DNA from: Herbaspirillum robiniae
GTDB taxonomy: Bacteria; Pseudomonadota; Gammaproteobacteria; Burkholderiales; Burkholderiaceae_D
NCBI RefSeq assembly: GCF_002213415.1
Contig: NZ_NJGU01000001.1
Span: 806,001-870,000, forward strand
Length of the DNA stretch: 64,000 nucleotides
Reading direction: 5' to 3'
Part shown: positions 1 through 64,000 of the stretch, one piece after another
Layout: every line of letters begins with the position of its first letter
Position numbering within the stretch: position 1 is the stretch's first letter
Notes under the pieces: model-generated
Databases searched by the model: none
What the model saw: only the letters and a program-made list of their open reading frames with translations
What the model was told of the DNA's origin: nothing
Translations under genes and position numbers: made by a program

Positions 1-148
1 AGTTATGCACGGTGAATTCTCCCCCCATGACATTTTTCACTTCACGGAACCATGTACTTCCATCGGGAATAGTTCCACCTGTTCCTGGATTTCCTCCAAT
101 CCATCCTCCGACAGGATCCGCCCAATGATTCTGCAGTTGCAGGTCAGG
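1..148 (-). pseudogene. Orphan coding fragment, possibly a displaced CdiA C-terminal (toxin) piece, running off the left edge
   Basis: On the minus strand, a 49-codon open frame starts directly after the stop of the immunity gene and continues out of the window. It reads about PDLQLQNHWADPVGG, then a Gly-rich stretch, then DGSTWFREVKNVMGGEFTVHN. No start codon precedes most of it; the only internal ATG is near its end. Its amino-acid composition looks like real protein rather than a shadow frame. CDI loci often carry promoterless cdiA-CT fragments with their own immunity genes downstream of the active pair, and this position fits that pattern. The link to CDI is inference from position; I do not recognise the sequence family. 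It could also be the 5' part of an ordinary gene with an unusual start. Confidence 0.4.
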
Positions 149-560
149 TCAAGGTGCCAAAAAGCCTCTGGATCTCTTCAGGTACGCATCCCATTTTTTT
201 ACCTATTTTTATTTTTCTAAGCCAGAATTTCGTTTTCAATTCAATGTCGTCAATACCGTTCTTTTCAAAAAACATGGCTAGGCTTTCGCAAAAATCATTT
301 AGCGTCCCTCCATATGCTCGGTATTCACATTTATCCTCAGGAAGAAATACGGTTTCACCCGCAAAAAAATCGCCATTTGAAATCAAATATCTCAATAGCA
401 ATAAAGCATCTGCCATTCTTTTTTTATCTGATTTATCAAAAGGATGATCATTAACGTCATACGAAACAATGCCAATTATTTGACTAAAAAATATAAGATC
501 TACGTCGCCCTCCTCATATAGACCGTCGATCATTTCCAAGGCGTACTCTTTATCGTCCAT
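144..560 (-). CDS. Putative CdiI-type immunity protein
   Basis: A 138-aa acidic, cytoplasmic-looking protein with no signal peptide or membrane segment. Its gene begins 2 bases after the stop of the giant CdiA-like gene. I chose ATG at 560; an in-frame TTG at 566 overlaps the cdiA stop and would add two residues. In CDI loci the gene directly behind cdiA encodes the protein that neutralises the CdiA C-terminal toxin, and the tight spacing fits this. I do not recognise the family by sequence, so the function rests on position. The gene is strikingly AT-rich compared with the rest of the window, like the last few hundred bases of cdiA, which suggests that toxin tip and immunity gene arrived together by horizontal exchange. 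Confidence 0.7.
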   Translation of the reverse strand: MDDKEYALEMIDGLYEEGDVDLIFFSQIIGIVSYDVNDHPFDKSDKKRMADALLLLRYLISNGDFFAGETVFLPEDKCEYRAYGGTLNDFCESLAMFFEKNGIDDIELKTKFWLRKIKIGKKMGCVPEEIQRLFGTLT

Positions 561-562
561 TG

Positions 563-3500
563 TCAATTCCCAATATGTACTTTGTAGTCTTTCCCACGGG
601 CAGGGAAAACGTCAATTGTTTTCCCCCCTGTTGTTGATTCGTTTCTTAAGCCGACTCGTGTCCCATCCGCTAAAACTTTCATCGTGCCATCGTAACCCCT
701 AGCAGCAACGTCTTTAGCTCCCACTACAATTTTGGAGAATAGCGAGATCAGCTCTTCTTCAGAACTTACATTGAAGGCATTTCCCTTGTTCTCAAAGGGA
801 GTTCCAGTTCCACGAACAAGAGTGCGTACCTCCTGCGCATCCAAACTAGAAGATTTCGCTTCTGATTCCCCTGCTTGAGAGCCCTGATTGCCATTGCCAG
901 TAGAAGCATAAACGTTCGACGGAATGGTGATCGAGGGTGACAACACACATCCAAAACCTGGAATGCATATAGGAATGGAAGGCGTAATCACTGCCCCTGC
1001 AGTGCCAGATGGCCCGCCGAAATCGCCAGCGTCTCCCCCCGGCAAGTCTGACGGCAACGCATTTGGTCCATTTCTAAGAATTAAAGCGGCGAGGTTCAAT
1101 GCCCCTCGCCCCGCAGATCCCAACTGTTCCTTCGTGAAGTCGATTGCCCGGTCGCTCAGGTCCTTCCACGCATCGCTGTCTCCATAAGAGAACAATCCAG
1201 TCTGCCGAAGCTTTCTTTGTTCATCAAAGTTTTGCGCGCCACGCATCTCGGATTCCACGAGGGCCGCTTTGTTTGGATTGTCATCAGAAAGGCCTGCCGA
1301 GCAATGCGTCATTGCACAAACGGCATCGGCCAACCTCGCCTTCTCCTCGAGGGTCTTCCCCTTTTGCAATTGCAACAGGGCAGCCGTTTCATCAGGATGA
1401 AGCTGACGATTGTTCAAATCCACGTTAAAAGCACTGGCAGCACCGGCACTACTGCCAACAACAGCACCAAGCCCGGCAGCAGCGGCCAGAGATATGGCGC
1501 TTTCCACCGCATCTGGCAGCTCCATCTTCTTTATCTTAATCGCAATATCCGGCATAAGAGAAGCGCTTGCAGCGGCTCCCAGGGCGCCACCAACACCTCC
1601 TGCCAATGCTCCAATTGCAGTATGTGCAGCCACCCGATAGACACCTCCATCAGCCCACTTCGCTGCTTCCGCCGTCAAGTTATCTGCTGACGCCTGGTCG
1701 CCGTCGAGCGCGGCTTTCTTTGCGGCCTCCTGGAACTCCTTCTTCTTGGTTTCGGCATAATCGCCAATTGCTTTCGCAGCCTGCTGCCCAAACGCCTGCG
1801 TAATCTTCGCCTGCGCCTCCACATCCTGGCGCAGTTCATCCCCGTTCCAGTTCTTGCTCAGGCTGTTGCTGCTGTCTTTGCCGGTACGCACGCCCTGGTC
1901 AAGCGAAGCAATAGTTTGATCGGATGTCTGGCCGGCCTTTTCTTGTTGAGCGTTGGCATCGGTGATCGTCACCGCGCCGCCGGAAACACCACTTCTCGTC
2001 GTGCTGCGCTCATCGCCGGAGGTGCTGCCGATACCAAAACCTCCACCGGGCTTGCCTTGCGACGGATCAGCCCAATTGCCGCCACCCGCGCTCACGCTCT
2101 GGCTCTCGGCCTTGTACTGGCTGCGGTTCTCGATCTCGCTCACTGTCAGCGTGCCGGTGGTCAGGCTGTTCTTGCCGTCTTCCACCGCCTTGTCGGTGCT
2201 CGCGATCTTGGCGCCCTTGAGGTCGGTGTTGCCCTTGACGTTGACCTGGAAGCCGCCGTCGCCGGCGCTGATCCCGGATTGCTCGCCGACGCTGGCGTAG
2301 TCGGCGTTGACCTTGCTCTGGCCGGCGCTGACGCTGCCGGAGAAACCGGCGCCTATCGTCATGCTGCCGCCCAGGTTCTGGTCCTTGCTGGCGAAGGTGC
2401 TGGTGTCTTGCACGCTGGCGATGTTCAGGTCGCGGCCGACGTTGGCCACCACCTGATTTCCCTCCACCGTGGCGCCGGTGAGGTTCGTGTCGCGACCGGA
2501 ATCCAGGCTCGCTTGGCCGCCAGCCTTCAGATGAGTCAACGTGTTGGCCACATCCTTGCCATCGCTGTTGCCACGGCTGCCTGCGGCATTGGCGGTGAAG
2601 CCGAAGGCCGCGCCGCCCTGCCCGAACTGGATCGCCAGGCCAACGCCATAGGAAGACGATGATCGCGAGCTATGCTGTTCGTCCACATTCTGTGCGGCCA
2701 ACAGGTTGATGTCATTGTCGGCCTTCAGCGCTAGGTTGCCGCCGGCCGTGATGTCGCTGCCCTGGATCGTGATGTTGCTGTTGACGCCATCGCCGGTGGC
2801 CCGAATGCTGGTGTTTCCGCCCGAGCCGACCGTGGAGCCCTTCTGCATCACGCTGTTCTGTTCGGTGGTGCTGCCGTTCTCGCTGCCGCCGGCGGTGATG
2901 CTCAAGCCGAAGCCTGCCGACTTGGGATTGGCGGCGGCAGCCTGCGCGCCCTGAGCGGCGTCGTACAGCGACATGCCTGCCGTCGCCGCCGCGAGCGCCT
3001 TCATGCGCCCGTCCTTGGTTTTGCCGGCGGCTTCGCCCATCTGCTGCACCGTCTGCAATGCAGAAATGATCGGGCTGGTGACGGCAACCGTCACGCCGCT
3101 CATCTTGTATTTTTCTTCCGTGACGGTCTTGACGGCTTCCGCTGCCGCGACGATGTTCACCGCTTTGGCCGCGATGTCGATGTCGCCACGCGGAGCCAGT
3201 ACATCGCTGCCGACCTGGTTGTATTGGTTACCCGCGACCAGCGTTACGTTGCCATCCGTCGCCCCCACCGTAGCCGCGCTCGCCGTCGTGCTGTTGCGCG
3301 TGTAGTTGGAGCTCTGCATCTTGCTGCCCACCGTCACGCCCAGGCCGCCGCCGCTGAAGACGCCCGAGGTCGTCTCCTTGCGGTAGTGCGATTCGCTGCT
3401 GGCGTCGGTGGCGGCAATAATGTTGATGTCGTTGCCTGCCGTGACTTGCGTGCCCTGGGTGGACACCACGTCGCTGCCGGTGATGTTGGCGTTGCGCCCC

Positions 3501-6500
3501 GCCGCCAACACCGTGGTGTTGCCCGAGAAGGTGCTGCCGATCTGGTTGCTGTAGCTGCTGGCGTCGTCGGTCTGGGTGGTCGAGCCGGAGAGGATGCCGC
3601 TGCTGCTGTGCTGGTGCTGGTCGCGCGCGCTGGCCGACTCGTTGGCGGTGCCGATGTTGAGGTCACGGCCGGCAGTGGCGGCCAGCGCGGCTTGCGCCAC
3701 CACCTGCGTGCCCTGGGCGTTCAGGTCGCGGCCTGCGGTGATGTTGACGTTGTTGCCGTTGACCTGGGTGCCTACGTCCTGGCTGGCCGTCAGGGTGGCG
3801 CGGTTCACGCCGCTCTCGCGGGTGCCGTGCGCGCCGTTGGACTCGTCGACGAAGTTGGGGCCGGTCAGCGCGCCGACCCAGTTGGAGGCGCCGCTGTCTC
3901 TGGCCCAGTTGATCTCCTGGCGGTAGCCCTGGTTGACCGTGCCGAGATTGACGTCGCGCCCGGCCGACAAGGCGGCGTCGCCGGTGGCGCCGATCACGGC
4001 GGCGTTGGCGACCAGGTCGCGCCCGGCCGCGATCGTCAGGTTCTTGCCGGTGACGCTGGCGACCTGGCTGATGTTGGCGCCGGTGGTGACGGCATTGGCG
4101 GTCTCCACGCGGGTACTGTTGATGTTGATGTCGCGGTTGGCGGCCAGCACCACGGCGTCGCTGCCGTCGATGGCGCCGCCCAGGTTGTTGATGTCGGTGG
4201 CCGCTGAGAGCACCGTATTGGCGCCCGAGATGCGGCCGCCCAGGTTCTGGATGTTGTCCGCCGCCAGCGAGACGTTCTGGCGCGCGGCAATCGTGCCGCC
4301 GCTGTTGACGATGTCCTGCGCGGTCTGGAAGGCCACGTTGTTGCCGGCGATCAGCGTGCCCTGGCCGGTCACCTGCACGCTGGTGGAGCGCAGGTAGACC
4401 TGCGGAACCAATACCTCCTGCGTGCTGCCGTCGGCCAGCGTCACGGTCTGCTTGACCATCCAGACGATGTCCGAGGTCAGCTGCGCGATCTGGGCGTCGG
4501 TCAGCGCCACGCCGACCGTGTAGTTGAAGGCCTGCGCCTGTTGCACGCCGGCGTTCATCAGCGCCATGTATTGCGCTTCGTTGTTGCTGTAGCCGGCCAG
4601 GTAGCGCTGGCCGATGGCCTGCTGGATCTGCTGCTGCACCAGTTGTTGCTCGTAGAAGCCGTCGCCGAGTTTCTTGACGGTGCTGTCGGGCGTGCTCTGC
4701 AGCTGGTTGAGCATGAAGTCCGACGACAGCCAGCTGCGGTAGTTGGCGAATTGCGGATCGGTCTCGACCAGCGGGCTGTTGCCCGGCGTGGTATTGATGC
4801 GGTACAGCGCGTTGTTGGGCAAGCTCAGGTTGAGATTGGCGGTACGCATGCTCATGGCGGGCGCGGCCTGTCCGGAAGCGCCCGAGACCGGCGTGGCGAC
4901 AGCCCGCACCGAACTGCTGCGTGAAGGCGCCGCGCCATTGGTGGGCGTGATATCCAGCTGGAAATTGGTGACAATGGTCTGCGACTGATAAGGCGCGTCG
5001 TCGTAGCGGCGGTCGTCGGCGCTAAAGGCGTGGCTCTTGATGTAGGTGTAGCTGGCCGAGCCGCTCGAGGTCACGCTTTGCACGCCCAGCGGGCCGGTGT
5101 TGTTGATTGCGGTGCCGTTGACGCTGTTGCCGGCCACCGTGCCGCCGGCGATGATCTGGCTGGCGTAGTTGTTCACCGCGCCGGCGTTCAGGTTCATGTT
5201 GCCGCCGGAGGTGATCATGCCCGGATCGCTCCGGGTGACCACGGTGCGGGTGATCTGCTCGGTGCCGTCGTAGATGGTCCATTCGCGGGCCGAGCGGCCG
5301 CGCACGTTGTTGTTGAACGCGTCGATTCTGCCGTTGAGGACCTGCAGCGCGGCTATAAACGCGTCCTGCTTGGGTTTCCAGACGGCATAGGCGGCTTGCC
5401 AGGCGGCGTAGACCGCCGGATCAGGCGTGATGGTGTTGCAAGACTCCCAGCACATTTGGGTCGGCTGCGGCTCTCCGCCCGGGCTCGGGCCCGGATCCTG
5501 CGGCGGCGTCACGCCCATCACCGCCCAGATCCTGTCGCCTACGCCGTAGTTGATAATTTCCGGATAAAAAGTCACCCCTTGTTCGCTGCCTGGCGTGCCG
5601 TCCATCCAGCCGGGCACATAGGCCGGCGCGATGGCGTTGTCGCCGTATTTCATGCCGCGCGAGTAGTCGAACGGCGGACCGTAACGCTCAACCGGATAGT
5701 CGCTCGACGGCAAGACCAGCCTGAAGTTGTCCTCATCCCCCATGTCGCGCCAGTTGGTCGGGCCGACCACTTGCCCCGAGCCCAGGTTGACCAGCCGCGC
5801 GCTGTTGCCGTCGATCAGGTTGGACGAGCCGTTGAGACGGTAGGTGACGATGCGGTTGCCCGGCCCGGTCTGGTCGGTGGTCTGCAGGTGCGCATTGGTG
5901 TTGTTGATGGTGGCGGCGGCGATGCTCAGGTTGCCGTCGGCGTTGACCGTGGCGCTGCTGTTATTGAGCTCGCCCGCCATGCCGGTGGCTTTCTTCGACG
6001 CATCCAGCGCGCCGCCGATGGCCATGTCGCCGGCCGAATAGATCAGCGCGTGCTCGCTGTTGTTGATCACCCCTGCGCCGATATCGAGCCGGTTGCGCGC
6101 CGCGATGACGGCGGCGGTGGTGACGCCGTTGACGGTCTCGGCGGTGTTGTTGAGCACGTCCGCGCCGATGGCCACGTTGTCGCCATAGATGCGGCCGGTG
6201 CCGATGTTGTTGACGGTGCTGCTTTCGATGACGGTGTTGGCGCCGTCGATCAGGCCGCGGTTGATGAAGGTGTGGACGTCGGTCGCCTTCAGCTTGAGCG
6301 TATTGGCAACCAGGGAGCCGTTGGCCTGGTTGTCGACGGTCGCGGCGGTCAGCGCCAGCGTACCGCCGGCAGCGAGCTTGCCGGCATTGGCGAACGTGCC
6401 GCCGACATTCACCGTGGCGTCGCCGGTGGCGGCGATCTGGCCGGTGTTGGTGACGGATCCGGAGAGATCGATCGCCAGATCCTGCTGGCTCACGACCTTG

Positions 6501-8506
6501 CCGTTTCCGGACAGGGTTGCGGCCGTCATGCTCACCTGCCGTCCCGCGATGAGGGTGCCGCCCTCGTTGCTCACGGCCAGCGTTTTCACCGCCTGCGCGT
6601 CGCTGACCGCGACTGTGCCCGCCGACGACAGCAACCCGGAAGTGTTGTCGACGCTGCCGCCCGAGTTGAGGGCAAGCGAGGTGTCGGTGCGCATCGCCCC
6701 CTGGCGATTGGAAACGTCCTGCGCCGTGATGGCCACAGAAGCACCCTCGATGCCGAGCCCCTGTCCCTGGGTGCTGTCATTGCGCAGCGTCGCGGCCTGC
6801 ACCGTCACGGCTCCGTCGGACCTCAGCACCCCGTTTGAGTTGTCGGCCGTGCCGCCGGCGACGTTGATGTCCAGCGCCGTTCTGGCCTGCAGGGTTCCGC
6901 CGCTGTTGCTGAGCCTGGATGCGTTCACGCCTGCGCTCGCAGTCGATCCGATGACGCCGGCGTCGTTGTCGACGCTGGTTGCCGTCAGGCCGAGGTCACC
7001 GGCGGCGCTGACGTAGCCGTTGCGATTGATCAGCGCGCCCGCCTTCATCGTCAGCGCACCCTGGGAGAGGATGCCCCGGGCGGATCCGGAATTGATGTTG
7101 CTGATCGCCTGCCCATTGGCATCGATGCTGACGCTTCCCAATGCCTGCAGCAAGCCGCCGTCGTTGTTCAGGCTGCCGCCCGATACGATCAGCGCGTTTT
7201 GCGCCACGATGCTGCCCTGCGCATTGCCGATGGTCCGCGCCCGGGTATCGATGCTCACGTCGGTGGCGGAGATCGAGGCGCCGGCGTTGTCCAGTCCGGA
7301 ACTGCTCAGGGCCAGCGCCCTTGCCGCTTCGATCCGGCCGCGATTGGTCACCAGGGCATCGGTCGTCACGTTGAGGGAGGCCTGCGACGAACTGAGCGTG
7401 CCGCGATTTTCCAGGGTGCCGGCCTTGATGGCCACGTCACTGTCGGCGCCCATCGTGCCGGTGTTTTGCACGGTGTCGGTCGCGCGCACCGTCAACGTAC
7501 CGGTCGCGCCGATGCTGCCGCTGTTTTCCAGGCGGCCCTCGGCCGTCAGCACCGCGTCGCCGGCTGCCGCGCCGACGGTGCCGGCATTGCGCACCCCCAC
7601 GCCATGTTCGGTCGAGGCCAGGTAGATGTGGCGCGCATACATGCCGCCCAGCTGCGCCACATCAATCGCCACGCCCGGCGCCGCATCGGATGGCGCGACG
7701 CCCGCCACGACCTGGCTGTGATCTGCGTTGACGGTGTTGAGCCCCGCCGACACCTTGAGATCCTGCGCCCACACGCCGGCGTTGATGCGCACGGCGCGCG
7801 CGATGATGTCGGCGTAGTCGGCGCCGCTCGCGTCCAGGCCCGCGCCATCTACCGTCACTACCCCGCCTGCCACCCGGTAGGCCTCGAGGCTGCCGCCGGC
7901 GATCACCGGCGTGCCGGTCGTCAGCGTGATGCGATTGGCGTTGATGAAGCCGCAACCCGAGCAGGTGATGCCGGCCGCATTGGCGATCACCACCTGCGCA
8001 CGCTGGCCGGCGACTTCCACGTATCCGCGCAGGTAGCTGGGGTTGGCTGAGTTGACCTGATTGACGATCACACGCGCCGCCCCGGTGGCCAGCCACGGAT
8101 TGGCCTGCACATAGCCGCCCAGCTGGGTCTGCGTGGCGGCGCGGGCATTGTTGAGGATGGCGCCGTTGGCGCCGACGTCGAATTGCCGATAGGAGTTCAC
8201 CGACACGCCGGCCGTGTTGGGGGTCTGGATGTTCACCACCGGCACGCCATTGCCCGAGGACAGCACCGTAGGCTGCTGGCTGCGCGGGGCATTGCGGTCG
8301 CTGTAGATCTGCGCATGCGCGACTGTCTGGAATGCGGTGGCCATCACCACCGCCAGCAGGCAAAAGCGCAATGCCGGCAACGATGTGCCACCGGTTGCGG
8401 CGCACGGAGATGAACGTGCCGCTCCCGGCGTGGATGCGTTTTCCGCGACGGCCATAGGCTCGCCACGGCGCCGATTGAAGACGACCTTGTAGCGCAGACG
8501 ATTCAA
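563..8506 (-). CDS. cdiA: CdiA / filamentous haemagglutinin-family two-partner secretion exoprotein with C-terminal toxin region
   Basis: A 2647-aa surface exoprotein. I start it at TTG 8506, because AAGGGG lies about 7 bases upstream and the product then begins with the classic extended signal peptide (LNRLRYKVVFNRRRGEPMAVAE), with cleavage after AHA near residue 65. An upstream ATG at 8611 would add 35 residues of non-signal character. A TPS secretion domain follows (about 66-330, with NPSYLRGYVEV and the CSGCGF pair). Long haemagglutinin beta-helix repeats come next, interrupted near residues 950-1150 by a non-repetitive Pro/Tyr/Trp-rich segment that could be the receptor-binding part. Further repeats and a pretoxin region with an alanine/glycine-rich segment and NNRQLHPDE (about 2370-2400) come after. 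The last roughly 90 residues, ending GGKTIDVFPARGKDYKVHIGN, are AT-rich and resemble the tail of polymorphic toxins. No VENN motif was seen. The partner transporter is the divergent cdiB. Confidence 0.9.
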   Translation of the reverse strand: MNRLRYKVVFNRRRGEPMAVAENASTPGAARSSPCAATGGTSLPALRFCLLAVVMATAFQTVAHAQIYSDRNAPRSQQPTVLSSGNGVPVVNIQTPNTAGVSVNSYRQFDVGANGAILNNARAATQTQLGGYVQANPWLATGAARVIVNQVNSANPSYLRGYVEVAGQRAQVVIANAAGITCSGCGFINANRITLTTGTPVIAGGSLEAYRVAGGVVTVDGAGLDASGADYADIIARAVRINAGVWAQDLKVSAGLNTVNADHSQVVAGVAPSDAAPGVAIDVAQLGGMYARHIYLASTEHGVGVRNAGTVGAAAGDAVLTAEGRLENSGSIGATGTLTVRATDTVQNTGTMGADSDVAIKAGTLENRGTLSSSQASLNVTTDALVTNRGRIEAARALALSSSGLDNAGASISATDVSIDTRARTIGNAQGSIVAQNALIVSGGSLNNDGGLLQALGSVSIDANGQAISNINSGSARGILSQGALTMKAGALINRNGYVSAAGDLGLTATSVDNDAGVIGSTASAGVNASRLSNSGGTLQARTALDINVAGGTADNSNGVLRSDGAVTVQAATLRNDSTQGQGLGIEGASVAITAQDVSNRQGAMRTDTSLALNSGGSVDNTSGLLSSAGTVAVSDAQAVKTLAVSNEGGTLIAGRQVSMTAATLSGNGKVVSQQDLAIDLSGSVTNTGQIAATGDATVNVGGTFANAGKLAAGGTLALTAATVDNQANGSLVANTLKLKATDVHTFINRGLIDGANTVIESSTVNNIGTGRIYGDNVAIGADVLNNTAETVNGVTTAAVIAARNRLDIGAGVINNSEHALIYSAGDMAIGGALDASKKATGMAGELNNSSATVNADGNLSIAAATINNTNAHLQTTDQTGPGNRIVTYRLNGSSNLIDGNSARLVNLGSGQVVGPTNWRDMGDEDNFRLVLPSSDYPVERYGPPFDYSRGMKYGDNAIAPAYVPGWMDGTPGSEQGVTFYPEIINYGVGDRIWAVMGVTPPQDPGPSPGGEPQPTQMCWESCNTITPDPAVYAAWQAAYAVWKPKQDAFIAALQVLNGRIDAFNNNVRGRSAREWTIYDGTEQITRTVVTRSDPGMITSGGNMNLNAGAVNNYASQIIAGGTVAGNSVNGTAINNTGPLGVQSVTSSGSASYTYIKSHAFSADDRRYDDAPYQSQTIVTNFQLDITPTNGAAPSRSSSVRAVATPVSGASGQAAPAMSMRTANLNLSLPNNALYRINTTPGNSPLVETDPQFANYRSWLSSDFMLNQLQSTPDSTVKKLGDGFYEQQLVQQQIQQAIGQRYLAGYSNNEAQYMALMNAGVQQAQAFNYTVGVALTDAQIAQLTSDIVWMVKQTVTLADGSTQEVLVPQVYLRSTSVQVTGQGTLIAGNNVAFQTAQDIVNSGGTIAARQNVSLAADNIQNLGGRISGANTVLSAATDINNLGGAIDGSDAVVLAANRDININSTRVETANAVTTGANISQVASVTGKNLTIAAGRDLVANAAVIGATGDAALSAGRDVNLGTVNQGYRQEINWARDSGASNWVGALTGPNFVDESNGAHGTRESGVNRATLTASQDVGTQVNGNNVNITAGRDLNAQGTQVVAQAALAATAGRDLNIGTANESASARDQHQHSSSGILSGSTTQTDDASSYSNQIGSTFSGNTTVLAAGRNANITGSDVVSTQGTQVTAGNDINIIAATDASSESHYRKETTSGVFSGGGLGVTVGSKMQSSNYTRNSTTASAATVGATDGNVTLVAGNQYNQVGSDVLAPRGDIDIAAKAVNIVAAAEAVKTVTEEKYKMSGVTVAVTSPIISALQTVQQMGEAAGKTKDGRMKALAAATAGMSLYDAAQGAQAAAANPKSAGFGLSITAGGSENGSTTEQNSVMQKGSTVGSGGNTSIRATGDGVNSNITIQGSDITAGGNLALKADNDINLLAAQNVDEQHSSRSSSSYGVGLAIQFGQGGAAFGFTANAAGSRGNSDGKDVANTLTHLKAGGQASLDSGRDTNLTGATVEGNQVVANVGRDLNIASVQDTSTFASKDQNLGGSMTIGAGFSGSVSAGQSKVNADYASVGEQSGISAGDGGFQVNVKGNTDLKGAKIASTDKAVEDGKNSLTTGTLTVSEIENRSQYKAESQSVSAGGGNWADPSQGKPGGGFGIGSTSGDERSTTRSGVSGGAVTITDANAQQEKAGQTSDQTIASLDQGVRTGKDSSNSLSKNWNGDELRQDVEAQAKITQAFGQQAAKAIGDYAETKKKEFQEAAKKAALDGDQASADNLTAEAAKWADGGVYRVAAHTAIGALAGGVGGALGAAASASLMPDIAIKIKKMELPDAVESAISLAAAAGLGAVVGSSAGAASAFNVDLNNRQLHPDETAALLQLQKGKTLEEKARLADAVCAMTHCSAGLSDDNPNKAALVESEMRGAQNFDEQRKLRQTGLFSYGDSDAWKDLSDRAIDFTKEQLGSAGRGALNLAALILRNGPNALPSDLPGGDAGDFGGPSGTAGAVITPSIPICIPGFGCVLSPSITIPSNVYASTGNGNQGSQAGESEAKSSSLDAQEVRTLVRGTGTPFENKGNAFNVSSEEELISLFSKIVVGAKDVAARGYDGTMKVLADGTRVGLRNESTTGGKTIDVFPARGKDYKVHIGN

Positions 8507-8752
8507 GTGATGCCCCTTTGGATTCTTGTTTTCAAGTTGGCATTGCGCCTCGGACCCCATCCGATGGCGGCGGACATGCCGTACGGCAAGAATTAGCTTG
8601 CCAAGGGGCAAGATGTTAATTTATGTTAAGCGGCATGTGCAAAAATTCTCGTGAAATGGTAATTAGATGTTAAGTAAAAAATAATTAATCACTGATTTTC
8701 ACAACACAATTTTCTTTTTGATAATCCATTTTTCCGGTTTTGCACTCGCTGC
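8507..8752. promoter_or_regulatory. Divergent cdiA/cdiB promoter region with three ATGTTAA repeats
   Basis: This AT-rich stretch separates the two oppositely transcribed two-partner secretion genes. It holds three direct copies of ATGTTAA at 8613-8619, 8623-8629 and 8667-8673. The first two are 10 bp apart, one helical turn, as expected for a regulator binding one face of the DNA. A weak -10-like GATAAT at 8720-8725 points toward cdiB. No regulator is assigned, and promoter positions are inference. Confidence 0.5.
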
Positions 8753-10474
8753 ATGTCGGAACGACAACCTGAAATGCCTCCTCGTTTTCCTCCCCTGCAC
8801 CTGGCGTTGCTGCTCGCGCTTGCCTTCCCATGCACAGCCGTCTTCTCCCAAACCGCCGCCAACCAGGAACAGCTGCAACGCGAACGCGAGCGCGTCTTGC
8901 GCCAGCAACAGGAGCAACGTCCCGACGTCACGCTGGGCGCGCCGGCATCCGGCACGGACGCGCCGCTGCCCTTCCCCGATGAAGAGCAACCATGCCGCAG
9001 GATCGATTCGATCACACTGGAGGGCAATGCCGCCGGCGAATTCCGGTTTGCGTTGGATAGCGTGAACGGTACCGACGGCGCCGTCGGCCGCTGCCTCGGC
9101 AGCAAGGGCATCAACACGGTCCTGGCACGCGTACAGAATGCGGTGATCGCCCGCGGCTACACCACCACCCGCATCCTCGCGATGCCGCAGGACCTGGCTA
9201 CGGGCAGGCTGACCCTGACCGTCATTCCCGGCCGCGTGCGCAACATACGCTTTGCCCCCGGCGCCGATCCGCGCGGCACCGCCGCCAATGCGCTGCCGGT
9301 CTCGCGGGGTGACATCCTCAACCTGCGCGCCATCGAGCAAGGCCTGGAAAACTTCAAGCGCGTGCCGACCGCGCAAGCCGATATCCAGATCACGCCGTCC
9401 GAGGACGAGGGGGCGCAGGCGGGTGACAGCGACCTGGTGATCCAGTACCGCCAGGAGTTCCCGTTCCGCCTGACCGCGACACTGGACGACGGCGGTTCAC
9501 GCGCCACCGGCAAGTACCAGGCGGGGTTGACCCTGGCGTACGACAATTGGTGGACGCTCAACGATCTGTTCTACGTCAGCCTCAACCGCAGCCTGGGCCA
9601 CTACGGCGACGAAGGCAGCAACGGCTACACGCTGCACTACTCGCTGCCGTTCGGTTACTGGCTGTTCTCCGCCACCATGTCGGGCAGCAAGTACCACCAG
9701 ACGGTCGCCGGCGCGTTCGAGAATTTCGTCTACAGCGGCCGCTCTGAAACCACCGAGCTCAAGCTCTCGCGCATCATCCATCGCGACAGCGCGAGCAAGA
9801 CCACGGTGCAGGCCAAGGGCTTGCTGCGCACCGCCTACAATGCCATCGACGGCGCTGAGATCGGCCCGCAGCAGCGGCGCACCACAGCGTGGGAGGGCGG
9901 CATCAACCATCGCCGCTTCATCGGTGAAACGACCATCGACGCCACGCTGGCCTATCGCCGCTCGCTCGATCGCCAGGGCCCTGAGCCGGCCAGCGAATTC
10001 GACCTGCCGCAAATCGCCACGCGCTATGGCCTGTGGCTGGCAGACGCATCGCTGAATGCGCCCTTCCAGTGGGGACCTGCGAAGCTGCGCTATGCAGGCG
10101 TCGCGCGCGCTCAATGGAACCGGGGCGCGTTGCCGCCGCAGGACCAGTTCTCCATCGGCGGGCGCTATACGGTAAGGGGATTTGACGGCGACCTGACGCT
10201 GCAGGCGGAGCGCGGCTGGTTCGTTCGCAATGAACTGGCGGTGGCCCTGGGCCAAAGCGGCCAGGAGCTCTATGCCGGCGTGGACACGGGACAAGTCTCC
10301 GGCCCCAGCGCGCAATTCCTCACGGGCCGCCGGCTGACCGGCGCGGCCGTCGGCTTGCGCGGTGCGCTGTACAAAATGTCTTACGACGCGTTCCTGGCTA
10401 CGCCTTTGGCGCGACCGGACAATTTCACGACGGCGCGGGTGACCGGTGGCTTCAGCGTGTCCTGGATGTTCTGA
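8753..10474 (+). CDS. cdiB: CdiB / ShlB-FhaC family outer-membrane transporter of two-partner secretion
   Basis: A 573-aa Omp85-superfamily pore that exports the CdiA exoprotein across the outer membrane. A signal peptide ends near FPCTAVFSQ. It is followed by a Gln/Arg-rich linker helix and a POTRA region (about 80-230, with a pair of Cys and GYTTTRILAMPQ). The C-terminal beta-barrel carries the family motif VRGF in GRYTVRGFDGD near residue 475 and ends in VSWMF, a typical barrel C-terminus with terminal Phe. ATG 8774 (MPPRFPPLH) is an alternative start that places the signal peptide at the very N-terminus; neither start has a strong ribosome site. The gene is divergent from cdiA, unlike the usual cdiBA operon. 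Confidence 0.92.
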   Translation: MSERQPEMPPRFPPLHLALLLALAFPCTAVFSQTAANQEQLQRERERVLRQQQEQRPDVTLGAPASGTDAPLPFPDEEQPCRRIDSITLEGNAAGEFRFALDSVNGTDGAVGRCLGSKGINTVLARVQNAVIARGYTTTRILAMPQDLATGRLTLTVIPGRVRNIRFAPGADPRGTAANALPVSRGDILNLRAIEQGLENFKRVPTAQADIQITPSEDEGAQAGDSDLVIQYRQEFPFRLTATLDDGGSRATGKYQAGLTLAYDNWWTLNDLFYVSLNRSLGHYGDEGSNGYTLHYSLPFGYWLFSATMSGSKYHQTVAGAFENFVYSGRSETTELKLSRIIHRDSASKTTVQAKGLLRTAYNAIDGAEIGPQQRRTTAWEGGINHRRFIGETTIDATLAYRRSLDRQGPEPASEFDLPQIATRYGLWLADASLNAPFQWGPAKLRYAGVARAQWNRGALPPQDQFSIGGRYTVRGFDGDLTLQAERGWFVRNELAVALGQSGQELYAGVDTGQVSGPSAQFLTGRRLTGAAVGLRGALYKMSYDAFLATPLARPDNFTTARVTGGFSVSWMF

Positions 10475-10575
10475 TTGGCGATGCGGGCATTTCGGCCGGA
10501 TCTGACGGCCGCTCCAAACAATCCTGATGCGGCATGTGGCAAGGACCTGGCGCGCGCCCCGGCCGGGAACGGGCC

Positions 10576-11466
10576 TCAGGAAGCCAGCTTCAGCGCGTTG
10601 ACCACCAGCGCGAGCGCCGGCGATTTCTGGCGGCTTGCGTAATACAGGTGGTAGCCCGGAAAACTCGGCCACCAGTCCTCCAGCACGGCAATCAATCTCC
10701 CTGCGTCCACATGCGGCGCCACCAGGTCATGCGGCACATAGGCCAGGCCGATGCCGTCCAGCGCCGCCTGCAGCATCAGGAAGGTGTTGTTGAACACCGC
10801 CTGCCCCTGCACCCGGACGTTGAGTTCCTGTGCGTCACGCGCGAAATCCCATGCGTAGAGGCCGCCTAAGGTCGGCAAGCGCAGGTTGATGCAACGATGC
10901 TCGGTCAATTCGCGCGGGTGCGACGGCGCCCTGCGGTTGGCCATGTAGGCCGGCGAGCCGACTACCGCCATGCGCAGCGGCGGCGCGATCGGCACGGCGA
11001 CCATGTCTTTTTCGACCAGGTTGCCGGTGCGCACGCCGGCATCAAAATTCTGGGCCACGATATTGACCAGACCATAGTCGATGCTGAACTCCACCTGCAC
11101 ATCGGGATTGGCGTGCAGCATGGGAAGCAGCTTGGGCCACAGGACGGTGACGATCGCATGGTCGTGGGCGGTGATGCGCACCACGCCCGCGGGCTTGTCC
11201 CGCAGCGCGGTGAGCGCCTCGATCTCGGCGGAGATCTCGCTGAAACGGGGCGCCAGGGTCGCCAGCAGGCGCTCGCCGGCTTCGGTGGTCGACACGCTGC
11301 GCGTGGTCCTGGTCAGCAGGCGGATGCCCAGGCGCGCCTCCAGGCCCAGCATGGCGTGGCTGAGCGCGGAGCGCGACATCCCCAGCTGCGCGGCGGCGCG
11401 CGTGAAACTGCGTTCTCGCGCGACCACGACGAAGGCCTGCAGGTCATTCCAGTTTTCGCTCTTCAT
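10576..11466 (-). CDS. LysR-family transcriptional regulator
   Basis: 296 aa. An N-terminal winged helix-turn-helix (about residues 5-65, FTRAAAQLGMSRSALSHAML) is followed by a LysR substrate-binding domain (about 90-290). The sequence is close to the large group of LysR proteins that control small oxidoreductase or decarboxylase genes next door. It is divergent from the cupin/decarboxylase pair and so probably controls it. A dyad TTGTatgcACAA at 11474-11485, just upstream of its own start, is a candidate T-N11-A type operator. The effector is unknown. Confidence 0.9.
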   Translation of the reverse strand: MKSENWNDLQAFVVVARERSFTRAAAQLGMSRSALSHAMLGLEARLGIRLLTRTTRSVSTTEAGERLLATLAPRFSEISAEIEALTALRDKPAGVVRITAHDHAIVTVLWPKLLPMLHANPDVQVEFSIDYGLVNIVAQNFDAGVRTGNLVEKDMVAVPIAPPLRMAVVGSPAYMANRRAPSHPRELTEHRCINLRLPTLGGLYAWDFARDAQELNVRVQGQAVFNNTFLMLQAALDGIGLAYVPHDLVAPHVDAGRLIAVLEDWWPSFPGYHLYYASRQKSPALALVVNALKLAS

Positions 11467-11473
11467 TGGTGAA

Positions 11474-11485
11474 TTGTATGCACAA
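11474..11485. promoter_or_regulatory. Candidate LysR operator
   Basis: A perfect 4+4 dyad, TTGT-ATGC-ACAA, 8 bases upstream of the lysR start and inside the divergent lysR/cupin promoter region. Short dyads of this T-N11-A form are typical LysR sites, but four-base arms can occur by chance. Confidence 0.35.
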
Positions 11486-11565
11486 GCGCATGCGGATTTA
11501 ACCCCCTACCGCACAAATAGTCCGCTTCCTACAATCGGTGCATCCACTGAGCAAAGGACCTCGCT

Positions 11566-11979
11566 ATGAAAATCGCCCGCAATGGCAGCCAGCCCTCCGT
11601 CAAGGGCCCCTCCGACTATTTCACCGGTTCGGTACGCATCGACAGCTTCTTCCAGGCCGAGGAGCCGGCGCGCAGCGGCGGCGCCATCGTGACCTTCGAA
11701 CCCGGCGCCCGCACCGCGTGGCATACCCATCCCCTCGGACAGACGCTGGTGGTGACCCACGGCGTGGGCTGGACCCAATGCGAAGGCGGCCCCCGTATGG
11801 AAATCCGCGCGGGCGACGTCGTCTGGTGTCCATGCCGCCGACGACACTGGCACGGCGCGACCGACAAGACCGCCATGTCACATGTCGCCATCACCGAGAT
11901 GCTCGAGGGCAAGAACGTGGAATGGCTGGAGCACGTGACCGACGAGCAGTACCTGTCCGGCCCGGTCGTCACCGACTGA
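11566..11979 (+). CDS. Cupin-domain protein (small metal-binding beta-barrel, mandelonitrile-lyase-like)
   Basis: A 137-aa single cupin. Motif 1 is [12 protein letters not shown] (His53, His55 and Gln59 as likely metal ligands) and motif 2 is [16 protein letters not shown] (His94/His96). AAAGGA at 11553-11558 supports the start. Cupins of this type commonly sit beside carboxymuconolactone decarboxylase-like proteins and a LysR regulator, as here. The substrate cannot be deduced; proposed activities in the family include hydroxynitrile lyase and detoxification roles. It is co-directional with the next gene (45 bp gap), so probably an operon. Confidence 0.85.
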
Positions 11980-11999
11980 ACAGGCGGCCCATGCACAAC

Positions 12000-12020
12000 A
12001 AGGAACAAGGAACAAGGAAC
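12000..12020 (+). repeat. Triplicate AAGGAAC repeat containing the ribosome binding site
   Basis: Three perfect tandem copies of the heptamer AAGGAAC lie 4 bases before the start codon of the following gene. Each copy contains a usable Shine-Dalgarno core (AAGGA). Slippage here would shift the spacing between SD and start. Confidence 0.9.
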
Positions 12021-12024
12021 AACG

Positions 12025-12663
12025 ATGACCGAAGAACAGACTCTCTCCGCAAGACAACAGGCGCTGGTCCCCGTGGCGGCATTTGCCGCCACGGGCGATC
12101 TTGCCCGGCTCGGTCCCGCGCTCAGGCGCGCCCTGGACGCCGGCCTCACTGTCAGTGAAACCAAGGAAACCCTGGTGCAGATGTACGCCTATGCCGGTTT
12201 TCCGCGCAGTCTCAATGCCCTGGGCGAATTGATGAAGGTAGTGAGCGAGCGCAAGCAACAGGGAATCGACGACGCACCCGGTGCCGAGCCCGGCCCCGCT
12301 CCGACCGGCGACGAGCTGCTCGCCGCAGGCACTGCCAACCAGACCCGCCTGAGCGGCGCCCCGGTCAAGGGACTGTTGTTCGATTTCGCGCCGGCCATCG
12401 ACTTCTTCCTCAAGGCCCATCTGTTCGGCGACATTTTCTCGCGCGACAACCTGGATTGGCGTAGCCGGGAGCTGGCGACCGTGAGCGCGCTGTCGGCGAT
12501 GACGGGAACCGAAGCGCAGTTGTCGGCGCACATCCGCATCAGCATGAACGTCGGGCTGACGGCGCCGCAGCTGCGGCAGGCGGCAGCGATCCTCGGCAAG
12601 GAAGTGGATGCCGCCGCCGGCCGCCGCGCCGGTGACGCGATCGATCGCCTGCAGTCACCGTGA
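12025..12663 (+). CDS. Carboxymuconolactone decarboxylase family protein, two-domain
   Basis: A 212-aa cytoplasmic protein with two carboxymuconolactone decarboxylase/AhpD-fold halves: about 10-85 (GLTVSETKETLVQMYAYAGFPRS) and about 125-205 (LDWRSRELATVSALSAMTG, then AHIRISMNVGLT). The AhpD CxxC redox pair is absent, so peroxidase activity is unlikely. The His in AHIRIS is the conserved one of the decarboxylase-type branch. It is probably co-transcribed with the cupin. Translation may depend on the triple AAGGAAC repeat upstream. Function beyond the family is unknown. Confidence 0.87.
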   Translation: MTEEQTLSARQQALVPVAAFAATGDLARLGPALRRALDAGLTVSETKETLVQMYAYAGFPRSLNALGELMKVVSERKQQGIDDAPGAEPGPAPTGDELLAAGTANQTRLSGAPVKGLLFDFAPAIDFFLKAHLFGDIFSRDNLDWRSRELATVSALSAMTGTEAQLSAHIRISMNVGLTAPQLRQAAAILGKEVDAAAGRRAGDAIDRLQSP

Positions 12664-12742
12664 AGATGACGCAGGCGCGGCAGCTTGTGTGACGGACGCT
12701 GATCGCATCAGCCGTCCAGGAGATGTGAAGCCGTCAATGAAA

Positions 12743-12773
12743 AAGGGATTGCAAGCCAGGCTTGCAATCCCTT
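12743..12773. terminator. Bidirectional Rho-independent terminator
   Basis: Perfect 13-bp arms (AAGGGATTGCAAG / CTTGCAATCCCTT) around a 5-base loop, with A-rich sequence on the left and a T-rich tail on the right. It sits between the + strand decarboxylase gene and the - strand Hpt gene and can serve both. Confidence 0.85.
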
Positions 12774-12804
12774 GTTGTTTCGACGCCGCTTTGGCGCGCA
12801 TGAA

Positions 12805-13173
12805 TCAGTGCACCACCCCGGCGTGCTCCACGTAGTGGCTTACCTCGGCGGCAACCGCCGTGAACAGTTGCTTCAACTCAGCCAGCTGCGGCTGCGCGCT
12901 TTGCGGCGGCTCGGCCTTGGAAAGTTGCTCGATGGCTTTCAATTGTTCGGTCAGCGGACCGGCGCCGACCAGTGCGGTCATGCTCTTGAGGCTGTGCGCC
13001 TCGCGCTTGACCTGCTGGGCGTCGTCGGCGGTGATGGCTTGTTCGAGGCGGCCGAAGGTGGCCGGGGCGCTCTTTGCGAAAGTGCCGAACATGTGGCGGC
13101 AAGCGGCGGCGTCGCCGCCCATGGCTTCCAGCAGCGGCTCGGGATTGATGTGCTGGTATGGGTTGTCGTTCAT
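12805..13173 (-). CDS. Hpt (histidine phosphotransfer) domain protein
   Basis: A 122-aa single-domain phosphotransfer protein. The phospho-acceptor is His60 in REAHSLKSMTALVGA, the usual HSLKG-type motif. The start at ATG 13173 is chosen because AGGGAGGAAA lies directly upstream; the longer reading lacks this. No kinase or receiver gene is adjacent, so its hybrid-kinase and response-regulator partners must be encoded elsewhere. The protein is mostly helical, as expected for a four-helix Hpt bundle. Confidence 0.88.
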   Translation of the reverse strand: MNDNPYQHINPEPLLEAMGGDAAACRHMFGTFAKSAPATFGRLEQAITADDAQQVKREAHSLKSMTALVGAGPLTEQLKAIEQLSKAEPPQSAQPQLAELKQLFTAVAAEVSHYVEHAGVVH

Positions 13174-13245
13174 GCGTTTCCTCCCTTTGGCCAACGCAAT
13201 ATACGCAAGCATTGCATTTTCACCAACGCCTATTTGACGCCGATG

Positions 13246-13281
13246 CGGCGCAGGGGTTCGACCGCCTGCGCCGTTTTTTTT
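13246..13281 (+). terminator. Orphan Rho-independent terminator on the + strand
   Basis: A 9-bp stem (CGGCGCAGG / CCTGCGCCG) is followed by eight T residues on the + strand. The genes on both sides are on the minus strand, so no annotated + strand transcript ends here. It could close a short RNA starting within or upstream of the hpt promoter region. Confidence 0.7.
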
Positions 13282-13353
13282 GCGACATTGACTGTAACGT
13301 AACCAAGCACGTAACCGGCGTCAATGAAAAGTCACGTTCCGGACGGAAATAGT

Positions 13354-14565
13354 TCAGCCTTGCGCCACAGTCGCGCTGCCGCTGTCGCTGCGCGAGCCGG
13401 ACCACATGACCGCCAGTGATGCCACACAGGCAAGTGCTCCCGCCAGGAAAGCCGCCGGATAGCCATACCAGCCGATCACCACGCCCACCACAGGGCCGGT
13501 CAGGCCCGAGGCGACGTCGATGAAGGCCATGAAACAAGCCACCGCGATGCCGCGCGAATGCGCCGGCACGCGCGCCATGGCCTGCACGCCCATGGACGGG
13601 AACACCAGCGAGAAGCCGATGCCGGTCAGCACCGATCCCGCCAGCGCCGCCATCGGGTCATGCGCCAGCCACAGCAGCAGCTGGCCGCACAACTCGATGG
13701 CCACCGACACCGCGCCTACCCTGGCGCCGCCGATCTTGTCGGGCAAGTGCGCGAAGAACAGGCGCACGCCGATATAGCCGGCCGAGAAACCGAGGATGGC
13801 GTAACCGGCGCCCAGCCAGCCGTAGCTGCCATACAGCAGCACCAGGAAGCTGGTGAGGATGGCGAACGGCATCGCCGCCAACGCCAGCGCCAGGCCGAAG
13901 CGCCAGATCAGCGCCAGCGCGCCGGTAAAGGACAAGCCCTGCGCATGCCCGCGCGTCACCGCCAGCGCCGTCAACGTGCGCGCCACGGCGAAACCCACCA
14001 GCGGCAGCACGATCGTGGTCCAGGCGACGCCGGCGAAGCCGAAGCGCTGCTGGATCGCTATCCCGAGCGGGCCGCCCAGGCCCAGCGCGGCAAACATGGC
14101 GATCCCCTGCCATGCCATCACCTTGCCGGTCTTGGCCACGCCCACGCGGCCGATGCCCCAGGTCATGGTGCCGGTCAGGAACAGGCTCTCGGCAGGCCCC
14201 ATCAGCAGGCGTCCCAAGGTCAGCACGGCGATGCTGGACAGCGGGTCGGCGATCCGGGTCGAGGCCAGGTAGAGCAACCCGGCGCAAGAGGCCAGCGGCA
14301 GCCCCAGCGACACCGATTGCTTGGGCCCGTGGCGATCGCAATAGGAGCCGGCGAACTTGCGCGTGAAGATGGTGGCGAAGGACTGGATGCCGATGATCCA
14401 GCCCACCACGGCGGCGTTGTAGCCCAGCGTCCCGTTCACATGCAGCGGCAAGGCCGGCAGCGGGATGCCGATGGAGAGGAAGCCCGAAAACACGATCGCC
14501 ACCAGCGGCAACAGGTTGCGGGCGGCGGAACGTCCTTGCAGCTCGGTTTGAATGTTCATCGTCAT
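13354..14565 (-). CDS. MFS transporter, YhhS/YfcJ-like
   Basis: A 403-aa inner-membrane permease with about 12 hydrophobic segments. The N-terminal half contains ARNLLPLVAIVFSGFLSIGIPLPALPLHV. The loop between helices 2 and 3 has RKFAGSYCDRHGPK, matching the MFS signature. The start at ATG 14565 has GAGG about 5 bases upstream; a longer ORF to 14652 adds an unlikely N-terminus. Family members are predicted drug or sugar effluxers driven by proton exchange; the substrate is not predictable. It stands alone, with no adjacent regulator. Confidence 0.88.
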   Translation of the reverse strand: MTMNIQTELQGRSAARNLLPLVAIVFSGFLSIGIPLPALPLHVNGTLGYNAAVVGWIIGIQSFATIFTRKFAGSYCDRHGPKQSVSLGLPLASCAGLLYLASTRIADPLSSIAVLTLGRLLMGPAESLFLTGTMTWGIGRVGVAKTGKVMAWQGIAMFAALGLGGPLGIAIQQRFGFAGVAWTTIVLPLVGFAVARTLTALAVTRGHAQGLSFTGALALIWRFGLALALAAMPFAILTSFLVLLYGSYGWLGAGYAILGFSAGYIGVRLFFAHLPDKIGGARVGAVSVAIELCGQLLLWLAHDPMAALAGSVLTGIGFSLVFPSMGVQAMARVPAHSRGIAVACFMAFIDVASGLTGPVVGVVIGWYGYPAAFLAGALACVASLAVMWSGSRSDSGSATVAQG

Positions 14566-15039
14566 GATCAGCCTCGCGCCCGGATGCTCACCGGCGCCGC
14601 GATGGACGACGGCTGGCGCAAGGAATGGAAGGAATAGAAGAAATGGACGCAATCAATTGCCGCGGCGGTCGCGATGGCGTTGCCGGAGTTCGGTTGCGAA
14701 TAGGAGGGAGTGGAGTGGCCTGCATGCGCGCACAAGTGCGCCGGCCGGAACAGTCGTTTCAAGTTTTCACCATAGCGTCTGTGGCACCGCGGGCGAACGT
14801 GGTCGCGCTTGGCTGCGGTGCCGGGGGACGCGTTGGTTGACGTGAACGCTTACGTATTTCCGGTGCGCCCTGCCCGCGTCGGACCGGGATCCGGAAATAT
14901 TTGCGGCGATTATACAGAGATTGCGCGGGCTTGCCACGCGATCGTCATCACCGCCGGCGCATACCGTCTATCGATACCGCAACCTTGACCGCGCGCGCAC
15001 CTCCGGGCGGTGCCTGCTCCGCCCGGGCGCCGGCAAAAA

Positions 15040-15064
15040 GAAAGCCCGCTTACGCGGGCTTTCT
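15040..15064 (-). terminator. Rho-independent terminator downstream of ibpA
   Basis: GAAAGCCCGC / GCGGGCTTTC arms with a short loop, flanked by A-rich sequence on the left, which gives a U-run for minus-strand transcripts. It lies about 190 bases beyond the ibpA stop, after the low-complexity tract. Confidence 0.75.
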
Positions 15065-15065
15065 T

Positions 15066-15232
15066 CACTGCCATTGCTACATCAACTTCTGCTTCTGCTG
15101 CTGTTTCTACTGCTACTTCCGTTGCTACAGCTTCGGTACAGCTTTGCTTCTACTGCCTGTGATGCTCTGCTACATCTACAACAGGTACAGCCACTTCTAC
15201 TTCCATTGCTACTGCTCTGCTACTACGGTGCG
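15066..15232. repeat. Low-complexity tract of degenerate CTACTGCTTCTG-type triplets
   Basis: The tract is built of imperfect CTAC, TGCT and TTC triplet repeats (GTAGCAGAAGTA-like on the minus strand). It sits in the 3' untranslated part of the ibpA transcript. One minus frame gives Val/Ala/Glu-rich runs (VAMEVEVAVPVVDVA, then EVAVETAAEAEVDVA) broken by a stop, with no start signal. It may be a decayed repeat-coding segment or an expanded microsatellite. Confidence 0.6.
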
Positions 15233-15252
15233 GCAGCCCGCCGGACATCGGT

Positions 15253-15708
15253 TCAGGCTGCGGCGCGTTCCAGGCGTTGCACGTTGTCGTCGAAGGCGCC
15301 GATCTCGATCTTGCGGGGCTTCAGCGCTTCCGGGATCTCGCGCACCAGCTCGATGTTGAGCAAGCCGTTTTCGATGCTCGCGCCGGTCACCTTGATATGG
15401 TTGGCCAGCTGGAAGCGCTGCTCGAAATCGCGGGCGGCGATGCCGCGGTGCAGGAAGTTGACCTGCTTGTCTTCCTTCTGCTTGCGGCCGGTAATCTTCA
15501 GGGTTTCGTTCTCGGTTTCGATCTCGATCTCGCTGCGGGCGAAGCCTGCCACAGCCATCGTGATCCGGTATTTGTCTTCGGCCACCAGCTCGATGTTGTA
15601 CGGCGGATAGCTCGGCTGATCAGCGCGCTGGGCATTGTCGAACATCTGGGCCAGGCGATCGAAGCCGATAGCGGTACGGTACAAGGGGGAGAAGTCGAAG
15701 CTACGCAT
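15253..15708 (-). CDS. ibpA: Small heat-shock protein, Hsp20/IbpA type
   Basis: A 151-aa ATP-independent holdase chaperone of the cytoplasm that binds aggregating proteins for later refolding by DnaK/ClpB. The N-terminus MRSFDFSPLYRTAIGFDRL is diagnostic of IbpA/IbpB. The alpha-crystallin domain spans about 35-130, and the C-terminal anchor motif LVREIPEALKPRKIEI is present. ATG 15708 is the start: AAAGGA at 15715-15720 precedes it and the product aligns with IbpA from its first residue. A sigma-32 promoter and a possible ROSE RNA thermometer lie upstream. It is a single-gene transcript ending at 15040-15064. Confidence 0.95.
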   Translation of the reverse strand: MRSFDFSPLYRTAIGFDRLAQMFDNAQRADQPSYPPYNIELVAEDKYRITMAVAGFARSEIEIETENETLKITGRKQKEDKQVNFLHRGIAARDFEQRFQLANHIKVTGASIENGLLNIELVREIPEALKPRKIEIGAFDDNVQRLERAAA

Positions 15709-15714
15709 AAAATA

Positions 15715-15732
15715 TCCTTTCAAAGTAAGCGA
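15715..15732 (-). promoter_or_regulatory. Possible ROSE-type RNA thermometer core before ibpA
   Basis: In the ibpA leader, UCGCUU (15727-15732) can fold back on the Shine-Dalgarno AAAGGA (15715-15720) with a six-base loop. This matches the ROSE core in which UYGCU faces AGGA with a G-G mismatch. ROSE elements are known from ibpA leaders of proteobacteria. Only the core helix was checked by eye; the upstream stems were not modelled. Confidence 0.45.
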
Positions 15733-15775
15733 TGATTTGTTCGCAGACCTCGCGTTTGAGCATCTGCTGTTACCG

Positions 15776-15804
15776 ATCTAGGGACAGGCGTTTTTCTTTT
15801 CAAG
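15776..15804 (-). promoter_or_regulatory. Sigma-32 (RpoH) promoter of ibpA
   Basis: On the minus strand the -35 CTTGAAA (15798-15804) matches the sigma-32 consensus exactly. After 14 bases comes CCCTAGAT (15776-15783), close to CCCCATnT. The predicted transcript start near 15768 leaves a leader of about 60 bases. Confidence 0.85.
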
Positions 15805-15815
15805 AGATTTTTTTC

Positions 15816-15846
15816 AAAAAAAAAACCGGCAGCCTCGGCCGCCGGT
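15816..15846 (-). terminator. Rho-independent terminator of the GNAT-azoR transcript
   Basis: On the minus strand ACCGGC...GCCGGT forms the stem (15825-15846) and is followed by nine U residues (A-run at 15816-15824). It lies 37 bases after the azoR stop and just before the ibpA promoter, insulating the two units. Confidence 0.85.
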
Positions 15847-15882
15847 CATCTCCTCTTTCCCGCGTGAAAAGTTCCGCGTTTT

Positions 15883-16518
15883 TTAGCGCGCCTGCTCAGA
15901 TAAAGCCCTTGAAAAAGCGGTCTCCAGCACCATGGATACACGCTCGCGCTCCGATCTCACCATATCGGCGCCCATGGCCAGGCCTTCCATGCTGTAGAAG
16001 CGCAGGTCGTGCAGGCCGATGGTCGCCAACGCCACCTTCAGGTAAGGCGTGAGGAAGTCCGCCTGGCGCGCGCCCGGGCCGGAAAACCGCCCGCCCGACA
16101 CGATGCCCACATACACCGGCCGGTCGCGCAGCAAACCGGCCTTGCCGTCGGGCGTGATGGCGAAGGTGCGGCGCACGCGCACCACATGGTCGATCCATGC
16201 CTTGAGCGTGGAGGGCACCGTGTAGTTGTGCATGGGCGTGCCGATCACCACCGCCTCGCTGGCCTCCAGCTCGCGGATCAGCTGCTCCGACAGGGCCAGC
16301 GCGCCGCCGGCGGTGCTCTCGTCGCCGGCATAGACGGGCGAGCCGAGCGCGTCGGCATACTCGCTGTCGACGTGCGCGATCGGGTCGGCATACAGGTCGC
16401 GCACGGTGACCGCGGCGGCGCCCGAGCGGCCCGCCAGATGGCCGACGATCTGCTGCGACAGCCACCATGCGTTGGAGGCTTCCTTGCGCGGGCTGGCCGA
16501 GATGTGCAGGATCTTCAT
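15883..16518 (-). CDS. azoR: FMN-dependent NADH:quinone oxidoreductase / azoreductase
   Basis: A 211-aa flavodoxin-fold enzyme that reduces quinones and azo compounds with NADH through FMN. The N-terminus MKILHISASPRKEASNAW holds the FMN phosphate-binding SxSPR-type loop. GTPMHNYTVPSTLKAWIDHVVR (about 100-120) is the family flavin-binding segment. The gene starts at ATG 16518, overlapping the TGA of the upstream GNAT gene by 4 bases, with GGAGG at 16525-16529. A longer frame to 16803 exists but is a shadow of the GNAT gene. It is translationally coupled to the acetyltransferase gene and ends at a clear terminator. Confidence 0.93.
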   Translation of the reverse strand: MKILHISASPRKEASNAWWLSQQIVGHLAGRSGAAAVTVRDLYADPIAHVDSEYADALGSPVYAGDESTAGGALALSEQLIRELEASEAVVIGTPMHNYTVPSTLKAWIDHVVRVRRTFAITPDGKAGLLRDRPVYVGIVSGGRFSGPGARQADFLTPYLKVALATIGLHDLRFYSMEGLAMGADMVRSERERVSMVLETAFSRALSEQAR

Positions 16519-17000
16519 GCCGCGCCTCCGATCGCCTTGCCGAAACGCAGGGCGCCGGTCAGCAGGCCCTGGCGGAAATAGAAGCGCTGCGCCATCGCGT
16601 TGGCCATGCCGGTGTCCAGCACCAGGCGCGCCACGCCGGCTTCCTGCGCCACCGCCTCGAGCGCCTTCAACAGGCGTTCGCCCCAGCGCTTGCCGCGCTG
16701 GCCTTCGGCCGACACCAGGTCGTCGACGTAGAGGAACTTCCCGTAGACCAGGTTTTCCTGGAAGCGGTAGCCGGCCAGCGCCACTACCCTGCCCTCGTCC
16801 CATGCCGCCAGGATGCGGTAGCTTTCGTCGGCGGCGCGGGCGATGCGCTGCATGAATTCATCCTCGCTCGCCAGATGCGGGCGCAGCTCCTGCATGACGG
16901 CATAGCAGGCGCGCTTGTCGGCATCGCGGTCGGCGTGGCGCAGCGCCGCGTCGGCGATGCGCCATTGTTTTCCTGTGAGTTCCAGCAGGCGATTACTCAT
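16515..17000 (-). CDS. GNAT-family N-acetyltransferase
   Basis: A 161-aa single GNAT domain. The acetyl-CoA binding motif A region is LYVDDLVSAEGQRGKRWGERLL (about 88-110), with the Q/RxxGxG/A-type QRGKRWG loop. The start is ATG 17000, preceded by AAGGAG. The gene is first in a two-gene operon with azoR and faces a MocR regulator across 96 bp. The substrate is unknown; the coupling with a quinone/azo reductase suggests a detoxification cassette. Confidence 0.88.
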   Translation of the reverse strand: MSNRLLELTGKQWRIADAALRHADRDADKRACYAVMQELRPHLASEDEFMQRIARAADESYRILAAWDEGRVVALAGYRFQENLVYGKFLYVDDLVSAEGQRGKRWGERLLKALEAVAQEAGVARLVLDTGMANAMAQRFYFRQGLLTGALRFGKAIGGAA

Positions 17001-17034
17001 GACACTCCTTCTCATTCATGGACGTTGTTGACCC

Positions 17035-17058
17035 TGCCATCTTAATTTTCGGATGGCA
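17035..17058. promoter_or_regulatory. Candidate MocR operator between GNAT and MocR genes
   Basis: Inverted repeat TGCCATC (17035-17041) / GATGGCA (17052-17058) with a 10-base spacer in the 96-bp divergent region. It overlaps a GGCATAAT element that could be the -10 of the MocR gene. Position and symmetry suggest a regulator site; not demonstrated. Confidence 0.45.
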
Positions 17059-17096
17059 TAATCGGCAGAGCCAAGAAATGACATTTGGACTGGACC

Positions 17097-18554
17097 ATGA
17101 AAACCCGCGCCTCCCACGACTTTCTCCAGCTCAACCCGGCCGCCGCCGAGCCCTACTACCGCCAGATCTACCTGCGCCTGCGCGCCGCCGTGGCCGACGG
17201 CCTGCTGGCGCCCGGCGACCGCATCCCCTCGGCGCGCGCGCTGGCGGCCGAGCTGGGGCTGGCGCGCGGCACCGTGGAGAGCGCCTATTCGCTGCTGGCG
17301 GCCGAAGGCTATATCGAAGCCCGCGGCCAGGCCGGCACCGTGATTGCGGCCGGCCTGCACGCCATGAGCGCCACGCCCGTGGACCATGCGCCGCGGCCGG
17401 CCGAGCGCCTGGCGCCCTACGATTTCACGCCGCCGTCGGGCGATCCCGGCGCGGTTCCTCGTCCTTTCCAGATGGGCGTGCCGGCGCTGGACGCCTTCCC
17501 GCGCAAGATCTGGGCGCGCCTGGCCGCGCGCGCGGTGCGTGCCACCGGCCCGGCCGACATGCTGTATCCGCCGCCCGCCGGGCTGGATTCGCTGCGCGCC
17601 GAGATCGCACGCTACCTGCAGCTTTCGCGCGGCCTGTCGTGCGCGCCGGAGCAGGTCTTCATCACCTCCGGCTACCGCGACACCCTGAACCTCGCCGCGC
17701 GCGCGCTGCTCAAGCCCGGCGACAAGGTGTGGGTGGAGGATCCCGGCTATCCGCCCACCGGCGCCCTGCTGGCGGCGGCCGGCATGCAGCTGGTGGGCGT
17801 GCCGGTCGACGACGACGGCCTGCAGGTGGGCGAAGGCCGCCGCCTGGCGCCGCATGCGCGCGCGGCGGTGGTCACGCCGGCGCACCAGAGCCCGCTGTCG
17901 GTGGCGCTGTCGCTGCAGCGGCGCATCGAGCTGCTGGACTGGGCCTCGCGCAGCAAGGCCTGGATCATCGAGGATGACTACGACGGCGAATACCGCTACG
18001 TCAGCCGCCCGCTGCCGGCCCTGAAGAGCCTGGACCGCGACGAGCGCGTGCTCTACGCCGGCACCTTCAGCAAGGTGCTGTTCCCGTCGATACGACTGGC
18101 CTACCTGGTGGCGCCGTTGTCGCAGGTGCAACGCTTCGAGGAAACCGCCCGCCATTTCTCCGGCGGCTGCCCGGCGCTCACGCAAGGCATCGTGGCCGCC
18201 TTCATGGCCGAAGGCCACTTCGCCCGCCATATCCAGCGCATGCGCCGGCTCTACGGCGAGCGGCGCGAGCTGGCCGCGGCCGGCCTGGAAGCGGTACTGG
18301 GAAAATACATGGAGCTGGAAGCCCGCCCCGGCGGCATGCACCTGCTGATGCGGCTGCGCGGCCGCCGCTCCGACCGCGCGCTGGCCGAAAAGATGCGCCA
18401 GGACGGCATGTTCGGCCGCGCGCTCTCGGAATGCCTGCTGGCGCCGCGCGCGGGCCTGCCGCCCATGCTGATGCTGAGCTTCACCAACATCGATACGCGA
18501 CGCAAGGCGCAGGAGCTGGCAAGGCGCATCCTGGCGCTGCTCCAGCCCGGCTAG
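17097..18554 (+). CDS. MocR-type regulator (GntR HTH fused to aminotransferase domain)
   Basis: A 485-aa PLP-dependent transcription factor. The GntR winged helix (about 15-85, DRIPSARALAAELGLARGTVESAY) is joined to a fold-type I aminotransferase domain (about 115-485). Landmarks are ITSGYRDTLNLAARALLKPGDKVWVEDPGYPP, the Asp-rich EDDYDGEYRY, and the PLP lysine in YAGTFSKVLFPSIRL. The start is ATG 17097; TTG 17085 would add four residues. Being divergent from the GNAT-azoR operon makes that operon its likely target. It resembles the PdxR group, but no pyridoxal synthesis genes are nearby. Confidence 0.92.
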   Translation: MKTRASHDFLQLNPAAAEPYYRQIYLRLRAAVADGLLAPGDRIPSARALAAELGLARGTVESAYSLLAAEGYIEARGQAGTVIAAGLHAMSATPVDHAPRPAERLAPYDFTPPSGDPGAVPRPFQMGVPALDAFPRKIWARLAARAVRATGPADMLYPPPAGLDSLRAEIARYLQLSRGLSCAPEQVFITSGYRDTLNLAARALLKPGDKVWVEDPGYPPTGALLAAAGMQLVGVPVDDDGLQVGEGRRLAPHARAAVVTPAHQSPLSVALSLQRRIELLDWASRSKAWIIEDDYDGEYRYVSRPLPALKSLDRDERVLYAGTFSKVLFPSIRLAYLVAPLSQVQRFEETARHFSGGCPALTQGIVAAFMAEGHFARHIQRMRRLYGERRELAAAGLEAVLGKYMELEARPGGMHLLMRLRGRRSDRALAEKMRQDGMFGRALSECLLAPRAGLPPMLMLSFTNIDTRRKAQELARRILALLQPG

Positions 18555-18577
18555 GCGTTCGCCGGCCCGTCGGCTTA

Positions 18578-18600
18578 TATTTCATGGCCCATATGAAATA
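18578..18600. promoter_or_regulatory. Inverted repeat upstream of the AhpD-like gene
   Basis: Perfect 8-bp arms TATTTCAT (18578-18585) and ATGAAATA (18593-18600) around GGCCCAT, about 90 bp upstream of the AhpD-like gene. This AT-rich symmetry in GC-rich DNA suggests an operator. No hairpin U-run follows, so it is not a terminator for the upstream MocR gene. Confidence 0.45.
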
Positions 18601-18687
18601 GCGGTTCTTGGCACTTCCTGACTGGGCCATGCGTGCGCATCATGGAGCCTGTTCCATCCCCACATCATCAAGGAAAAAGGCCACCCC

Positions 18688-19140
18688 ATGAGCAAGCGCA
18701 TCGACATGTACAAGAACGCCACCGAGCCCTACAACGGCCTGCTGGCCGTCAACACCTACCTGAAAAACTGCAGCCTGCCGGCCGACCTGGTCGAGCTGGT
18801 GTTCCTGCGCGTGTCGCTGATCAACGGCTGCGCCTATTGCATCGACAAGCACTCGCGCGACCTGCTCAAGAGCGGCATGAGCGTGGACAAGCTGGTGTTG
18901 GTGCCGGTCTGGTATGAGGCGGGCAAACTGTTCTCCGAGCGCGAACAGGCGGCGCTGGCCTGGGCCGAAGTGGTCACCCGCATCAGCGAGACCGCGGCGC
19001 CCGACGCCGACTACCAGGCCGTGACCGCGCACTTCGACGAGCGCGAGTTCTCCGAGCTGACCATGGCCATCTCGCTGATGAACGCGATGAACCGCATGGC
19101 GATTTCCGGCCGCATGACGCCGCAGGCCGCCAAGCAGTAA
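18688..19140 (+). CDS. AhpD-family alkylhydroperoxidase-like protein (carboxymuconolactone decarboxylase fold)
   Basis: A 150-aa protein with the AhpD core motif: Cys48, Cys51 and His55 in NGCAYCIDKHS (CxxCxxxH). This is the redox pair used for peroxide reduction in AhpD-type enzymes. The fold is all-helical. The start has an AAGGAAAAAGG purine run upstream. The gene stands alone between a MocR gene and a convergent LysR gene. Many proteins with this core are of unknown substrate, so a peroxidase role is family-level only. Confidence 0.88.
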   Translation: MSKRIDMYKNATEPYNGLLAVNTYLKNCSLPADLVELVFLRVSLINGCAYCIDKHSRDLLKSGMSVDKLVLVPVWYEAGKLFSEREQAALAWAEVVTRISETAAPDADYQAVTAHFDEREFSELTMAISLMNAMNRMAISGRMTPQAAKQ

Positions 19141-19146
19141 GCCGGC

Positions 19147-19992
19147 TCAGGCCGCCTTCAGTCCGGCGGCCAGGGTGCGCAGCGCTTCGCGCGTGCGCGC
19201 CTCCTTCAGGCGCGAATGCAGCATCACCTGCGCCAGCGGCAGCGGCGGCAAGCCCATCTGCGCGCCCACATCCACCGCCCCGGCCGGCGCGGTCCGGTGC
19301 AGCAGCGCCGATACCGCAAGGCCCGCGGTGACTGCCGCGCCCACCGCCTGGATGCCGCCGCCGACGAACACCTCCAGCCACGGAATGCCCGCATCGTCCA
19401 GCCGCGCCAGCGACAGTTCGCGGATGCGGCAGGTCGACGAGAAGGTCGCCACCCGCAAGGTGTCGCCCGACCAGCAGTTGCTTTGCGGCGCGGCGAACCA
19501 GCCCAGGCGCTCTTCCATCAGCAGCTCCCCGCCCACATCCTGCGGCTCGCGGCGCACGATGGCGGCATCCAGCTCGCCGCGCTCGTATTGCTGCATGACG
19601 TCGCGCGAGGAGGCGATCCTCACCTCGATCACCACGCCCGGGTCGTAGCCGTTGACCTGGGCCAGCACCTTGGCGAAGCCGCTGCCGGTGACGTGGTCGC
19701 TGATGCCCACCGAAAAGCGCGCCGCGCCCAGATTGAGCTTGCCCAGCGCGCGCTCATGCGCGGCCAGCAGTTCGCGCGCGGCCGGCAGGAAATGCTGGCC
19801 GTCGGCCGACAGCCGCACCAGCCGCGGGGTGCGCTCCAGCAGGCGGCGCGCCAGGCGTTGCTCCAGTTTCTTCAGTTTCAGGCTGATCGCCGACTGCGTG
19901 CTGTCCAGCGCCTCGGCGGCGCGCGTGAAGCTTTGCATGTCGGCCACCAGCACGAAGGCCTGGATGGCGTCGAGATCGAGCGGTCGTTCCAT
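19147..19992 (-). CDS. LysR-family transcriptional regulator
   Basis: 281 aa. The HTH (about 8-68, FTRAAEALDSTQSAISLKLKKLEQRL) is of the type with QSAISLKLKKLE recognition helix. The C-terminal effector domain (about 90-280) includes VEVRIASSRDVMQQYERGELDAAIV. It is divergent from the tautomerase gene, with a striking 11-bp inverted repeat in the shared promoter region. It is convergent with the AhpD-like gene, only 6 bases apart, so it may control either or both neighbours. Confidence 0.9.
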   Translation of the reverse strand: MERPLDLDAIQAFVLVADMQSFTRAAEALDSTQSAISLKLKKLEQRLARRLLERTPRLVRLSADGQHFLPAARELLAAHERALGKLNLGAARFSVGISDHVTGSGFAKVLAQVNGYDPGVVIEVRIASSRDVMQQYERGELDAAIVRREPQDVGGELLMEERLGWFAAPQSNCWSGDTLRVATFSSTCRIRELSLARLDDAGIPWLEVFVGGGIQAVGAAVTAGLAVSALLHRTAPAGAVDVGAQMGLPPLPLAQVMLHSRLKEARTREALRTLAAGLKAA

Positions 19993-20024
19993 GGGCTCCC
20001 TCTTTGCGATATGGATGGCGGCGA

Positions 20025-20053
20025 TTCAATGATTTAAAAATGAAATCATTGAA
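20025..20053. promoter_or_regulatory. Strong inverted repeat, candidate LysR operator
   Basis: Perfect 11-bp arms, TTCAATGATTT (20025-20035) and AAATCATTGAA (20043-20053), around a 7-base A-rich spacer in the lysR/tautomerase divergent region. A third partial copy, TCAAATGATTGA, lies at 20073-20084. The arrangement of a high-affinity dyad plus a weaker downstream site is classic for LysR control. Confidence 0.7.
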
Positions 20054-20169
20054 ATATTCATTCAGTTATTTTTCAAATGATTGAGCGAGCGTACCATGCT
20101 TCTCATCGGGCCGCAGCAGCGCGCGGCGCGCCGGAAATTATCAACCTGCCATCACCCAAGGAGATCGCC

Positions 20170-20553
20170 ATGCCCCTCGTCCGAGTATCCCTGCTGCGCG
20201 GCAAGCCGCGCCAATACCGCGCCGCCATCCTGGAAAACATCTACCAGGCCATGCTGGAAAGCTTCAACGTGCCCAAGGACGACCAGTTCATGGTGCTGAC
20301 CGAGCACGATCCGGAAGAACTGGTGTTCAACCGCAGCTACATGAACATCGAGCGGTCGGACGACTTCGTGCTGATCCAGCTCACGGTCAGCAACACCCGC
20401 AACCAGGAGCAGAAGAACGCGCTCTTCAAGCGCATCGTCGAGCGCCTGGGCCAGGATCCCGGCGTCCGTCCGGAGGACGTCATGATCAGCCTGGTCGAAG
20501 GCGACAAGGGCAACTGGTCGTTCGGCCACGGCATCGCCCAGTACGTAGTCTGA
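20170..20553 (+). CDS. Tautomerase-family protein (4-oxalocrotonate tautomerase superfamily)
   Basis: 127 aa. The start is ATG 20170, preceded by AGGAGA, which exposes the N-terminal proline (MPLVRVSLLRGK) that serves as catalytic base in this superfamily. A longer frame to 20077 would bury it and lacks a ribosome site. The length indicates a fused double beta-alpha-beta subunit, about twice 4-OT. The C-terminal part DVMISLVEGDKGNWSFGHGIAQYVV matches tautomerases of the DUF1904/MSAD-like group. It is probably controlled by the divergent LysR. The substrate is unknown. Confidence 0.88.
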   Translation: MPLVRVSLLRGKPRQYRAAILENIYQAMLESFNVPKDDQFMVLTEHDPEELVFNRSYMNIERSDDFVLIQLTVSNTRNQEQKNALFKRIVERLGQDPGVRPEDVMISLVEGDKGNWSFGHGIAQYVV

Positions 20554-20673
20554 GGCGGCGCATCGGCGGCAAAGAGGCCAAAATCCGGCGCAGTTCGCCG
20601 CTGCGCCGGCGCCGCCTTGCTGCTAGGATGTCAGCCATTGACATCGACCGCGGCCCGTCCGCAGCCGCCTTCC

Positions 20674-21813
20674 ATGCCCGATTTGCCGTCCTCCAGCACC
20701 CCGCCCATCCGTTCGCGCCTGCCGCGCCTGTGCATGCTTGCCGCCGCAGCCCTGGCCATCGGCCTGGCCGGCTGCTCCTCGTCGAGCAAGTACTACGATC
20801 CCGCCAAATCCAACCGCACTGAAACCGGCTTTCGCAACAACTACGCCCAGCCCGAACGCGCGTCGTTCTGGAAATGGCAATGGGAGCGCATCACCCAGGG
20901 CCTGCCCCGGCCGCCGGCCAACCACTATCAGTTTCCGGTGGTCAAGCCGGACCTGGCCTGGATCAAGGCCAACCGCAAGGCGCCCAGCGTGACCTGGATC
21001 GGCCACGCCACCGCGCTGCTGCAGATCGGCGGACAGAACGTGCTGACCGACCCGATGTTCTCCGAGCGCGCCTCGCCGTTCTCCTTCATCGGCCCCAGGC
21101 GCAAGGTGCCGCTGCCGGTGCAGATCGCGGAATTGCCGCACATCGACGTGGTGGTGATCTCGCACAATCACTACGACCACCTCGACCGCGCCAGTGTCGA
21201 AAAACTGAGTCTGCAGCCGGGCGGCCCGCCGCTGTTCCTGGTGCCGCTGGGTTTGCGCGAATGGTTCAACGACATCGGCATCACCAACGTGCGCGAGATG
21301 GACTGGTGGGACAAGATTTCGCTGGGCAGCCTGGACATCTACTTCGTGCCGGCCGCCCACTGGTCGGCGCGCGGCCTGTTCGACCGTTCGGAGACGCTGT
21401 GGGGCGGCTGGGTGTTCCAGAACCTGAAGGTGCCCGCCACCACCGAGACGCCGGTTGCCGAGCAGAGCGAGCCCTACTCGGTCTACTTCGCCGGCGACAC
21501 CGGCTACTCCAAGGACTTCCGCGACATCGGCGAGCGCTTCGGCCGCTTCGACCTGGCGCTCATCCCCATCGGCGCCTACGCCCCGCGCTGGTTCATGCAG
21601 AACCAGCACGTCGACCCGGCGCAGGCGGTGCTGATCCACGAAGACGTGCGCGCCCGACGCTCCATCGGCATCCACTGGGGCACCTTCGAGCTGGCCGACG
21701 AAGCGCTGGACGAACCGCCGCAGAAACTGGCCGAGGCCTTGAAGGAGGCGAAACTGCCGGCCGACCAGTTCATCACGCTCAAGCACGGCGAGACGCTGAA
21801 GCTGGAAGAATAG
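20674..21813 (+). CDS. Metallo-beta-lactamase-fold lipoprotein, NAPE-PLD/RomA-like
   Basis: 379 aa. A lipoprotein signal (CMLAAAALAIGLAGC, lipobox LAGC) anchors it to the membrane. The metal-binding motif is SHNHYDHLD (HxHxDH) near residue 165; later ligands are expected in PAAHWSARG, FAGDTGYSKDF and IGIHWGTFE. The family includes N-acyl-phosphatidylethanolamine phospholipase D and related hydrolases, so a phospholipid or acyl-amide substrate is plausible. I start at ATG 20674; the longer TTG frame from 20617 is less likely. It is followed by a bidirectional terminator. Confidence 0.88.
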   Translation: MPDLPSSSTPPIRSRLPRLCMLAAAALAIGLAGCSSSSKYYDPAKSNRTETGFRNNYAQPERASFWKWQWERITQGLPRPPANHYQFPVVKPDLAWIKANRKAPSVTWIGHATALLQIGGQNVLTDPMFSERASPFSFIGPRRKVPLPVQIAELPHIDVVVISHNHYDHLDRASVEKLSLQPGGPPLFLVPLGLREWFNDIGITNVREMDWWDKISLGSLDIYFVPAAHWSARGLFDRSETLWGGWVFQNLKVPATTETPVAEQSEPYSVYFAGDTGYSKDFRDIGERFGRFDLALIPIGAYAPRWFMQNQHVDPAQAVLIHEDVRARRSIGIHWGTFELADEALDEPPQKLAEALKEAKLPADQFITLKHGETLKLEE

Positions 21814-21850
21814 AAAAATGCAAGGTCGGCGACGCCACGGCCGCCCAACG

Positions 21851-21884
21851 AAAAAGCCCGCATCGGATGATGCGGGCTTTTTTT
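21851..21884. terminator. Bidirectional Rho-independent terminator
   Basis: The stem AAAAAGCCCGCATC / GATGCGGGCTTTTT has a GGAT loop and U-runs on both strands. It separates the convergent metallo-hydrolase and cupin genes. Confidence 0.9.
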
Positions 21885-21915
21885 CAGGCACGTCGGCAGA
21901 TACCGCCGACGATGC

Positions 21916-22245
21916 TCAGTCGACGATGAACAGCCTGGCGCCGGTCGCGGTCGAGGAGCGGTGCGGCTCGGCGTTGTCGGCCACCTGGTAGCTCATGCCG
22001 GGCTTGAGCACGAAGCTGCGGCCGTCCTCGAGCTCGGTGTGCAGTTCGCCTTCCAGGCACAGCAGGACGTGGCCCTTCACGCACCAGTGGTCGGCCAGGT
22101 AGCCGGGTGTGTATTCCACCATGCGCACCCGGATGTCGCCGAACTTGCAGGTGCGCCAGAACGCCTTGCCGGTGATGCCGGGATGCTCGGTGGGCGCCAC
22201 CGCGCTCCAGTCGGTGGTGCCGAAGGGCAGGTTCTCGATCTTCAT
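21916..22245 (-). CDS. Small cupin-fold protein (DHCW-motif type)
   Basis: A 109-aa single-domain cupin. It contains YLADHWCVKGHVLLCLEGELHTELEDG, matching the DHCW-motif cupin group, and ends with PHRSSTATGARLFIVD. The start at ATG 22245 is 14 bases after the aminotransferase stop, which indicates co-transcription as the last gene of ridA-aminotransferase-cupin. Longer frames are shadows of the aminotransferase. Its biochemical role is not known to me. Confidence 0.82.
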   Translation of the reverse strand: MKIENLPFGTTDWSAVAPTEHPGITGKAFWRTCKFGDIRVRMVEYTPGYLADHWCVKGHVLLCLEGELHTELEDGRSFVLKPGMSYQVADNAEPHRSSTATGARLFIVD

Positions 22246-22259
22246 CCTGGTCCCGGCGC

Positions 22260-23456
22260 TCAGAGCTTGGAGGCGATCAGCTTGCCCAGGCGTTCCACGC
22301 CGGCGCGGATCTGCTCCGGCGGCACGGTGACGAAGGACAGGCGCATCGTGTTGTGCTCGGCGGCATTGGCGAAGAACGGCGCGCCCGGGACGAAGGCGAC
22401 CTTCTCCTTTTCCACGGCTTCGTTCAACAGCGCGCCGGCATCGATGTGCTTGGGCAGCGTGACCCAGATGAACATGCCGCCTTCCGGCTTGCTCCAGGAG
22501 CAGCCGGCCGGGAAGTACTGCTGCAGCGCGTCCAGCATGGCCTGGCACTGGTCGCCGTAGAGCTTGCGGATGGTCGGCACGTGCTGGTCGAGGAAACCGT
22601 CCTTGATCGCCTCGTAGACCACCATCTGGGTCAGTTGGGCGGTGTGCAGGTCGGTGGCCTGCTTGGCCTGTTCCATCTTCAGGATCAGCGGGCGCGGAGC
22701 GACCACATAGCCCAGGCGGATGCCGGGGGTCAGCACTTTGGAGAAGGAGCCCATGTAGATCACGCCCGACGGGTTCATCGACAGCATCTTGGGCAGCGGC
22801 GCGTTGCGGTAGCTGAGGGCGCCGTACGGATCGTCCTCGATCAGCGGCAGGCCCAGGCGGGCGCAGGTCTCCACCAGCTTCACGCGGCGTTCGGTCGGCA
22901 GCGTGCGGCCGGTCGGGTTCTGGAAGTTGGGCAGCGAGTACAGCATGCGGGCGCCGCCGGCGATGGCTTCGATGGCTTCGGGCTTGAGGCCGTTTTCATC
23001 GCTGGGCACCGACTCGAACTTCGCGCCGTACAGCGCGAAGGCCTGCAGCGCGCCCAGGTAGCTGGGGGTCTCGACCAGCACCTTGCTGCCTTCGTCGATG
23101 AGCACCTTGCCCAGCAGGTCCAGGCCTTGCTGCGAACCCGACACCATCAGCACCTGCTCCGGCAGGATCTGGGCGCCGTCGGCGGACAGCGAGCCGGCGA
23201 TCCATTCGCGCAGCGGCAGGTAGCCGTCGGTCGGGCCGTATTGCAGCGCGGTCTTGCCTTGCAGGGTCAGCACGCGGTCGAACGCGGCCTTCATGTGCTC
23301 CACCGGGAAGGTCTGCGGCGACGGCAGGCCGCCGGCGAACGACGTGATGTCCGGACGCATGGTGACCTTCAGGATTTCGCGGATCGCCGAGCTCTTCATC
23401 TGTTCGGCGCGGTGGGAGAACTGCCATTGCAGCGGGGCGGGATTTTCGAGTTTCAT
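22260..23456 (-). CDS. PLP-dependent aminotransferase, class I/II (2-aminoadipate/aromatic aminotransferase type)
   Basis: 398 aa. The fold-type I landmarks are FAGGLPSPQTFP near the N-terminus, ALQYGPTDGYLPLREWIA, LPNFQNPTGRTL and EDDPYGALSYR, with the PLP lysine in YMGSFSKVLTPGIRLGYVVAP. The sequence is closest to the MocR-lacking LysN/2-aminoadipate transaminase group. The start is ATG 23456, giving MKLENPAPLQWQFSHRAEQMKSS. It follows ridA by 153 bases. RidA destroys the reactive enamine/imine intermediates that PLP enzymes release, so the pairing is functionally sensible. Confidence 0.9.
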   Translation of the reverse strand: MKLENPAPLQWQFSHRAEQMKSSAIREILKVTMRPDITSFAGGLPSPQTFPVEHMKAAFDRVLTLQGKTALQYGPTDGYLPLREWIAGSLSADGAQILPEQVLMVSGSQQGLDLLGKVLIDEGSKVLVETPSYLGALQAFALYGAKFESVPSDENGLKPEAIEAIAGGARMLYSLPNFQNPTGRTLPTERRVKLVETCARLGLPLIEDDPYGALSYRNAPLPKMLSMNPSGVIYMGSFSKVLTPGIRLGYVVAPRPLILKMEQAKQATDLHTAQLTQMVVYEAIKDGFLDQHVPTIRKLYGDQCQAMLDALQQYFPAGCSWSKPEGGMFIWVTLPKHIDAGALLNEAVEKEKVAFVPGAPFFANAAEHNTMRLSFVTVPPEQIRAGVERLGKLIASKL

Positions 23457-23609
23457 GGTGTTTCTGCTATGAGGTGGCGGCGACCGGCCGCGGCAAAGAA
23501 TGGCCTGCGGCAAAAAAATCCCGGTCGCCTGGTCTGTCTATGTCTCCACGGGGTAGACCGACGGGGCCGTCCGGCTTCTGGCGTCCGGAACGGCGTGCTG
23601 CGATGCCGC

Positions 23610-24068
23610 TTAAACGATCTCGGCGATCATTTCGATCTCGACGCAGGCGCCCATGGGCAGCTGCGCCACGCCGAAGGCGGAACGAGCATGCTTGCCCGTA
23701 TCGCCGAAGACTTCGCCGATCAGTTCGGAGGCGCCGTTGGTCACCAGGTGGTGTTCGGTGAATTCGCCGGTCGAGTTGACCAGGCTCATCAGTTTGACAA
23801 TGCGCTTGACCCGGGTCAGGTCGCCGCCACAGGCCGCCTGCAGGGTGGCGATCAGATCGATCGCCACTGCGCGCGCGGCCAGCTTCGCATCTTCGGTGCC
23901 GATGTCGCGTCCCAGCTGCCCGACCCACACCTTGCCGTCCTTCTTGGCCAGGTGGCCGGAGAGGAACACGGTGTTGCCGGCTTGCGCATACATCACATAG
24001 GCCGCCGCCGGGGTTGCCACGGCGGGCAGTTCGATGTTCAGTGCTTTCAGCTTTTCGTAGACGGACAT
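23610..24068 (-). CDS. RidA-family (YjgF/YER057c/UK114) enamine/imine deaminase-like protein
   Basis: 152 aa. The family segments are VFLSGHLAKKDGKVWVGQLGRD, VKLMSLVNSTGEFTEH and HARSAFGVAQLPMGACVEIEMIAEI. The Arg in ARSAFGV corresponds to the substrate-carboxylate-binding Arg of RidA, and the final C/E pair is conserved. AAGGAG lies upstream of ATG 24068. It belongs to the longer RidA subfamily, often with a role tied to a neighbouring PLP enzyme, here the aminotransferase. Confidence 0.92.
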   Translation of the reverse strand: MSVYEKLKALNIELPAVATPAAAYVMYAQAGNTVFLSGHLAKKDGKVWVGQLGRDIGTEDAKLAARAVAIDLIATLQAACGGDLTRVKRIVKLMSLVNSTGEFTEHHLVTNGASELIGEVFGDTGKHARSAFGVAQLPMGACVEIEMIAEIV

Positions 24069-24236
24069 GCAGAACTCCTTGATTTGCAGTACGCCGTGCT
24101 TGCCGGATAGGCCGCACGGGCGTCGCAGGTTAAGAAAAAGTGAGAGGTCGATTATCTCAAATATCCGGGCTCATAGCCCGACAATTGCGGCTCGCAATAC
24201 TGGTTCCCGGCCGGCAAGAAGGCGACCGGCCCGCGC

Positions 24237-25169
24237 TCAGCGCCGCACCGCCATGCGCCGGCCCACGGCCACCACCGCGATCACGGCCAGGGCGAACAGC
24301 ATGTTGCTCGCCTCCAGCGGCTCGCCGGCGATCACCGCCGCGCCCAGCAGGCTCATGAAAGGTTGCAGCAATTGCACTTGTCCCACGCGGGCGATGCCGC
24401 CCAGCGCCAGCCCCTTGTACCAGAAGAAAAATCCGATGAACATCGAGAACAGCGAGACATAGGCGAACGCCACCCACGACGCCGGCGAAGCCGATACGCC
24501 GTACTCCCAGCCCAGCCACAGCGAGACCGGCAGCGTCACCGGCAGCGACACCACCAGCGCCCAGGCGATCACCTGCTGGCCTCCCATGGATTGCGACAGG
24601 CGCCCGCCTTCCGCATAGCCCATGGCGGCGGTCAGCACCGCCGCGAACAGCGCGAAATCGGCCAGGTGGAAACTGCCGCCACCCTCGCGCAGCGCGAAGC
24701 CGATCACGATGCCGGAACCGGCCAGCGCCGCCAGCCAGAAACCGGCCGAGGGACGCTCGCCGAAGCGCAGCGCGCCAAACAGCGCGGTCGCCAGCGGCAG
24801 CAGTCCGACCACCACGGCGCCGTGCGCGGCCGGCACGTAGCGCATGGCGATCGATGAGAACAGGGGAAAGCCCACCACCACGCCCAGCGCCGTGATGACG
24901 AGCCCGCGCAGCTGCTGCGCGGTCGGGCGCGGGGCGCGCATCCACGCCAGCAGCGCCAGCGAGCACAGGCCCGCGACCACCGCGCGCCCGAAGGCGACGA
25001 AGGCGGGATTGAGCTCGGCCACCGCGATGCGGGTAAACGGCAGCGTGAGGCTGAACACGGCCACGCCGATCAGCCCCAGCCACATGCCGCGCGTCTCGTT
25101 GCCGGCGGTGGCCGTCACGGCCGCCACGGCCGGCTGCGCGCCGCTGCCTGATTTGGGTTGCGCCTGCAT
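24237..25169 (-). CDS. EamA/DMT-family transporter
   Basis: A 310-aa inner-membrane exporter with ten hydrophobic segments in two EamA repeats (about 28-160 and 170-305). The second has the typical GIARVGQVQLLQPFMSLLGAAVIAGEPLE. It is the last gene of the dehydratase-DUF2917-lysE-eamA operon. Family members export amino acids or related metabolites. Together with the adjacent LysE permease and dehydratase this points to handling of a hydroxy-amino acid, by inference. Confidence 0.9.
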   Translation of the reverse strand: MQAQPKSGSGAQPAVAAVTATAGNETRGMWLGLIGVAVFSLTLPFTRIAVAELNPAFVAFGRAVVAGLCSLALLAWMRAPRPTAQQLRGLVITALGVVVGFPLFSSIAMRYVPAAHGAVVVGLLPLATALFGALRFGERPSAGFWLAALAGSGIVIGFALREGGGSFHLADFALFAAVLTAAMGYAEGGRLSQSMGGQQVIAWALVVSLPVTLPVSLWLGWEYGVSASPASWVAFAYVSLFSMFIGFFFWYKGLALGGIARVGQVQLLQPFMSLLGAAVIAGEPLEASNMLFALAVIAVVAVGRRMAVRR

Positions 25170-25221
25170 ATCGTTGCCGCTCCTCGGGAAATTTTTATCG
25201 ATGGGATTGCGCTGCGCACGC

Positions 25222-25818
25222 TCAGAACCAGATCGCCAGCGCCGAATAGATCGTCAGCAGGATCATGGTGGCCGCGAAGGCGGTGCGCCACAGCGGCCGC
25301 TCCAGGTAGCGCCGCAGCACCGCCCCGGCGCCGGCCCAGACCGACACGCACGGCAGGTTGATCGCGCAGAAGACCAGGCAGTAGAGCAAAATCGCCAGCC
25401 ACACAGGATGGTTATGCAGCATCGGCATGAAGGCCGAGGCGCCGGTCACCGCCATCACCCAGGCCTTGGGATTGGCGAACTGGAACACCGCCGCGGCCCA
25501 GAACGACATCGGTTGTCCGGCCTCGGAAGCCGCGCCGGACACGCGCATGCCGCGCAATTGCCAGGCCAGGTAAAGCAGGTAAGCCGAGCCCAGCGCTTTG
25601 AGCAACAGCACCAGTTCGGGCACCGCGATCACCAGCCCGCCTATACCGAATGCGCATAAGGCCAGCAGCACGCCGAAGCCGAAGGTGATGCCCAGCATGT
25701 GCGGCACCGAACGCTGGAAACCGAACCAGATGCCCGACGAGGTCAGCATGATGTTGTTGGGCCCCGGCGTGATCGACGAGACGAAGGCGAAGGAAATCAA
25801 GGGCAGGAAGGCTTCCAT
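25222..25818 (-). CDS. LysE-family amino-acid exporter
   Basis: A 198-aa inner-membrane protein with six predicted helices. The N-terminus has SFAFVSSITPGPNNIMLTSSG, the family signature (S-x-TPGPNN). The start at ATG 25818 is one base after the DUF2917 stop, with GAGGGG upstream, so translation is coupled. The RhtB/LysE family exports threonine, homoserine, lysine or other amino acids. The neighbouring threonine-dehydratase-like enzyme makes threonine/serine-type substrates plausible. Confidence 0.92.
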   Translation of the reverse strand: MEAFLPLISFAFVSSITPGPNNIMLTSSGIWFGFQRSVPHMLGITFGFGVLLALCAFGIGGLVIAVPELVLLLKALGSAYLLYLAWQLRGMRVSGAASEAGQPMSFWAAAVFQFANPKAWVMAVTGASAFMPMLHNHPVWLAILLYCLVFCAINLPCVSVWAGAGAVLRRYLERPLWRTAFAATMILLTIYSALAIWF

Positions 25819-25819
25819 C

Positions 25820-26194
25820 TCAGCGCCCCTCCCCGCCGCTCAACAAGGCCGAGGCATCGCGGCGCACGCTGCCGCACAGCGCCGCGCCCAGTCCGCGCAG
25901 GCCGGCGCCGCACAGGCGCAGCCAGGCGCGCGCGGTCTGCAAGGCCACCGGCTCGATGCGCAGGGCCGACAAATGGTCGGCCTCGATCACCACCAGCGCG
26001 CCCGGCAACAGCACCATGCTGGCGCCGGGTTCCAGCCAGTAGTCTTCGGTGCGCCCTTCCTGGGTCACCCACACGCGGCCATGCTGCAGCCTCATCACGC
26101 AGACCTGCGGCACGCGGCCGGCGCGCACCTGGCGCCGTTGCATCGACAGTTGAATCGACAGTTGCAGCGGCAGATTGCCTGAGGCCGGGTTCAT
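25820..26194 (-). CDS. DUF2917-family protein
   Basis: A 124-aa soluble protein. The core CVMRLQHGRVWVTQEGRTEDYWLEPGASMVLLPGALVVIEAD matches the DUF2917 pattern (RVWVT...DYWL.PG), a compact beta fold likened to a cupin. The start overlaps the stop of the dehydratase gene by 4 bases (ATGA), and the stop sits one base before the lysE start. It is thus sandwiched in the operon. Function is unknown; a small-ligand-binding or regulatory role is only a guess. Confidence 0.82.
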   Translation of the reverse strand: MNPASGNLPLQLSIQLSMQRRQVRAGRVPQVCVMRLQHGRVWVTQEGRTEDYWLEPGASMVLLPGALVVIEADHLSALRIEPVALQTARAWLRLCGAGLRGLGAALCGSVRRDASALLSGGEGR

Positions 26195-27240
26195 GCCGTC
26201 CTCCTCTGCTGCAGCGGCAGCACCTGCGCGGGCGCCTGCAGGGCGCCGGCGGCGACCGCCGAGTCGCGCATCAGCACGCGGGCGAAGACGTCGTGATCGA
26301 CGTTGCCGCCCGACAGCGTCAGGCCGATCCTGCGTCCGCGCAATTGCGCGCGCATCTGCAGCGCTGCCGCCAGCGCGCAGGCGCCGGCGCCTTCGGCCAC
26401 GTTGTGGGTGGCGATGAAGTACATCTTCATGGCGTCCATCACCTCGTCGTCGGTGACGGCGATCACCTCGTCCACCTCGGCGCGCAGCACCGCCAGCGAT
26501 TGTTCGTCGGGCACGCGGCAGGCCACGCCGTCGGCGATCTGCGTCGACACCGGCGACTCGATCTTGCGACCCTCTTCAAACGACAGCTTGTAGGCCAGCG
26601 CATGCGCCGAGACCACGCCGATCACGCGGGTCTTCAGTCCCAGCGCGTTGCGCGCGGCCACCGCGCCGCACATGCCCGAACCCTGGCCGACCGGCACCAG
26701 CACCACGTCCAGCGCCGGCTGGGCCTTGAACAGTTCCATCCAGTAGGTGGACACGCCCGCCACCAGGTCGCGGTGGTAGGACGGGATCATGTGCAGGCGG
26801 CGCTCCTGCGACAGATGCAGGGCGTGCTCGCGGCTCTCCTGGAACTCGCTGCCGTGCTCGACCAGCGACACGCCCAGCGCGCGCATGGCGGCGTTCTTCT
26901 CGCGGCTGTTGCCTTCGGGGACCACGATCGTGGCCGGGATGCCGAAGCGCGCCGCGGCCAGGCCGACCGACTGCCCGTGGTTGCCGCGGGTGGCGGAAAT
27001 CACGCCGGCCAAGCCAGGCTGCTCGCGCGCCAGCTTGTCCATGTAGACCATGCCGCCGCGCACCTTGAAGGCGCCGGTGGGCGCGTGGTTCTCGTGCTTG
27101 ACCCAGACCTCGGCGTCGAGCGCCTGGTTCAGCAGCGGCCAGGACAGTTGCGGCGTGGGCGCCATGCCGCCATAGACCACCTTGGCGGCCTGCTCGATAT
27201 CGGTGAGGCTGGGCAGCAGTTCGCGGGCGGTCTGGGTCAT
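26191..27240 (-). CDS. Threonine/serine dehydratase-like PLP enzyme (fold type II)
   Basis: 349 aa. The PLP lysine lies in HENHAPTGAFKVRGG (SxKxRG-like), the Asn-containing loop is ATRGNHGQSVG, and the phosphate-binding Gly loop is PVGQGSGMCG. It lacks the C-terminal ACT-like regulatory domain of biosynthetic IlvA, so it is catabolic in size. The start is ATG 27240 with AAGGAG upstream. It is the first gene of a four-gene operon with two exporters and faces a MocR regulator. NCBI-type names for close relatives include threonine dehydratase and hydroxyectoine utilisation dehydratase (EutB-like); no ectoine genes are seen here. Confidence 0.9.
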   Translation of the reverse strand: MTQTARELLPSLTDIEQAAKVVYGGMAPTPQLSWPLLNQALDAEVWVKHENHAPTGAFKVRGGMVYMDKLAREQPGLAGVISATRGNHGQSVGLAAARFGIPATIVVPEGNSREKNAAMRALGVSLVEHGSEFQESREHALHLSQERRLHMIPSYHRDLVAGVSTYWMELFKAQPALDVVLVPVGQGSGMCGAVAARNALGLKTRVIGVVSAHALAYKLSFEEGRKIESPVSTQIADGVACRVPDEQSLAVLRAEVDEVIAVTDDEVMDAMKMYFIATHNVAEGAGACALAAALQMRAQLRGRRIGLTLSGGNVDHDVFARVLMRDSAVAAGALQAPAQVLPLQQRRTA

Positions 27241-27333
27241 GGCGGGTCTCCTTGGTAAATGGCTTGCAATCTCGTCAAGCAAGGCAAAGGCGCTTCACGC
27301 CGGCCTTGCAATGGAAACCATCGTAGCCGACAA

Positions 27334-27354
27334 TACCTGTACAGTACCGATACA
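27334..27354. promoter_or_regulatory. Direct-repeat candidate MocR operator
   Basis: Two direct repeats, TACCTGTACA (27334-27343) and TACCGATACA (27345-27354), are spaced 11 bp apart, matching at 8 of 10 positions. They lie in the divergent region between the dehydratase operon and the MocR gene. MocR/GabR-type dimers are known to bind direct repeats. Confidence 0.6.
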
Positions 27355-27389
27355 CTTAAGCCAATAATCCCAAACATTGTCACGGCAAA

Positions 27390-28910
27390 ATGACCAATAC
27401 AGTCAAACGTTCCCGCCCTGCCCTGCAAGCCGTCGGCGCCAGCGCCGCCGCCAACGCGACCAGCAACGATGCCGCGCTGGCGCCCGGCTGGCCCCTGCTC
27501 TCGCGCGAGAGCGGCGACTCGCTGGTGGAACAGATCGTGCGCGGCATCCGCTCGCGCATCGACGACAAGCTGCTGCGCACCGGCGCGCGCATGCCCTCGA
27601 TCCGGCAGTTCGCCGATACGCACGCGGTGTCGCGCTTCACCGTGGTCGAGGCCTATGACAGGCTGGTGGCGCAAGGCTTCCTGGAGTCGCGGCGGGGGTC
27701 GGGGTTCTATGTGCGCGAGCGCTCGCCGATGGGCGTGGCGGCCTCCTACGTCAGCGATGCGCCGCTGCAGGAGGAGCCCGGCGATGCGCTGGACGTGGTC
27801 TGGCTGGTGCGCAACATGTTCCGCCAGATGCCGCCCAACAAGATGCCCGGCGGCGGCCTGCTGCCGCCGGACTGGCTGGACGGCGAACTGATCGCCAACG
27901 CGCTGCGCGCGGTCAGCCGCGACAATCCCTCCCTGCTCCTGGGCTACGGCACGCCGCAGGGCTTCCTGCCGCTGCGCCAGCAATTGCAGCTCAAGCTGGC
28001 CGAGCTGGAGATCGCCGCCGCCCCGGAGCAGATCGTGCTGACCACCGGCGTGACCCAGGGCCTGGACACCGTGGCGCGCCACTTCCTGCGCCCGGGCGAC
28101 GTGATCTTCGTCGACGATCCGGCCTGGTTCTTGATGTTCGGCTCCTTCGCCGCGCTCGGCGCCAAGGTGGTCGGCATCCCGCGCCTGGCCGACGGCCCCG
28201 ACATCGCGCGGCTGTCGGAACTGGCGGCCTTGCACAAGCCCAAGCTGTACGTGATCAACTCGGTGCTGCACAACCCGACCTCGACCTCGATGTCGGCGGC
28301 CAAGGCTTTCCAGGTGCTGCGCATCGCCGAGGAGCACGACTTCATCATCGTCGAGGACGACATCTACTGCGACATGCACCCCGGCTCGGCGGTGCAGCCG
28401 GCCACGCGCATCGCCGCGCTGGACCAGCTGCACCGGGTGATCTACCTGGGGGGATTTTCAAAGACGCTGTCGGCCAACCTGCGCGTGGGCTTCATCGCCA
28501 CCTCGGCCGACCTGGCGCGCCACCTGGCCGACCGCAAGATGCTCTCCACCCTCACCACCGGCGAGATCGGCGAGCGCGTGGCCTACAAGGTGCTGTCCGA
28601 AGGCCACTACCGCAAGCACACCGAGCGCCTGCGCACGCGCCTCAACAGCACCCGCGACAAGATCGTGCGACAGCTGGAAAAGCTCGGCGCCGACGTCGGC
28701 GACCCGCCGCCCTGCGGCATGTTCCTGTGGGTGGATGCGCGCTGCGACACCAACGTGCTGACCGAGAAGGCGATGGAAGAAGGTTTCCTGCTGGCGCCGG
28801 GCAGCCTGTTCTCGCCCAGCCAGCTGCCGTCCACGCGCATGCGCATCAACGTAGCCAGCATGGCCGATCCGGGGATCTGGCGTTTTCTGGAAAAGGAACT
28901 GGGACGCTGA
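27390..28910 (+). CDS. MocR-type regulator (GntR HTH plus aminotransferase domain)
   Basis: 506 aa. The GntR domain (about 40-110, ARMPSIRQFADTHAVSRFTVVEAYDRLVAQGFLES) and the aminotransferase-like domain (about 150-506) are joined by a linker. Landmarks are LLGYGTPQGFLPLRQQLQ, VDDPAWFLMFG, VEDDIYCDMHPG and the PLP Lys in YLGGFSKTLSANLRVGF. It is divergent from the dehydratase/DUF2917/LysE/EamA operon, its probable target. The PLP-linked effector is likely an amino acid handled by that operon. Confidence 0.92.
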   Translation: MTNTVKRSRPALQAVGASAAANATSNDAALAPGWPLLSRESGDSLVEQIVRGIRSRIDDKLLRTGARMPSIRQFADTHAVSRFTVVEAYDRLVAQGFLESRRGSGFYVRERSPMGVAASYVSDAPLQEEPGDALDVVWLVRNMFRQMPPNKMPGGGLLPPDWLDGELIANALRAVSRDNPSLLLGYGTPQGFLPLRQQLQLKLAELEIAAAPEQIVLTTGVTQGLDTVARHFLRPGDVIFVDDPAWFLMFGSFAALGAKVVGIPRLADGPDIARLSELAALHKPKLYVINSVLHNPTSTSMSAAKAFQVLRIAEEHDFIIVEDDIYCDMHPGSAVQPATRIAALDQLHRVIYLGGFSKTLSANLRVGFIATSADLARHLADRKMLSTLTTGEIGERVAYKVLSEGHYRKHTERLRTRLNSTRDKIVRQLEKLGADVGDPPPCGMFLWVDARCDTNVLTEKAMEEGFLLAPGSLFSPSQLPSTRMRINVASMADPGIWRFLEKELGR

Positions 28911-28982
28911 CAGGCCGGCGCACCGCCGCCGCCAGGAGAACCCCGGCCGCGGCGGCAATCGCAGGCGACGCCCGCCCGGTGA

Positions 28983-31900
28983 TCAGGCGGTCACCAGGTG
29001 GATACGCGCCACTTCCTGGTTGCTGGCGTTGTAGAACGCATAGTCGGTGGTACCCGGGAAGTACACGTAGTGGTCCGAACCGTTGGCCATGATCTGCAAG
29101 CTTTCGGTGGCGTTCATCTTGACCGTCAACAGGTGCGACGTCGCGCCGCTGGCGATACCCATCTTGATCACATCGTCGGCGGTGATCACGACGTTGGTGG
29201 CGCTGCCGGTGGTCACGTCCAGCGTGGTGATGCCGCTGACCTTGTTGGAGAAATTGCTCAGCGTGAGCGAGCTGCCCAGATCGTCGAAGTGCAGCGTCGT
29301 GGTGCCGGCCAGGCCGTTGATGGAAGCGATGTTGGAGCTGCCGGTGTCCTTGTTGACCATGTCGCTCTGCGCGCCGGCGGTGCTGTGCGAGCCGGCGCTG
29401 ACGTTGATCAGGTTGGTGCCGCTGCCCACCGTCACGCTGTTGCTGCCGCCCTCCAGGACGTTGTAGACGTCGGTCTGGCCGGATACCGCGCCGCCGCCGT
29501 TGAGCGTGTTGGTGGTGGCGGTGCCCTTGGCGGTCAGGATGTTGCCGTTGCCGTCGCCGGTCAGCGTGCTGTTGACGTTGGCGCTGCCGGTCAGGTTGGC
29601 GATGCCGCTGTAGCTGTCGCCGCTGGCGTCGCCGCTGCTGCCGGAGTTGGTCGCCAGGCTGGCCACGATGGCGCTGCCGGTCGAGAACTCATAGCTCACC
29701 GTGTCACTGCCGCCGCCGCCCACGAACTTGTTGGCGGCCGAGTTGCCGACGAAGGTATCGTTGTAGGCGCTGCCGGTAGCGTTCTGGATATTGGCGTAGG
29801 TGTCGCCGGCGGCGTAGTTGCCGGAGCCGTTGTTGTGGAACAGGTCGACCGTGACGCCGCCGTTGGAACGCGCGTAGCTCACGGTATTGCCGGCGCTGAC
29901 CATGGCGCCGCCGTCGAAGAAGTTGGCCTGGTTGCTGGCGAGGAAGGTGTCGTCGAAGTTGCTGCCGACCACGTTCTGGATGTTGACGTACTTGTCGCCG
30001 GCCGCATAGCCGCCGCTGGTGCCGCTGCCGTCGGTCGCGCTCAGGTCCACCGTGACGGCGGCATTGGAGTGCGAATAGTTCACCGTGTTGACGCCCAGGC
30101 CGCCATCGAAACTGTTGCCCTGGTCGTTGGCGTAGAAGGTGTCGTTGTTGTCGCTGCCCAGCAGGTTGTTGATGTTGATCAGCTTGTCGCCGGCGGCGTC
30201 GCCGCCAAAGGTGCCGGTGCCGTCAGTGTAGAACAGGTCGACGGTAACGCCGGAAGAAGATCCCGCGTAGCTGGCCCAGGTCGAGCCCCGGTTGGCAAGC
30301 ACCCCGTTGAGGCTGTCGGCGCCGGCGCCGCCGGTCAGCACCGACTTGACGCCGACAGTCGCAAAGCCGGTCAGGATGTCGTTGTAGGCGCTGCCGACCA
30401 CGTTCTCGATGTTGGCGTAGGTGTCGTTGTCGGCGAAATTGCCGCTGCCAAGGCCGGTGCTCAGGTTCACGGTCACGCCGTTTACGCCGTCGGCGCTGGT
30501 GGACAAGGAGTAGTTCACGGTGTCCGAACCGTTGCCGCCGTCGAGCTTGTTGGCGAAGCTGCTGGCATAGATGATGTCGTCGTTGCCGCTGCCGATGATG
30601 TTGTCGATGTTGACCAGCACGTCGCCCTGGGCGTCGTTGCCGCTGCCGGTACCGGCCTGCAGGTTGATCACCACCGAGCCCGAACCGGCATAGCTGGCAT
30701 AGGTGTAGGCGCGGTTGGCCACGACGGCGGTGATCGTGTCCGCCCCGGCGCCGCCGGTCAGCGTGGACATGACGCCGACGTTGTTGACGCTGTCGTAGGC
30801 GGCGCCGGTCAGGACGTCGGCAAAACGGCTGCCGATCACGTTCTGGATATGGCTGTAAGTATCGCCCTGGGCGTAGTTGTTGACGCCTGCCGCGCCTGTA
30901 GACAGGTTCACCGTGACGCCGGTCGTCCCGTTGCTGCTGGTGGATTGCGCGTAGCTGACCGTGTTCGATCCACCCAGGCCTTCGAACTTGTTGGCGTCGG
31001 AGCTGGCGATGAAGGTGTCGTCCCAGTTGGTGCCGATCACATTCTCGATGCTGACGTAGGTGTCGTTGGTGGCGAAACCGAAACTGCCGGTCTTGCCGGC
31101 CAGATCCACCGTGACGCCGATGCCGTCACTGGCCTTGGCGTAGCTCACGGTATCGCTGCCGGCGCCGCCGTCGAACCTGTTGGCGGCGGCGCTGGCGATG
31201 AAGGTATCGTCGTAATCGCTGCCGGTGGCGTCCTGGATGTTGACGTAGGTGTCGCCGTTGGCGAAGCTGGTCTGCCCGACAACGGCATCGCTGCCGGTAT
31301 TGGCGACCAGATCGACGATCACGCCGGCGCCCGAGTGCGAGTAGCTGACGCGGTTGTGCAGCGAGCCAGTGCCGCCGTCGAACTTGTTGGCCGCCGCACT
31401 GGCGAAGAAGGTGTCGTCGTACTGCGTTCCGGTCACGTTCTCGATGCCGTTGAACTTGTCGCCGGCGGCGAAACCGCCGCTGGTGTTGGTGCCGTCGGTG
31501 TAGAACAGGTCCACCGTCACGCCGTTGCCGTCATTGGCCGCCGAATAGTCCACCGTGTCGTTGCCCAGCCCACCGGTGAAACTGTTGGCCGCCGAGCTCG
31601 CGTAGAACTTGTCGTCGTAGTCGGTGCCGATGACGTTTTCGATGCTGATGTACGTATCGTTGGTGGCAAACCCGTTGCTGCCCTGGCCGGTGGCCAGGTT
31701 GACCGTCACGCCCTGGCCGTCGTTGGCCTTGGCGTAGCTCACCGTGTCCGAACCGGCGCCGCCGTCGAAGGTGTTCGCGTCGGCGCTGGCGATGAAGGTA
31801 TCGTTGTTCGACGTACCGGTCACGTTCTCGATGCTGTCGTACTTGTCGCCGGCGGCGAAGCCGCCCGTGCCGACCTTGGCCACCAGGTCCACCGTCACGC

Positions 31901-34900
31901 CCTGGCCGTCGTTGGAGCGGGCGTAGCTGACCGTGTCCGAACCCGCGCCGCCATAGAAATTGTTGGCCGCCGCGCTGGCGTAGAAGGTGTCGTTGCCGCT
32001 GCCGCCGGTAACGTCCTGGATGTTGACGTAGGTGTCGTTGTTGGCCAGGCTGCCAGCACCACCGCTGCCCACGCCGTTGAACAGGTCCACCGTCTCGTTG
32101 ACCGTCGAGTTGGCGTAGCTGACCATGTTGTGCGACGCCGCCGTGCTGGCGCCGCCGTCGAACCTGTTCTCCGCCGCGCTGGCGACGAAGATATCGTCGG
32201 CCGCGCTGCCGGTGACGTCCTGGATGTTGGTATAGGTGTCGCCGTTGGCGAAGCTCACCTGCCCCGTCACCGCGTCGCCGCCCACCTTGTTGAACAGGTC
32301 GACCATGACGCCGTTGGTGGAGTGCGAGTAGTTGACGCGGTTGTGCAGCGAGCCGGTGCCGCCGTCGAACTTGTTGGCCGCCGCACTGGCGAAGAAGGTG
32401 TCGTCGTACTGCGTTCCGGTCACGTTCTCGATGCCGTTGAACTTGTCGCCGGCAGCGAAACCGCCGCTGGTGTTGGTGCCGTCGGTGTAGAACAGGTCCA
32501 CCGTTACGCCGTTGCCGTCATTGGCCGCCGAATAGTCCACCGTGTCGTTGCCCAGCCCACCGGTGAAACTGTTGGCCGCCGAGCTCGCGTAGAACTTGTC
32601 GTCGTAGTCGGTGCCGATGACGTTTTCGATGCTGATGTACGTGTCGTTGGTGGCAAACCCGTTGCTGCCCTGGCCGGTGGCAAGGTTGACCGTCACGCCC
32701 TGGCCGTCGTTGGCCTTGGCGTAGCTCACCGTGTCCGAACCGGCGCCGCCGTCGAAGGTGTTCACGTCGGCGCTGGCGATGAAGGTATCGTTGTTCGACG
32801 TACCGGTCACGTTCTCGATGCTGTCGTACTTGTCGCCGGCGGCGAAGCCGCCCGTGCCGACCTTGGCCACCAGGTCCACCGTCACGCCCTGGCCGTCGTT
32901 GGAGCGTGCGTAGCTGACTGTGTCCGAACCCGCGCCGCCATAGAAGTTGTTGGCCGCCGCGCTGGCGTAGAAGGTGTCGTTGCCGCTGCCGCCGGTAACG
33001 TCCTGGATGTTGACGTAGGTGTCGTTGTTGGCCAGGCTGCCAGCACCACCGCTGCCCACGCCGTTGAACAGGTCCACCGTCTCGTTGACCGTCGAGTTGG
33101 CGTAGCTGACCATGTTGTGCGACGCGGCCGTGCTGGCGCCGCCGTCGAACCTGTTCTCCGCCGCGCTGGCGACGAAGATGTCATCGGCCGCGCTGCCGGT
33201 GACGTCCTGGATGTTGGTATAGGTGTCGCCATTGGCGAAGCTCACCTGCCCCGTCACCGCGTCGCCGCCCACCTTGTTGAACAAGTCGACCATGACGCCG
33301 TTGGTGGAGTACGAATAGTCCACCCGGTTGTGCAGCGAGCCGGTGCCGCCGTCGAACTTGTTGGCCAGGGCATTGGCGAAGAAGGTATCGTCAAAGGCGC
33401 TGCCGGTGACGTCCTGGATGTTGATCAGCTTGTCGCCGGTCGCATAGCCGCCCGTGGTGCCGGTGCCGTCGGTGTGATTCAGGTCCACCGTCACGGCCTG
33501 GGTCGAATAGGCGTAGCTGACCCTGTTGTGCGAGCCGTTGACGCTCACGCCGCCGTCGAAGGTATTGCTGTCGCTGCTGGCGATGAAGGTGTCATCCAGG
33601 GACGAACCGATCGCATTCTCGATGCCGACGTAAACGTCGTCCTGGGCGAAGCCCCCGGTGCCCACGTTGTTGACCAGGTCGACCGTCACACCCTGCGTGG
33701 AATTGACGTAGCTGACCGTATCCGAACCTTGCAGGCCGGTGAACACGTTCTTGACCGATGTGGCCACGAAGGTGTCGTCATAGGCGGTGCCGATTGCGTT
33801 CTGGATGTTGGCATAAGTGTCGCCGGCGGCGAAACCGTTGCTGCCCACGCCGTTGAACAAGTCAACCGTCACGCCGACGCCGTCCCCCGCCTTGGCGTAG
33901 CTGACCGTATTGTTGCCGGCGCCGCCGTCGAACTTGTTGGCCGCCAGGCTGGCGATGAACAGGTCGTCGAAGTTGGAGCCGGTGACGTTCTGGATGTTGG
34001 TGTAGGTATCGTTGTTGGCGTAGCCGCCGGCGCCCACGCCCAGCACCAGGTCGACCGTCACCGCCGCATTCGATGCGGCATAGCTCACGCGGTTGGAACC
34101 GGCGCCGCCGTCGAAATTGTTCTCGGCCAGGCTGGCGACGAAGGTGTCGTCGCCGGCGCCGCCGGTCAGGTCCTGGATGTTGGTGAGCTTGTCGCCCGCC
34201 GCATAACCGCCGGAGGTGCCGGTGCCGTTGGTGTAGTTCAGGTCTACCGTCACGGCGTCGGTGGAGGCCGCGTAGCTGACGCGGTTGTGCAGCGAGCCGG
34301 TGCCGCCGTCGAAGCTGTTGGCATCGGCGCTGGCGACGAAGGTGTCGTCATAGACGCTGCCGATGATGTTCTGGATATTGGTGAACGAATCGCCGGCCGC
34401 GTAATAGCCGCCGGTGCCGGTGCCGATCGTGTTGGTGAGGTCAACGGTGACCCCGCCCACCGAATAGAAGTAGCTGACCGTATTGGAACCGCCGCCGCCG
34501 TTGAAGTTGTTGACGTCGGCGCTGGCGATGAACATGTCGTCGTAGTTGCTGCCGATCACGTTCTGGATATGCGCCAGCACGTCGCCCTGCGCATAGCCAC
34601 CGCTGCCGCTGCCGTTGTAAAGGTCGACCGTCACCGCCGCATTGGAGAAGGCGTAGCTGACCGTGTCCGAGCCGCCCAGGCCGCCGTTGAAGTTGTTGGC
34701 GTCGATGCTGGCGATGAAGGTGTCGGAGTACGAGCTGCCGACGATGTTCTGGATATGCGTATAGGTGTTGTTCTGCGCGTAGCCGCCGCTGCCGGTCAGG
34801 GTGATCATGTTCACCGTGACCGCGCCGGTGGACGCGCCATAGTTCACCGTATCGGAGCCGCCGCTGCCGCCGTTGAAGTTCTTGCTGTCGACGCCGGCGA

Positions 34901-37004
34901 TGAACACGTCGTCGAAGGCCGAGCCGATGACGTTCTGGATGTGGTTGTAGGTGTCGCCTTCGGCAAATCCGCCGGTGCCGCGGCCGGACACGAAGTTGAC
35001 CGATACGCCGGCGGTGGAGCTGACATAGCTGACCGTATCGTTGCCGCCGCTGCCGCCGTCGAAGCTGTTGGCGTCGAGGCTGCCGACGAAGGTGTCGTCA
35101 TAGGCGGTGCCGATGACGTTCTGGATGCGTACATAGGTGTCGCCCGCCGCCGCGCCGCCGCTGCCGGTGCCGCTCACCAGGTTGACGTTGACGCCCGCCG
35201 AGGAGTTGACGTAGGACACCGTGTTCGACCCGCCGCCGCCGTCGAAACGGTTGGCGTCGGTGCTGGCGATGAAGACGTCGTCATAGGCCGAACCGGTGGC
35301 GTTCTGGATGTGCGTGTAGGTGTCGCCCTGGGCGTAGCCGCCGCTGCCGGTGCCGGTCACCAGGTTGACGGTGACGGCCGAGGTGGAGGACTCGTAGGAG
35401 ACCGTGTCCGAACCGCCGCTGCCGCCGTCGAGCCGGTTCACCGCAGCGTTGGCGACGAAGGTGTCGCTGTAGGCGCTGCCCTTGAGGTTCTGGATGTTGG
35501 TGAGGACGTCGCCCTGCGCGTCGCCACCGGTGCCCAGCCCGGTGACCAGGTTGACGGTCACGCCGGCGCCGGAGTTGGCGTAGCTGGCGGTATTGACGTT
35601 GGTGCCGGTGCTGTTGACGCCGCCGGTGATGATGTCGGCGCCGGCGCCGCCTTCGAAGAAGGTATTGCCAATGCCGCCGATCAGCGTGTCGTTGCCGGTG
35701 CCGCCGTACAGCAGGTCGTTGGCGTTGCTGCCGTAGATGGTGGTGCCGGCGTTGTTGCCCGCGTGCACCTCGTGCGGCGCGCCCTGCGCGGGCAGCACCA
35801 GCACCGCGTCGCCGGTGGCCGGATCCAGGTAGTTGAGGTCGCCGTAGGCGCTCGCGTCCTTGACCGCGACGTGGCGCGAGTCGGTCAGCGTGAGCTGGCC
35901 GTTGGAGGTCGCCACCACCGTGGTGAAGGTCAGGTCGAACGCCTGGTGCACCGGCGAAGAGGTGTCGGCCTCCACCGTGTGATATTGCAGCTGGAGATTG
36001 AAGTCCTTCTGCCCCGAGGCGACGGTGATCGAGTAGCGGCCGCCGCCCAGGTCGGTGCCGTTGACGATGGTCATATTGGACGGCACGCCCGAGACGATCA
36101 CCGACAGCACGTTGCCGGTGCCGGTGATGTTGACGTTGAAGACCTTGGTGAAGTCACCGATGTTGTTGCCGGCCGCATAGATCGTGGTGACGTCGTTGCC
36201 GGCGTTGATCACCTGCGTGCTGAACTGCTGCGGCAGGGACGCGTCGGTGGACGAAGTCGGGATACCGGCGCTGCCGTACAGCGTGCTGCCGATCTGGGTG
36301 ACGGTGGCGAGGTTGACCAGCTTGACCGCCTGGGTCGGCGCGGACGGATCGATCACCACGGTGGGCGGGATCACGCCCGGGCGTTCCGGCGGCGCCTGGA
36401 TTTCCACCGGGCGCTGCGGCGCGTCGCTCTTGCTGGGAGAGCTTTGCGACGCCACCAGCGCGGCATTGGCGGCGGTGGTGGATGCGTCGGCGGTGGGCTG
36501 GGTCGGCACCGACAGGTTCTGGGTGCCGTTGGTGGTCAGCGAGCCGGCGTTGTCGGTAATGATCTTGGACAGCTGGCTGACGCCGTCGCTGCCCAGGCTG
36601 GCCGCGTTGCGCTCGACGTTGACATGCTGCGGGCTCTGCACCGAGGCGTCGGTGGCCACGCGATCGGGCGAGGCGATCGGGTCCGAATTGAGCACGCGCG
36701 ACTGATCGTTCGGCGCCAGCGGGATCTTGCCCACGGTGTCGAGCAGGTTGCCGGTATTGGCGCTGCTGTCGGAGAACTTGACCTTGGACTTGTCGTCCAT
36801 CGCTTCCATGGCGCCGCCGGCCAGCACCACCTTGGTGCCGTCGGCCATGTGCAGCACCATGTCCACGTCCACCACCTGCACGTGCTGGACGGCGCCGCGC
36901 GGCGCGTTGAGCTGGAAGCTGCCGGCCTGGTCGGGCATCACCACCCGTACCGGGCCGGTGATTTTTTCCGCGGAGTTCGCTTGTGATGAGCTTGCGGTTG
37001 CCAT
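28983..37004 (-). CDS. Giant type I-secreted repeat adhesin (SiiE/LapA-like role)
   Basis: A 2673-aa acidic, cysteine-free-looking surface protein with no Sec signal. AGCGAGGAAAC precedes ATG 37004. The N-terminal region (about 1-100, FQLNAPRGAVQHVQVVDVDMVLHMADGTKVVLAG) may be a membrane-retention module. A linker and a non-repetitive domain (about 240-410) follow. About 31 tandem repeats of roughly 55-70 residues then run to about 2480. Each pairs an RTX-like half (NxFDGGxGSDTVSY) with VTVDL...GDTYxNIQNVTGSxYDDTF, rich in Asp/Gly/Asn and probably calcium-binding. The C-terminal about 190 residues lack repeats and should carry the uncleaved type I secretion signal. Five repeats are duplicated as a 987-bp block. 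It is the last gene of the secretion operon and presumably its substrate. Confidence 0.9.
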   Translation of the reverse strand: MATASSSQANSAEKITGPVRVVMPDQAGSFQLNAPRGAVQHVQVVDVDMVLHMADGTKVVLAGGAMEAMDDKSKVKFSDSSANTGNLLDTVGKIPLAPNDQSRVLNSDPIASPDRVATDASVQSPQHVNVERNAASLGSDGVSQLSKIITDNAGSLTTNGTQNLSVPTQPTADASTTAANAALVASQSSPSKSDAPQRPVEIQAPPERPGVIPPTVVIDPSAPTQAVKLVNLATVTQIGSTLYGSAGIPTSSTDASLPQQFSTQVINAGNDVTTIYAAGNNIGDFTKVFNVNITGTGNVLSVIVSGVPSNMTIVNGTDLGGGRYSITVASGQKDFNLQLQYHTVEADTSSPVHQAFDLTFTTVVATSNGQLTLTDSRHVAVKDASAYGDLNYLDPATGDAVLVLPAQGAPHEVHAGNNAGTTIYGSNANDLLYGGTGNDTLIGGIGNTFFEGGAGADIITGGVNSTGTNVNTASYANSGAGVTVNLVTGLGTGGDAQGDVLTNIQNLKGSAYSDTFVANAAVNRLDGGSGGSDTVSYESSTSAVTVNLVTGTGSGGYAQGDTYTHIQNATGSAYDDVFIASTDANRFDGGGGSNTVSYVNSSAGVNVNLVSGTGSGGAAAGDTYVRIQNVIGTAYDDTFVGSLDANSFDGGSGGNDTVSYVSSTAGVSVNFVSGRGTGGFAEGDTYNHIQNVIGSAFDDVFIAGVDSKNFNGGSGGSDTVNYGASTGAVTVNMITLTGSGGYAQNNTYTHIQNIVGSSYSDTFIASIDANNFNGGLGGSDTVSYAFSNAAVTVDLYNGSGSGGYAQGDVLAHIQNVIGSNYDDMFIASADVNNFNGGGGSNTVSYFYSVGGVTVDLTNTIGTGTGGYYAAGDSFTNIQNIIGSVYDDTFVASADANSFDGGTGSLHNRVSYAASTDAVTVDLNYTNGTGTSGGYAAGDKLTNIQDLTGGAGDDTFVASLAENNFDGGAGSNRVSYAASNAAVTVDLVLGVGAGGYANNDTYTNIQNVTGSNFDDLFIASLAANKFDGGAGNNTVSYAKAGDGVGVTVDLFNGVGSNGFAAGDTYANIQNAIGTAYDDTFVATSVKNVFTGLQGSDTVSYVNSTQGVTVDLVNNVGTGGFAQDDVYVGIENAIGSSLDDTFIASSDSNTFDGGVSVNGSHNRVSYAYSTQAVTVDLNHTDGTGTTGGYATGDKLINIQDVTGSAFDDTFFANALANKFDGGTGSLHNRVDYSYSTNGVMVDLFNKVGGDAVTGQVSFANGDTYTNIQDVTGSAADDIFVASAAENRFDGGASTAASHNMVSYANSTVNETVDLFNGVGSGGAGSLANNDTYVNIQDVTGGSGNDTFYASAAANNFYGGAGSDTVSYARSNDGQGVTVDLVAKVGTGGFAAGDKYDSIENVTGTSNNDTFIASADVNTFDGGAGSDTVSYAKANDGQGVTVNLATGQGSNGFATNDTYISIENVIGTDYDDKFYASSAANSFTGGLGNDTVDYSAANDGNGVTVDLFYTDGTNTSGGFAAGDKFNGIENVTGTQYDDTFFASAAANKFDGGTGSLHNRVNYSHSTNGVMVDLFNKVGGDAVTGQVSFANGDTYTNIQDVTGSAADDIFVASAAENRFDGGASTAASHNMVSYANSTVNETVDLFNGVGSGGAGSLANNDTYVNIQDVTGGSGNDTFYASAAANNFYGGAGSDTVSYARSNDGQGVTVDLVAKVGTGGFAAGDKYDSIENVTGTSNNDTFIASADANTFDGGAGSDTVSYAKANDGQGVTVNLATGQGSNGFATNDTYISIENVIGTDYDDKFYASSAANSFTGGLGNDTVDYSAANDGNGVTVDLFYTDGTNTSGGFAAGDKFNGIENVTGTQYDDTFFASAAANKFDGGTGSLHNRVSYSHSGAGVIVDLVANTGSDAVVGQTSFANGDTYVNIQDATGSDYDDTFIASAAANRFDGGAGSDTVSYAKASDGIGVTVDLAGKTGSFGFATNDTYVSIENVIGTNWDDTFIASSDANKFEGLGGSNTVSYAQSTSSNGTTGVTVNLSTGAAGVNNYAQGDTYSHIQNVIGSRFADVLTGAAYDSVNNVGVMSTLTGGAGADTITAVVANRAYTYASYAGSGSVVINLQAGTGSGNDAQGDVLVNIDNIIGSGNDDIIYASSFANKLDGGNGSDTVNYSLSTSADGVNGVTVNLSTGLGSGNFADNDTYANIENVVGSAYNDILTGFATVGVKSVLTGGAGADSLNGVLANRGSTWASYAGSSSGVTVDLFYTDGTGTFGGDAAGDKLININNLLGSDNNDTFYANDQGNSFDGGLGVNTVNYSHSNAAVTVDLSATDGSGTSGGYAAGDKYVNIQNVVGSNFDDTFLASNQANFFDGGAMVSAGNTVSYARSNGGVTVDLFHNNGSGNYAAGDTYANIQNATGSAYNDTFVGNSAANKFVGGGGSDTVSYEFSTGSAIVASLATNSGSSGDASGDSYSGIANLTGSANVNSTLTGDGNGNILTAKGTATTNTLNGGGAVSGQTDVYNVLEGGSNSVTVGSGTNLINVSAGSHSTAGAQSDMVNKDTGSSNIASINGLAGTTTLHFDDLGSSLTLSNFSNKVSGITTLDVTTGSATNVVITADDVIKMGIASGATSHLLTVKMNATESLQIMANGSDHYVYFPGTTDYAFYNASNQEVARIHLVTA
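31345..33318 (-). repeat. Near-identical 987-bp tandem duplication inside the adhesin gene
   Basis: Two adjacent copies with a period of 987 bp (329 codons), about 31345-32331 and 32332-33318, each encode five adhesin repeats. They differ at only a few bases; one change makes Ala versus Val in ASADxNTFDGG. Other repeats in the gene are far more diverged, so this block was duplicated recently and in frame. Exact boundaries are uncertain by tens of bases. Confidence 0.88.
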
Positions 37005-37051
37005 GTTTCCTCGCTGTCGAAGATCAGTTCGAAGTTATCGTTTCATCAAAC

Positions 37052-37074
37052 CCGCGTCGCCCCCGGCGACGCGG
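37052..37074 (-). promoter_or_regulatory. Intercistronic hairpin between exporter and adhesin genes
   Basis: Perfect 10-bp GC-rich arms, CCGCGTCGCC / GGCGACGCGG, with a 3-base loop lie 12 bases after the ABC exporter stop and 48 bases before the adhesin start. It is followed on the minus strand by GTTTGATG rather than a full U-run. It is therefore more likely an RNA-stability or partial-termination element than a full stop. Confidence 0.6.
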
Positions 37075-37085
37075 ATGCTGCAGCC

Positions 37086-38789
37086 TTACTGCAAAATCTG
37101 GGCCCGTGGGCCGTCGGCCACGATACGGCCGCCGTCGATGACGACGATGCGGTCCATATGGCGCAACAGCGCCGGGCTGTGGGTGGCCACCACCAGCGTG
37201 CGCCCGTTGGCGAAAGCCACCATGCGCTCGATGATGCGGGCCTCGGTCTGCTGGTCGATGCCGGTGGTCGGCTCGTCCAGCAGCAGGATGCGCGGCACCG
37301 ACGCCACCACGCGCGCCAGCGCCACCATCTGGCGCTGCCCGCCGGAGAGGTTGCCGGGCGCCTTGAGCGCCTGGTCCAGCCGCAGCTCGCCGCGCGCGAT
37401 CAGGTCGTCCAGCGCCGACACGCCCAGTGCGGCCTCGTACACCTGTCCCGGCACGCGCTCGCCGATGAAGATGTTGGCCGCCACCGTGCCGTCGAAGATG
37501 AAGGGCTCCTGCGGCTTGAAGCCGATGTTGCGCATGCGCGCCTCGGCCGCATAGGCAGTGACGGCCACGCCGTCCACCAGCACGTGGCCCTCTTCCGGCT
37601 TGTGCAGGCCGGCCAGCGCGCGCAGCAGGGTCGACTTGCCGGAGCCGGAACGGCCGACGATGCCGACCTTCTCGCCGGGCTGGATAGTCAGCGAGACGTG
37701 CTTCAAGGTCGGGGTTTCCTTCTTGTCCAGGTGCAGCATCAGGTTGCCGACCTGGATCAGGCCGCGCATTTCCTGGCGCACCACGTCGGCGCCGCCGGTC
37801 TGCTCTTCCTCGCCGAACAGCTGGTCGAACTCGGCGCGCGCGCGGCGGAACATCTCGATGCGGCCCAGGAACGCCGCCAGCGAGGACAGCACCGTGGTGG
37901 CGCGGCTGATCAGCAGCGAACCCGCGATCAGGGCGCCGACGGTGAGCGCGTTGTCTTCCACCAGGTAGACGCCGACCACCAGCGTGGCCACCGAGATGGC
38001 GGTATAGCCGACCGAGGACACCGCGTAGCCGGCGTTCATCCAGAAGCGGCTCTTGGCCATGGCCACGGCGTTGGAGGCGGCGTCGGCAAGGAAGGAGCGC
38101 ATCAGGCGCTCCTGCAGCAGCGTGGTCTTGAGCGTCTCCATGCCGAACACGATGCTGGCCAGCTTGTCGATCTTGCCGGTGCCGGCCTTCATGGCGGCGT
38201 TGGCGTAGTCGTTGCCGGGCACCTTGAACAGCAGCTGGGCGCCCACCAGCAGCGCCCCACCCACCAGCAGCACCCAGACCAGGTGGCCGCCGACAAAGCC
38301 CAGCACCACCAGATAGAGCAGCAGGAACGGCAGGTCCACCAGCAGCAGCATGTAGTTCGACGAGAGCAGGTCGCGCGCGGACGACAGGTCGCGATAACGC
38401 GCCAGCACCACACCCACCGGCGCGTTGACCTTGGCGCTGAGCAGCCGGCGCGCGGAGACTTCGTCGAACTCCACGTCCAGCTTGCCGGCCAGCTGCTCGG
38501 TGTAGTACACGCGGATCAGGCGCAGCACCAGCTCCAGCGCGATGAACAGCAGCATGCCCAGGGTCAGCGCCCACAAGGTCTCGGGAATGTGGTTGCCGAT
38601 CACCTTGTCGTAGACCAGCCGCGAATACAGCGGCATGAGCAGGCCCAGCAGGTTGACCAGGATGCCGGCCACGATGATTTCGACGAAGCGCGCGCCGTAG
38701 GCCCGCAGGAGCGACAGGTAAGTCGGGTCCTGGCGCAGGCCATGCAAGGGCTGCGGCTGGTCGATATGTACCTGTTCGCTTTCGTTCAT
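37086..38789 (-). CDS. Type I secretion ABC exporter, SiiF/LapB-like
   Basis: A 567-aa fused permease-ATPase. The transmembrane domain (about 30-310) has six hydrophobic segments. The nucleotide-binding domain has Walker A GRSGSGKST (379-387), signature LSGGQ (481-485), Walker B ILLLDEP (501-507) and the switch His in VVATHSPA. No N-terminal C39 or C39-like domain precedes the membrane part; it has only about 30 residues there. Gene order places it between the MotA-like protein (38-bp gap) and the adhesin. It should form the inner-membrane motor of the exporter with the HlyD-like and TolC-like proteins. Confidence 0.93.
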   Translation of the reverse strand: MNESEQVHIDQPQPLHGLRQDPTYLSLLRAYGARFVEIIVAGILVNLLGLLMPLYSRLVYDKVIGNHIPETLWALTLGMLLFIALELVLRLIRVYYTEQLAGKLDVEFDEVSARRLLSAKVNAPVGVVLARYRDLSSARDLLSSNYMLLLVDLPFLLLYLVVLGFVGGHLVWVLLVGGALLVGAQLLFKVPGNDYANAAMKAGTGKIDKLASIVFGMETLKTTLLQERLMRSFLADAASNAVAMAKSRFWMNAGYAVSSVGYTAISVATLVVGVYLVEDNALTVGALIAGSLLISRATTVLSSLAAFLGRIEMFRRARAEFDQLFGEEEQTGGADVVRQEMRGLIQVGNLMLHLDKKETPTLKHVSLTIQPGEKVGIVGRSGSGKSTLLRALAGLHKPEEGHVLVDGVAVTAYAAEARMRNIGFKPQEPFIFDGTVAANIFIGERVPGQVYEAALGVSALDDLIARGELRLDQALKAPGNLSGGQRQMVALARVVASVPRILLLDEPTTGIDQQTEARIIERMVAFANGRTLVVATHSPALLRHMDRIVVIDGGRIVADGPRAQILQ

Positions 38790-38827
38790 CTGCCGTTGCT
38801 CCGTACTCGCCCCGCGTCAGGCAGGCA

Positions 38828-40495
38828 TCAGGATTGCGCGCCGCGGTTGGCGGACATTTCGCGGATGGCCTCGCGCAGCTCCAGGCGCAGGTCCTTGACC
38901 ATGGTCTGGCGGCCGTTGCGCATTTCTTCGATCACGGTCTGCCAGTTGATGTTCTGGCGCATCAGCGCCTCGGTGATGGAGGTCAGCGATTGCGGGATGG
39001 CGCCCAGGTTCTTCACGCGGTCGTTCTGGGTCGCCATGTGCTTGGCCAGGTCGATCTGCAGCTGGCGCGCCGACAGCGCGTCGCGCGCCATGTTGCTGGA
39101 GTTCTCGCCCATGGTGTTGCCAAGTTCGTTCAGGCGCGCCGCCACGGTGGACTGGATTTCGCCCTGGTACTGGATGGCGCCCATCTCGTCGGCCAGGCGG
39201 ATCGAGATCTGGTTCAGCAGCGTCGGCAGCTGCGCGATGTTCTGCGCACTCTTCTCGTGCATGTTGGAAATTTCGGTCTGCTGCGCCTGCAGCGAGGTCA
39301 GCGACGACGACAGCGCCACCTGGCCGGCCTGGATGTTGGAGACGATCTGCGGCAGCACCTCGAAGGTGCGGTTGGCGATGTCGCCGTTGACCGAGAGGCG
39401 CTCTTCCAGCGACGACAGGCTGTCGGACAGGTCGCGCGCCGAGGTGATCTTGGTGTTGATGATCTGGCCGACGTTGCGGATTTCTTCCAGGGTCTGCTGC
39501 GCGGTCTCATGCATGCGCGGGCCGAAGGCCACCAGCTGGCGCAGGTTGCGCGACTCTTCCATGCTGTCATTGAACAGCTGGACGATGTTGTTGAGGCGCT
39601 CGTTCAGGCCTTCGAGCTTGATGCCGGCCTGCAGCGAGGCTTCCGAGCTGTTGCGCGCGGCCATGATGGATTCGCGCTGCAGCACCATCAAGTCCTGCAG
39701 GAACTCGGCCAGGAAGGTTTCCGACACGCCCTGGCGTTGCGTGGCCGCAGGGCCGGACATGTCGTGGATCACGTGCTGCACCATGTCGCTGATGCACTCG
39801 CGGGCGCGCGCCACCAGCTTCTTGCCGGCGCCGCGCAGCGGGGTCAGCGTCAGGCCCAGGCACAGCGAGCCGATCAGGCCGAACATCGAGGCCGAGAACG
39901 CGGTGCCCATCGATGCCAGCGGTTTTTGCAAGTCGGCCACCAGGCGCATGAAGGAGGCGTCCATGTCGCCGCCGCCGGCCGCCTTGCCGAAGCCGTCGAT
40001 CAGGGCGGCGGTGCCGACCAGGGTTTCCAGCAGGCCGATGAAGGTGCCCAGGAGACCCAGCGCGATCATGAAACCGGTCAGGAACTGCGGGAACTCGGTC
40101 TTGGCTTCCAGGTGCGCCTTCAGGTCGTGCAGCGAGCCTTCGATGGTCTCCTGCTCGATACGCGAAGTCAGGCGGCCCTTGGTGCTGGCCACGCTGACCA
40201 GCACCTGGCCGATCTCGGTGCCGGCGAACTCGGGCGCCTTGACCAGGTCCTGCATCGATTCGCCGGCCTTGGTGCGCTCATAGAACTGCATCAGCTTGTC
40301 ATGCTCCCAGTTCACGCGCCAGATGTTGTAGCCGATCAGGGCGATGCCGAACACCGCCACCGAGATGATGAACAGGTTCAGGAACGGGTTGATGTGAATT
40401 GCGTGCAGGACGAAGTCCCGGAACAGGATCGCTCCCACCAGCAGCAACAGCGTCGGGATGGCAGCGAGTGCATAGAATTGGCGTAGGTTTTTCAT
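38828..40495 (-). CDS. MotA/TolQ/ExbB-like proton-channel protein with long coiled-coil tail (SiiB/ZorA-like)
   Basis: A 555-aa inner-membrane protein. Helices lie at about 10-28 and 38-58. The paired MotA/ExbB-type helices are at 138-160 (FLTGFMIALGLLGTFIGLLETL) and 197-218 (MGTAFSASMFGLIGSLCLG). From about 230 to the end comes a long, helical, Gln/Glu/Ser-rich cytoplasmic tail predicted to be coiled coil. The architecture matches ZorA of Zorya defence and, in genomic context, SiiB of the Salmonella SPI-4 secretion system, where the SiiAB channel supports adhesin activity. Zorya effector genes are absent, and every neighbour is a type I secretion gene. The partner is the OmpA/MotB-like protein of the same operon. 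Confidence 0.88.
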   Translation of the reverse strand: MKNLRQFYALAAIPTLLLLVGAILFRDFVLHAIHINPFLNLFIISVAVFGIALIGYNIWRVNWEHDKLMQFYERTKAGESMQDLVKAPEFAGTEIGQVLVSVASTKGRLTSRIEQETIEGSLHDLKAHLEAKTEFPQFLTGFMIALGLLGTFIGLLETLVGTAALIDGFGKAAGGGDMDASFMRLVADLQKPLASMGTAFSASMFGLIGSLCLGLTLTPLRGAGKKLVARARECISDMVQHVIHDMSGPAATQRQGVSETFLAEFLQDLMVLQRESIMAARNSSEASLQAGIKLEGLNERLNNIVQLFNDSMEESRNLRQLVAFGPRMHETAQQTLEEIRNVGQIINTKITSARDLSDSLSSLEERLSVNGDIANRTFEVLPQIVSNIQAGQVALSSSLTSLQAQQTEISNMHEKSAQNIAQLPTLLNQISIRLADEMGAIQYQGEIQSTVAARLNELGNTMGENSSNMARDALSARQLQIDLAKHMATQNDRVKNLGAIPQSLTSITEALMRQNINWQTVIEEMRNGRQTMVKDLRLELREAIREMSANRGAQS

Positions 40496-40548
40496 ACTGG
40501 CGAAGTTCCGGGCAGATGGATGCTAGAGATACGGAAAATGAAAACGGG

Positions 40549-40573
40549 CGCCGCGCGCAGGATCGGCGCGGCG
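40549..40573 (-). promoter_or_regulatory. Intercistronic hairpin between HlyD-like and MotA-like genes
   Basis: Arms CGCCGCGC / GCGCGGCG with a 9-base loop sit in the 103-bp gap, followed on the minus strand by CCCGTTTTCATTTT, a broken U-run. It may reduce read-through or protect the upstream mRNA. Confidence 0.5.
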
Positions 40574-40598
40574 TTGAACACGGTATGCGGGAAGCGGC

Positions 40599-41957
40599 TC
40601 ATCGCGGCTCCCTCATGGCGCTTTGCGAGAAGCGCGACAGCGGCGACATCAGGTATTGCCAAACGGTGCGCCGGCCCACGATCATGTCGGCGGTGGCGGT
40701 CATGCCGGGCATCAGCGCCAGGTTGCGCTGCAGTTCGCCGGCACCGCGGGCGACCTCGATCTTGACGCGGTAGTAACGCTCGCCCCGCTCTTCCGGGACG
40801 GTGTCGGCCGACACTTCGGTCACCACGCCGTCCATGGCGCCATACACGCCGTAGTCATAAGCGGACACCTTCACCCGCGCGCGCGCGCCGGTCACCAGCT
40901 GGGCGCGGTCGGTCGGCGAAATCTTCGCTTCGATCACCAGCTTGTCGTCGCTGGGCGTCATTTCGATGATGGGATCACCCGGCTTGACCACGCCGCCGAC
41001 GGTGTTGATCAGCACGCGGTTGACCACGCCGTCCATCGGCGCCTTCACTTCCGAGCGCGAGACGCGGTCGTTGCGCGACTTGATTTCTTCCTGCAGGCGC
41101 GCCAGCTCGGTCTCGGCGGCGGTCAGTTCGGTGCGGGCGTCGGAACGGAAGCGCGAGGCGGCCTCGCCCATCTTGGCCTGCGATTCGGCGATCGCCGCAT
41201 TCAGGCGCGGGATCATGGCGTTGGTGGCGGCCAGCTTGCTCTGCGCGTCCTGCACGCGGGCGGCCGACTGGATGTCTTCCAGCTGCGACGCGGCGTTGCG
41301 CTCGAGCATGTTGTGGATCAGCTTGTACTGGCGCTGCGCCAGGTCGAGTTCGCTGGCCAGGCTCTTCTGGCGGCTGACCGCCTCGCCCAGCTCGGCCTGG
41401 CGCTGGGCCGACTGCTCGCGCAGCACCGACAGCTCCTGCGACACCTTGGCGCCGCGCGCGGCGAAGGCGGCCTGTTCGCTCTGCACGGCCGGATCGTCGC
41501 GCGACAGGTCGGCGGGCATCTGCAGGCTGGGGCTGCCGGAAGCCTCGGCGCTCAGGCGCGCGATCTTGGCGCGCAGGCCGAGGATCTTGACCCGGCCTTC
41601 GCCCAGGTCGGCGTTGGCGCGCACGTCGGAAATCGAAATCAGCGTCTGGCCCTTCTTCACGGCCGCGCCTTCGCGCACCAGGATGGCGGAGACGATGCCG
41701 CCCTCAAGGTGCTGGATGATCTGGTTGTGCTCGGAGGAGACGATGCGCCCGGTGCCGCGCACCACCATGTCGATCGGCGCGAACACCGACCACACCAGCA
41801 GCAGCGCCAGCAGCGCGGCGCAGGCCAGCACCGCCAGGCGCGGACGCGGCATGGTGCGCAGCTCGCCCAGGCGGCGGTCCAGCCGCGGCGCGATGCGGCG
41901 CATGAAGCCCTTGCCGCGGGAAGCGATCCCGTGGGCGGCGTTGGGCTTGAGCGACAT
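40599..41957 (-). CDS. HlyD-family periplasmic adaptor of type I secretion (SiiD/LapC-like)
   Basis: A 452-aa membrane-fusion protein. A single N-terminal helix (about 40-62, LAVLACAALLALLLVWSVFAP) is followed by the first lipoyl half (IIQHLEGGIVSAILVREGAAVKKGQTL). A long coiled-coil hairpin (about 125-310) leads to the second lipoyl half (VKAPMDGVVNRVLINTVGGVVKPGDPI) and a C-terminal beta-barrel. The gene overlaps the stop of the MotB-like gene: GTG 41963 overlaps its TGA, and ATG 41957 is 2 bases beyond. Either could be used; I chose ATG. It bridges the ABC exporter to the TolC-like channel. Confidence 0.92.
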   Translation of the reverse strand: MSLKPNAAHGIASRGKGFMRRIAPRLDRRLGELRTMPRPRLAVLACAALLALLLVWSVFAPIDMVVRGTGRIVSSEHNQIIQHLEGGIVSAILVREGAAVKKGQTLISISDVRANADLGEGRVKILGLRAKIARLSAEASGSPSLQMPADLSRDDPAVQSEQAAFAARGAKVSQELSVLREQSAQRQAELGEAVSRQKSLASELDLAQRQYKLIHNMLERNAASQLEDIQSAARVQDAQSKLAATNAMIPRLNAAIAESQAKMGEAASRFRSDARTELTAAETELARLQEEIKSRNDRVSRSEVKAPMDGVVNRVLINTVGGVVKPGDPIIEMTPSDDKLVIEAKISPTDRAQLVTGARARVKVSAYDYGVYGAMDGVVTEVSADTVPEERGERYYRVKIEVARGAGELQRNLALMPGMTATADMIVGRRTVWQYLMSPLSRFSQSAMREPR

Positions 41958-41959
41958 GG

Positions 41960-42736
41960 TCACTTGCCGCCCGCCAGGTATTGGACGATCACGCGCGAGG
42001 CGTTCTCGGTGGAGTTTTCGGCGGTCGCCATGCGGCTGAGCACGCGCTCCTTGTCGACGCCGGCTTCAATCAGGTGATTGCGCACGGCCACGGTGCGGTA
42101 GTAGGCGCGGCGGCGGCTGTCGCTGTATCCGCCGGTGCTGATCACGCCGGTGACCACGATCCTGCCCTGGCCGGCCTTGGCGCGCCGGACCCAGTCGCCG
42201 ATGCCCTTGTCCAGCGCCTTGGTGCCGTCGTCGGTGAGCTGGGTGGAATCGTTGTCGAAGTTGAGCACGATCGCCTTCTCGTTGGCGTCGATGGCCAGGC
42301 CCGGGGCGACGTCGTTCTTGGACGGCTCGGTCTTGACCTGGATGGCGTTGGGGCTGGACGGCGGCGCGGCGCTGCGCATGCTGCCGGTGTCGGACTGCAA
42401 CGGCGCGGCGGCCAGCTTGGCCTTGAGCGCGACCACTTCGCGCTTGAGCTGCTCGACCTCTTCAGAACGCTCGCGCTCGGCCTTGCTGTCCGAGACGTTC
42501 ACGTCGGCGCCGTCGGGCGTCTTGATCAGGTCGTTCTGCTTGCTCTTGACCTCGCCCTGCACCGCCTGCGTCTGGCTTTGCGAGACCAGCTTGCTGACCT
42601 TCATCTGGGCCAGCTTCTGCGAGTAGTAGAACAGCGTGACGACAAACACCACGACCACGAAGATCATGACCAGCACGACGTTGGACAGCGCGTCCACGAA
42701 CCCTGGCCAGAAATTCTGCTCCTTGCCGCCCTCCAT
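41960..42736 (-). CDS. MotB/OmpA-like peptidoglycan-binding stator protein (SiiA/ZorB-like)
   Basis: 258 aa. A short cytoplasmic N-terminus leads into one membrane helix, FWPGFVDALSNVVLVMIFVVVVFVV (about 9-33). Asp15 in GFVDAL occupies the place of the proton-binding Asp of MotB, ZorB and SiiA. A coiled-coil linker (about 60-110) follows. A C-terminal OmpA-like domain (about 165-255, with GYSDSRRRAYYRTVAVRNHLIEAGV) should bind peptidoglycan. The gene lies 15 bases after the TolC-like gene and overlaps hlyD. With the MotA-like protein it should form a proton-driven channel complex serving the exporter. Confidence 0.88.
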   Translation of the reverse strand: MEGGKEQNFWPGFVDALSNVVLVMIFVVVVFVVTLFYYSQKLAQMKVSKLVSQSQTQAVQGEVKSKQNDLIKTPDGADVNVSDSKAERERSEEVEQLKREVVALKAKLAAAPLQSDTGSMRSAAPPSSPNAIQVKTEPSKNDVAPGLAIDANEKAIVLNFDNDSTQLTDDGTKALDKGIGDWVRRAKAGQGRIVVTGVISTGGYSDSRRRAYYRTVAVRNHLIEAGVDKERVLSRMATAENSTENASRVIVQYLAGGK

Positions 42737-42751
42737 GACTCCCCCGTAATG

Positions 42752-44395
42752 CTATTTCACTGCCTGCGGCGGCGGGGCTTCCTGCGAGGAAGCCTTGCCG
42801 GTGTTGCGCAGGATCTGGTAACTGATATCGGCCTGCTGGAACAGCAGGGCTGCAAAATCCATCCGCGCCTGGTAGGCCTGCTGATAGGCGTCCAGCACGT
42901 CCAGCAGCTGCTTGCTGCCGGTCGAGAGCTGCTCCAGGAAGACGTCGGCCACGTTGGCGTTGGTCAGGTAGGCCTGGCGCGAGATGTCCATGCGCTTCCT
43001 GACCGCGCCCAGCGTGCGGTAGTTGATCTCGACCTGCTCGCGCAGCTTGCGCTCCAGGTCCAGCGCGGTATTGCTTTTCTCGACGTACTTGGCGCCGACC
43101 TGCTTCTGGTAGTACATGTCGGAACCGCCGTTGAGCAGGTTCATGGTCATGACCAGCATCAGGCGACGGTCGGTCTGCAGCTGCAGGCTGTTGTCGGATG
43201 TGTCGATGGCGCCGCCGGCGCCGCGCGTCTTCTGCTGCGTCCATTCGAGGGCGAAGGTCGGCGAGAACTTGGCGCGCGCGGCCTTCAGCTCTTCGTTGGC
43301 GGCATCCAGGTCGCGCCGCGCGGCGCGCACGCCGGGGTTGGTCTCGTAGATGTCCTTGAGCGCGAGCTTGGAGCTGTCGGGGACCGGCGGCATCATGTGG
43401 TCGGGCACCTCGAGCTGCTCGATCTTGCGGCCGGTGATCTGGTTCAGCGACACCATGGCCGACTCCAGCGCGCCCTCGGCCTCGGCCACGGCGGACTGCG
43501 CGGTCAGCGAACGGCCGCGCACGCGTTCGAAGTCGATGCGGCTGGCGCCGCCGCCCTCCAGGCGCTTGCGCATGTACTCCAGCAGGTCGCCCATGCGTTG
43601 CGAATAGCTGCGCGCGAACGACAGCGAGGCATAGGCGCGCATCACGTCGTAGTAGGCCTTGATGGCGTTGTAGTAGAGCGTCTCGCGCGCGTCGTCGCGG
43701 CGCAGCTCGGCGGCCCGGGCCAGCGAACGGTTCTTGCTGTAGTCGAAATAGGAGCCGGGGGCGAATATCGGCTGGCGGCCGATCACGGTCACGTCCCAGC
43801 GCTTGTGGTCGGAGGCGCGCTGCACCAGGCCGGTGTTGGGATCGATCACCGAAGACGGCGACGAATATTCCTGGCCCTTTTGCGCGCGCACATCCAGGGT
43901 CGGCCCCATCTGCCCGGCCGACACCTTGGTGGCATAGTTGGCCTGGTCCGCCTGGGCCGAGGTGGCCGCATAGCTGTAGCTGTTGTTCAGCGCCAGGTCG
44001 AGCACCTTGGGCAGCGTCAGGTCAGGCACAATGTCGCCTTCGGTGACGATGGCCACGGTCGGCAAGGCGATGGTGTTGCCGGTGAAGGAAGGATCGGACT
44101 GGCGCAGCAGCACCAGGATCTCGTCGTCCGGGCTGGCGCCGGATCTGATATCCGACGGCAACAGCGACGGCAGCCTGGCCTCGGCCGCGGACGGGCCGGA
44201 CGGATCCGATCCGAGGCGTATCTGCGGCGGCATATCCAGTTTGTCAGGCGCGGCCGCCGGCACAGGCGCTTGCGCCAGGGAGCGCGCGGGCGGCTCAGAC
44301 AGTGGAACGAGGTCCTGCGCAGCATATGACAATTGATGCGCGGTCAGCCCTAGTGAAACACCGAGTAAAAAACGCTTGCTTTTAAGAACTATCAT
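42752..44395 (-). CDS. TolC-family outer-membrane channel of type I secretion (SiiC/LapE-like)
   Basis: 547 aa. The start at ATG 44395 places the signal peptide (MIVLKSKRFLLGVSLGLTAHQLSYA) at the N-terminus; ATG 44437 would add 14 polar residues. After a low-complexity Pro/Ala segment, two outer-membrane efflux protein repeats follow (about 120-320 and 330-530). The characteristic segments are LDLALNNSYSYAATSAQ and VLDAYQQAYQARMDFAALLFQQADISYQILRNTGK. It is the first gene of the six-gene secretion operon, downstream of a 450-bp AT-rich leader region. Confidence 0.92.
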   Translation of the reverse strand: MIVLKSKRFLLGVSLGLTAHQLSYAAQDLVPLSEPPARSLAQAPVPAAAPDKLDMPPQIRLGSDPSGPSAAEARLPSLLPSDIRSGASPDDEILVLLRQSDPSFTGNTIALPTVAIVTEGDIVPDLTLPKVLDLALNNSYSYAATSAQADQANYATKVSAGQMGPTLDVRAQKGQEYSSPSSVIDPNTGLVQRASDHKRWDVTVIGRQPIFAPGSYFDYSKNRSLARAAELRRDDARETLYYNAIKAYYDVMRAYASLSFARSYSQRMGDLLEYMRKRLEGGGASRIDFERVRGRSLTAQSAVAEAEGALESAMVSLNQITGRKIEQLEVPDHMMPPVPDSSKLALKDIYETNPGVRAARRDLDAANEELKAARAKFSPTFALEWTQQKTRGAGGAIDTSDNSLQLQTDRRLMLVMTMNLLNGGSDMYYQKQVGAKYVEKSNTALDLERKLREQVEINYRTLGAVRKRMDISRQAYLTNANVADVFLEQLSTGSKQLLDVLDAYQQAYQARMDFAALLFQQADISYQILRNTGKASSQEAPPPQAVK

Positions 44396-44847
44396 CAATC
44401 CGATAGACCGGCATCCCAGCCGGTCCCCCTGCCCCATCCAATAAGAAAAACCCGCGTCTCATACCGCTGGTCCCGGATAACTACCCCATAGGCCAAGGTG
44501 TTGTTCTTTTTGTAAGGCCGAAGAAATGCTGATTATATGTCAACAAATCTTTATATTTTGGCAAAAGCGATTTTAACATCCGCTCATTGCGGGAAAATTA
44601 CAGAAAAACCTGAAAAAATCTTTTAATTTCAATTGACTTGATTCGTTTCAACGTCGGCAATTATCGTCAGCTTGATGTCACGAAGCTATCAGGGAATTCC
44701 GAAAAATGACAAAACCTAACAAAACACACAAAAAATGCGGTTGAAAAACCACACATCATTCCCTATATCCTGCCCATCCGCGATTGGCTTTTTCTATTCG
44801 CCCTTTTTAGCTTTTCTCACCACCGTCTCATCCATAAGGACATAAAC
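44396..44847. other. AT-rich divergent regulatory region between secretion operon and htpG
   Basis: This 450-bp gene-free region is much more AT-rich than its surroundings. Toward htpG it holds a sigma-32 promoter. Toward the secretion operon, minus-strand TATAAT in TTGACATATAATC (near 44533-44545) could be a -10 element, although no good -35 is at the right distance. A CTACCCCATAGG element at 44481-44492 is partly symmetric. No riboswitch of the c-di-GMP (GEMM) type was recognised in the leader. Confidence 0.6.
44741..44768 (+). promoter_or_regulatory. Sigma-32 (RpoH) promoter of htpG
   Basis: TTGAAA (44741-44746), 14 bases, then CCCTATAT (44761-44768). Spacing and -10 are the same type as the ibpA promoter in this window, which fits RpoH control of the chaperone. 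Confidence 0.8.
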
Positions 44848-46758
44848 ATGGCAACCGAAAAACAGACCATGGGCTTCCAGGCCGAAGTCAAGCAACTGCT
44901 TCAGCTGATGATCCACTCGCTGTATTCCAACAAGGAAATCTTCCTGCGCGAGCTGGTCTCCAACGCCTCCGACGCGGCCGACAAGCTGCGCTTCGAAGCC
45001 ATCAACGATGGCAGCCTGTTCGAGGATGACCCGGAACTGAAGATCACGATCGGCTTCGACAAGGCCGCGCGCACCATCACGATCTCCGACAACGGCATCG
45101 GCATGAACCGCGAAGAAGCGATCTCGCACCTGGGCACCATCGCCAAGTCGGGCACCAAGGAGTTCTTCTCCAGGCTCTCCGGCGACCAGCAGAAGGACGC
45201 GGCCCTGATCGGCCAGTTCGGCGTGGGCTTCTACTCCGGCTTCATCATCGCCGACCGCATCACGGTCGAGACGCGCCGTGCCGGCAGCCCGGCCGACCAG
45301 GGCGTGCGCTGGGAATCCGAAGGCGCCGGCGACTTTTCCATCGAAGCAATAAACAAGCCCGGCCGCGGCACCGACATCATCCTGCACCTGCGCGAGGGCG
45401 AGGACGAGTTCCTTTCCGTCTGGCAACTGAAGTCCATCATCCGCAAGTACTCCGACCACATCTCGCTGCCCATCCTGATGAAAAAGGAAGAATGGAACGA
45501 CGAGAAGAAGGAAACCGTCGAGACCGATGAGCTGGAGACCGTCAACCAGGCCAGCGCCCTGTGGACCCGCAGCAAGTCCGACATCACGCCCGAGCAGTAC
45601 GAGGAGTTCTACAAGCACGTCTCGCACGACTTCGGCGCGCCGCTGGCCTACACCCACAACCGCGTGGAAGGCCGCAGCGAATACACCCAGCTGCTCTACA
45701 TCCCGGCGCGCGCGCCCTTCGACATGTGGGACCGCAACAAGCGCGGCGGCATCAAACTCTACGTCAAGCGCGTGTTCATCATGGACGACGCCGAGCAGCT
45801 CATGCCGGTGTACCTGCGCTTCGTCAAGGGCGTGATCGACTCGGCCGACCTGCCGCTGAACGTCTCGCGCGAGATCCTGCAGGAGTCGCGCGATGTGCGC
45901 GCCATCCGCGAAGGCTCGACCAAGCGCGTACTGAGCCTGCTGGAAGAACTGGCCAACAGCGACGACCAGGCGCAGAAGGACAAGTACGCCGGCTTCTGGA
46001 CCGAGTTCGGCCAGGTGCTGAAAGAAGGCATCGGCGAGGACGCCGCCAACAAGGAGCGCATCGCCAAGCTGCTGCGCTTCGCCTCTACCCACAACGACAG
46101 CGACGCCCAGACGACTTCGCTGGCCGACTACGTGGGCCGCATGAAGGAAGGCCAGGACAAGATCTACTACGTCACCGCCGAGAACTACCAGGCCGGCAAG
46201 AACAGCCCGCACCTGGAGATCTTCCGCAAGAAGGGCGTGGAAGTGCTGATCATGACCGACCGCGTGGACGAATGGCTGCTGTCCTTCCTGACCGAGTTCG
46301 AAGGCCGCGAGCTGGCGTCCGTCGCCAAGGGTGGACTGGACCTCGGCCAGCTGGAGAACGAGGCCGAGAAGAAGCAGCACGAAGACACCCAGGCCGAGTA
46401 CAAGGACCTGGTCGAGAAGATGAAGGAAGCGCTGGCCGACAAGGCCAAGGACGTGCGCGTGACCTTCCGCCTGACCGACTCGCCGGCCTGCCTGGTGGCC
46501 GACGAGAACGAGCTCTCCGGCAATCTCGTGCGCATGCTGAAGGCGGCCGGCCAGAACGCGCCGGAATCCAAGCCCACGCTGGAGATCAATCCCGACCACC
46601 CGCTGGTGCAGCGCCTGAAGTACGAACAAGCCCGCTTCGGCGACTGGTCGCACATCCTGTTCGACCAGGCCCTGCTGGCCGAAGGCGGCGCGCTGGGCGA
46701 CCCGGCCGGCTTCGTCAAGCGCTTGAACGACATGCTGCTGGGCATGGCGTCCAGGTAA
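44848..46758 (+). CDS. htpG: Molecular chaperone HtpG (bacterial Hsp90)
   Basis: A 636-aa cytosolic ATP-dependent chaperone, full length for the family. The N-terminal GHKL ATPase carries the family motifs: [16 protein letters not shown] (ATP/Mg-binding Glu/Asn), DNGIGM, and [11 protein letters not shown] as the lid. The middle domain contains [17 protein letters not shown] with the catalytic-loop Arg. The C-terminal dimerisation domain follows. AAGGA lies 7 bases before ATG 44848, and a sigma-32 promoter lies about 80 bases upstream. It is followed by a terminator at 46779-46806, so it is monocistronic. Confidence 0.98.
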
Positions 46759-46778
46759 TCCCGTCCCGACGGGACATG

Positions 46779-46806
46779 AAAACGGCGGCCTGCGGGTCGC
46801 CGTTTT
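46779..46806 (+). terminator. Rho-independent terminator of htpG
   Basis: AAAACGGCG / CGCCGTTTT arms with a 10-base loop lie 21 bases after the htpG stop. A smaller GTCCCG/CGGGAC hairpin precedes it at 46763-46775. Confidence 0.8.
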
Positions 46807-46890
46807 CACGTTCGCGGCGGGTTGCCTGGCCCGCCCATGCGCTATACAGTAGGACGGCAATCCCCCTTTGCCACTCCATGGAGCCCTTCG

Positions 46891-47280
46891 ATGAAAAAAC
46901 TGTCCGCTTCCCTGCTCGCCCTGGCCCTGCCGCTTTCGCTCGCCGCCGGCCATGTTTCGGCCCAGGCCCTGACCGGCTGCGCGGCCAAGAAGGCCGATGT
47001 CCAGACCCAGCTGGAGCAGGCCCGCGCCCACGGCAACAAGGCGCAGGAAGCCAAGCTGAAGATCGCGCAGAAGCAGCTGGAAACGAACTGCACCGACGAA
47101 GGCCTGCGCCGCGAGCGCGAAGCCGACATCAAGAAGAAGCAGGAAAAGGTCGACGCCCGCAAGGCCGATCTCGAAAAAGCCCAGGCCAAGGGCAAGTCCA
47201 AGAAGATCGCCCAGCAGGAAAAGAAACTGAAGGACGCCGAGGATGAACTGAAAGCGGCCCGGGAAAAGCTCAATCAATAA
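46891..47280 (+). CDS. DUF1090-family periplasmic protein
   Basis: 129 aa. A signal peptide (MKKLSASLLALALPLSLAAGHVSAQA) is followed by a short Cys-containing segment (LTGCAAKKADVQTQLEQAR). A long charged, Lys/Glu-rich coiled coil ends in KAAREKLNQ. This is the DUF1090 (YqjC-like) pattern, with two Cys likely bridged. ATG 46891 is chosen because it gives the signal peptide directly; upstream frame extension to 46822 does not. Function is unknown; it is not clearly in an operon with its neighbours. Confidence 0.85.
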   Translation: MKKLSASLLALALPLSLAAGHVSAQALTGCAAKKADVQTQLEQARAHGNKAQEAKLKIAQKQLETNCTDEGLRREREADIKKKQEKVDARKADLEKAQAKGKSKKIAQQEKKLKDAEDELKAAREKLNQ

Positions 47281-47348
47281 GAACGGCCCACCGCGGCGGC
47301 GCCCGCCGGCTCGAGCCGCAACCCCGGCCGCCGCCGCACGGCAAGCAC

Positions 47349-47873
47349 ATGGAATTCAACTTCATCAATCCGCGCAAGAACGCGCTGGCCTACCTGGTCA
47401 AGATCCTCTCCGGCTGCCTGATCCTCTGGTACGGCCTGCGCGCGGCCGGCATCGAGGAGCCCTACTGGGCCATGATCTCGCTGATCATCGTCACCGAGCC
47501 GGACATGACGGTGGCCAAGGCCAATTTCCGCGCGCGCCTGATCAACACCATCTCGGGCTGCGTGGTCTCATGCATTGCGCTGGTGATCTTCGGCCCGACC
47601 TTCCTGGCCATGCTGGTGGCGCTCACGGCCGCCGTGGTGGTGGCCATGCTGCTGCAGAACTATCCCAGCAACTGGCGCCTGGGGCCGGCCACCGTGGTGA
47701 TCCTGCTGTCGGCCGCGTTCACCGGCAACGGCCTGGGCCAGGAACTGCACCTGGCGTTCATGCGGGTGGGCGAAGTGATCGTGGGCAGCACGGTGGCGCT
47801 GCTGCAGACGGTGATCTACATCTGGCTGGTCAAACGCAAGGAGCGACAGGATGAACGACCATCCGCGTCCTGA
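47349..47873 (+). CDS. FUSC/aromatic-acid-exporter-family membrane protein
   Basis: A 174-aa inner-membrane protein with about five hydrophobic segments. The sequence LSGCLILWYGLRAAGIEEPYWAMISLIIVTEPDMTVAKANFRARLINTISGC is the FUSC/ArAE N-terminal pattern (YWA..t..iv..p). It lacks the large cytoplasmic domain of AaeB-type exporters, so it is a minimal member. Its end overlaps the start of the following GNAT gene by 23 bases, so the two are probably co-translated. Confidence 0.85.
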   Translation: MEFNFINPRKNALAYLVKILSGCLILWYGLRAAGIEEPYWAMISLIIVTEPDMTVAKANFRARLINTISGCVVSCIALVIFGPTFLAMLVALTAAVVVAMLLQNYPSNWRLGPATVVILLSAAFTGNGLGQELHLAFMRVGEVIVGSTVALLQTVIYIWLVKRKERQDERPSAS

Positions 47874-48435
47874 GCCGGCCTCGCTGCGCGGCGAGCGCAT
47901 CCTGCTGCGCCCGTGGCGGCCGGCCGACCGCGCGCCCTTTGCCGCCATCAACGCCGACGCCCGCGTGATGGAGCACTTCCCCGCGCCGCTGGCCGAACGC
48001 GACAGCGACGCCCTGGCCGACCGCATCGAGGCGCATTTCGGCAAGCACGGCTTCGGCCCCTGGGCGCTGGAGATTCCGGGCGTGGCGGAGTTTGCCGGCT
48101 TCGTCGGCCTGCTCACGGTGTCCTTCGACGCCCATTTCACGCCGGCGGTGGAAATCGGCTGGCGCCTGGCCGCACCGCTCTGGGGACGGGGCTATGCCAG
48201 CGAGGCGGCCGCCTGCGCCATGCACTACGGCTTTGCCGAACTGGGCCTGCCGGAGATCGTTTCCTTCACCGTGCCGGCCAACCTGCGCTCGCTGGCGGTG
48301 ATGCAAAGGCTGGGCATGCATTACGACATCCGTGAGGACTTCCTGCATCCGCGCCTGCCGCCCGAGCATCCGCTGCGGCTGCATCGCCTGTACCGGATCG
48401 GGCGCGAGCAGTGGATGGAACGCCAGGCGCCGTGA
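47851..48435 (+). CDS. GNAT acetyltransferase, RimJ/RimL type
   Basis: 194 aa. The N-terminal RGERILLRPWRPADRAPFAAINADARVMEHFPAPL is typical of the RimJ/RimL branch, and the acetyl-CoA binding region is IGWRLAAPLWGRGYASEAA. The start overlaps the FUSC gene; AGGAGCGACAGG-type purines precede ATG 47851. Probable substrates are protein N-termini or small amines. The operon with a FUSC membrane protein gives no clear substrate. Confidence 0.88.
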   Translation: MNDHPRPEPASLRGERILLRPWRPADRAPFAAINADARVMEHFPAPLAERDSDALADRIEAHFGKHGFGPWALEIPGVAEFAGFVGLLTVSFDAHFTPAVEIGWRLAAPLWGRGYASEAAACAMHYGFAELGLPEIVSFTVPANLRSLAVMQRLGMHYDIREDFLHPRLPPEHPLRLHRLYRIGREQWMERQAP

Positions 48436-48449
48436 TTACCGCGCGCCCA

Positions 48450-48483
48450 TGAAAAAAGCAGGACCGAAGTCCTGCTTTTTTTG
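48450..48483. terminator. Bidirectional Rho-independent terminator
   Basis: AAAAAAGCAGGAC / GTCCTGCTTTTTTT arms around a CGAA loop lie between the + strand GNAT gene and the - strand lipoprotein gene. Confidence 0.9.
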
Positions 48484-48501
48484 CGGCCTGCCCCCGAAGG
48501 C

Positions 48502-48954
48502 TCAGTGCGTCACGCGGGTGGTGCGACCGTTCGACAGCAGGCGCACGCGCTCGCCGACGCGGAATGCCTCATCCGCATCCTGGGTGATGGCGCGCAGTTC
48601 GCCGTTGTCCAGCTTGACGGTGATTTCCAGGCCAGGACGGTTGCTCAGGCGAGCCTCGGCCTGGTTGCCGAGAACGCCGCCGGCCAGCGCGCCGACGATG
48701 CCGGCCGCCAGGGCGCCGTTGCCGCCGCCGATGTTGGAACCTGCAGCGATGCCGCCCAGCGCCGCGCCGCCCAGGGTGCCGACGCCGGACGAGCCCTTGT
48801 CGATGGTCACGTTGCGGATCGATTCGACCACGCCCATGCGCACGGTCTGCTCACCTTGCGCCTGGCGTGTGTTGTAGACGCTGGCCGAATTCGGCGTGAC
48901 GGCGCAACCCGCCACCATGGCGCCCAGTGCTGCGATCAAAAACAATTTCTTCAT
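48502..48954 (-). CDS. Glycine-zipper outer-membrane lipoprotein (SlyB/Pcp-like)
   Basis: A 150-aa lipoprotein. The lipobox is MVAGC with Cys at about residue 17. A glycine-zipper segment follows, GTLGGAALGGIAAGSNIGGGNGALAAGIVGALAGGVLG (about 59-96). The C-terminal beta domain has ITVKLDNGELRAITQDADEAFRVGERVRLL. This is the 17-kDa antigen/SlyB pattern of an envelope-integrity protein. It is monocistronic, ending at a shared terminator. Confidence 0.9.
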   Translation of the reverse strand: MKKLFLIAALGAMVAGCAVTPNSASVYNTRQAQGEQTVRMGVVESIRNVTIDKGSSGVGTLGGAALGGIAAGSNIGGGNGALAAGIVGALAGGVLGNQAEARLSNRPGLEITVKLDNGELRAITQDADEAFRVGERVRLLSNGRTTRVTH

Positions 48955-49150
48955 ACAAAAATACTCCGACTGAAATTTTGGCCCATGCCGGGCTGCGAGG
49001 ATTGCCTGCTCCCGTACAGGCGGGATGATCGCGCCATTTCGCGCGCAGCAAACAATTCTTTACATCTTAATACAAACCGCCCGCTTGGCCGAGTTCCGGC
49101 CCGCTTTTCGGTGCTTTTCGGGGTGGGTCGGGCGGTTTCTTCAGTTTCTC

Positions 49151-49594
49151 TTAATACTGGATACGCCAGCGCCGGTACAGCACCGCCAACACGAACAGCG
49201 GCCCGATCAGCAAAAAGCGCACATCCTCGAAGAACGAAGGCTTCTTGCCCTCGATCTTGTGGCCAACAAACTGCCCGGCCCAGGCCAGCACGAACACCAC
49301 CGCCGACACCGGCAGCACCGCGCCGGCGGGCAGCCGCGCCAGCAGCACCAGCATCACCGCCGCCATGGCCAGCATGCCGGCGGCGAACGGCGGCGACAGG
49401 CTGAGGTAGTACGCCAGCGACGCCGCCGCCACCACCAGCGCCACGGCCGGCGACACCGACCAGCACAGGCCCAGCAGCGAGAACACGATGGCCGGGATGC
49501 AGACGCAATGAATGAGCTCGTTCATCGGGTTGCGATGGCTCTCTTCGTAACGCGCGAGCAGCTCGTCGATGCGGCGTTGCGGATGATCGTTCAT
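49151..49594 (-). CDS. DUF962/Mpo1-like membrane protein
   Basis: A 147-aa protein with four hydrophobic segments. The motif HRNPMNELIHCVCIPAIVFS near the N-terminus and GQFVGHKIEGKKPSFFEDVRFLLIGP near the C-terminus are the conserved His-containing parts of the YGL010w/Mpo1 family. The yeast member is an iron-dependent dioxygenase of 2-hydroxy fatty acids. The start at ATG 49594 has GGAGG upstream; a longer frame to 49741 overlaps the SDR gene. Whether the bacterial protein has the same activity is unknown. Confidence 0.88.
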   Translation of the reverse strand: MNDHPQRRIDELLARYEESHRNPMNELIHCVCIPAIVFSLLGLCWSVSPAVALVVAAASLAYYLSLSPPFAAGMLAMAAVMLVLLARLPAGAVLPVSAVVFVLAWAGQFVGHKIEGKKPSFFEDVRFLLIGPLFVLAVLYRRWRIQY

Positions 49595-49664
49595 GCCTGC
49601 CTCCGGTGCGGGTAGGTGCGAGTAAGTGCCGATGGAGCGGGTGCGATGCCCCCGCGGGATACGC

Positions 49665-50414
49665 TCAACGACCGCCGGATACGTCGATGAAGGTGCCGGT
49701 GGCGTAGGACGATTCGTCCGACACCAGCCACATGATGGCATTGGCGACTTCCTCGGCGGTGCCGCCGCGCTTCATTGGCACGGCGTCCTTCAGGCGATCG
49801 ACGCGGCCGGCTTCGCCGCCGCTGGCGTGGATGTCAGTATAGATCAGGCCGGGGCGCACGGCGTTCACGCGAATGCCCTCGGCCGCCACTTCCTTGGCCA
49901 GGCCGATCGTGAAGGCGTCGATCGCGCCCTTGGAGGCGGCGTAGTCGACGTATTCGCCGGGGCCGCCCAGCTTGGCCGCCATCGACGACAGGTTGACGAT
50001 GGCGCCGCCGCGGCCGCCGTGCCTGGTCGACATGCGCTTGACCGCCTCGCGCGCGCACAGCAGGCTGCCGGTGATGTTGGCGACCAGCACGCGGTTGATG
50101 CGCTCGGCGCTCATGCCGTCCAGGCGCGACTGGTGGTCCAGGATGCCGGCGTTGTTGACCAGCGCGGTGACCGGGCCCAGTTCCTTGTCCACGGTAGCGA
50201 ACAGGCGCAGGATGTCTTCTTCTTTCGAGACGTCGCCGGCCACGGTGATGGCCTTGGCGCCGCCCTTGCGGATCTCTTCGGCCACCGCCTCGGCGGCCTC
50301 GCGGTTGGACACATAATTGACCGCGACGGCATAGCCGCGCTGCCCCGCCAGTTTCGCCGTCGCCGCGCCGATGCCGCGGCTGCCGCCTGTGACGATGATG
50401 ACCTTGTCTGCCAT
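49665..50414 (-). CDS. Short-chain dehydrogenase/reductase (SDR)
   Basis: A 249-aa classical SDR. The NAD(P) loop is VTGGSRGIGAATAKLA (TGxxxGIG), NNAG lies near residue 90, Ser/Tyr/Lys are in LSSMAAKLGGPGEYVDYAASKGA (YxxxK), and PGLIYTDIH comes late. GGAGATAAG lies before ATG 50414. The nearest assigned relatives are glucose-1-dehydrogenase or acetoacetyl-CoA reductase-like oxidoreductases, and the substrate is unassigned. It is followed after 70 bases by the DUF962 gene on the same strand. Confidence 0.93.
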   Translation of the reverse strand: MADKVIIVTGGSRGIGAATAKLAGQRGYAVAVNYVSNREAAEAVAEEIRKGGAKAITVAGDVSKEEDILRLFATVDKELGPVTALVNNAGILDHQSRLDGMSAERINRVLVANITGSLLCAREAVKRMSTRHGGRGGAIVNLSSMAAKLGGPGEYVDYAASKGAIDAFTIGLAKEVAAEGIRVNAVRPGLIYTDIHASGGEAGRVDRLKDAVPMKRGGTAEEVANAIMWLVSDESSYATGTFIDVSGGR

Positions 50415-50630
50415 GTTCTTATCTCCGAGAGGGGTTGAGGTTCAGGTTGGGATGGGGGAAATTGCTCTGGCGGCAATTGCGCTAAGATCGCCATTTTGCC
50501 GCAAGCGCCGTGAAGCGGATATGGCGCCGCAACATGCGCCGCCGTATGGGCCGCCGTATGCGCCGGGCCATTGTGCCCTGCCCCGGCGCCGCCTGCGCAC
50601 CCTGTAAATATTTTCATCTTGCCGCCGTCC

Positions 50631-51179
50631 ATGTCCACCAGGAAGCCCGCCCGCCAGCCCCTGCACTTCACCGCCGCCGATCCGCTGCTGGCCAGCTTCC
50701 CGCCAGTGGTGGCCGCCGATACCCGCACGCTGATCCTGGGCAGCCTGCCGGGAGCGGCATCGCTGGCGGCAAGCCAGTATTACGGGCATCCGCGCAACGG
50801 CTTCTGGAAGCTGCTCTCCGGGATCACCGGGGAAGACCTGGTACCCATGGCCTATGAGGACAGGCTGCAGACGCTGCTGGAACACCGGATAGGTCTATGG
50901 GACGTGATCGCCAACGCGCGCCGCATCGGCAGCCTGGACAGCGACATCCGCGACCACACCCGCAATGACCTGCTGGCGCTGGTAGGCACCTTGCCCGCGC
51001 TGAACACCATCGCCTTCAACGGCGGTACCGCGGCGAAGCTCGGGATGAAGGCATTGGGAGAACAGGCGGGGCGATACCGGATCCTGCAACTGCCGTCCAG
51101 CAGTCCGGCCCATGCGTCGCTGTCGCTGGCTCAAAAGCTTGATGCATGGCGTCAGTTGGCCGCCGGGACAAACGCTTGA
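50631..51179 (+). CDS. DNA-deoxyinosine glycosylase (UDG superfamily, family 6-like)
   Basis: 182 aa. The uracil-DNA-glycosylase fold has the catalytic-site loop LILGSLPGAASLAASQYYGHPRNGFWKLLS (GSxPGxxS and YYxHPRNxFW) and the C-terminal LPSSSPAHASLS loop. This combination is that of the Mug-like/hypoxanthine-DNA-glycosylase group, which removes deaminated adenine. The start is ATG 50631; the longer upstream frame is poor. It is a single gene divergent from the SDR. Confidence 0.87.
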   Translation: MSTRKPARQPLHFTAADPLLASFPPVVAADTRTLILGSLPGAASLAASQYYGHPRNGFWKLLSGITGEDLVPMAYEDRLQTLLEHRIGLWDVIANARRIGSLDSDIRDHTRNDLLALVGTLPALNTIAFNGGTAAKLGMKALGEQAGRYRILQLPSSSPAHASLSLAQKLDAWRQLAAGTNA

Positions 51180-51203
51180 AAAACAAGTGCGAGACCGCCG
51201 ACC

Positions 51204-51344
51204 TCACTTGCGGAAGAACAGGTAATCGTAGAACTCCCCCGAAAACCCGCCATTGAAGATCAGGTATTGCAAGGCCTTCGCGAAGAACACGATGCCCGCG
51301 AACACGATGGCCAGCTTGATGCAGAGGATGAGATTTTTCAGCAT
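51204..51344 (-). CDS. Small single-pass membrane protein, 46 aa
   Basis: The frame encodes MLKNLILCIKLAIVFAG, then FFAKALQYLIF and a C-terminal EFYDYLFFRK: a short hydrophobic helix with an amphipathic tail. No clear Shine-Dalgarno is seen; a -10-like TACACT lies just before the ATG, so the message could be nearly leaderless. The composition is protein-like and differs from shadow frames nearby. Function unknown. Confidence 0.5.
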   Translation of the reverse strand: MLKNLILCIKLAIVFAGIVFFAKALQYLIFNGGFSGEFYDYLFFRK

Positions 51345-51481
51345 GGGCGCAGTGTAGCCGAGCGCTGCAACCGCGGCATGTCGCCCCCGATAAAAATTTG
51401 CGCCGGCCTGGCTCGCAGCGCCTCCACTCGCCCCGGTACAGACTGGGCCTCGCTGTCGCTTGCCATGCCGCCACCGCAATG

Positions 51482-51520
51482 AAAAAGCCGCCCGGCGACG
51501 CTCATGGCGCGGGCGGCTTT
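51482..51520 (-). terminator. Rho-independent terminator of the MetQ-like gene
   Basis: On the minus strand AAAGCCGCCCG...CGGGCGGCTTTTT forms a strong stem with a U-run. It lies about 30 bases after the stop of the binding-protein gene. Confidence 0.85.
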
Positions 51521-51551
51521 GCCTGGCGGCAAGCACAACAGGGAGGCGGCC

Positions 51552-52367
51552 TCAGAACGCCGGCACCAGCGATCCCTTGAATTCGGCCTCGATGAACTTG
51601 CGCACCTCGTCGGACTGGTAGGCATGCACCAGCTTCTTCGCCCAGGGCTTGTCCTTGTCTTCGGCGCGCACGGCGATGATGTTGGCGTAGCGGCCGCGCG
51701 GGTCTTCCACGGCGATGGTGTCCTTCTGCAGCGACAGGCCGGCCTTGAAGGCGTAATCATTGTTGATCGAAGCCGCCGCCAGGTCGTCCAGCGAACGCGG
51801 CAGCTGGGCGGCGTCGAGCTCGACCAGCTTCAGCTTCCTGGGATTGTCGACCACGTCCAGCGGGGTGGCGTTGACGCCGTTCTCGCCCACGCCCGGCTTC
51901 AACTTGATCAGGCCGGCCTTCTGCAGCAGCAGCAAGGCGCGGTTGCCGTTGGAAGGATCGTTCTGGATGCCGATCGTGGCGCCGTTGGGCAACTGGTCGA
52001 TGGACTTGTACTTCTTCGAGTAGATGCCCAGCGGCGCCGTGATGGTCAGGCCGACCGGCACGATCTTGTAGCCGCGCGCCTTGATCTGGCTTTCCAGGTA
52101 GGGCACGTGCTGGAAGGCGTTGGCGTCCAGGTCGCCGGCGGCCAGCGCGGCATTGGGCTGCAGGTAGTCGCTGAAGACCACGGTCTGGATCTCCAGGCCT
52201 TCGCGCGCGGCGACCTTCTTGACGACCTCGAAGGTCGACTCGGCGTTGCCTACCGAGATGCCGACCTTGATCTTGTTCTTTTCCTGCGCCGCGGCGCCGT
52301 TCGGCGCGAACGCGATGGCCAGCGCGGCCGCGGCGGCCGCCAGTTTTGCCAGTGAAGCAAATTGCAT
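51552..52367 (-). CDS. NlpA/MetQ-family ABC transporter substrate-binding protein
   Basis: 271 aa. The signal peptide (MQFASLAKLAAAAAALAIAFAPNGAAAQE) has no lipobox Cys, so this is a soluble periplasmic protein rather than a lipoprotein. Family segments are KVGISVGNAESTFEVVKKVA, FSDYLQPNAALAAGDLDANAFQHVPYL, GATIGIQNDPSNGNRALLLLQKAGLIKL and the late SLVPAF. The family binds methionine for the MetNI permease, but no metN or metI is adjacent. Either the partner is elsewhere or the ligand differs. A longer frame to 52652 is a shadow. Confidence 0.92.
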   Translation of the reverse strand: MQFASLAKLAAAAAALAIAFAPNGAAAQEKNKIKVGISVGNAESTFEVVKKVAAREGLEIQTVVFSDYLQPNAALAAGDLDANAFQHVPYLESQIKARGYKIVPVGLTITAPLGIYSKKYKSIDQLPNGATIGIQNDPSNGNRALLLLQKAGLIKLKPGVGENGVNATPLDVVDNPRKLKLVELDAAQLPRSLDDLAAASINNDYAFKAGLSLQKDTIAVEDPRGRYANIIAVRAEDKDKPWAKKLVHAYQSDEVRKFIEAEFKGSLVPAF

Positions 52368-52551
52368 GGTGTCCCCGAGAAGAATGAGGATGGCATCCTC
52401 ACACATGGGCTGGCGGCGCAGAAGGAATGAATCCGCATGTCGATATGCAAGAAGCGCAGCAGAGCCGCAAGACGGGAGTGGCAGGCCGCAGCGCGCATCC
52501 CATGTATCATTCGGCATCCGCGGCGCTGCCGCCGCCCACCGATTCCACATC

Positions 52552-53376
52552 ATGCTGATCAGAAGAAAGTCCATCGAAGCCCAGGCCAACACCAAGGCCG
52601 GCCCCAACCGCCGCCGCCAGCAACTCGAAGCCGACTCCGCCCGGCCGCGCAAGCCGAAGTTCGCGCCGGTGACGCTGTCGGAATCCGACGGCGTGCGCTA
52701 CCTGCATTTCGGCACCGAGTGGGTGCAAGGCGCGATGCGCATCCGCAAACCGGACTGGATCGAACTGGAATACGCCCAGCAGATGATGGCCTGGATGCTG
52801 TTTAACCGCACCCCGCGCCACATCGTGCAGCTGGGCCTGGGCACCGGCGCGCTGACCAAGTACTGCTACCGCGAATTCCCGCAGGCCCAGGTCACCGCGG
52901 TGGAGCTCAACCCGGCCGTGGTCGCCATCTGCCACAGCATGTTCAAGCTGCCGCAGCCGGACGAGCGCCTGATGCTGATCGAAAGCGACGCCATGGACTT
53001 CATCGTCCACGCCGCCACCCACGGCATCATCGACGCCCTGCAGGTCGACCTCTACGACGCCACCGCGCGCGGCCCGGTGCTGGACACACCCGAGTTCTAC
53101 CAGGCCTGCTACGACAGCCTGGCGCCGGGCGGCGTGATGACGGTCAACCTGTTCGGCGACCACCCCAGCTACGCCAAGAACCTGCGCGCGATGGAGTTCG
53201 CCTTCGACACCGTGGTCTCGCTGCCAGAGGTCCACGACGGCAACGTGGTGGCGATCGCCTTCAAGGGCAAGCAGCAGTTCGACTTCCCCGAACTGTATGC
53301 GCAGGCGGCCTTGCTGGAGGCGCAGACCAAATTGCCGGCCAAGTCCTGGGTCAACGGCATCAAGAGCGCCATCTGA
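52552..53376 (+). CDS. Spermidine synthase-like methyltransferase-fold protein
   Basis: 274 aa. The Rossmann-fold core has HIVQLGLGTGALTKYCYREFPQAQVTAVELNPAVV (SAM/decarboxylated-SAM site) and LQVDLYDATARGPVLDTPEFYQACYDSLAPGGVMTVNLFG. It has an N-terminal beta region with LHFGTEWVQGAMR. Single-domain relatives annotated as spermidine synthase often lack demonstrated polyamine activity, and no speD or speA is nearby. The start is ATG 52552. Confidence 0.85.
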   Translation: MLIRRKSIEAQANTKAGPNRRRQQLEADSARPRKPKFAPVTLSESDGVRYLHFGTEWVQGAMRIRKPDWIELEYAQQMMAWMLFNRTPRHIVQLGLGTGALTKYCYREFPQAQVTAVELNPAVVAICHSMFKLPQPDERLMLIESDAMDFIVHAATHGIIDALQVDLYDATARGPVLDTPEFYQACYDSLAPGGVMTVNLFGDHPSYAKNLRAMEFAFDTVVSLPEVHDGNVVAIAFKGKQQFDFPELYAQAALLEAQTKLPAKSWVNGIKSAI

Positions 53377-53382
53377 GCATTG

Positions 53383-53405
53383 GCGGGCCTTTGCGGCCCG
53401 CTTTC
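53383..53405 (+). terminator. Weak terminator-like hairpin after the spermidine synthase-like gene
   Basis: GCGGGCC / GGCCCGC arms with a TTTGC loop and only a short TTTCG tail, 6 bases after the stop. Confidence 0.5.
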
Positions 53406-53458
53406 GCTCGCGCGCCACAGAGAATCGCAAATATTTTTAAGATTTTTCGAAAAAGGGC

Positions 53459-53487
53459 TTGCAGAGTTAAAAAGGCTCTCCTATAAT
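53459..53487 (+). promoter_or_regulatory. Sigma-70 promoter of tRNA-Lys
   Basis: TTGCAG (53459-53464), 17-base spacer, TATAAT (53482-53487); the tRNA begins 45 bases later. Confidence 0.85.
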
Positions 53488-53531
53488 GCGTCCTCTCTTG
53501 CAGCACTGAGCAAACAGCGAAGTGAAGCAAC

Positions 53532-53607
53532 GGGGCGTTAGCTCAGTTGGTAGAGCAGCGGACTCTTAATCCGTAGGTCCACAGTTCGAATCTGTGACGC
53601 CCCACCA
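53532..53607 (+). tRNA. tRNA-Lys (anticodon CTT)
   Basis: A complete cloverleaf. Acceptor GGGGCGT pairs with ACGCCCC, the D-arm is GCTCAGTTGGTAGAGC and the anticodon loop is CTCTTAA, giving CTT (Lys). The T-arm has TTCGAAT, and CCA is encoded at 53605-53607. It is preceded by a consensus promoter and followed by a terminator, so it is a single-gene unit. Confidence 0.97.
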
Positions 53608-53613
53608 GAATTC

Positions 53614-53647
53614 AAAGCCTTCCAAAGATTTCTTTGGAAGGCTTTTC
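53614..53647 (+). terminator. Rho-independent terminator of tRNA-Lys
   Basis: AAGCCTTCCAAAGA / TCTTTGGAAGGCTT arms followed by TTTCTG, 6 bases after the tRNA CCA. Confidence 0.88.
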
Positions 53648-53682
53648 TGCTTTTGGCCTGCCGATCACCCATCCTTGCCGCC

Positions 53683-54150
53683 ATGAACCTGAGTCCTGAC
53701 GATTTTGCACTGGTAGTCCACTCGACCCCGCTGGTGTCGATCGACCTGCTGATCCTCAACGCCAAAGGCGAAGTGTTGCTGGGCTATCGCCGCAACCGGC
53801 CCGCGCAGGACTTCTGGTTCGTGCCGGGCGGGCGCATCCGCAAGAACGAAGCGCTGAAAGACGCCATCGCCCGCATCACGCGCACCGAACTCGGCGTGGA
53901 GCCCGCGAGCTGGGCTCTGCAAGGCGCCTACGACCACATCTACGAAGACAACGCCCTGGGCCGTGATGGCATCAACACCCACTACGTCGCACTGGGCTGC
54001 CGCTGCAGCCTGCCGGAAGGCAGCGCCATCGCGCCGGACGCGCAACACGCCGAGCTGCGCTGGTGGCCGCTCGATGAGCTGATGCAAAGCCCGCAGGTCC
54101 ACATCAACACCAAGCGCTATTTCGAAGAAGCACCGGACAACCAACTGTAG
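53683..54150 (+). CDS. Nudix hydrolase, GDP-mannose mannosyl hydrolase type
   Basis: 155 aa. The Nudix box variant is GGRIRKNEALKDAIARITRTELG, preceded by RPAQDFWFVPGG. This is the form seen in GDP-mannose mannosyl hydrolase (Gmm/NudD), where the usual REXXEE is altered to RIxxxELG. That enzyme hydrolyses GDP-mannose or GDP-glucose to GDP and the sugar. The start is ATG 53683. No colanic acid or LPS cluster is adjacent, although a glycosyltransferase-like gene converges on it. Confidence 0.87.
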   Translation: MNLSPDDFALVVHSTPLVSIDLLILNAKGEVLLGYRRNRPAQDFWFVPGGRIRKNEALKDAIARITRTELGVEPASWALQGAYDHIYEDNALGRDGINTHYVALGCRCSLPEGSAIAPDAQHAELRWWPLDELMQSPQVHINTKRYFEEAPDNQL

Positions 54151-54192
54151 CCCGGCCACCGTCCGGCGATATCCGACGATACCTTGCGATGC

Positions 54193-55905
54193 CTAGCGCC
54201 GCTGCGGCGCGCTCACGGCCAACGCCGCCTTGATCGTCAGCATCACATCGCCCCACTCCCCCGCCCGCTGCTGGCGGAACAGCCTTGCCGCCGGATACCA
54301 CGGCGAGTCGTGGCGGCCGAGGAACCAGCGCCAGTCGGGCGCGAACGACAGCGCGATCCACACCGGCATGCCCAGCGCGCCGGCCAGGTGGGCGGCGGCG
54401 GTGTCGACCGTCACCAGCAAGTCCATGCATGACAGCGCGGCGGCCGTATCGGCAAAATCCCGTATCCCCTCTCCCAGGTCGTGCCAGGCCTCGTGCGCCT
54501 TCAGCCATGCCGCATCCTCCTGGCGCAAGTCGGGCTGGAGCACGAAGAAGTCGAGATCGCCGCGCGCCTGCGCCAGCGGCGCGAACTGCGACAGCGCGAT
54601 CGAGCGGCGGCGGTCGTTGACGTTGCCCGGGTTGCCGGAGCAGACGACGCCCACGCGCAGGCGTCCCGCCCCGCGCGGCGCCAGGCCATCGATGCGCGCC
54701 GCCCACGCCTGCCGGCGCGCGTCGTCGGCGCCCAGGTAGTGAACCGGCGCGGGGATGTCGTCGTAGTGCGTATTGCAGACCAGCGGCAGGCTCATCAGCG
54801 GCAGCTGGTAGTCGACTGCGGGAACAGCCTCGCCCATGGCGATCAGTTCGAACGCGGCCGAAGACGGCAGGCTCGCCATCAGCGGCAGCAGGCTGGCCGG
54901 GACTTCAAAGACCACCTGTGCGCCTGCGCCGACGATCTGTTCCACATAGCGGCTGAACTGGATGGTGTCGCCATGCCCCTGCTCGGCCCACAGCAGGATG
55001 CGCTTGCCGCGCAGCGGGCTGGCGCCGTTCCAGGCGGGGATGGATTCATGGCGGTAGGGATCGGCGCCGCGGCCTTCCCAGCGCCATTCGTAGAGCGGCA
55101 AGGCTTCCTGGAAACGGCCCAGCACCAGCAGCGACAGCGCCAGGTTGACCTTGGCGTCGGCCTCGTCGGGCGCGAGGTAGAGCGCGCGGCGGTAGCTGTC
55201 GATCGCTTCTTCGTACTGGCGCAGCCGCGCCAGGCTGGTGCCGCGGCTGACATGGGCGTCGACGTAGTCGGGATCGAAGATCAGCGCCTGGTCGTAGAAC
55301 TTGAGCGCCTCCTCGAACTCGCCCAGCGCGTGTTCGGCCAGGCCCGCATCCAGCCAGTAGACCGCGCGCTGGCCGTCCAATTGCAAGGCGCGGTGCATGC
55401 TGGCGCGCGCGGCTTCCCAGCGCTTGCCGCGCTCCAGCAGCAAGGCCTTGCGATGCCAGGTGTCGGCGGCGTCGGGCTGCAGCTGCAGGGCCTCGTCCAG
55501 CAGCGCGATGGCGTGCTCGTCGTTCTTGCCCGAGGGCGACAAGGCCTGCAGGGCGGCGGCCGCGGCGATGAATAGTTCGGGCAGGCGATGGCCGGACTCG
55601 ATCAGGTCGCGATACAGCAGGAAGGCATCCTCGAAGCGGCCCAGTTCGTAGAAGGCGCGGCCCAGCTTGTAGCGCACGGCCAGCGTATCGCGCGCATCCT
55701 GCGGCAACACCTGCAGCGCGCGCTGCAGCGCCACGGCGGCCTCCTCGTGACGCCCCTGCGCCGCCGCCACGCTGCCCAGCAGGTGCAGCGCCTGGGCATT
55801 GCCCGGCTCGGCGTCCAGCAGGCCGAACAGCGCTTGCTCGGCGGCGGCGTAGTGCTCCTGCTCGAAGAGCTGGAAGGCTTGTCTCAGGGTTTCGGTGGCG
55901 TTCAT
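54193..55905 (-). CDS. TPR protein with glycosyltransferase-9-like C-terminal domain
   Basis: 570 aa. About seven tetratricopeptide repeats (residues about 5-270, for example YAAAEQALFGLLDAEPGNAQALHLLGSVAAAQGR) are fused to a GT-B-like domain. That domain includes WNGASPLRGKRILLWAEQGHGDTIQFSRYVEQIV, RVGVVCSGNPGNVNDRRRSI and DLLVTVDTAAAHLAGALGMPVWIALSFAPDWRWFLGRHDSPWYP. This fusion is common in Burkholderiales, often in flagellin or surface-polysaccharide contexts, but neither context is present here. No signal peptide; cytoplasmic. The acceptor is unknown. Confidence 0.88.
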   Translation of the reverse strand: MNATETLRQAFQLFEQEHYAAAEQALFGLLDAEPGNAQALHLLGSVAAAQGRHEEAAVALQRALQVLPQDARDTLAVRYKLGRAFYELGRFEDAFLLYRDLIESGHRLPELFIAAAAALQALSPSGKNDEHAIALLDEALQLQPDAADTWHRKALLLERGKRWEAARASMHRALQLDGQRAVYWLDAGLAEHALGEFEEALKFYDQALIFDPDYVDAHVSRGTSLARLRQYEEAIDSYRRALYLAPDEADAKVNLALSLLVLGRFQEALPLYEWRWEGRGADPYRHESIPAWNGASPLRGKRILLWAEQGHGDTIQFSRYVEQIVGAGAQVVFEVPASLLPLMASLPSSAAFELIAMGEAVPAVDYQLPLMSLPLVCNTHYDDIPAPVHYLGADDARRQAWAARIDGLAPRGAGRLRVGVVCSGNPGNVNDRRRSIALSQFAPLAQARGDLDFFVLQPDLRQEDAAWLKAHEAWHDLGEGIRDFADTAAALSCMDLLVTVDTAAAHLAGALGMPVWIALSFAPDWRWFLGRHDSPWYPAARLFRQQRAGEWGDVMLTIKAALAVSAPQRR

Positions 55906-55968
55906 GGCGGGATGGACTTGGCAAACGGCCGTATTGTCTCATCCCTGCCATGGCGGCGATGCGTCCTT

Positions 55969-57360
55969 TTACATGTCGCTGACCAGCGCGGCCTTGGCCT
56001 CGTCGGCCGGCGCGGCGCCCTCCATCACGATCAGCCTGGACGGTGCGGCGGCAGCGCCGGGCGCGGCCAGGTTGCGGATGGGGCCGATCGCGGTACCGTT
56101 GGACATGCCCTTGGCGTCGGTCACGAAGCTGGCCACGGGCGCGGCCTGCCCGCTCAGGTAGACGTTGTAGTTGGTCTGCGGCTTGAGCTTGAACAGCGAC
56201 ACCTCCAGCGCATCCACCACGCCCAGGTTGCGCGAGACCACGAAGCCGCGCGCGTCGCCCGCCGTCACCGGCTTCAGGCGGATGTTCATCGGTTCGGCAT
56301 TGGCCAGCGGCGCCAGGTTCTGCCTGCCGTCGCCGTCCTTCACCACGTTGGACAGGAACACCAGCGCCTGCGGCGCCTGGCCGCCGGCGATGTGCGCCAC
56401 CACCTTGTTCTGCGCCGGGTCGATCACCTCGACGCCGTCGCCGTTCTCCAGGCCGACATAGATGCGGCTGCTGTCGTCCGAGGTCCAGATGCCGTGCGGC
56501 AGCGCGCCGGTCGGAATGGTCGCCACCAGCCTGGCCTCGGCATCGGTGGTGTACACCTTGACCACGTTCTCGCCACCCACCGTCACATAGGCCTGCACCT
56601 TGCCGTCCACCGTGGCGAACGACAAATGGTTGGTGATGAAGCCGGTGTCGATCACGCCGGTGACCTTCAGCGTATGCGTGTCGATGCGCGTGACCTTGCC
56701 CACGTCCTTGTGCGTCATCCACAGCTCCTTATGGTCGGGCGTGAACTGCAGGAAGGGCGAGAACGGGCTGACCACGTCGATCTTCCTGATCACCTTGTGC
56801 GATCTGACGTCGATCACATCCACCTGCGGCGTGAAGCTGGCCACCGAAAAGGCCAGCTTGCCGTCGGGCATGAACTGCACCATGCCCGGGCCGACCGCGG
56901 TCTTGATGCGGCGCGTTTCCTTGAAGGTCCTGGGGTCGATGACCGAGATGTAGTCCTCGCCGCGCACCACCACCCAGACTTCCTTCCCGTCGGCGGTGAA
57001 GAAGCCCTCGTGCGGCGAACGGCCGACATAGGCAATGCCCTTGACCGCATTGGTGGCGGTGTCGATGAAGGTGACCGAGTTGGAGCCGTTGGAGATCGCC
57101 ACCAGCGTCTTGTGGTCCGGCGAGAAGCCCATGCCGTGCACGTTGATCTGGCCCTTGTAGAGCGGCGAGAGCACGTCCGGGCGCGGATTGCCCAGGCGGA
57201 TCTGGCCGACCAGGGTGTTGTCGGCCGGGTTGAAGACCGACACCGTGTTGCTGTTCTGGTCGGCGGTGTAGACGCGGTCATGCGCGGTGGGCAGCGCCAT
57301 GGCCGAGGTGGCGGCCAGGCCCAGCGCGGCGGATGAGAATGCGGCGGCGAGTTTGTTCAT
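55969..57360 (-). CDS. Periplasmic YVTN/YncE-type beta-propeller protein
   Basis: 463 aa. A signal peptide (MNKLAAAFSSAALGLAATSAMA) precedes a seven-bladed propeller built of roughly 40-residue repeats (VYTADQNSNTVSVFNPADNTLVGQIRLG, KTLVAISNGSNSVTFIDTATNAVKG and others, to about residue 340). The C-terminal about 110 residues are a separate extension (PMNIRLKPVTAGDARGFVVSRN). It is 57 bases downstream of the DUF305 gene, probably one operon, and so lies under the CusR-type box at 57972-57987. Family members bind DNA or metal centres in some species; the role here is unknown. Confidence 0.88.
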   Translation of the reverse strand: MNKLAAAFSSAALGLAATSAMALPTAHDRVYTADQNSNTVSVFNPADNTLVGQIRLGNPRPDVLSPLYKGQINVHGMGFSPDHKTLVAISNGSNSVTFIDTATNAVKGIAYVGRSPHEGFFTADGKEVWVVVRGEDYISVIDPRTFKETRRIKTAVGPGMVQFMPDGKLAFSVASFTPQVDVIDVRSHKVIRKIDVVSPFSPFLQFTPDHKELWMTHKDVGKVTRIDTHTLKVTGVIDTGFITNHLSFATVDGKVQAYVTVGGENVVKVYTTDAEARLVATIPTGALPHGIWTSDDSSRIYVGLENGDGVEVIDPAQNKVVAHIAGGQAPQALVFLSNVVKDGDGRQNLAPLANAEPMNIRLKPVTAGDARGFVVSRNLGVVDALEVSLFKLKPQTNYNVYLSGQAAPVASFVTDAKGMSNGTAIGPIRNLAAPGAAAAPSRLIVMEGAAPADEAKAALVSDM

Positions 57361-57417
57361 CGTTGTCTCTCTTCTTGGTGGGGAAATGAATCCGGAATCC
57401 GGAATCGGAATGACGGC

Positions 57418-57903
57418 TCAGGGCGCGGTCGACGGATAGCCATGGCGCTTGAGCCAGGCCTGCATGACCTGGATCTCGTTCTGCTGCTCGGCGATGATGC
57501 CCAGCGCCAGGTTGCGGATCTCGGGATCCTGGCTGTACAGCAGCACGGCGCGCGCCATGTCCACCGCGCCCTGGTGGTGCGGCAGCATCATGCTGACGAA
57601 GTCGTGCTCGGCGTTGCCGTTCATCGGCGCCTGCTGCATGCCGTAGTCCATGACGTTCATGGCGTCGTCCATCAGGCCGCCGAAGGGCTTGGCGGTGCTG
57701 GCGACGAAGGCCGGCGGTTTGGCCGGCATGGTGTGCCCGCCATGGCCGCCATGGCCGTCATGCCCCGCCGGCGCGCCGGCCATGTTGTTCATGTCATGCG
57801 CCAGCACCGCCGCCGACAGCGGGGCGATGACGCAAGCCGCCAGCAGCAGCTTGCGCAGGTGCTTGCGCGTGGGGGAATGGGAATTGCCGGGTGCCGCGTT
57901 CAT
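57418..57903 (-). CDS. DUF305-family His/Met-rich exported protein
   Basis: 161 aa. A signal segment (KLLLAACVIAPLSAAVLA) is followed by a His/Gly/Met-rich stretch (HDMNNMAGAPAGHDGHGGHGGHTM). The DUF305 core comes next: DFVSMMLPHHQGAVDMARAVLLYSQDPEIRNLALGIIAEQQNEIQVMQAWL. The HHxGA motif is diagnostic. DUF305 proteins include periplasmic copper binders such as cyanobacterial CopM, and the His/Met content fits copper binding. The start is ATG 57903 with GGAGAGGGC upstream. A CusR-type box lies about 70 bases upstream of the start codon. Confidence 0.9.
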   Translation of the reverse strand: MNAAPGNSHSPTRKHLRKLLLAACVIAPLSAAVLAHDMNNMAGAPAGHDGHGGHGGHTMPAKPPAFVASTAKPFGGLMDDAMNVMDYGMQQAPMNGNAEHDFVSMMLPHHQGAVDMARAVLLYSQDPEIRNLALGIIAEQQNEIQVMQAWLKRHGYPSTAP

Positions 57904-57971
57904 GCCCTCTCCTCGGTGTGGTGAATGCAGCGAGTGTAGGCAGCCGGCGACGACCATCGGATGACAAACGA

Positions 57972-57987
57972 ATGACAATTCTGTCAT
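57972..57987. promoter_or_regulatory. CusR/HprR-type box upstream of the DUF305 operon
   Basis: ATGACAA-TT-CTGTCAT is one mismatch from the symmetric ATGACAAnnTTGTCAT found upstream of the two-component genes. An extra half-site ATGACAA lies at 57961-57967 in the same orientation. Confidence 0.75.
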
Positions 57988-57996
57988 GCGCGCCAA

Positions 57997-58030
57997 ACAA
58001 AAAAGCCGCATCGCACAAGGCGATGCGGCT
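57997..58030 (-). terminator. Rho-independent terminator of the msrPQA transcript
   Basis: On the minus strand AGCCGCATCG / CGATGCGGCT arms are followed by a U-run (A-run at 57997-58003). It lies 27 bases after the msrA stop and just before the CusR-type box. Confidence 0.88.
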
Positions 58031-58056
58031 CTCCCCGGAAGCCCGGCAGCGGCGGC

Positions 58057-58761
<705 letters not shown>

Positions 58762-58836
58762 GGTTTTCTCCGGTACGGAAGTGACGATGAAATCGGTTGG
58801 CCGCTCAGCGGCGCATGAGCGCGGCGCGCGGCCCCA

Positions 58837-59508
58837 TCAGGAACGCGCGGCCGGCGCCGGCTTGGACGGCGCGGCGGCCTTGTCCCTTTTCGCCTGGCGC
58901 CACAGCACGCGCAGCGCCAGCAGCACGCCCACCAGCACGGCGAACAGCAGCGGCTGGGCGATCAGGTTCTTGCCCGCCTTGTCCCACCAGTAGTGCAGCA
59001 CGCCCAGCGGCACGATCAGGTAGATCAGCCGGTGCAGCGCCTGCCAGCGCTTGCCGCCCAGGCGGCGCACCATGCCGTTGGTGCTGGTGACGGCCAGCGG
59101 GATCGACAGCAGCAGCGCCAGTACGCCGACGGTGATGAAGGGCCGCTTGACGATGTCCTTCCAGATCTCGCTGACGTCGAAGAAATGGTCGAACCAGACG
59201 AAGGTGGTGAAATGCAGGCTCAGGTAGAGAAAGGCCATCAGCCCCAGCATGCGGCGCATCTTCACCAGCCAGTTCATGCCGGTGATCTTGCGCAGCGGCG
59301 TCACCGCCAGCGTGATGCAGAAGAAATACAGCGTCCAGTCGCCGGTGCTGTGGGTGATGAATTCCAGCGGATTGGCGCCCAGGCCGCCGGTGAAACCGAG
59401 CGCGACCAGCCGCCCCAGCGGCACGAAGGCCAGCGCCAGGAAAATCCACCACAGCACGTTGGCCGTGCGCGGCGACAGGTTGCGCAGCGATGCGGGAGCT
59501 AACTGCAT
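58837..59508 (-). CDS. msrQ: MsrQ, haem-binding membrane subunit of the MsrPQ system
   Basis: A 223-aa inner-membrane ferric-reductase-like protein with six helices. It includes GLGANPLEFITHSTGDWTLYFFCITLAVTPLRKITG and LGLMAFLYLSLHFTTFVWFDHFF, whose His residues are haem ligands, plus WQALHRLIYLIVPLGVLHYWW. It passes electrons from the respiratory chain to MsrP in the periplasm. It lies 12 bases after msrP in one operon and has a charged C-terminal tail. Confidence 0.96.
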   Translation of the reverse strand: MQLAPASLRNLSPRTANVLWWIFLALAFVPLGRLVALGFTGGLGANPLEFITHSTGDWTLYFFCITLAVTPLRKITGMNWLVKMRRMLGLMAFLYLSLHFTTFVWFDHFFDVSEIWKDIVKRPFITVGVLALLLSIPLAVTSTNGMVRRLGGKRWQALHRLIYLIVPLGVLHYWWDKAGKNLIAQPLLFAVLVGVLLALRVLWRQAKRDKAAAPSKPAPAARS

Positions 59509-59520
59509 GGCGCGGCCTCG

Positions 59521-60489
<969 letters not shown>

Positions 60490-60594
60490 GGTGCGCTCCG
60501 GCAAAAAAATGAAGTTGCGCAAAAGCATGGAAGGCTGCTTTTGCGACGTGTGGCCATGTTAGGTGCGGCGGCGTGACATGCGGGTGGCAATTTG

Positions 60595-60610
60595 ATGACA
60601 ATTTTGTCAT
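60595..60610. promoter_or_regulatory. Perfect CusR/HprR-type box between msrP and the response regulator
   Basis: ATGACAA-TT-TTGTCAT is a perfect 7+7 inverted repeat. It equals the core of the Escherichia coli CusR/HprR box (ATGACAAnnTTGTCAT). It lies about 106 bp from the msrP start and 82 bp from the regulator start, well placed to control both directions. Confidence 0.88.
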
Positions 60611-60691
60611 GAAGAAATCCCGCGCCGTTGCTAGAATCTGCTGCATTTTCCCGCATCCGACAAGCCCCCGCAGCGGCTTTCATCTCCCAGC

Positions 60692-61363
60692 ATGGCTATC
60701 CTCGTAATCGAAGACGATCCCAAGACCGGCGACTACCTCAAGAAGGGACTGCGCGAGTCCGGCTACGTGGTCGACCTGGCCCGCAACGGCGCCGACGGCC
60801 TGCACATGGCGCTGGAGCAGGACTACGACCTGGTGGTGCTGGACGTGATGCTGCCCGGCATCGACGGCTGGCAGGTGATGAGCGCGCTGCGCAGCAAGCG
60901 CGACCTGCCGGTGCTGTTCCTGACCGCCAAGGACCATGTCGACGACCGCATCCGCGGCCTGCAGCTGGGCGCCGACGATTACCTGGTCAAGCCCTTTTCC
61001 TTCACCGAACTGGTGCTGCGCATCCGCACGCTGCTGCGGCGCGGCGTGGTGCGCGAGGCCGAGGTCTACGAAATCGCCGACCTGCAACTGGATCACGTGC
61101 GCCACAAGGTCACGCGCCAGGGCGTCAACATCGCGCTGACTAACAAGGAGTTCATGCTGCTGCACCTCCTGATCAAGCGCCAGGGCGAGGCCTTGTCGCG
61201 CAGCGTGATCGCCTCGCAGATCTGGGACATGAACTTCGACAGCGACACCAACGTGGTCGACGTCGCCATCAAGCGGCTGCGCGCCAAGATCGACGCGCCG
61301 TTCGACAAGAAACTGATCCACACCGTGCGCAGCGTGGGCTACATGTTCTCCGAAACCCCATGA
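60692..61363 (+). CDS. OmpR-family response regulator, CusR/HprR-like
   Basis: 223 aa. The receiver domain (1-115) has acidic pocket EDD, phospho-acceptor Asp in [16 protein letters not shown], and the switch Lys in LFLTAKD. The C-terminal OmpR winged helix (about 125-220) includes [53 protein letters not shown]. It is very close to the heavy-metal/oxidant group (CusR, CopR, HprR/YedW). The stop overlaps the sensor kinase start. In Escherichia coli HprR controls msrPQ, and the position here is equivalent. Confidence 0.95.
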
Positions 61364-62802
61364 ACGCGCCTGTCCCGACCGCCCGCGCCTGGACGCTCAC
61401 GGCGCGCGTCACCGCCCTGTTCTCGCTGCTGGCCTGCCTGGTGGTGACCGGGCTGGGCCTGTACCTGAACGGATCGGCCGCGCAGGCGCTGGAGCTGCGC
61501 GCGGACCAGGCGCTGATCGGCCGCGTGGAGCACTTCCGCAACCTGATGCACGACCTCTACAACGTCGAGCAGATGGAGCAGCGCCCGGCGCTGTTCGAAA
61601 GCATGATGGGCAACGAGCAGGACGTGCGCATCTTCCGCCGGCGCGGCGAGGCGCCCTTCATCCAGAGCAATCCCGACCATCTGGTGCCGCCGGAGATGGA
61701 GCCCATCCCGGTCGGCACGCCGGTGTCGTCGGCAGACATCTTCACCAGCACGCGCGCCGACGGCGTGCGGGTGCGCTGGGTCTCGGCGCTGGCCGAGGTC
61801 GGCAGGCCCGGGCGCGGCCACGACGGCGGCGACACGGTGGAAATCGTGGCCGCCTACGTCATGGTGCAGGAAGCGCGCATGATGAACTCCTACCGCTGGC
61901 GCATCGCCGGCGCCGCCGCCGGGGCGGTGCTGATCACCGCCCTGCTCGGCTTCCTGCTGCTGCGGCGCGGCCTGCGCCCGCTGGAAGAGATGAGCCGGCG
62001 CGCCGAGCGCATCACGCCGGACCACCTCTCGACCCGGCTGGAGCAGGACGGCATGCCCGAAGAACTGCGGCGCGCCGCGGTCTCGCTCAATGCCATGCTG
62101 GACCGGCTGGAAGCCGGCTACGAGCATCTGGCGCAATTTTCCGGCGACCTGGCCCACGAGATCCGCACGCCGATCAACGTGTTGATGGGCCAGAGCCAGG
62201 TGGCGCTGGGCCAGCGGCGCTCGCCCGAAGAGTACGAGCAGCTGCTGGAGTCGAACGTGGAGGAGTTGCAGCGCATCTCGCGCATCGTGGAAAACATCAT
62301 GTTCCTGGCCCAGGCCGACCATGCCACGCTGGCGGTGGACTGCGCGCCGCTGGACCTGTCGGAAGAACTTGGCCGCATCGCCGACTACTTCGAAGGCATC
62401 GCCGACGAGCGCGGCATGCGCTTCGAACTCGACGTGCAGGGCGCCGGCTGCGCCAACCTGGTCATGTGGCGCCGCGCCGTGAACAACCTGGTGATCAACG
62501 CGGTGCGCTACGGCGAGGCCGACACTTCGGTGCGCATCAGCGCGCGCGGCGACTTGGAGCGCGGCAGCAGCATCATCGTTGAAAACCGCAGCGACGACGC
62601 CACCCCGCACACGATGGTCCGCATGTTCGACCGCTTCTACCGCGGCGACCGCTCGCGCAGCGCATTTACCGAATCCAACGGCCTGGGACTGGCCATCGTC
62701 AAGGCCATCATGGGATTGCACCGGGGCACGGCCACGGTGGAATGCCCGCAGCCGGGGTGGATACGCTTCACGCTGTCGTTTCCGCCGCAGACCGATCGCT
62801 GA
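61360..62802 (+). CDS. Sensor histidine kinase, CusS/HprS-like
   Basis: 480 aa. TM1 is at about 17-40 (with Cys26), a periplasmic sensor loop covers about 40-175, and TM2 is at about 178-200. The HAMP domain is followed by the phospho-acceptor His in [17 protein letters not shown]. The ATPase has [11 protein letters not shown] (N box) and [21 protein letters not shown] (G box). The start overlaps the regulator stop by 4 bases. It belongs to the heavy-metal sensor kinase group. The stimulus (copper, hypochlorite or peroxide) cannot be told from sequence; msrPQ next door argues for oxidants. Confidence 0.94.
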
Positions 62803-63098
62803 ACGCCGCCGGGTTTCTGCTATCGCGAGGATGCCACTGAGGTGGGGGCGAACATCCTGCCTTGCCCGGGTTGCCCCTTGCCTGTCGCCGCCGCCGTCGC
62901 CGCCATTACGGGGATGACGCTGAAATGGCAGCGCCCCCCTTCCCCGTTCGCGTTATCCCTTACCCGTCGTCCTCGCGAAAGCGGGGACCCAGCGACGTTG
63001 GTTGCGCATCGCCGTCCGTTGCACGACGCGGGGACGACGATGCCTGGAAGAGATCAACCGGAATTCCCGCCAAAAAGCGCCATCTGCCCCGCATCCTG
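62803..63098. other. Intergenic region with a REP-like element and no gene
   Basis: No convincing frame was seen. The notable content is the inverted-repeat-ended element at 62965-63039; the rest is GC-rich and featureless. Confidence 0.7.
62965..63039. repeat. REP-like intergenic element with inverted ends
   Basis: Ends CGTCGTCC (62965-62972) and GGACGACG (63032-63039) are perfect inverse complements. Inside, CGCGAAAGCGGGGACCCAGCG resembles the dispersed hairpin units common between genes of beta- and gammaproteobacteria. Only one copy lies in this window. Confidence 0.55.
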
Positions 63099-64000
63099 CT
63101 ACTTCTGCTCGCCGATATTGACCTGCACCACCGTCTGCTGCACCGGCGGCGCATTCTCCCGCTGCAGCGCCTCGGCCGCCAGCTCGGCCTCGCGCGCCTC
63201 CGCTGCGCGACGCGCCTTCTGCGCCGCCGACGCGCGGGTGAAGATGATCTTCAGTGCCGCCATCGCCGGCACCGACAGGAAGATGCCGGCCACGCCGCCC
63301 AGCTGGTCGCCGGCCAGCAAGCCCAGGATCACCATCAGCGGGCTGACCTCCACGCCCTCGCTCATCAGGTAGGGATTGAGCACGTAATCCTGGAAGATCC
63401 GGTAGGCGACGATGAAGCCGATCAGCCACAGCAGGTGGTCGTAGCCGCTGAAGCCGGCCACCACCAGCGCCGCCGCGCTGGCCGCCAGCGGCCCGGCGAA
63501 GGGGATGAACTCCAGCACCGCGGCCAGTCCGGCCAGCAGCATGGAGTACGGCACGCCCATCAGCGAAAACGCGATGCTGTAGGCCACCAGCGTGGCGATG
63601 GAGAGAAACAGCAAGGCCCGCACGTAACGCGACAGCAGCACGTCGAGGTCCTTGATGATGTTGTCCCACAGGCGGCGGTTGGCGCTGTTCATCCATGACA
63701 GCATCTCGTCGCGCATGGCGGGCGCCTCCTTGATCAGCAGGAAGCTGATCACCGGCACCAGCACCAGGTAGATCAGGTTGCTGGCGGCGTGCATCACGCC
63801 GACGCCGAACTGCTTGGCCAGCGGCATGGCCTGGTCGGTGCCGTTGGCCAGCTGGTCGCGCACGAAGCCCAGGATGCGCTCGCGCAGCGGCTCGGCGAAA
63901 CCGGGAAGAGGAATGCGCGAGACCACGTCGTTGGAGCGCAGCAGCGCCGGCAACTGCTCGGACAGGTGCAGCGCCTCGTCCTGGATGCGCGCGCCGAATA
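63099..64000 (-). CDS. AI-2E family transporter (PerM-like), partial
   Basis: About 300 residues of the C-terminal part are present; the 5' end lies beyond the right edge. The frame is open up to the last base, and the TTG at 63953 is internal, not the start. Visible segments are MHAASNLIYLVLVPVISFLLIKEAP, AVLEFIPFAGPLAASAAALVVAGFSGYDHLLWLIGFIVAYRIFQDYVLNPYLMSEGVEVSPLMVILGLLAGDQLGGVAGIFLSVPAMAALKII. These are typical of the AI-2E exporter family, whose members export small molecules or sodium. The C-terminal tail is Ala/Glu-rich and charged. Confidence 0.92.
   Translation of the reverse strand, partial: FGARIQDEALHLSEQLPALLRSNDVVSRIPLPGFAEPLRERILGFVRDQLANGTDQAMPLAKQFGVGVMHAASNLIYLVLVPVISFLLIKEAPAMRDEMLSWMNSANRRLWDNIIKDLDVLLSRYVRALLFLSIATLVAYSIAFSLMGVPYSMLLAGLAAVLEFIPFAGPLAASAAALVVAGFSGYDHLLWLIGFIVAYRIFQDYVLNPYLMSEGVEVSPLMVILGLLAGDQLGGVAGIFLSVPAMAALKIIFTRASAAQKARRAAEAREAELAAEALQRENAPPVQQTVVQVNIGEQK

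Follow-up and report, generated by a model that had tools for sequence, protein, structure and literature searches.

Why does a type I secretion operon of Herbaspirillum robiniae carry a MotA/MotB-like gene pair, and does this pair work with the exporter and its adhesin, as is proposed for the SiiAB proteins of Salmonella SPI-4? A sequence-only reading of the window (the whole stretch of 64,000 nucleotides analysed) had described six consecutive minus-strand genes encoding TolC-, MotB/OmpA-, HlyD-, MotA/ExbB- and ABC-exporter-type proteins and a 2673-residue adhesin with RTX-like repeats, and had likened them to the Sii system. ORF calls, family scans and predicted folds bear out both the gene set and the RTX adhesin.

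Organization of the cassette

The cassette spans positions 28983–44437 on the minus strand in the order TolC, OmpA/MotB-like, HlyD, MotA/ExbB-like, ABC exporter and RTX adhesin. ORF calls show all six genes to be open, and the intergenic gaps from TolC to the adhesin, taken from the ORF coordinates, are 15, -4, 103, 38 and 81 bp. With TolC, HlyD and an ABC exporter beside a large RTX substrate, the locus is a type I secretion system (T1SS). Its features and flanks are as follows.

44848..46758, plus strand: flanking HtpG (HSP90), outside the cassette
42752..44437, minus strand: gene 1, TolC-type outer-membrane channel (OEP PF02321, E 5e-38)
41960..42736, minus strand: B subunit, MotB/OmpA-like, 258 aa (WPGFVDA motif, one TM helix, linker, OmpA-like periplasmic domain)
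42692..42694, minus strand: codon of B-subunit Asp15, presumed proton-carrying residue (kept in 36/36 adhesin-linked B subunits)
42110..42112, minus strand: codon of B-subunit Arg209 (invariant in 36/36 adhesin-linked B subunits aligned)
42095-42097, minus strand: codon of B-subunit Arg214 (conserved in 34/36 adhesin-linked B subunits aligned)
40599..41963, minus strand: HlyD-type periplasmic adaptor (TIGR01843, 370 bits, above cut-off; HlyD_3, 2e-17)
38828..40495, minus strand: A subunit, MotA/TolQ/ExbB-like, 555 aa (predicted ExbB/TolQ-type fold)
38831..39721, minus strand: A-subunit C-terminal tail, residues 259-555 (predicted long helices, pLDDT mostly 50-75; presumed cytoplasmic)
37086..38789, minus strand: ABC exporter, 567 aa (ABC_tran, 2e-32; TIGR03375, 453 bits, cut-off 693)
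28983..37004, minus strand: RTX adhesin, 2673 aa, acidic, without cysteine (RTX repeat, 7e-39, 10 stretches)
36705..37004, minus strand: adhesin N-terminal module (N-module), residues 1-100, common to other motor-adjacent adhesins and distantly BapA-prefix-like
29655..35759, minus strand: RTX repeat region, about residues 416-2450, with a period of about 63 aa
27390..28910, plus strand: flanking GntR/aminotransferase regulator, outside the cassette

The full TolC ORF runs to 44437; the operon end at 44395 given by the earlier reading fits an internal ATG ahead of the signal peptide, which is the likely start. TolC scores 141 bits against TIGR01844, under that model's cut-off. The ABC exporter alignment starts at position 140 of the TIGR03375 profile, and the protein thus has no N-terminal C39-like domain. 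The adhesin contains 16 strict GGxGxDxh motifs, and by Pfam RTX is its sole repeat type, with no Ig-like repeats. A large plus-strand frame opposite it (28998-36986) is taken to be a shadow frame arising from the GC-rich repeats. Predicted promoters and terminators are no commoner than in shuffled sequence.

The motor-like pair

Both subunits fall below the curated Pfam cut-offs (A against MotA_ExbB, E 0.0066, 16.6 bits, cut-off 22.9; B against OmpA, E 1e-4, 22.9 bits, cut-off 27.2), so routine annotation could overlook the pair. Despite these low scores the pair is judged to be real, from signatures conserved in relatives, predicted folds and Herbaspirillum orthologues. The A subunit carries the GLLGT / PL..MG.AF signature and the fold of the MotA/TolQ/ExbB superfamily at its sub-cut-off Pfam score, and its orthologues in ten named Herbaspirillum records are 78-97% identical. 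In the model of the B subunit, the periplasmic domain shows the peptidoglycan-binding fold of the OmpA/MotB class to which SiiA belongs; SiiA (6QVP) is the top PDB match to the model by both Foldseek and VIA-align, with a narrow lead over other OmpA/MotB folds.

Conservation, gain and loss of the cassette

The order TolC-B-HlyD-A-ABC-adhesin is kept in 9/9 orthologous loci fetched, and TolC matches at E <= 1e-20 occur in 11 of the 17 genomes searched. One congener (G026) has a clean empty site, in which the HtpG and GntR/aminotransferase flanks lie 163 bp apart in place of 15.9 kb. Searches of this genome return no match to the MotA-like protein, none to TolC at E <= 1e-20, and none to the N-module except in a lone 133-aa frame at another locus. 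The six genes therefore behave as a single unit, present or absent together.

More widely, 33 of 80 named loci are T1SS-linked by an HlyD rule, and 32 of these 33 carry TolC, B and HlyD. Motor, exporter and adhesin recur together in more than one gene order and bacterial group. Another 43 of the 80 are stand-alone pairs, near which no TolC, exporter-ABC or N-module match is found. A tree of 56 MotA-like proteins, the author's selection from 125 loci with a match (some of them the same genome twice), separates 33 adhesin-linked from 23 stand-alone proteins by a single branch with 100/100 support; the adhesin-linked ones come from Burkholderiales, Methylobacillus, a Pseudomonas, Caulobacterales and Rhodospirillales. 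Scores of profile A3 are not used as evidence for the two groups because A3 was built from the linked one. The A subunit measures at most 407 aa in 41 of the 43 stand-alone pairs and 436-645 aa in the 33 linked ones.

Kept order, the empty site, linkage at 33 of 80 loci and the one-branch split all uphold the earlier claim that the MotA/OmpA pair belongs with the exporter and adhesin. The sequence-only reading had named, as a finding that would count against it, pairs usually encoded apart from T1SS genes. This is what is seen at the superfamily level only: 0 of the 29 strongest matches in an even, class-wide sample (window excluded, surroundings fetched) adjoin T1SS genes by the HlyD rule. 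Those of these matches that were included in the tree group with the stand-alone pairs. The viral contigs searched hold no match, and on plasmids there are just two, both from Sinorhizobium and over 38% of the protein; the annotated one is the S. meliloti stand-alone pair without a T1SS, and the other record carries no annotation.

The N-terminal module of the adhesin

Among 145 family genomes, the N-module occurs in 12, the motor in 12 (of 13 matches, one Zorya match being excluded) and both in 11, and the module mostly tracks the motor. In the MotA-based collection, all 37 of 37 N-module ORFs adjoin a MotA-like gene by construction, because only loci with such a gene were sampled; the module is found in none of the 43 stand-alone motor loci. 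It is also present in proteins distant from exporter genes (L204, L205). The phylum sample yields eight weak matches (E > 1e-5), six adjoining TolC, ABC and HlyD and two alone, with no MotA match within the DNA fetched around them. Against the BapA prefix domain, 13 of 19 members match at E <= 1, the best of them with E 3.5e-5, a distant likeness. The curated BapA-prefix model matches 10 of the 145 family genomes, none above its cut-off; nine of the ten carry the motor and one (G096) does not. The module was accordingly rejected as a motor-exclusive mark, being BapA-prefix-like and occurring at loci with no motor in the fetched DNA.

Comparison with Salmonella SPI-4

The SiiA-F components of SPI-4 are an exporter, a giant adhesin and a MotA/MotB-like pair (PMC12607715, PMC6272769, in the parts available). 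The same reviews report that SiiAB is a proton channel, that deleting it does not alter SiiE secretion but lowers invasion of polarised cells, and that CCCP reduces SiiE retention on the surface (PMC12607715, PMC6272769). One of them further records that SiiE release into the medium is unaffected by siiA/siiB deletion, that SiiA Arg162 and Arg167 are needed for peptidoglycan binding and that SiiF has a C39-like N-terminal domain; this 2025 review calls unclear how SiiAB draws on the proton motive force to coordinate adhesin retention and release (PMC12607715).

The window shares with SPI-4 the same six components, including MotA-like and MotB-like genes within an exporter and adhesin operon. 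The B subunit has one TM helix near its N-terminus, and its closest fold in the PDB is SiiA; no Salmonella SiiB sequence or structure came up in the searches. The spacing of 5 between Arg209 and Arg214, candidate peptidoglycan-binding residues, equals that between SiiA Arg162 and Arg167. The proposed likeness to Sii is supported for the component set and the B-subunit fold; in sequence, profile comparison with SiiA reached only E 0.24-0.27, short of significance.

As the earlier reading held, gene order differs: siiA-F run B, A, TolC, HlyD, adhesin, ABC in the available descriptions, whereas the window and the linked loci that have the core order place B and A in among the genes of the exporter. 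The Herbaspirillum exporter also lacks the C39-like domain present in SiiF. The contrast drawn between RTX and Ig-like adhesins applies to the window and SPI-4, but is blurred by Achromobacter, where a pair that the tree places with the adhesin-linked ones adjoins a giant Ig-like (Big_13) protein. No description of a motor-linked T1SS adhesin outside Salmonella was found in the available parts of the open-licence literature, preprints aside.

A proposed mechanism and its alternatives

By analogy with SPI-4, the cassette probably encodes a proton-motor-controlled type I adhesin system, with a likely role in holding or releasing the adhesin. The gene set, its gain and loss as a unit, the clade, the conserved residues and the predicted folds are supported directly; from them we infer a model in which the six genes, inherited together, would encode a single adhesin machine. 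Its exporter, made up of TolC, HlyD and the ABC protein, would secrete the giant RTX adhesin C-terminus first, and Ca2+ would then fold the adhesin. The MotA/MotB-like pair may form a proton-driven inner-membrane complex, of the A5B2 type as in better known kin, in which the OmpA-like domain of B would grip peptidoglycan through two arginines and the long tail of A would extend toward the exporter. Such a motor could use or sense proton motive force, retaining the adhesin by contact with its late-exiting N-terminal module in the energised cell and releasing it upon de-energisation, as modelled on the SiiAB/SiiE proposal.

The motor might instead power export, pulling or ratcheting the adhesin through TolC or opening TolC, in which case its loss would abolish secretion rather than retention. 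Interleaving of the A and B genes with exporter genes would suit this role, as would the force that TolQR and ExbBD motors exert at the outer membrane (PMC12204202, available part). However, SiiE still reaches the medium in Salmonella without siiA or siiB, and, of the eight loci with a weak N-module match in the phylum sample, six have TolC, ABC and HlyD with no MotA match in the fetched DNA, which makes a motor for export unlikely. A more improbable alternative is a general envelope motor merely located in the operon. The model for it is the stand-alone MotA/PRK09039 peptidoglycan-binding pair, whose named records are mostly from Alphaproteobacteria and whose B subunit shares the WPG[FYW]VD motif with that of the window; the best NCBIfam match of the window B subunit is the PRK09039-type NF006543, at 50 bits against a cut-off of 305. 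The abundance of stand-alone relatives, the class-wide sample and the S. meliloti pair are all as this alternative predicts. Yet those pairs have a shorter A subunit and no adjoining T1SS or adhesin, the operon pairs hold their own side of the fully supported branch, the congener with the empty site lacks the pair together with the remaining cassette, and pairs recur next to an exporter and an adhesin under different gene orders and in different groups.

Two other known systems fit still less well. LapA is controlled through LapD and LapG (PMC6272769, available part), and a similar arrangement here would make the adhesin a TolC plug cut by LapG under LapD control, with the motor secondary. The exporter class and large RTX adhesin are the same, and BapA/LapA-type systems likewise pair a giant adhesin with a dedicated TolC-ABC-HlyD exporter, although no motor pair is seen alongside the BapA-like loci of the phylum sample. 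Peptidase_C93 (LapG) has no match in the whole genome, with 1 of 14 control genomes positive, and residues 1-420 of the adhesin contain no [TPA]AA[GVS], which we take to be the LapG cleavage pattern. With neither protease nor site found, LapA/LapG-type control was rejected as highly improbable. A ZorAB-like anti-phage motor has least in its favour and is barely credible: Zorya also combines a MotA/MotB-like pair with a long A tail, and the window A subunit matches ZorA3, tail included (E 4e-7, 27 bits), and B matches ZorB1 (E 5e-4). But a genuine Zorya III in a relative (G060, L028) reaches 900 bits against ZorA3 and 365 against ZorB3 and has ZorF3 adjoining, and the other four operon proteins and three flanking proteins scanned match no Zor model at E <= 1e-3. 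Zorya identity was rejected on the 27 against 900 bits and the lack of an effector among the proteins scanned. EHEC OI-28, where a T1SS and two large RTX adhesins are required for adherence, differs by description in having five named genes without a MotA/MotB pair, and its available text makes no mention of MotA, ExbB or OmpA (PMC12758282).

An adhesin cassette with its own motor-like pair, known from Salmonella, is now seen in several other bacterial groups. It points to a likely added function for motors of the MotA/TolQ/ExbB type, the branch concerned scoring under Pfam cut-offs at the window locus. Motor-controlled type I adhesin secretion could even be a broad class with SPI-4 as one branch, although we place the chances of this somewhat below even; a single motor clade with long A tails would then serve RTX and Ig-like adhesins in Beta-, Gamma- and Alphaproteobacteria and recognise a common N-module, with proton motive force directly setting adhesin attachment time. 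Since the conserved cassette is present or absent as a unit, its adhesin module is defined and its motor residues are invariant, the question posed by SiiAB becomes testable outside Salmonella. The hosts of the cassette include plant-associated and environmental bacteria (Herbaspirillum, Methylobacillus).

Cassette composition and operon layout

All six minus-strand genes that the sequence-only reading had placed in a row are present, each as an intact open reading frame; together they span 28983–44437. Family models match the TolC protein (OEP, 5e-38) and identify the adhesin as RTX type (HemolysinCabind in 10 stretches), and the HlyD protein scores above the TIGR01843 cut-off. The ABC exporter reaches 453 bits against TIGR03375, under that model's cut-off, and because the match starts only at profile position 140, it is an exporter without the N-terminal C39-like domain. 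The MotA-like (A) and OmpA-like (B) proteins fall under their Pfam cut-offs (16.6 vs 22.9 bits and 22.9 vs 27.2 bits, respectively), but conservation and the predicted fold confirm these identities. Intergenic distances of 15, -4, 103, 38 and 81 bp fit a single operon; promoter and terminator scans gave matches no commoner than in shuffles.

The 2673-aa adhesin has no cysteine, 259 acidic vs 76 basic residues, and 16 strict RTX motifs with a period of about 63 aa. It contains a recent-looking internal duplication (31779–33308, minus strand), in which 181 identical residues occur at 1233–1413 and 1562–1742, 329 residues apart. Antisense to it lies a 2662-aa plus-strand open frame (28998–36986), read as a shadow of GC-rich repeats and not a gene; relatives also show long antisense frames.

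Gain or loss as a unit

MotA orthologues 78–97% identical in ten named records identify the genus as Herbaspirillum. The MotA-like protein is matched in 13 of 145 family-sample genomes, or 12 after removal of genome G060, whose match (E 7e-5) was rejected as a cassette relative; it is a true Zorya III system and served as a positive control:

L028:9271-13236, Zorya III cluster (ZorA3, ZorB3, ZorF3) of family member G060

The order TolC-OmpA-HlyD-MotA-ABC-adhesin is found in all nine close loci fetched (L017–L025), four of whose adhesins are truncated by a contig or stretch end and one (L025) broken over three frames. Three farther loci from that family sample (L026, L027, L029) keep TolC-OmpA-HlyD-MotA; their ABC gene either lies elsewhere or was not seen. 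In the congener G026, neither the MotA-like protein nor, at E <= 1e-20, the TolC has a match. Its HtpG and GntR/aminotransferase regulator orthologues, which flank the window cassette, adjoin each other, and the 15.9 kb between window positions 28892 and 44834 correspond to 163 bp there. In five further congeners searched (G142, G129, G116, G059, G101) the regulator lies directly past the adhesin end. This arrangement, together with the clean empty site, indicates that the whole cassette was gained or lost together.

Linkage of the motor pair to type I secretion

A wider scan of 84,980 species genomes gave the best 80 of 407 relatives, each of which was called T1SS-linked when an HlyD match of at least 150 bits lay on the same strand within 6 kb. 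Among these 80, 33 are T1SS-linked and 43 are stand-alone pairs; the other four comprise two Achromobacter loci that encode a giant protein, and two loci with only the N-module (adhesin residues 1–100). TolC, B and HlyD occur together in 32 of the 33 linked loci; within reach there are an ABC gene in 25 and the N-module in 23. Of the ten without the module in reach, seven have an RTX frame truncated where the fetched DNA starts, and three, on short contigs, show no adhesin. Around the recurring core order TolC-B-HlyD-A, the ABC gene and adhesin vary in position; an apparent B/HlyD swap at loci L055 and L082 is an artefact of an over-long HlyD frame. Linked hosts among the best 80 include Herbaspirillum, Roseateles, Ideonella, Paucibacter, Aquabacterium, Methylobacillus, Hydrogenophaga and one Pseudomonas, as well as Caulobacterales and Rhodospirillales MAGs. 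By definition of the rule, no HlyD accompanies the 43 stand-alone pairs; nor do these loci have a nearby TolC, exporter-ABC (at least 300 bits) or N-module match. Seven stand-alone MotA/PRK09039-like pairs (L032, L096, L099, L101, L104, L105, L107), from Sinorhizobium pSymB, Devosia and kin, have an ABC transporter gene nearby in opposite orientation.

In an even class sample the MotA profile matches 101 of 369 genomes at E <= 1e-3, many weakly. The sequence-only reading joined pair and exporter in one system, a view that pairs usually encoded away from T1SS genes would speak against. The reading is supported for the adhesin-linked pairs and not for the relatives at large: leaving aside the window's own match, the 29 strongest in the class sample (E 8e-47 to 1.3e-7, several on short contigs) include none that the rule calls T1SS-linked, so the majority of the pair's relatives stand alone, yet the tree sets the adhesin-linked pairs apart. 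At one of the class-sample loci, L193, a TolC-like frame with a weak score (65 bits) lies near the pair. In the maximum-likelihood tree of 56 chosen rows, which is unrooted, a single branch (support 100/100) separates 33 adhesin-linked pairs (29 T1SS, two Achromobacter, two with the N-module) from 23 stand-alone pairs with one change of state; long branches meet in this tree, and one long branch carries L030/L031.

The N-module

The N-module recurs in 37 ORFs and in none of the stand-alone loci, all of the underlying loci having been fetched for their MotA-like gene. Its identity to the window's module is 15–65% (18 others aligned). A weak likeness to the BapA prefix domain shows in 13 of 19 members at E <= 1, the best at 3.5e-5. 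In the family sample 12 of 145 genomes carry it, 11 of them among the 12 motor genomes; the exceptions are G026, with the module only (one lone 133-aa frame at another locus), and G064, with the motor only, on a short contig. A Fisher test of co-occurrence gives p 9e-14 (Zorya genome counted), a value that ignores relatedness among 12 genomes from 3 genera. Matches occur in 12 of 398 phylum-sample genomes, four of them strong: the window's own, G850, G761 and G570. The motor adjoins the N-module adhesin in the first three, of which G850 is not new, its DNA being identical to the named locus L051; the G570 match is truncated by its contig, on which no motor is seen, nor is one seen in the DNA fetched for the eight weak matches. 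Further N-module frames stand at L204 (8.3 kb), L205, G101:C11:96764 and G059:C6:55379; near L204 and L205 no exporter or motor genes were recognised, which makes these two possible orphan substrates.

Predicted role and relation to SPI-4

T1SS substrates exit C-terminus first, so the N-module would be the last part of the adhesin inside the cell, and may thus form a natural handle for retention. SiiE is likewise described as exiting C-terminus first in one review (PMC6272769). Two reviews describe SiiAB as a proton channel; when it is deleted, SiiE is still secreted as before but invasion of polarised cells falls, and CCCP is stated to reduce SiiE retention on the surface (PMC12607715, PMC6272769). 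No LapG was found in the window genome. Retention control would be the likeliest role here, given the same parts as SPI-4, the SiiA-like predicted fold of B, the conserved channel and arginine residues, and the absence of a LapG match.

The earlier likening to SPI-4 stands for composition and fold, by which the system is predicted to work like SPI-4. Unlike SPI-4, however, the cassette has neither an Ig-type adhesin nor a C39-like ABC domain; for these reasons, and as homology to SiiA/SiiB could not be demonstrated, it is not classed within SPI-4 itself. The cassette is a widespread variant of an SPI-4-like system, of which no published description was found in the literature searched, where coverage is limited.

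Related clusters

A second cluster type is present in Herbaspirillum (L030:2888-15498; also L031, L203 and L202 (G129)), with genes for TolC, an EAL-domain protein (PF00563, 3.5e-65 in L030), a longer ABC protein, HlyD, a MotA-like protein, giant proteins, a WPGYVD-bearing MotB-like protein and, encoded separately, a 130-aa protein comprising barely more than an N-module. One G129 giant is ~3127 aa by coordinates, and another is a 7248-aa open frame with the N-module. The EAL-domain protein suggests a c-di-GMP link. In G761 (L230–L231), a 5557-aa N-module adhesin frame is followed by HlyD, ABC, B and A genes and then by a PilZ-domain gene (5.6e-5), hinting at c-di-GMP control.

In Achromobacter dolens and A. 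pulmonis (L061, L063), a giant protein (at least 2974 and at least 2985 aa) immediately precedes the MotB-like and MotA-like pair, with no recognised exporter genes within 10 kb. In the tree both pairs group with the adhesin-linked ones. The L061 protein carries Ig-like Big_13 repeats (1.4e-45), a repeat type nearer to that of SiiE than the RTX repeats of the window's adhesin.
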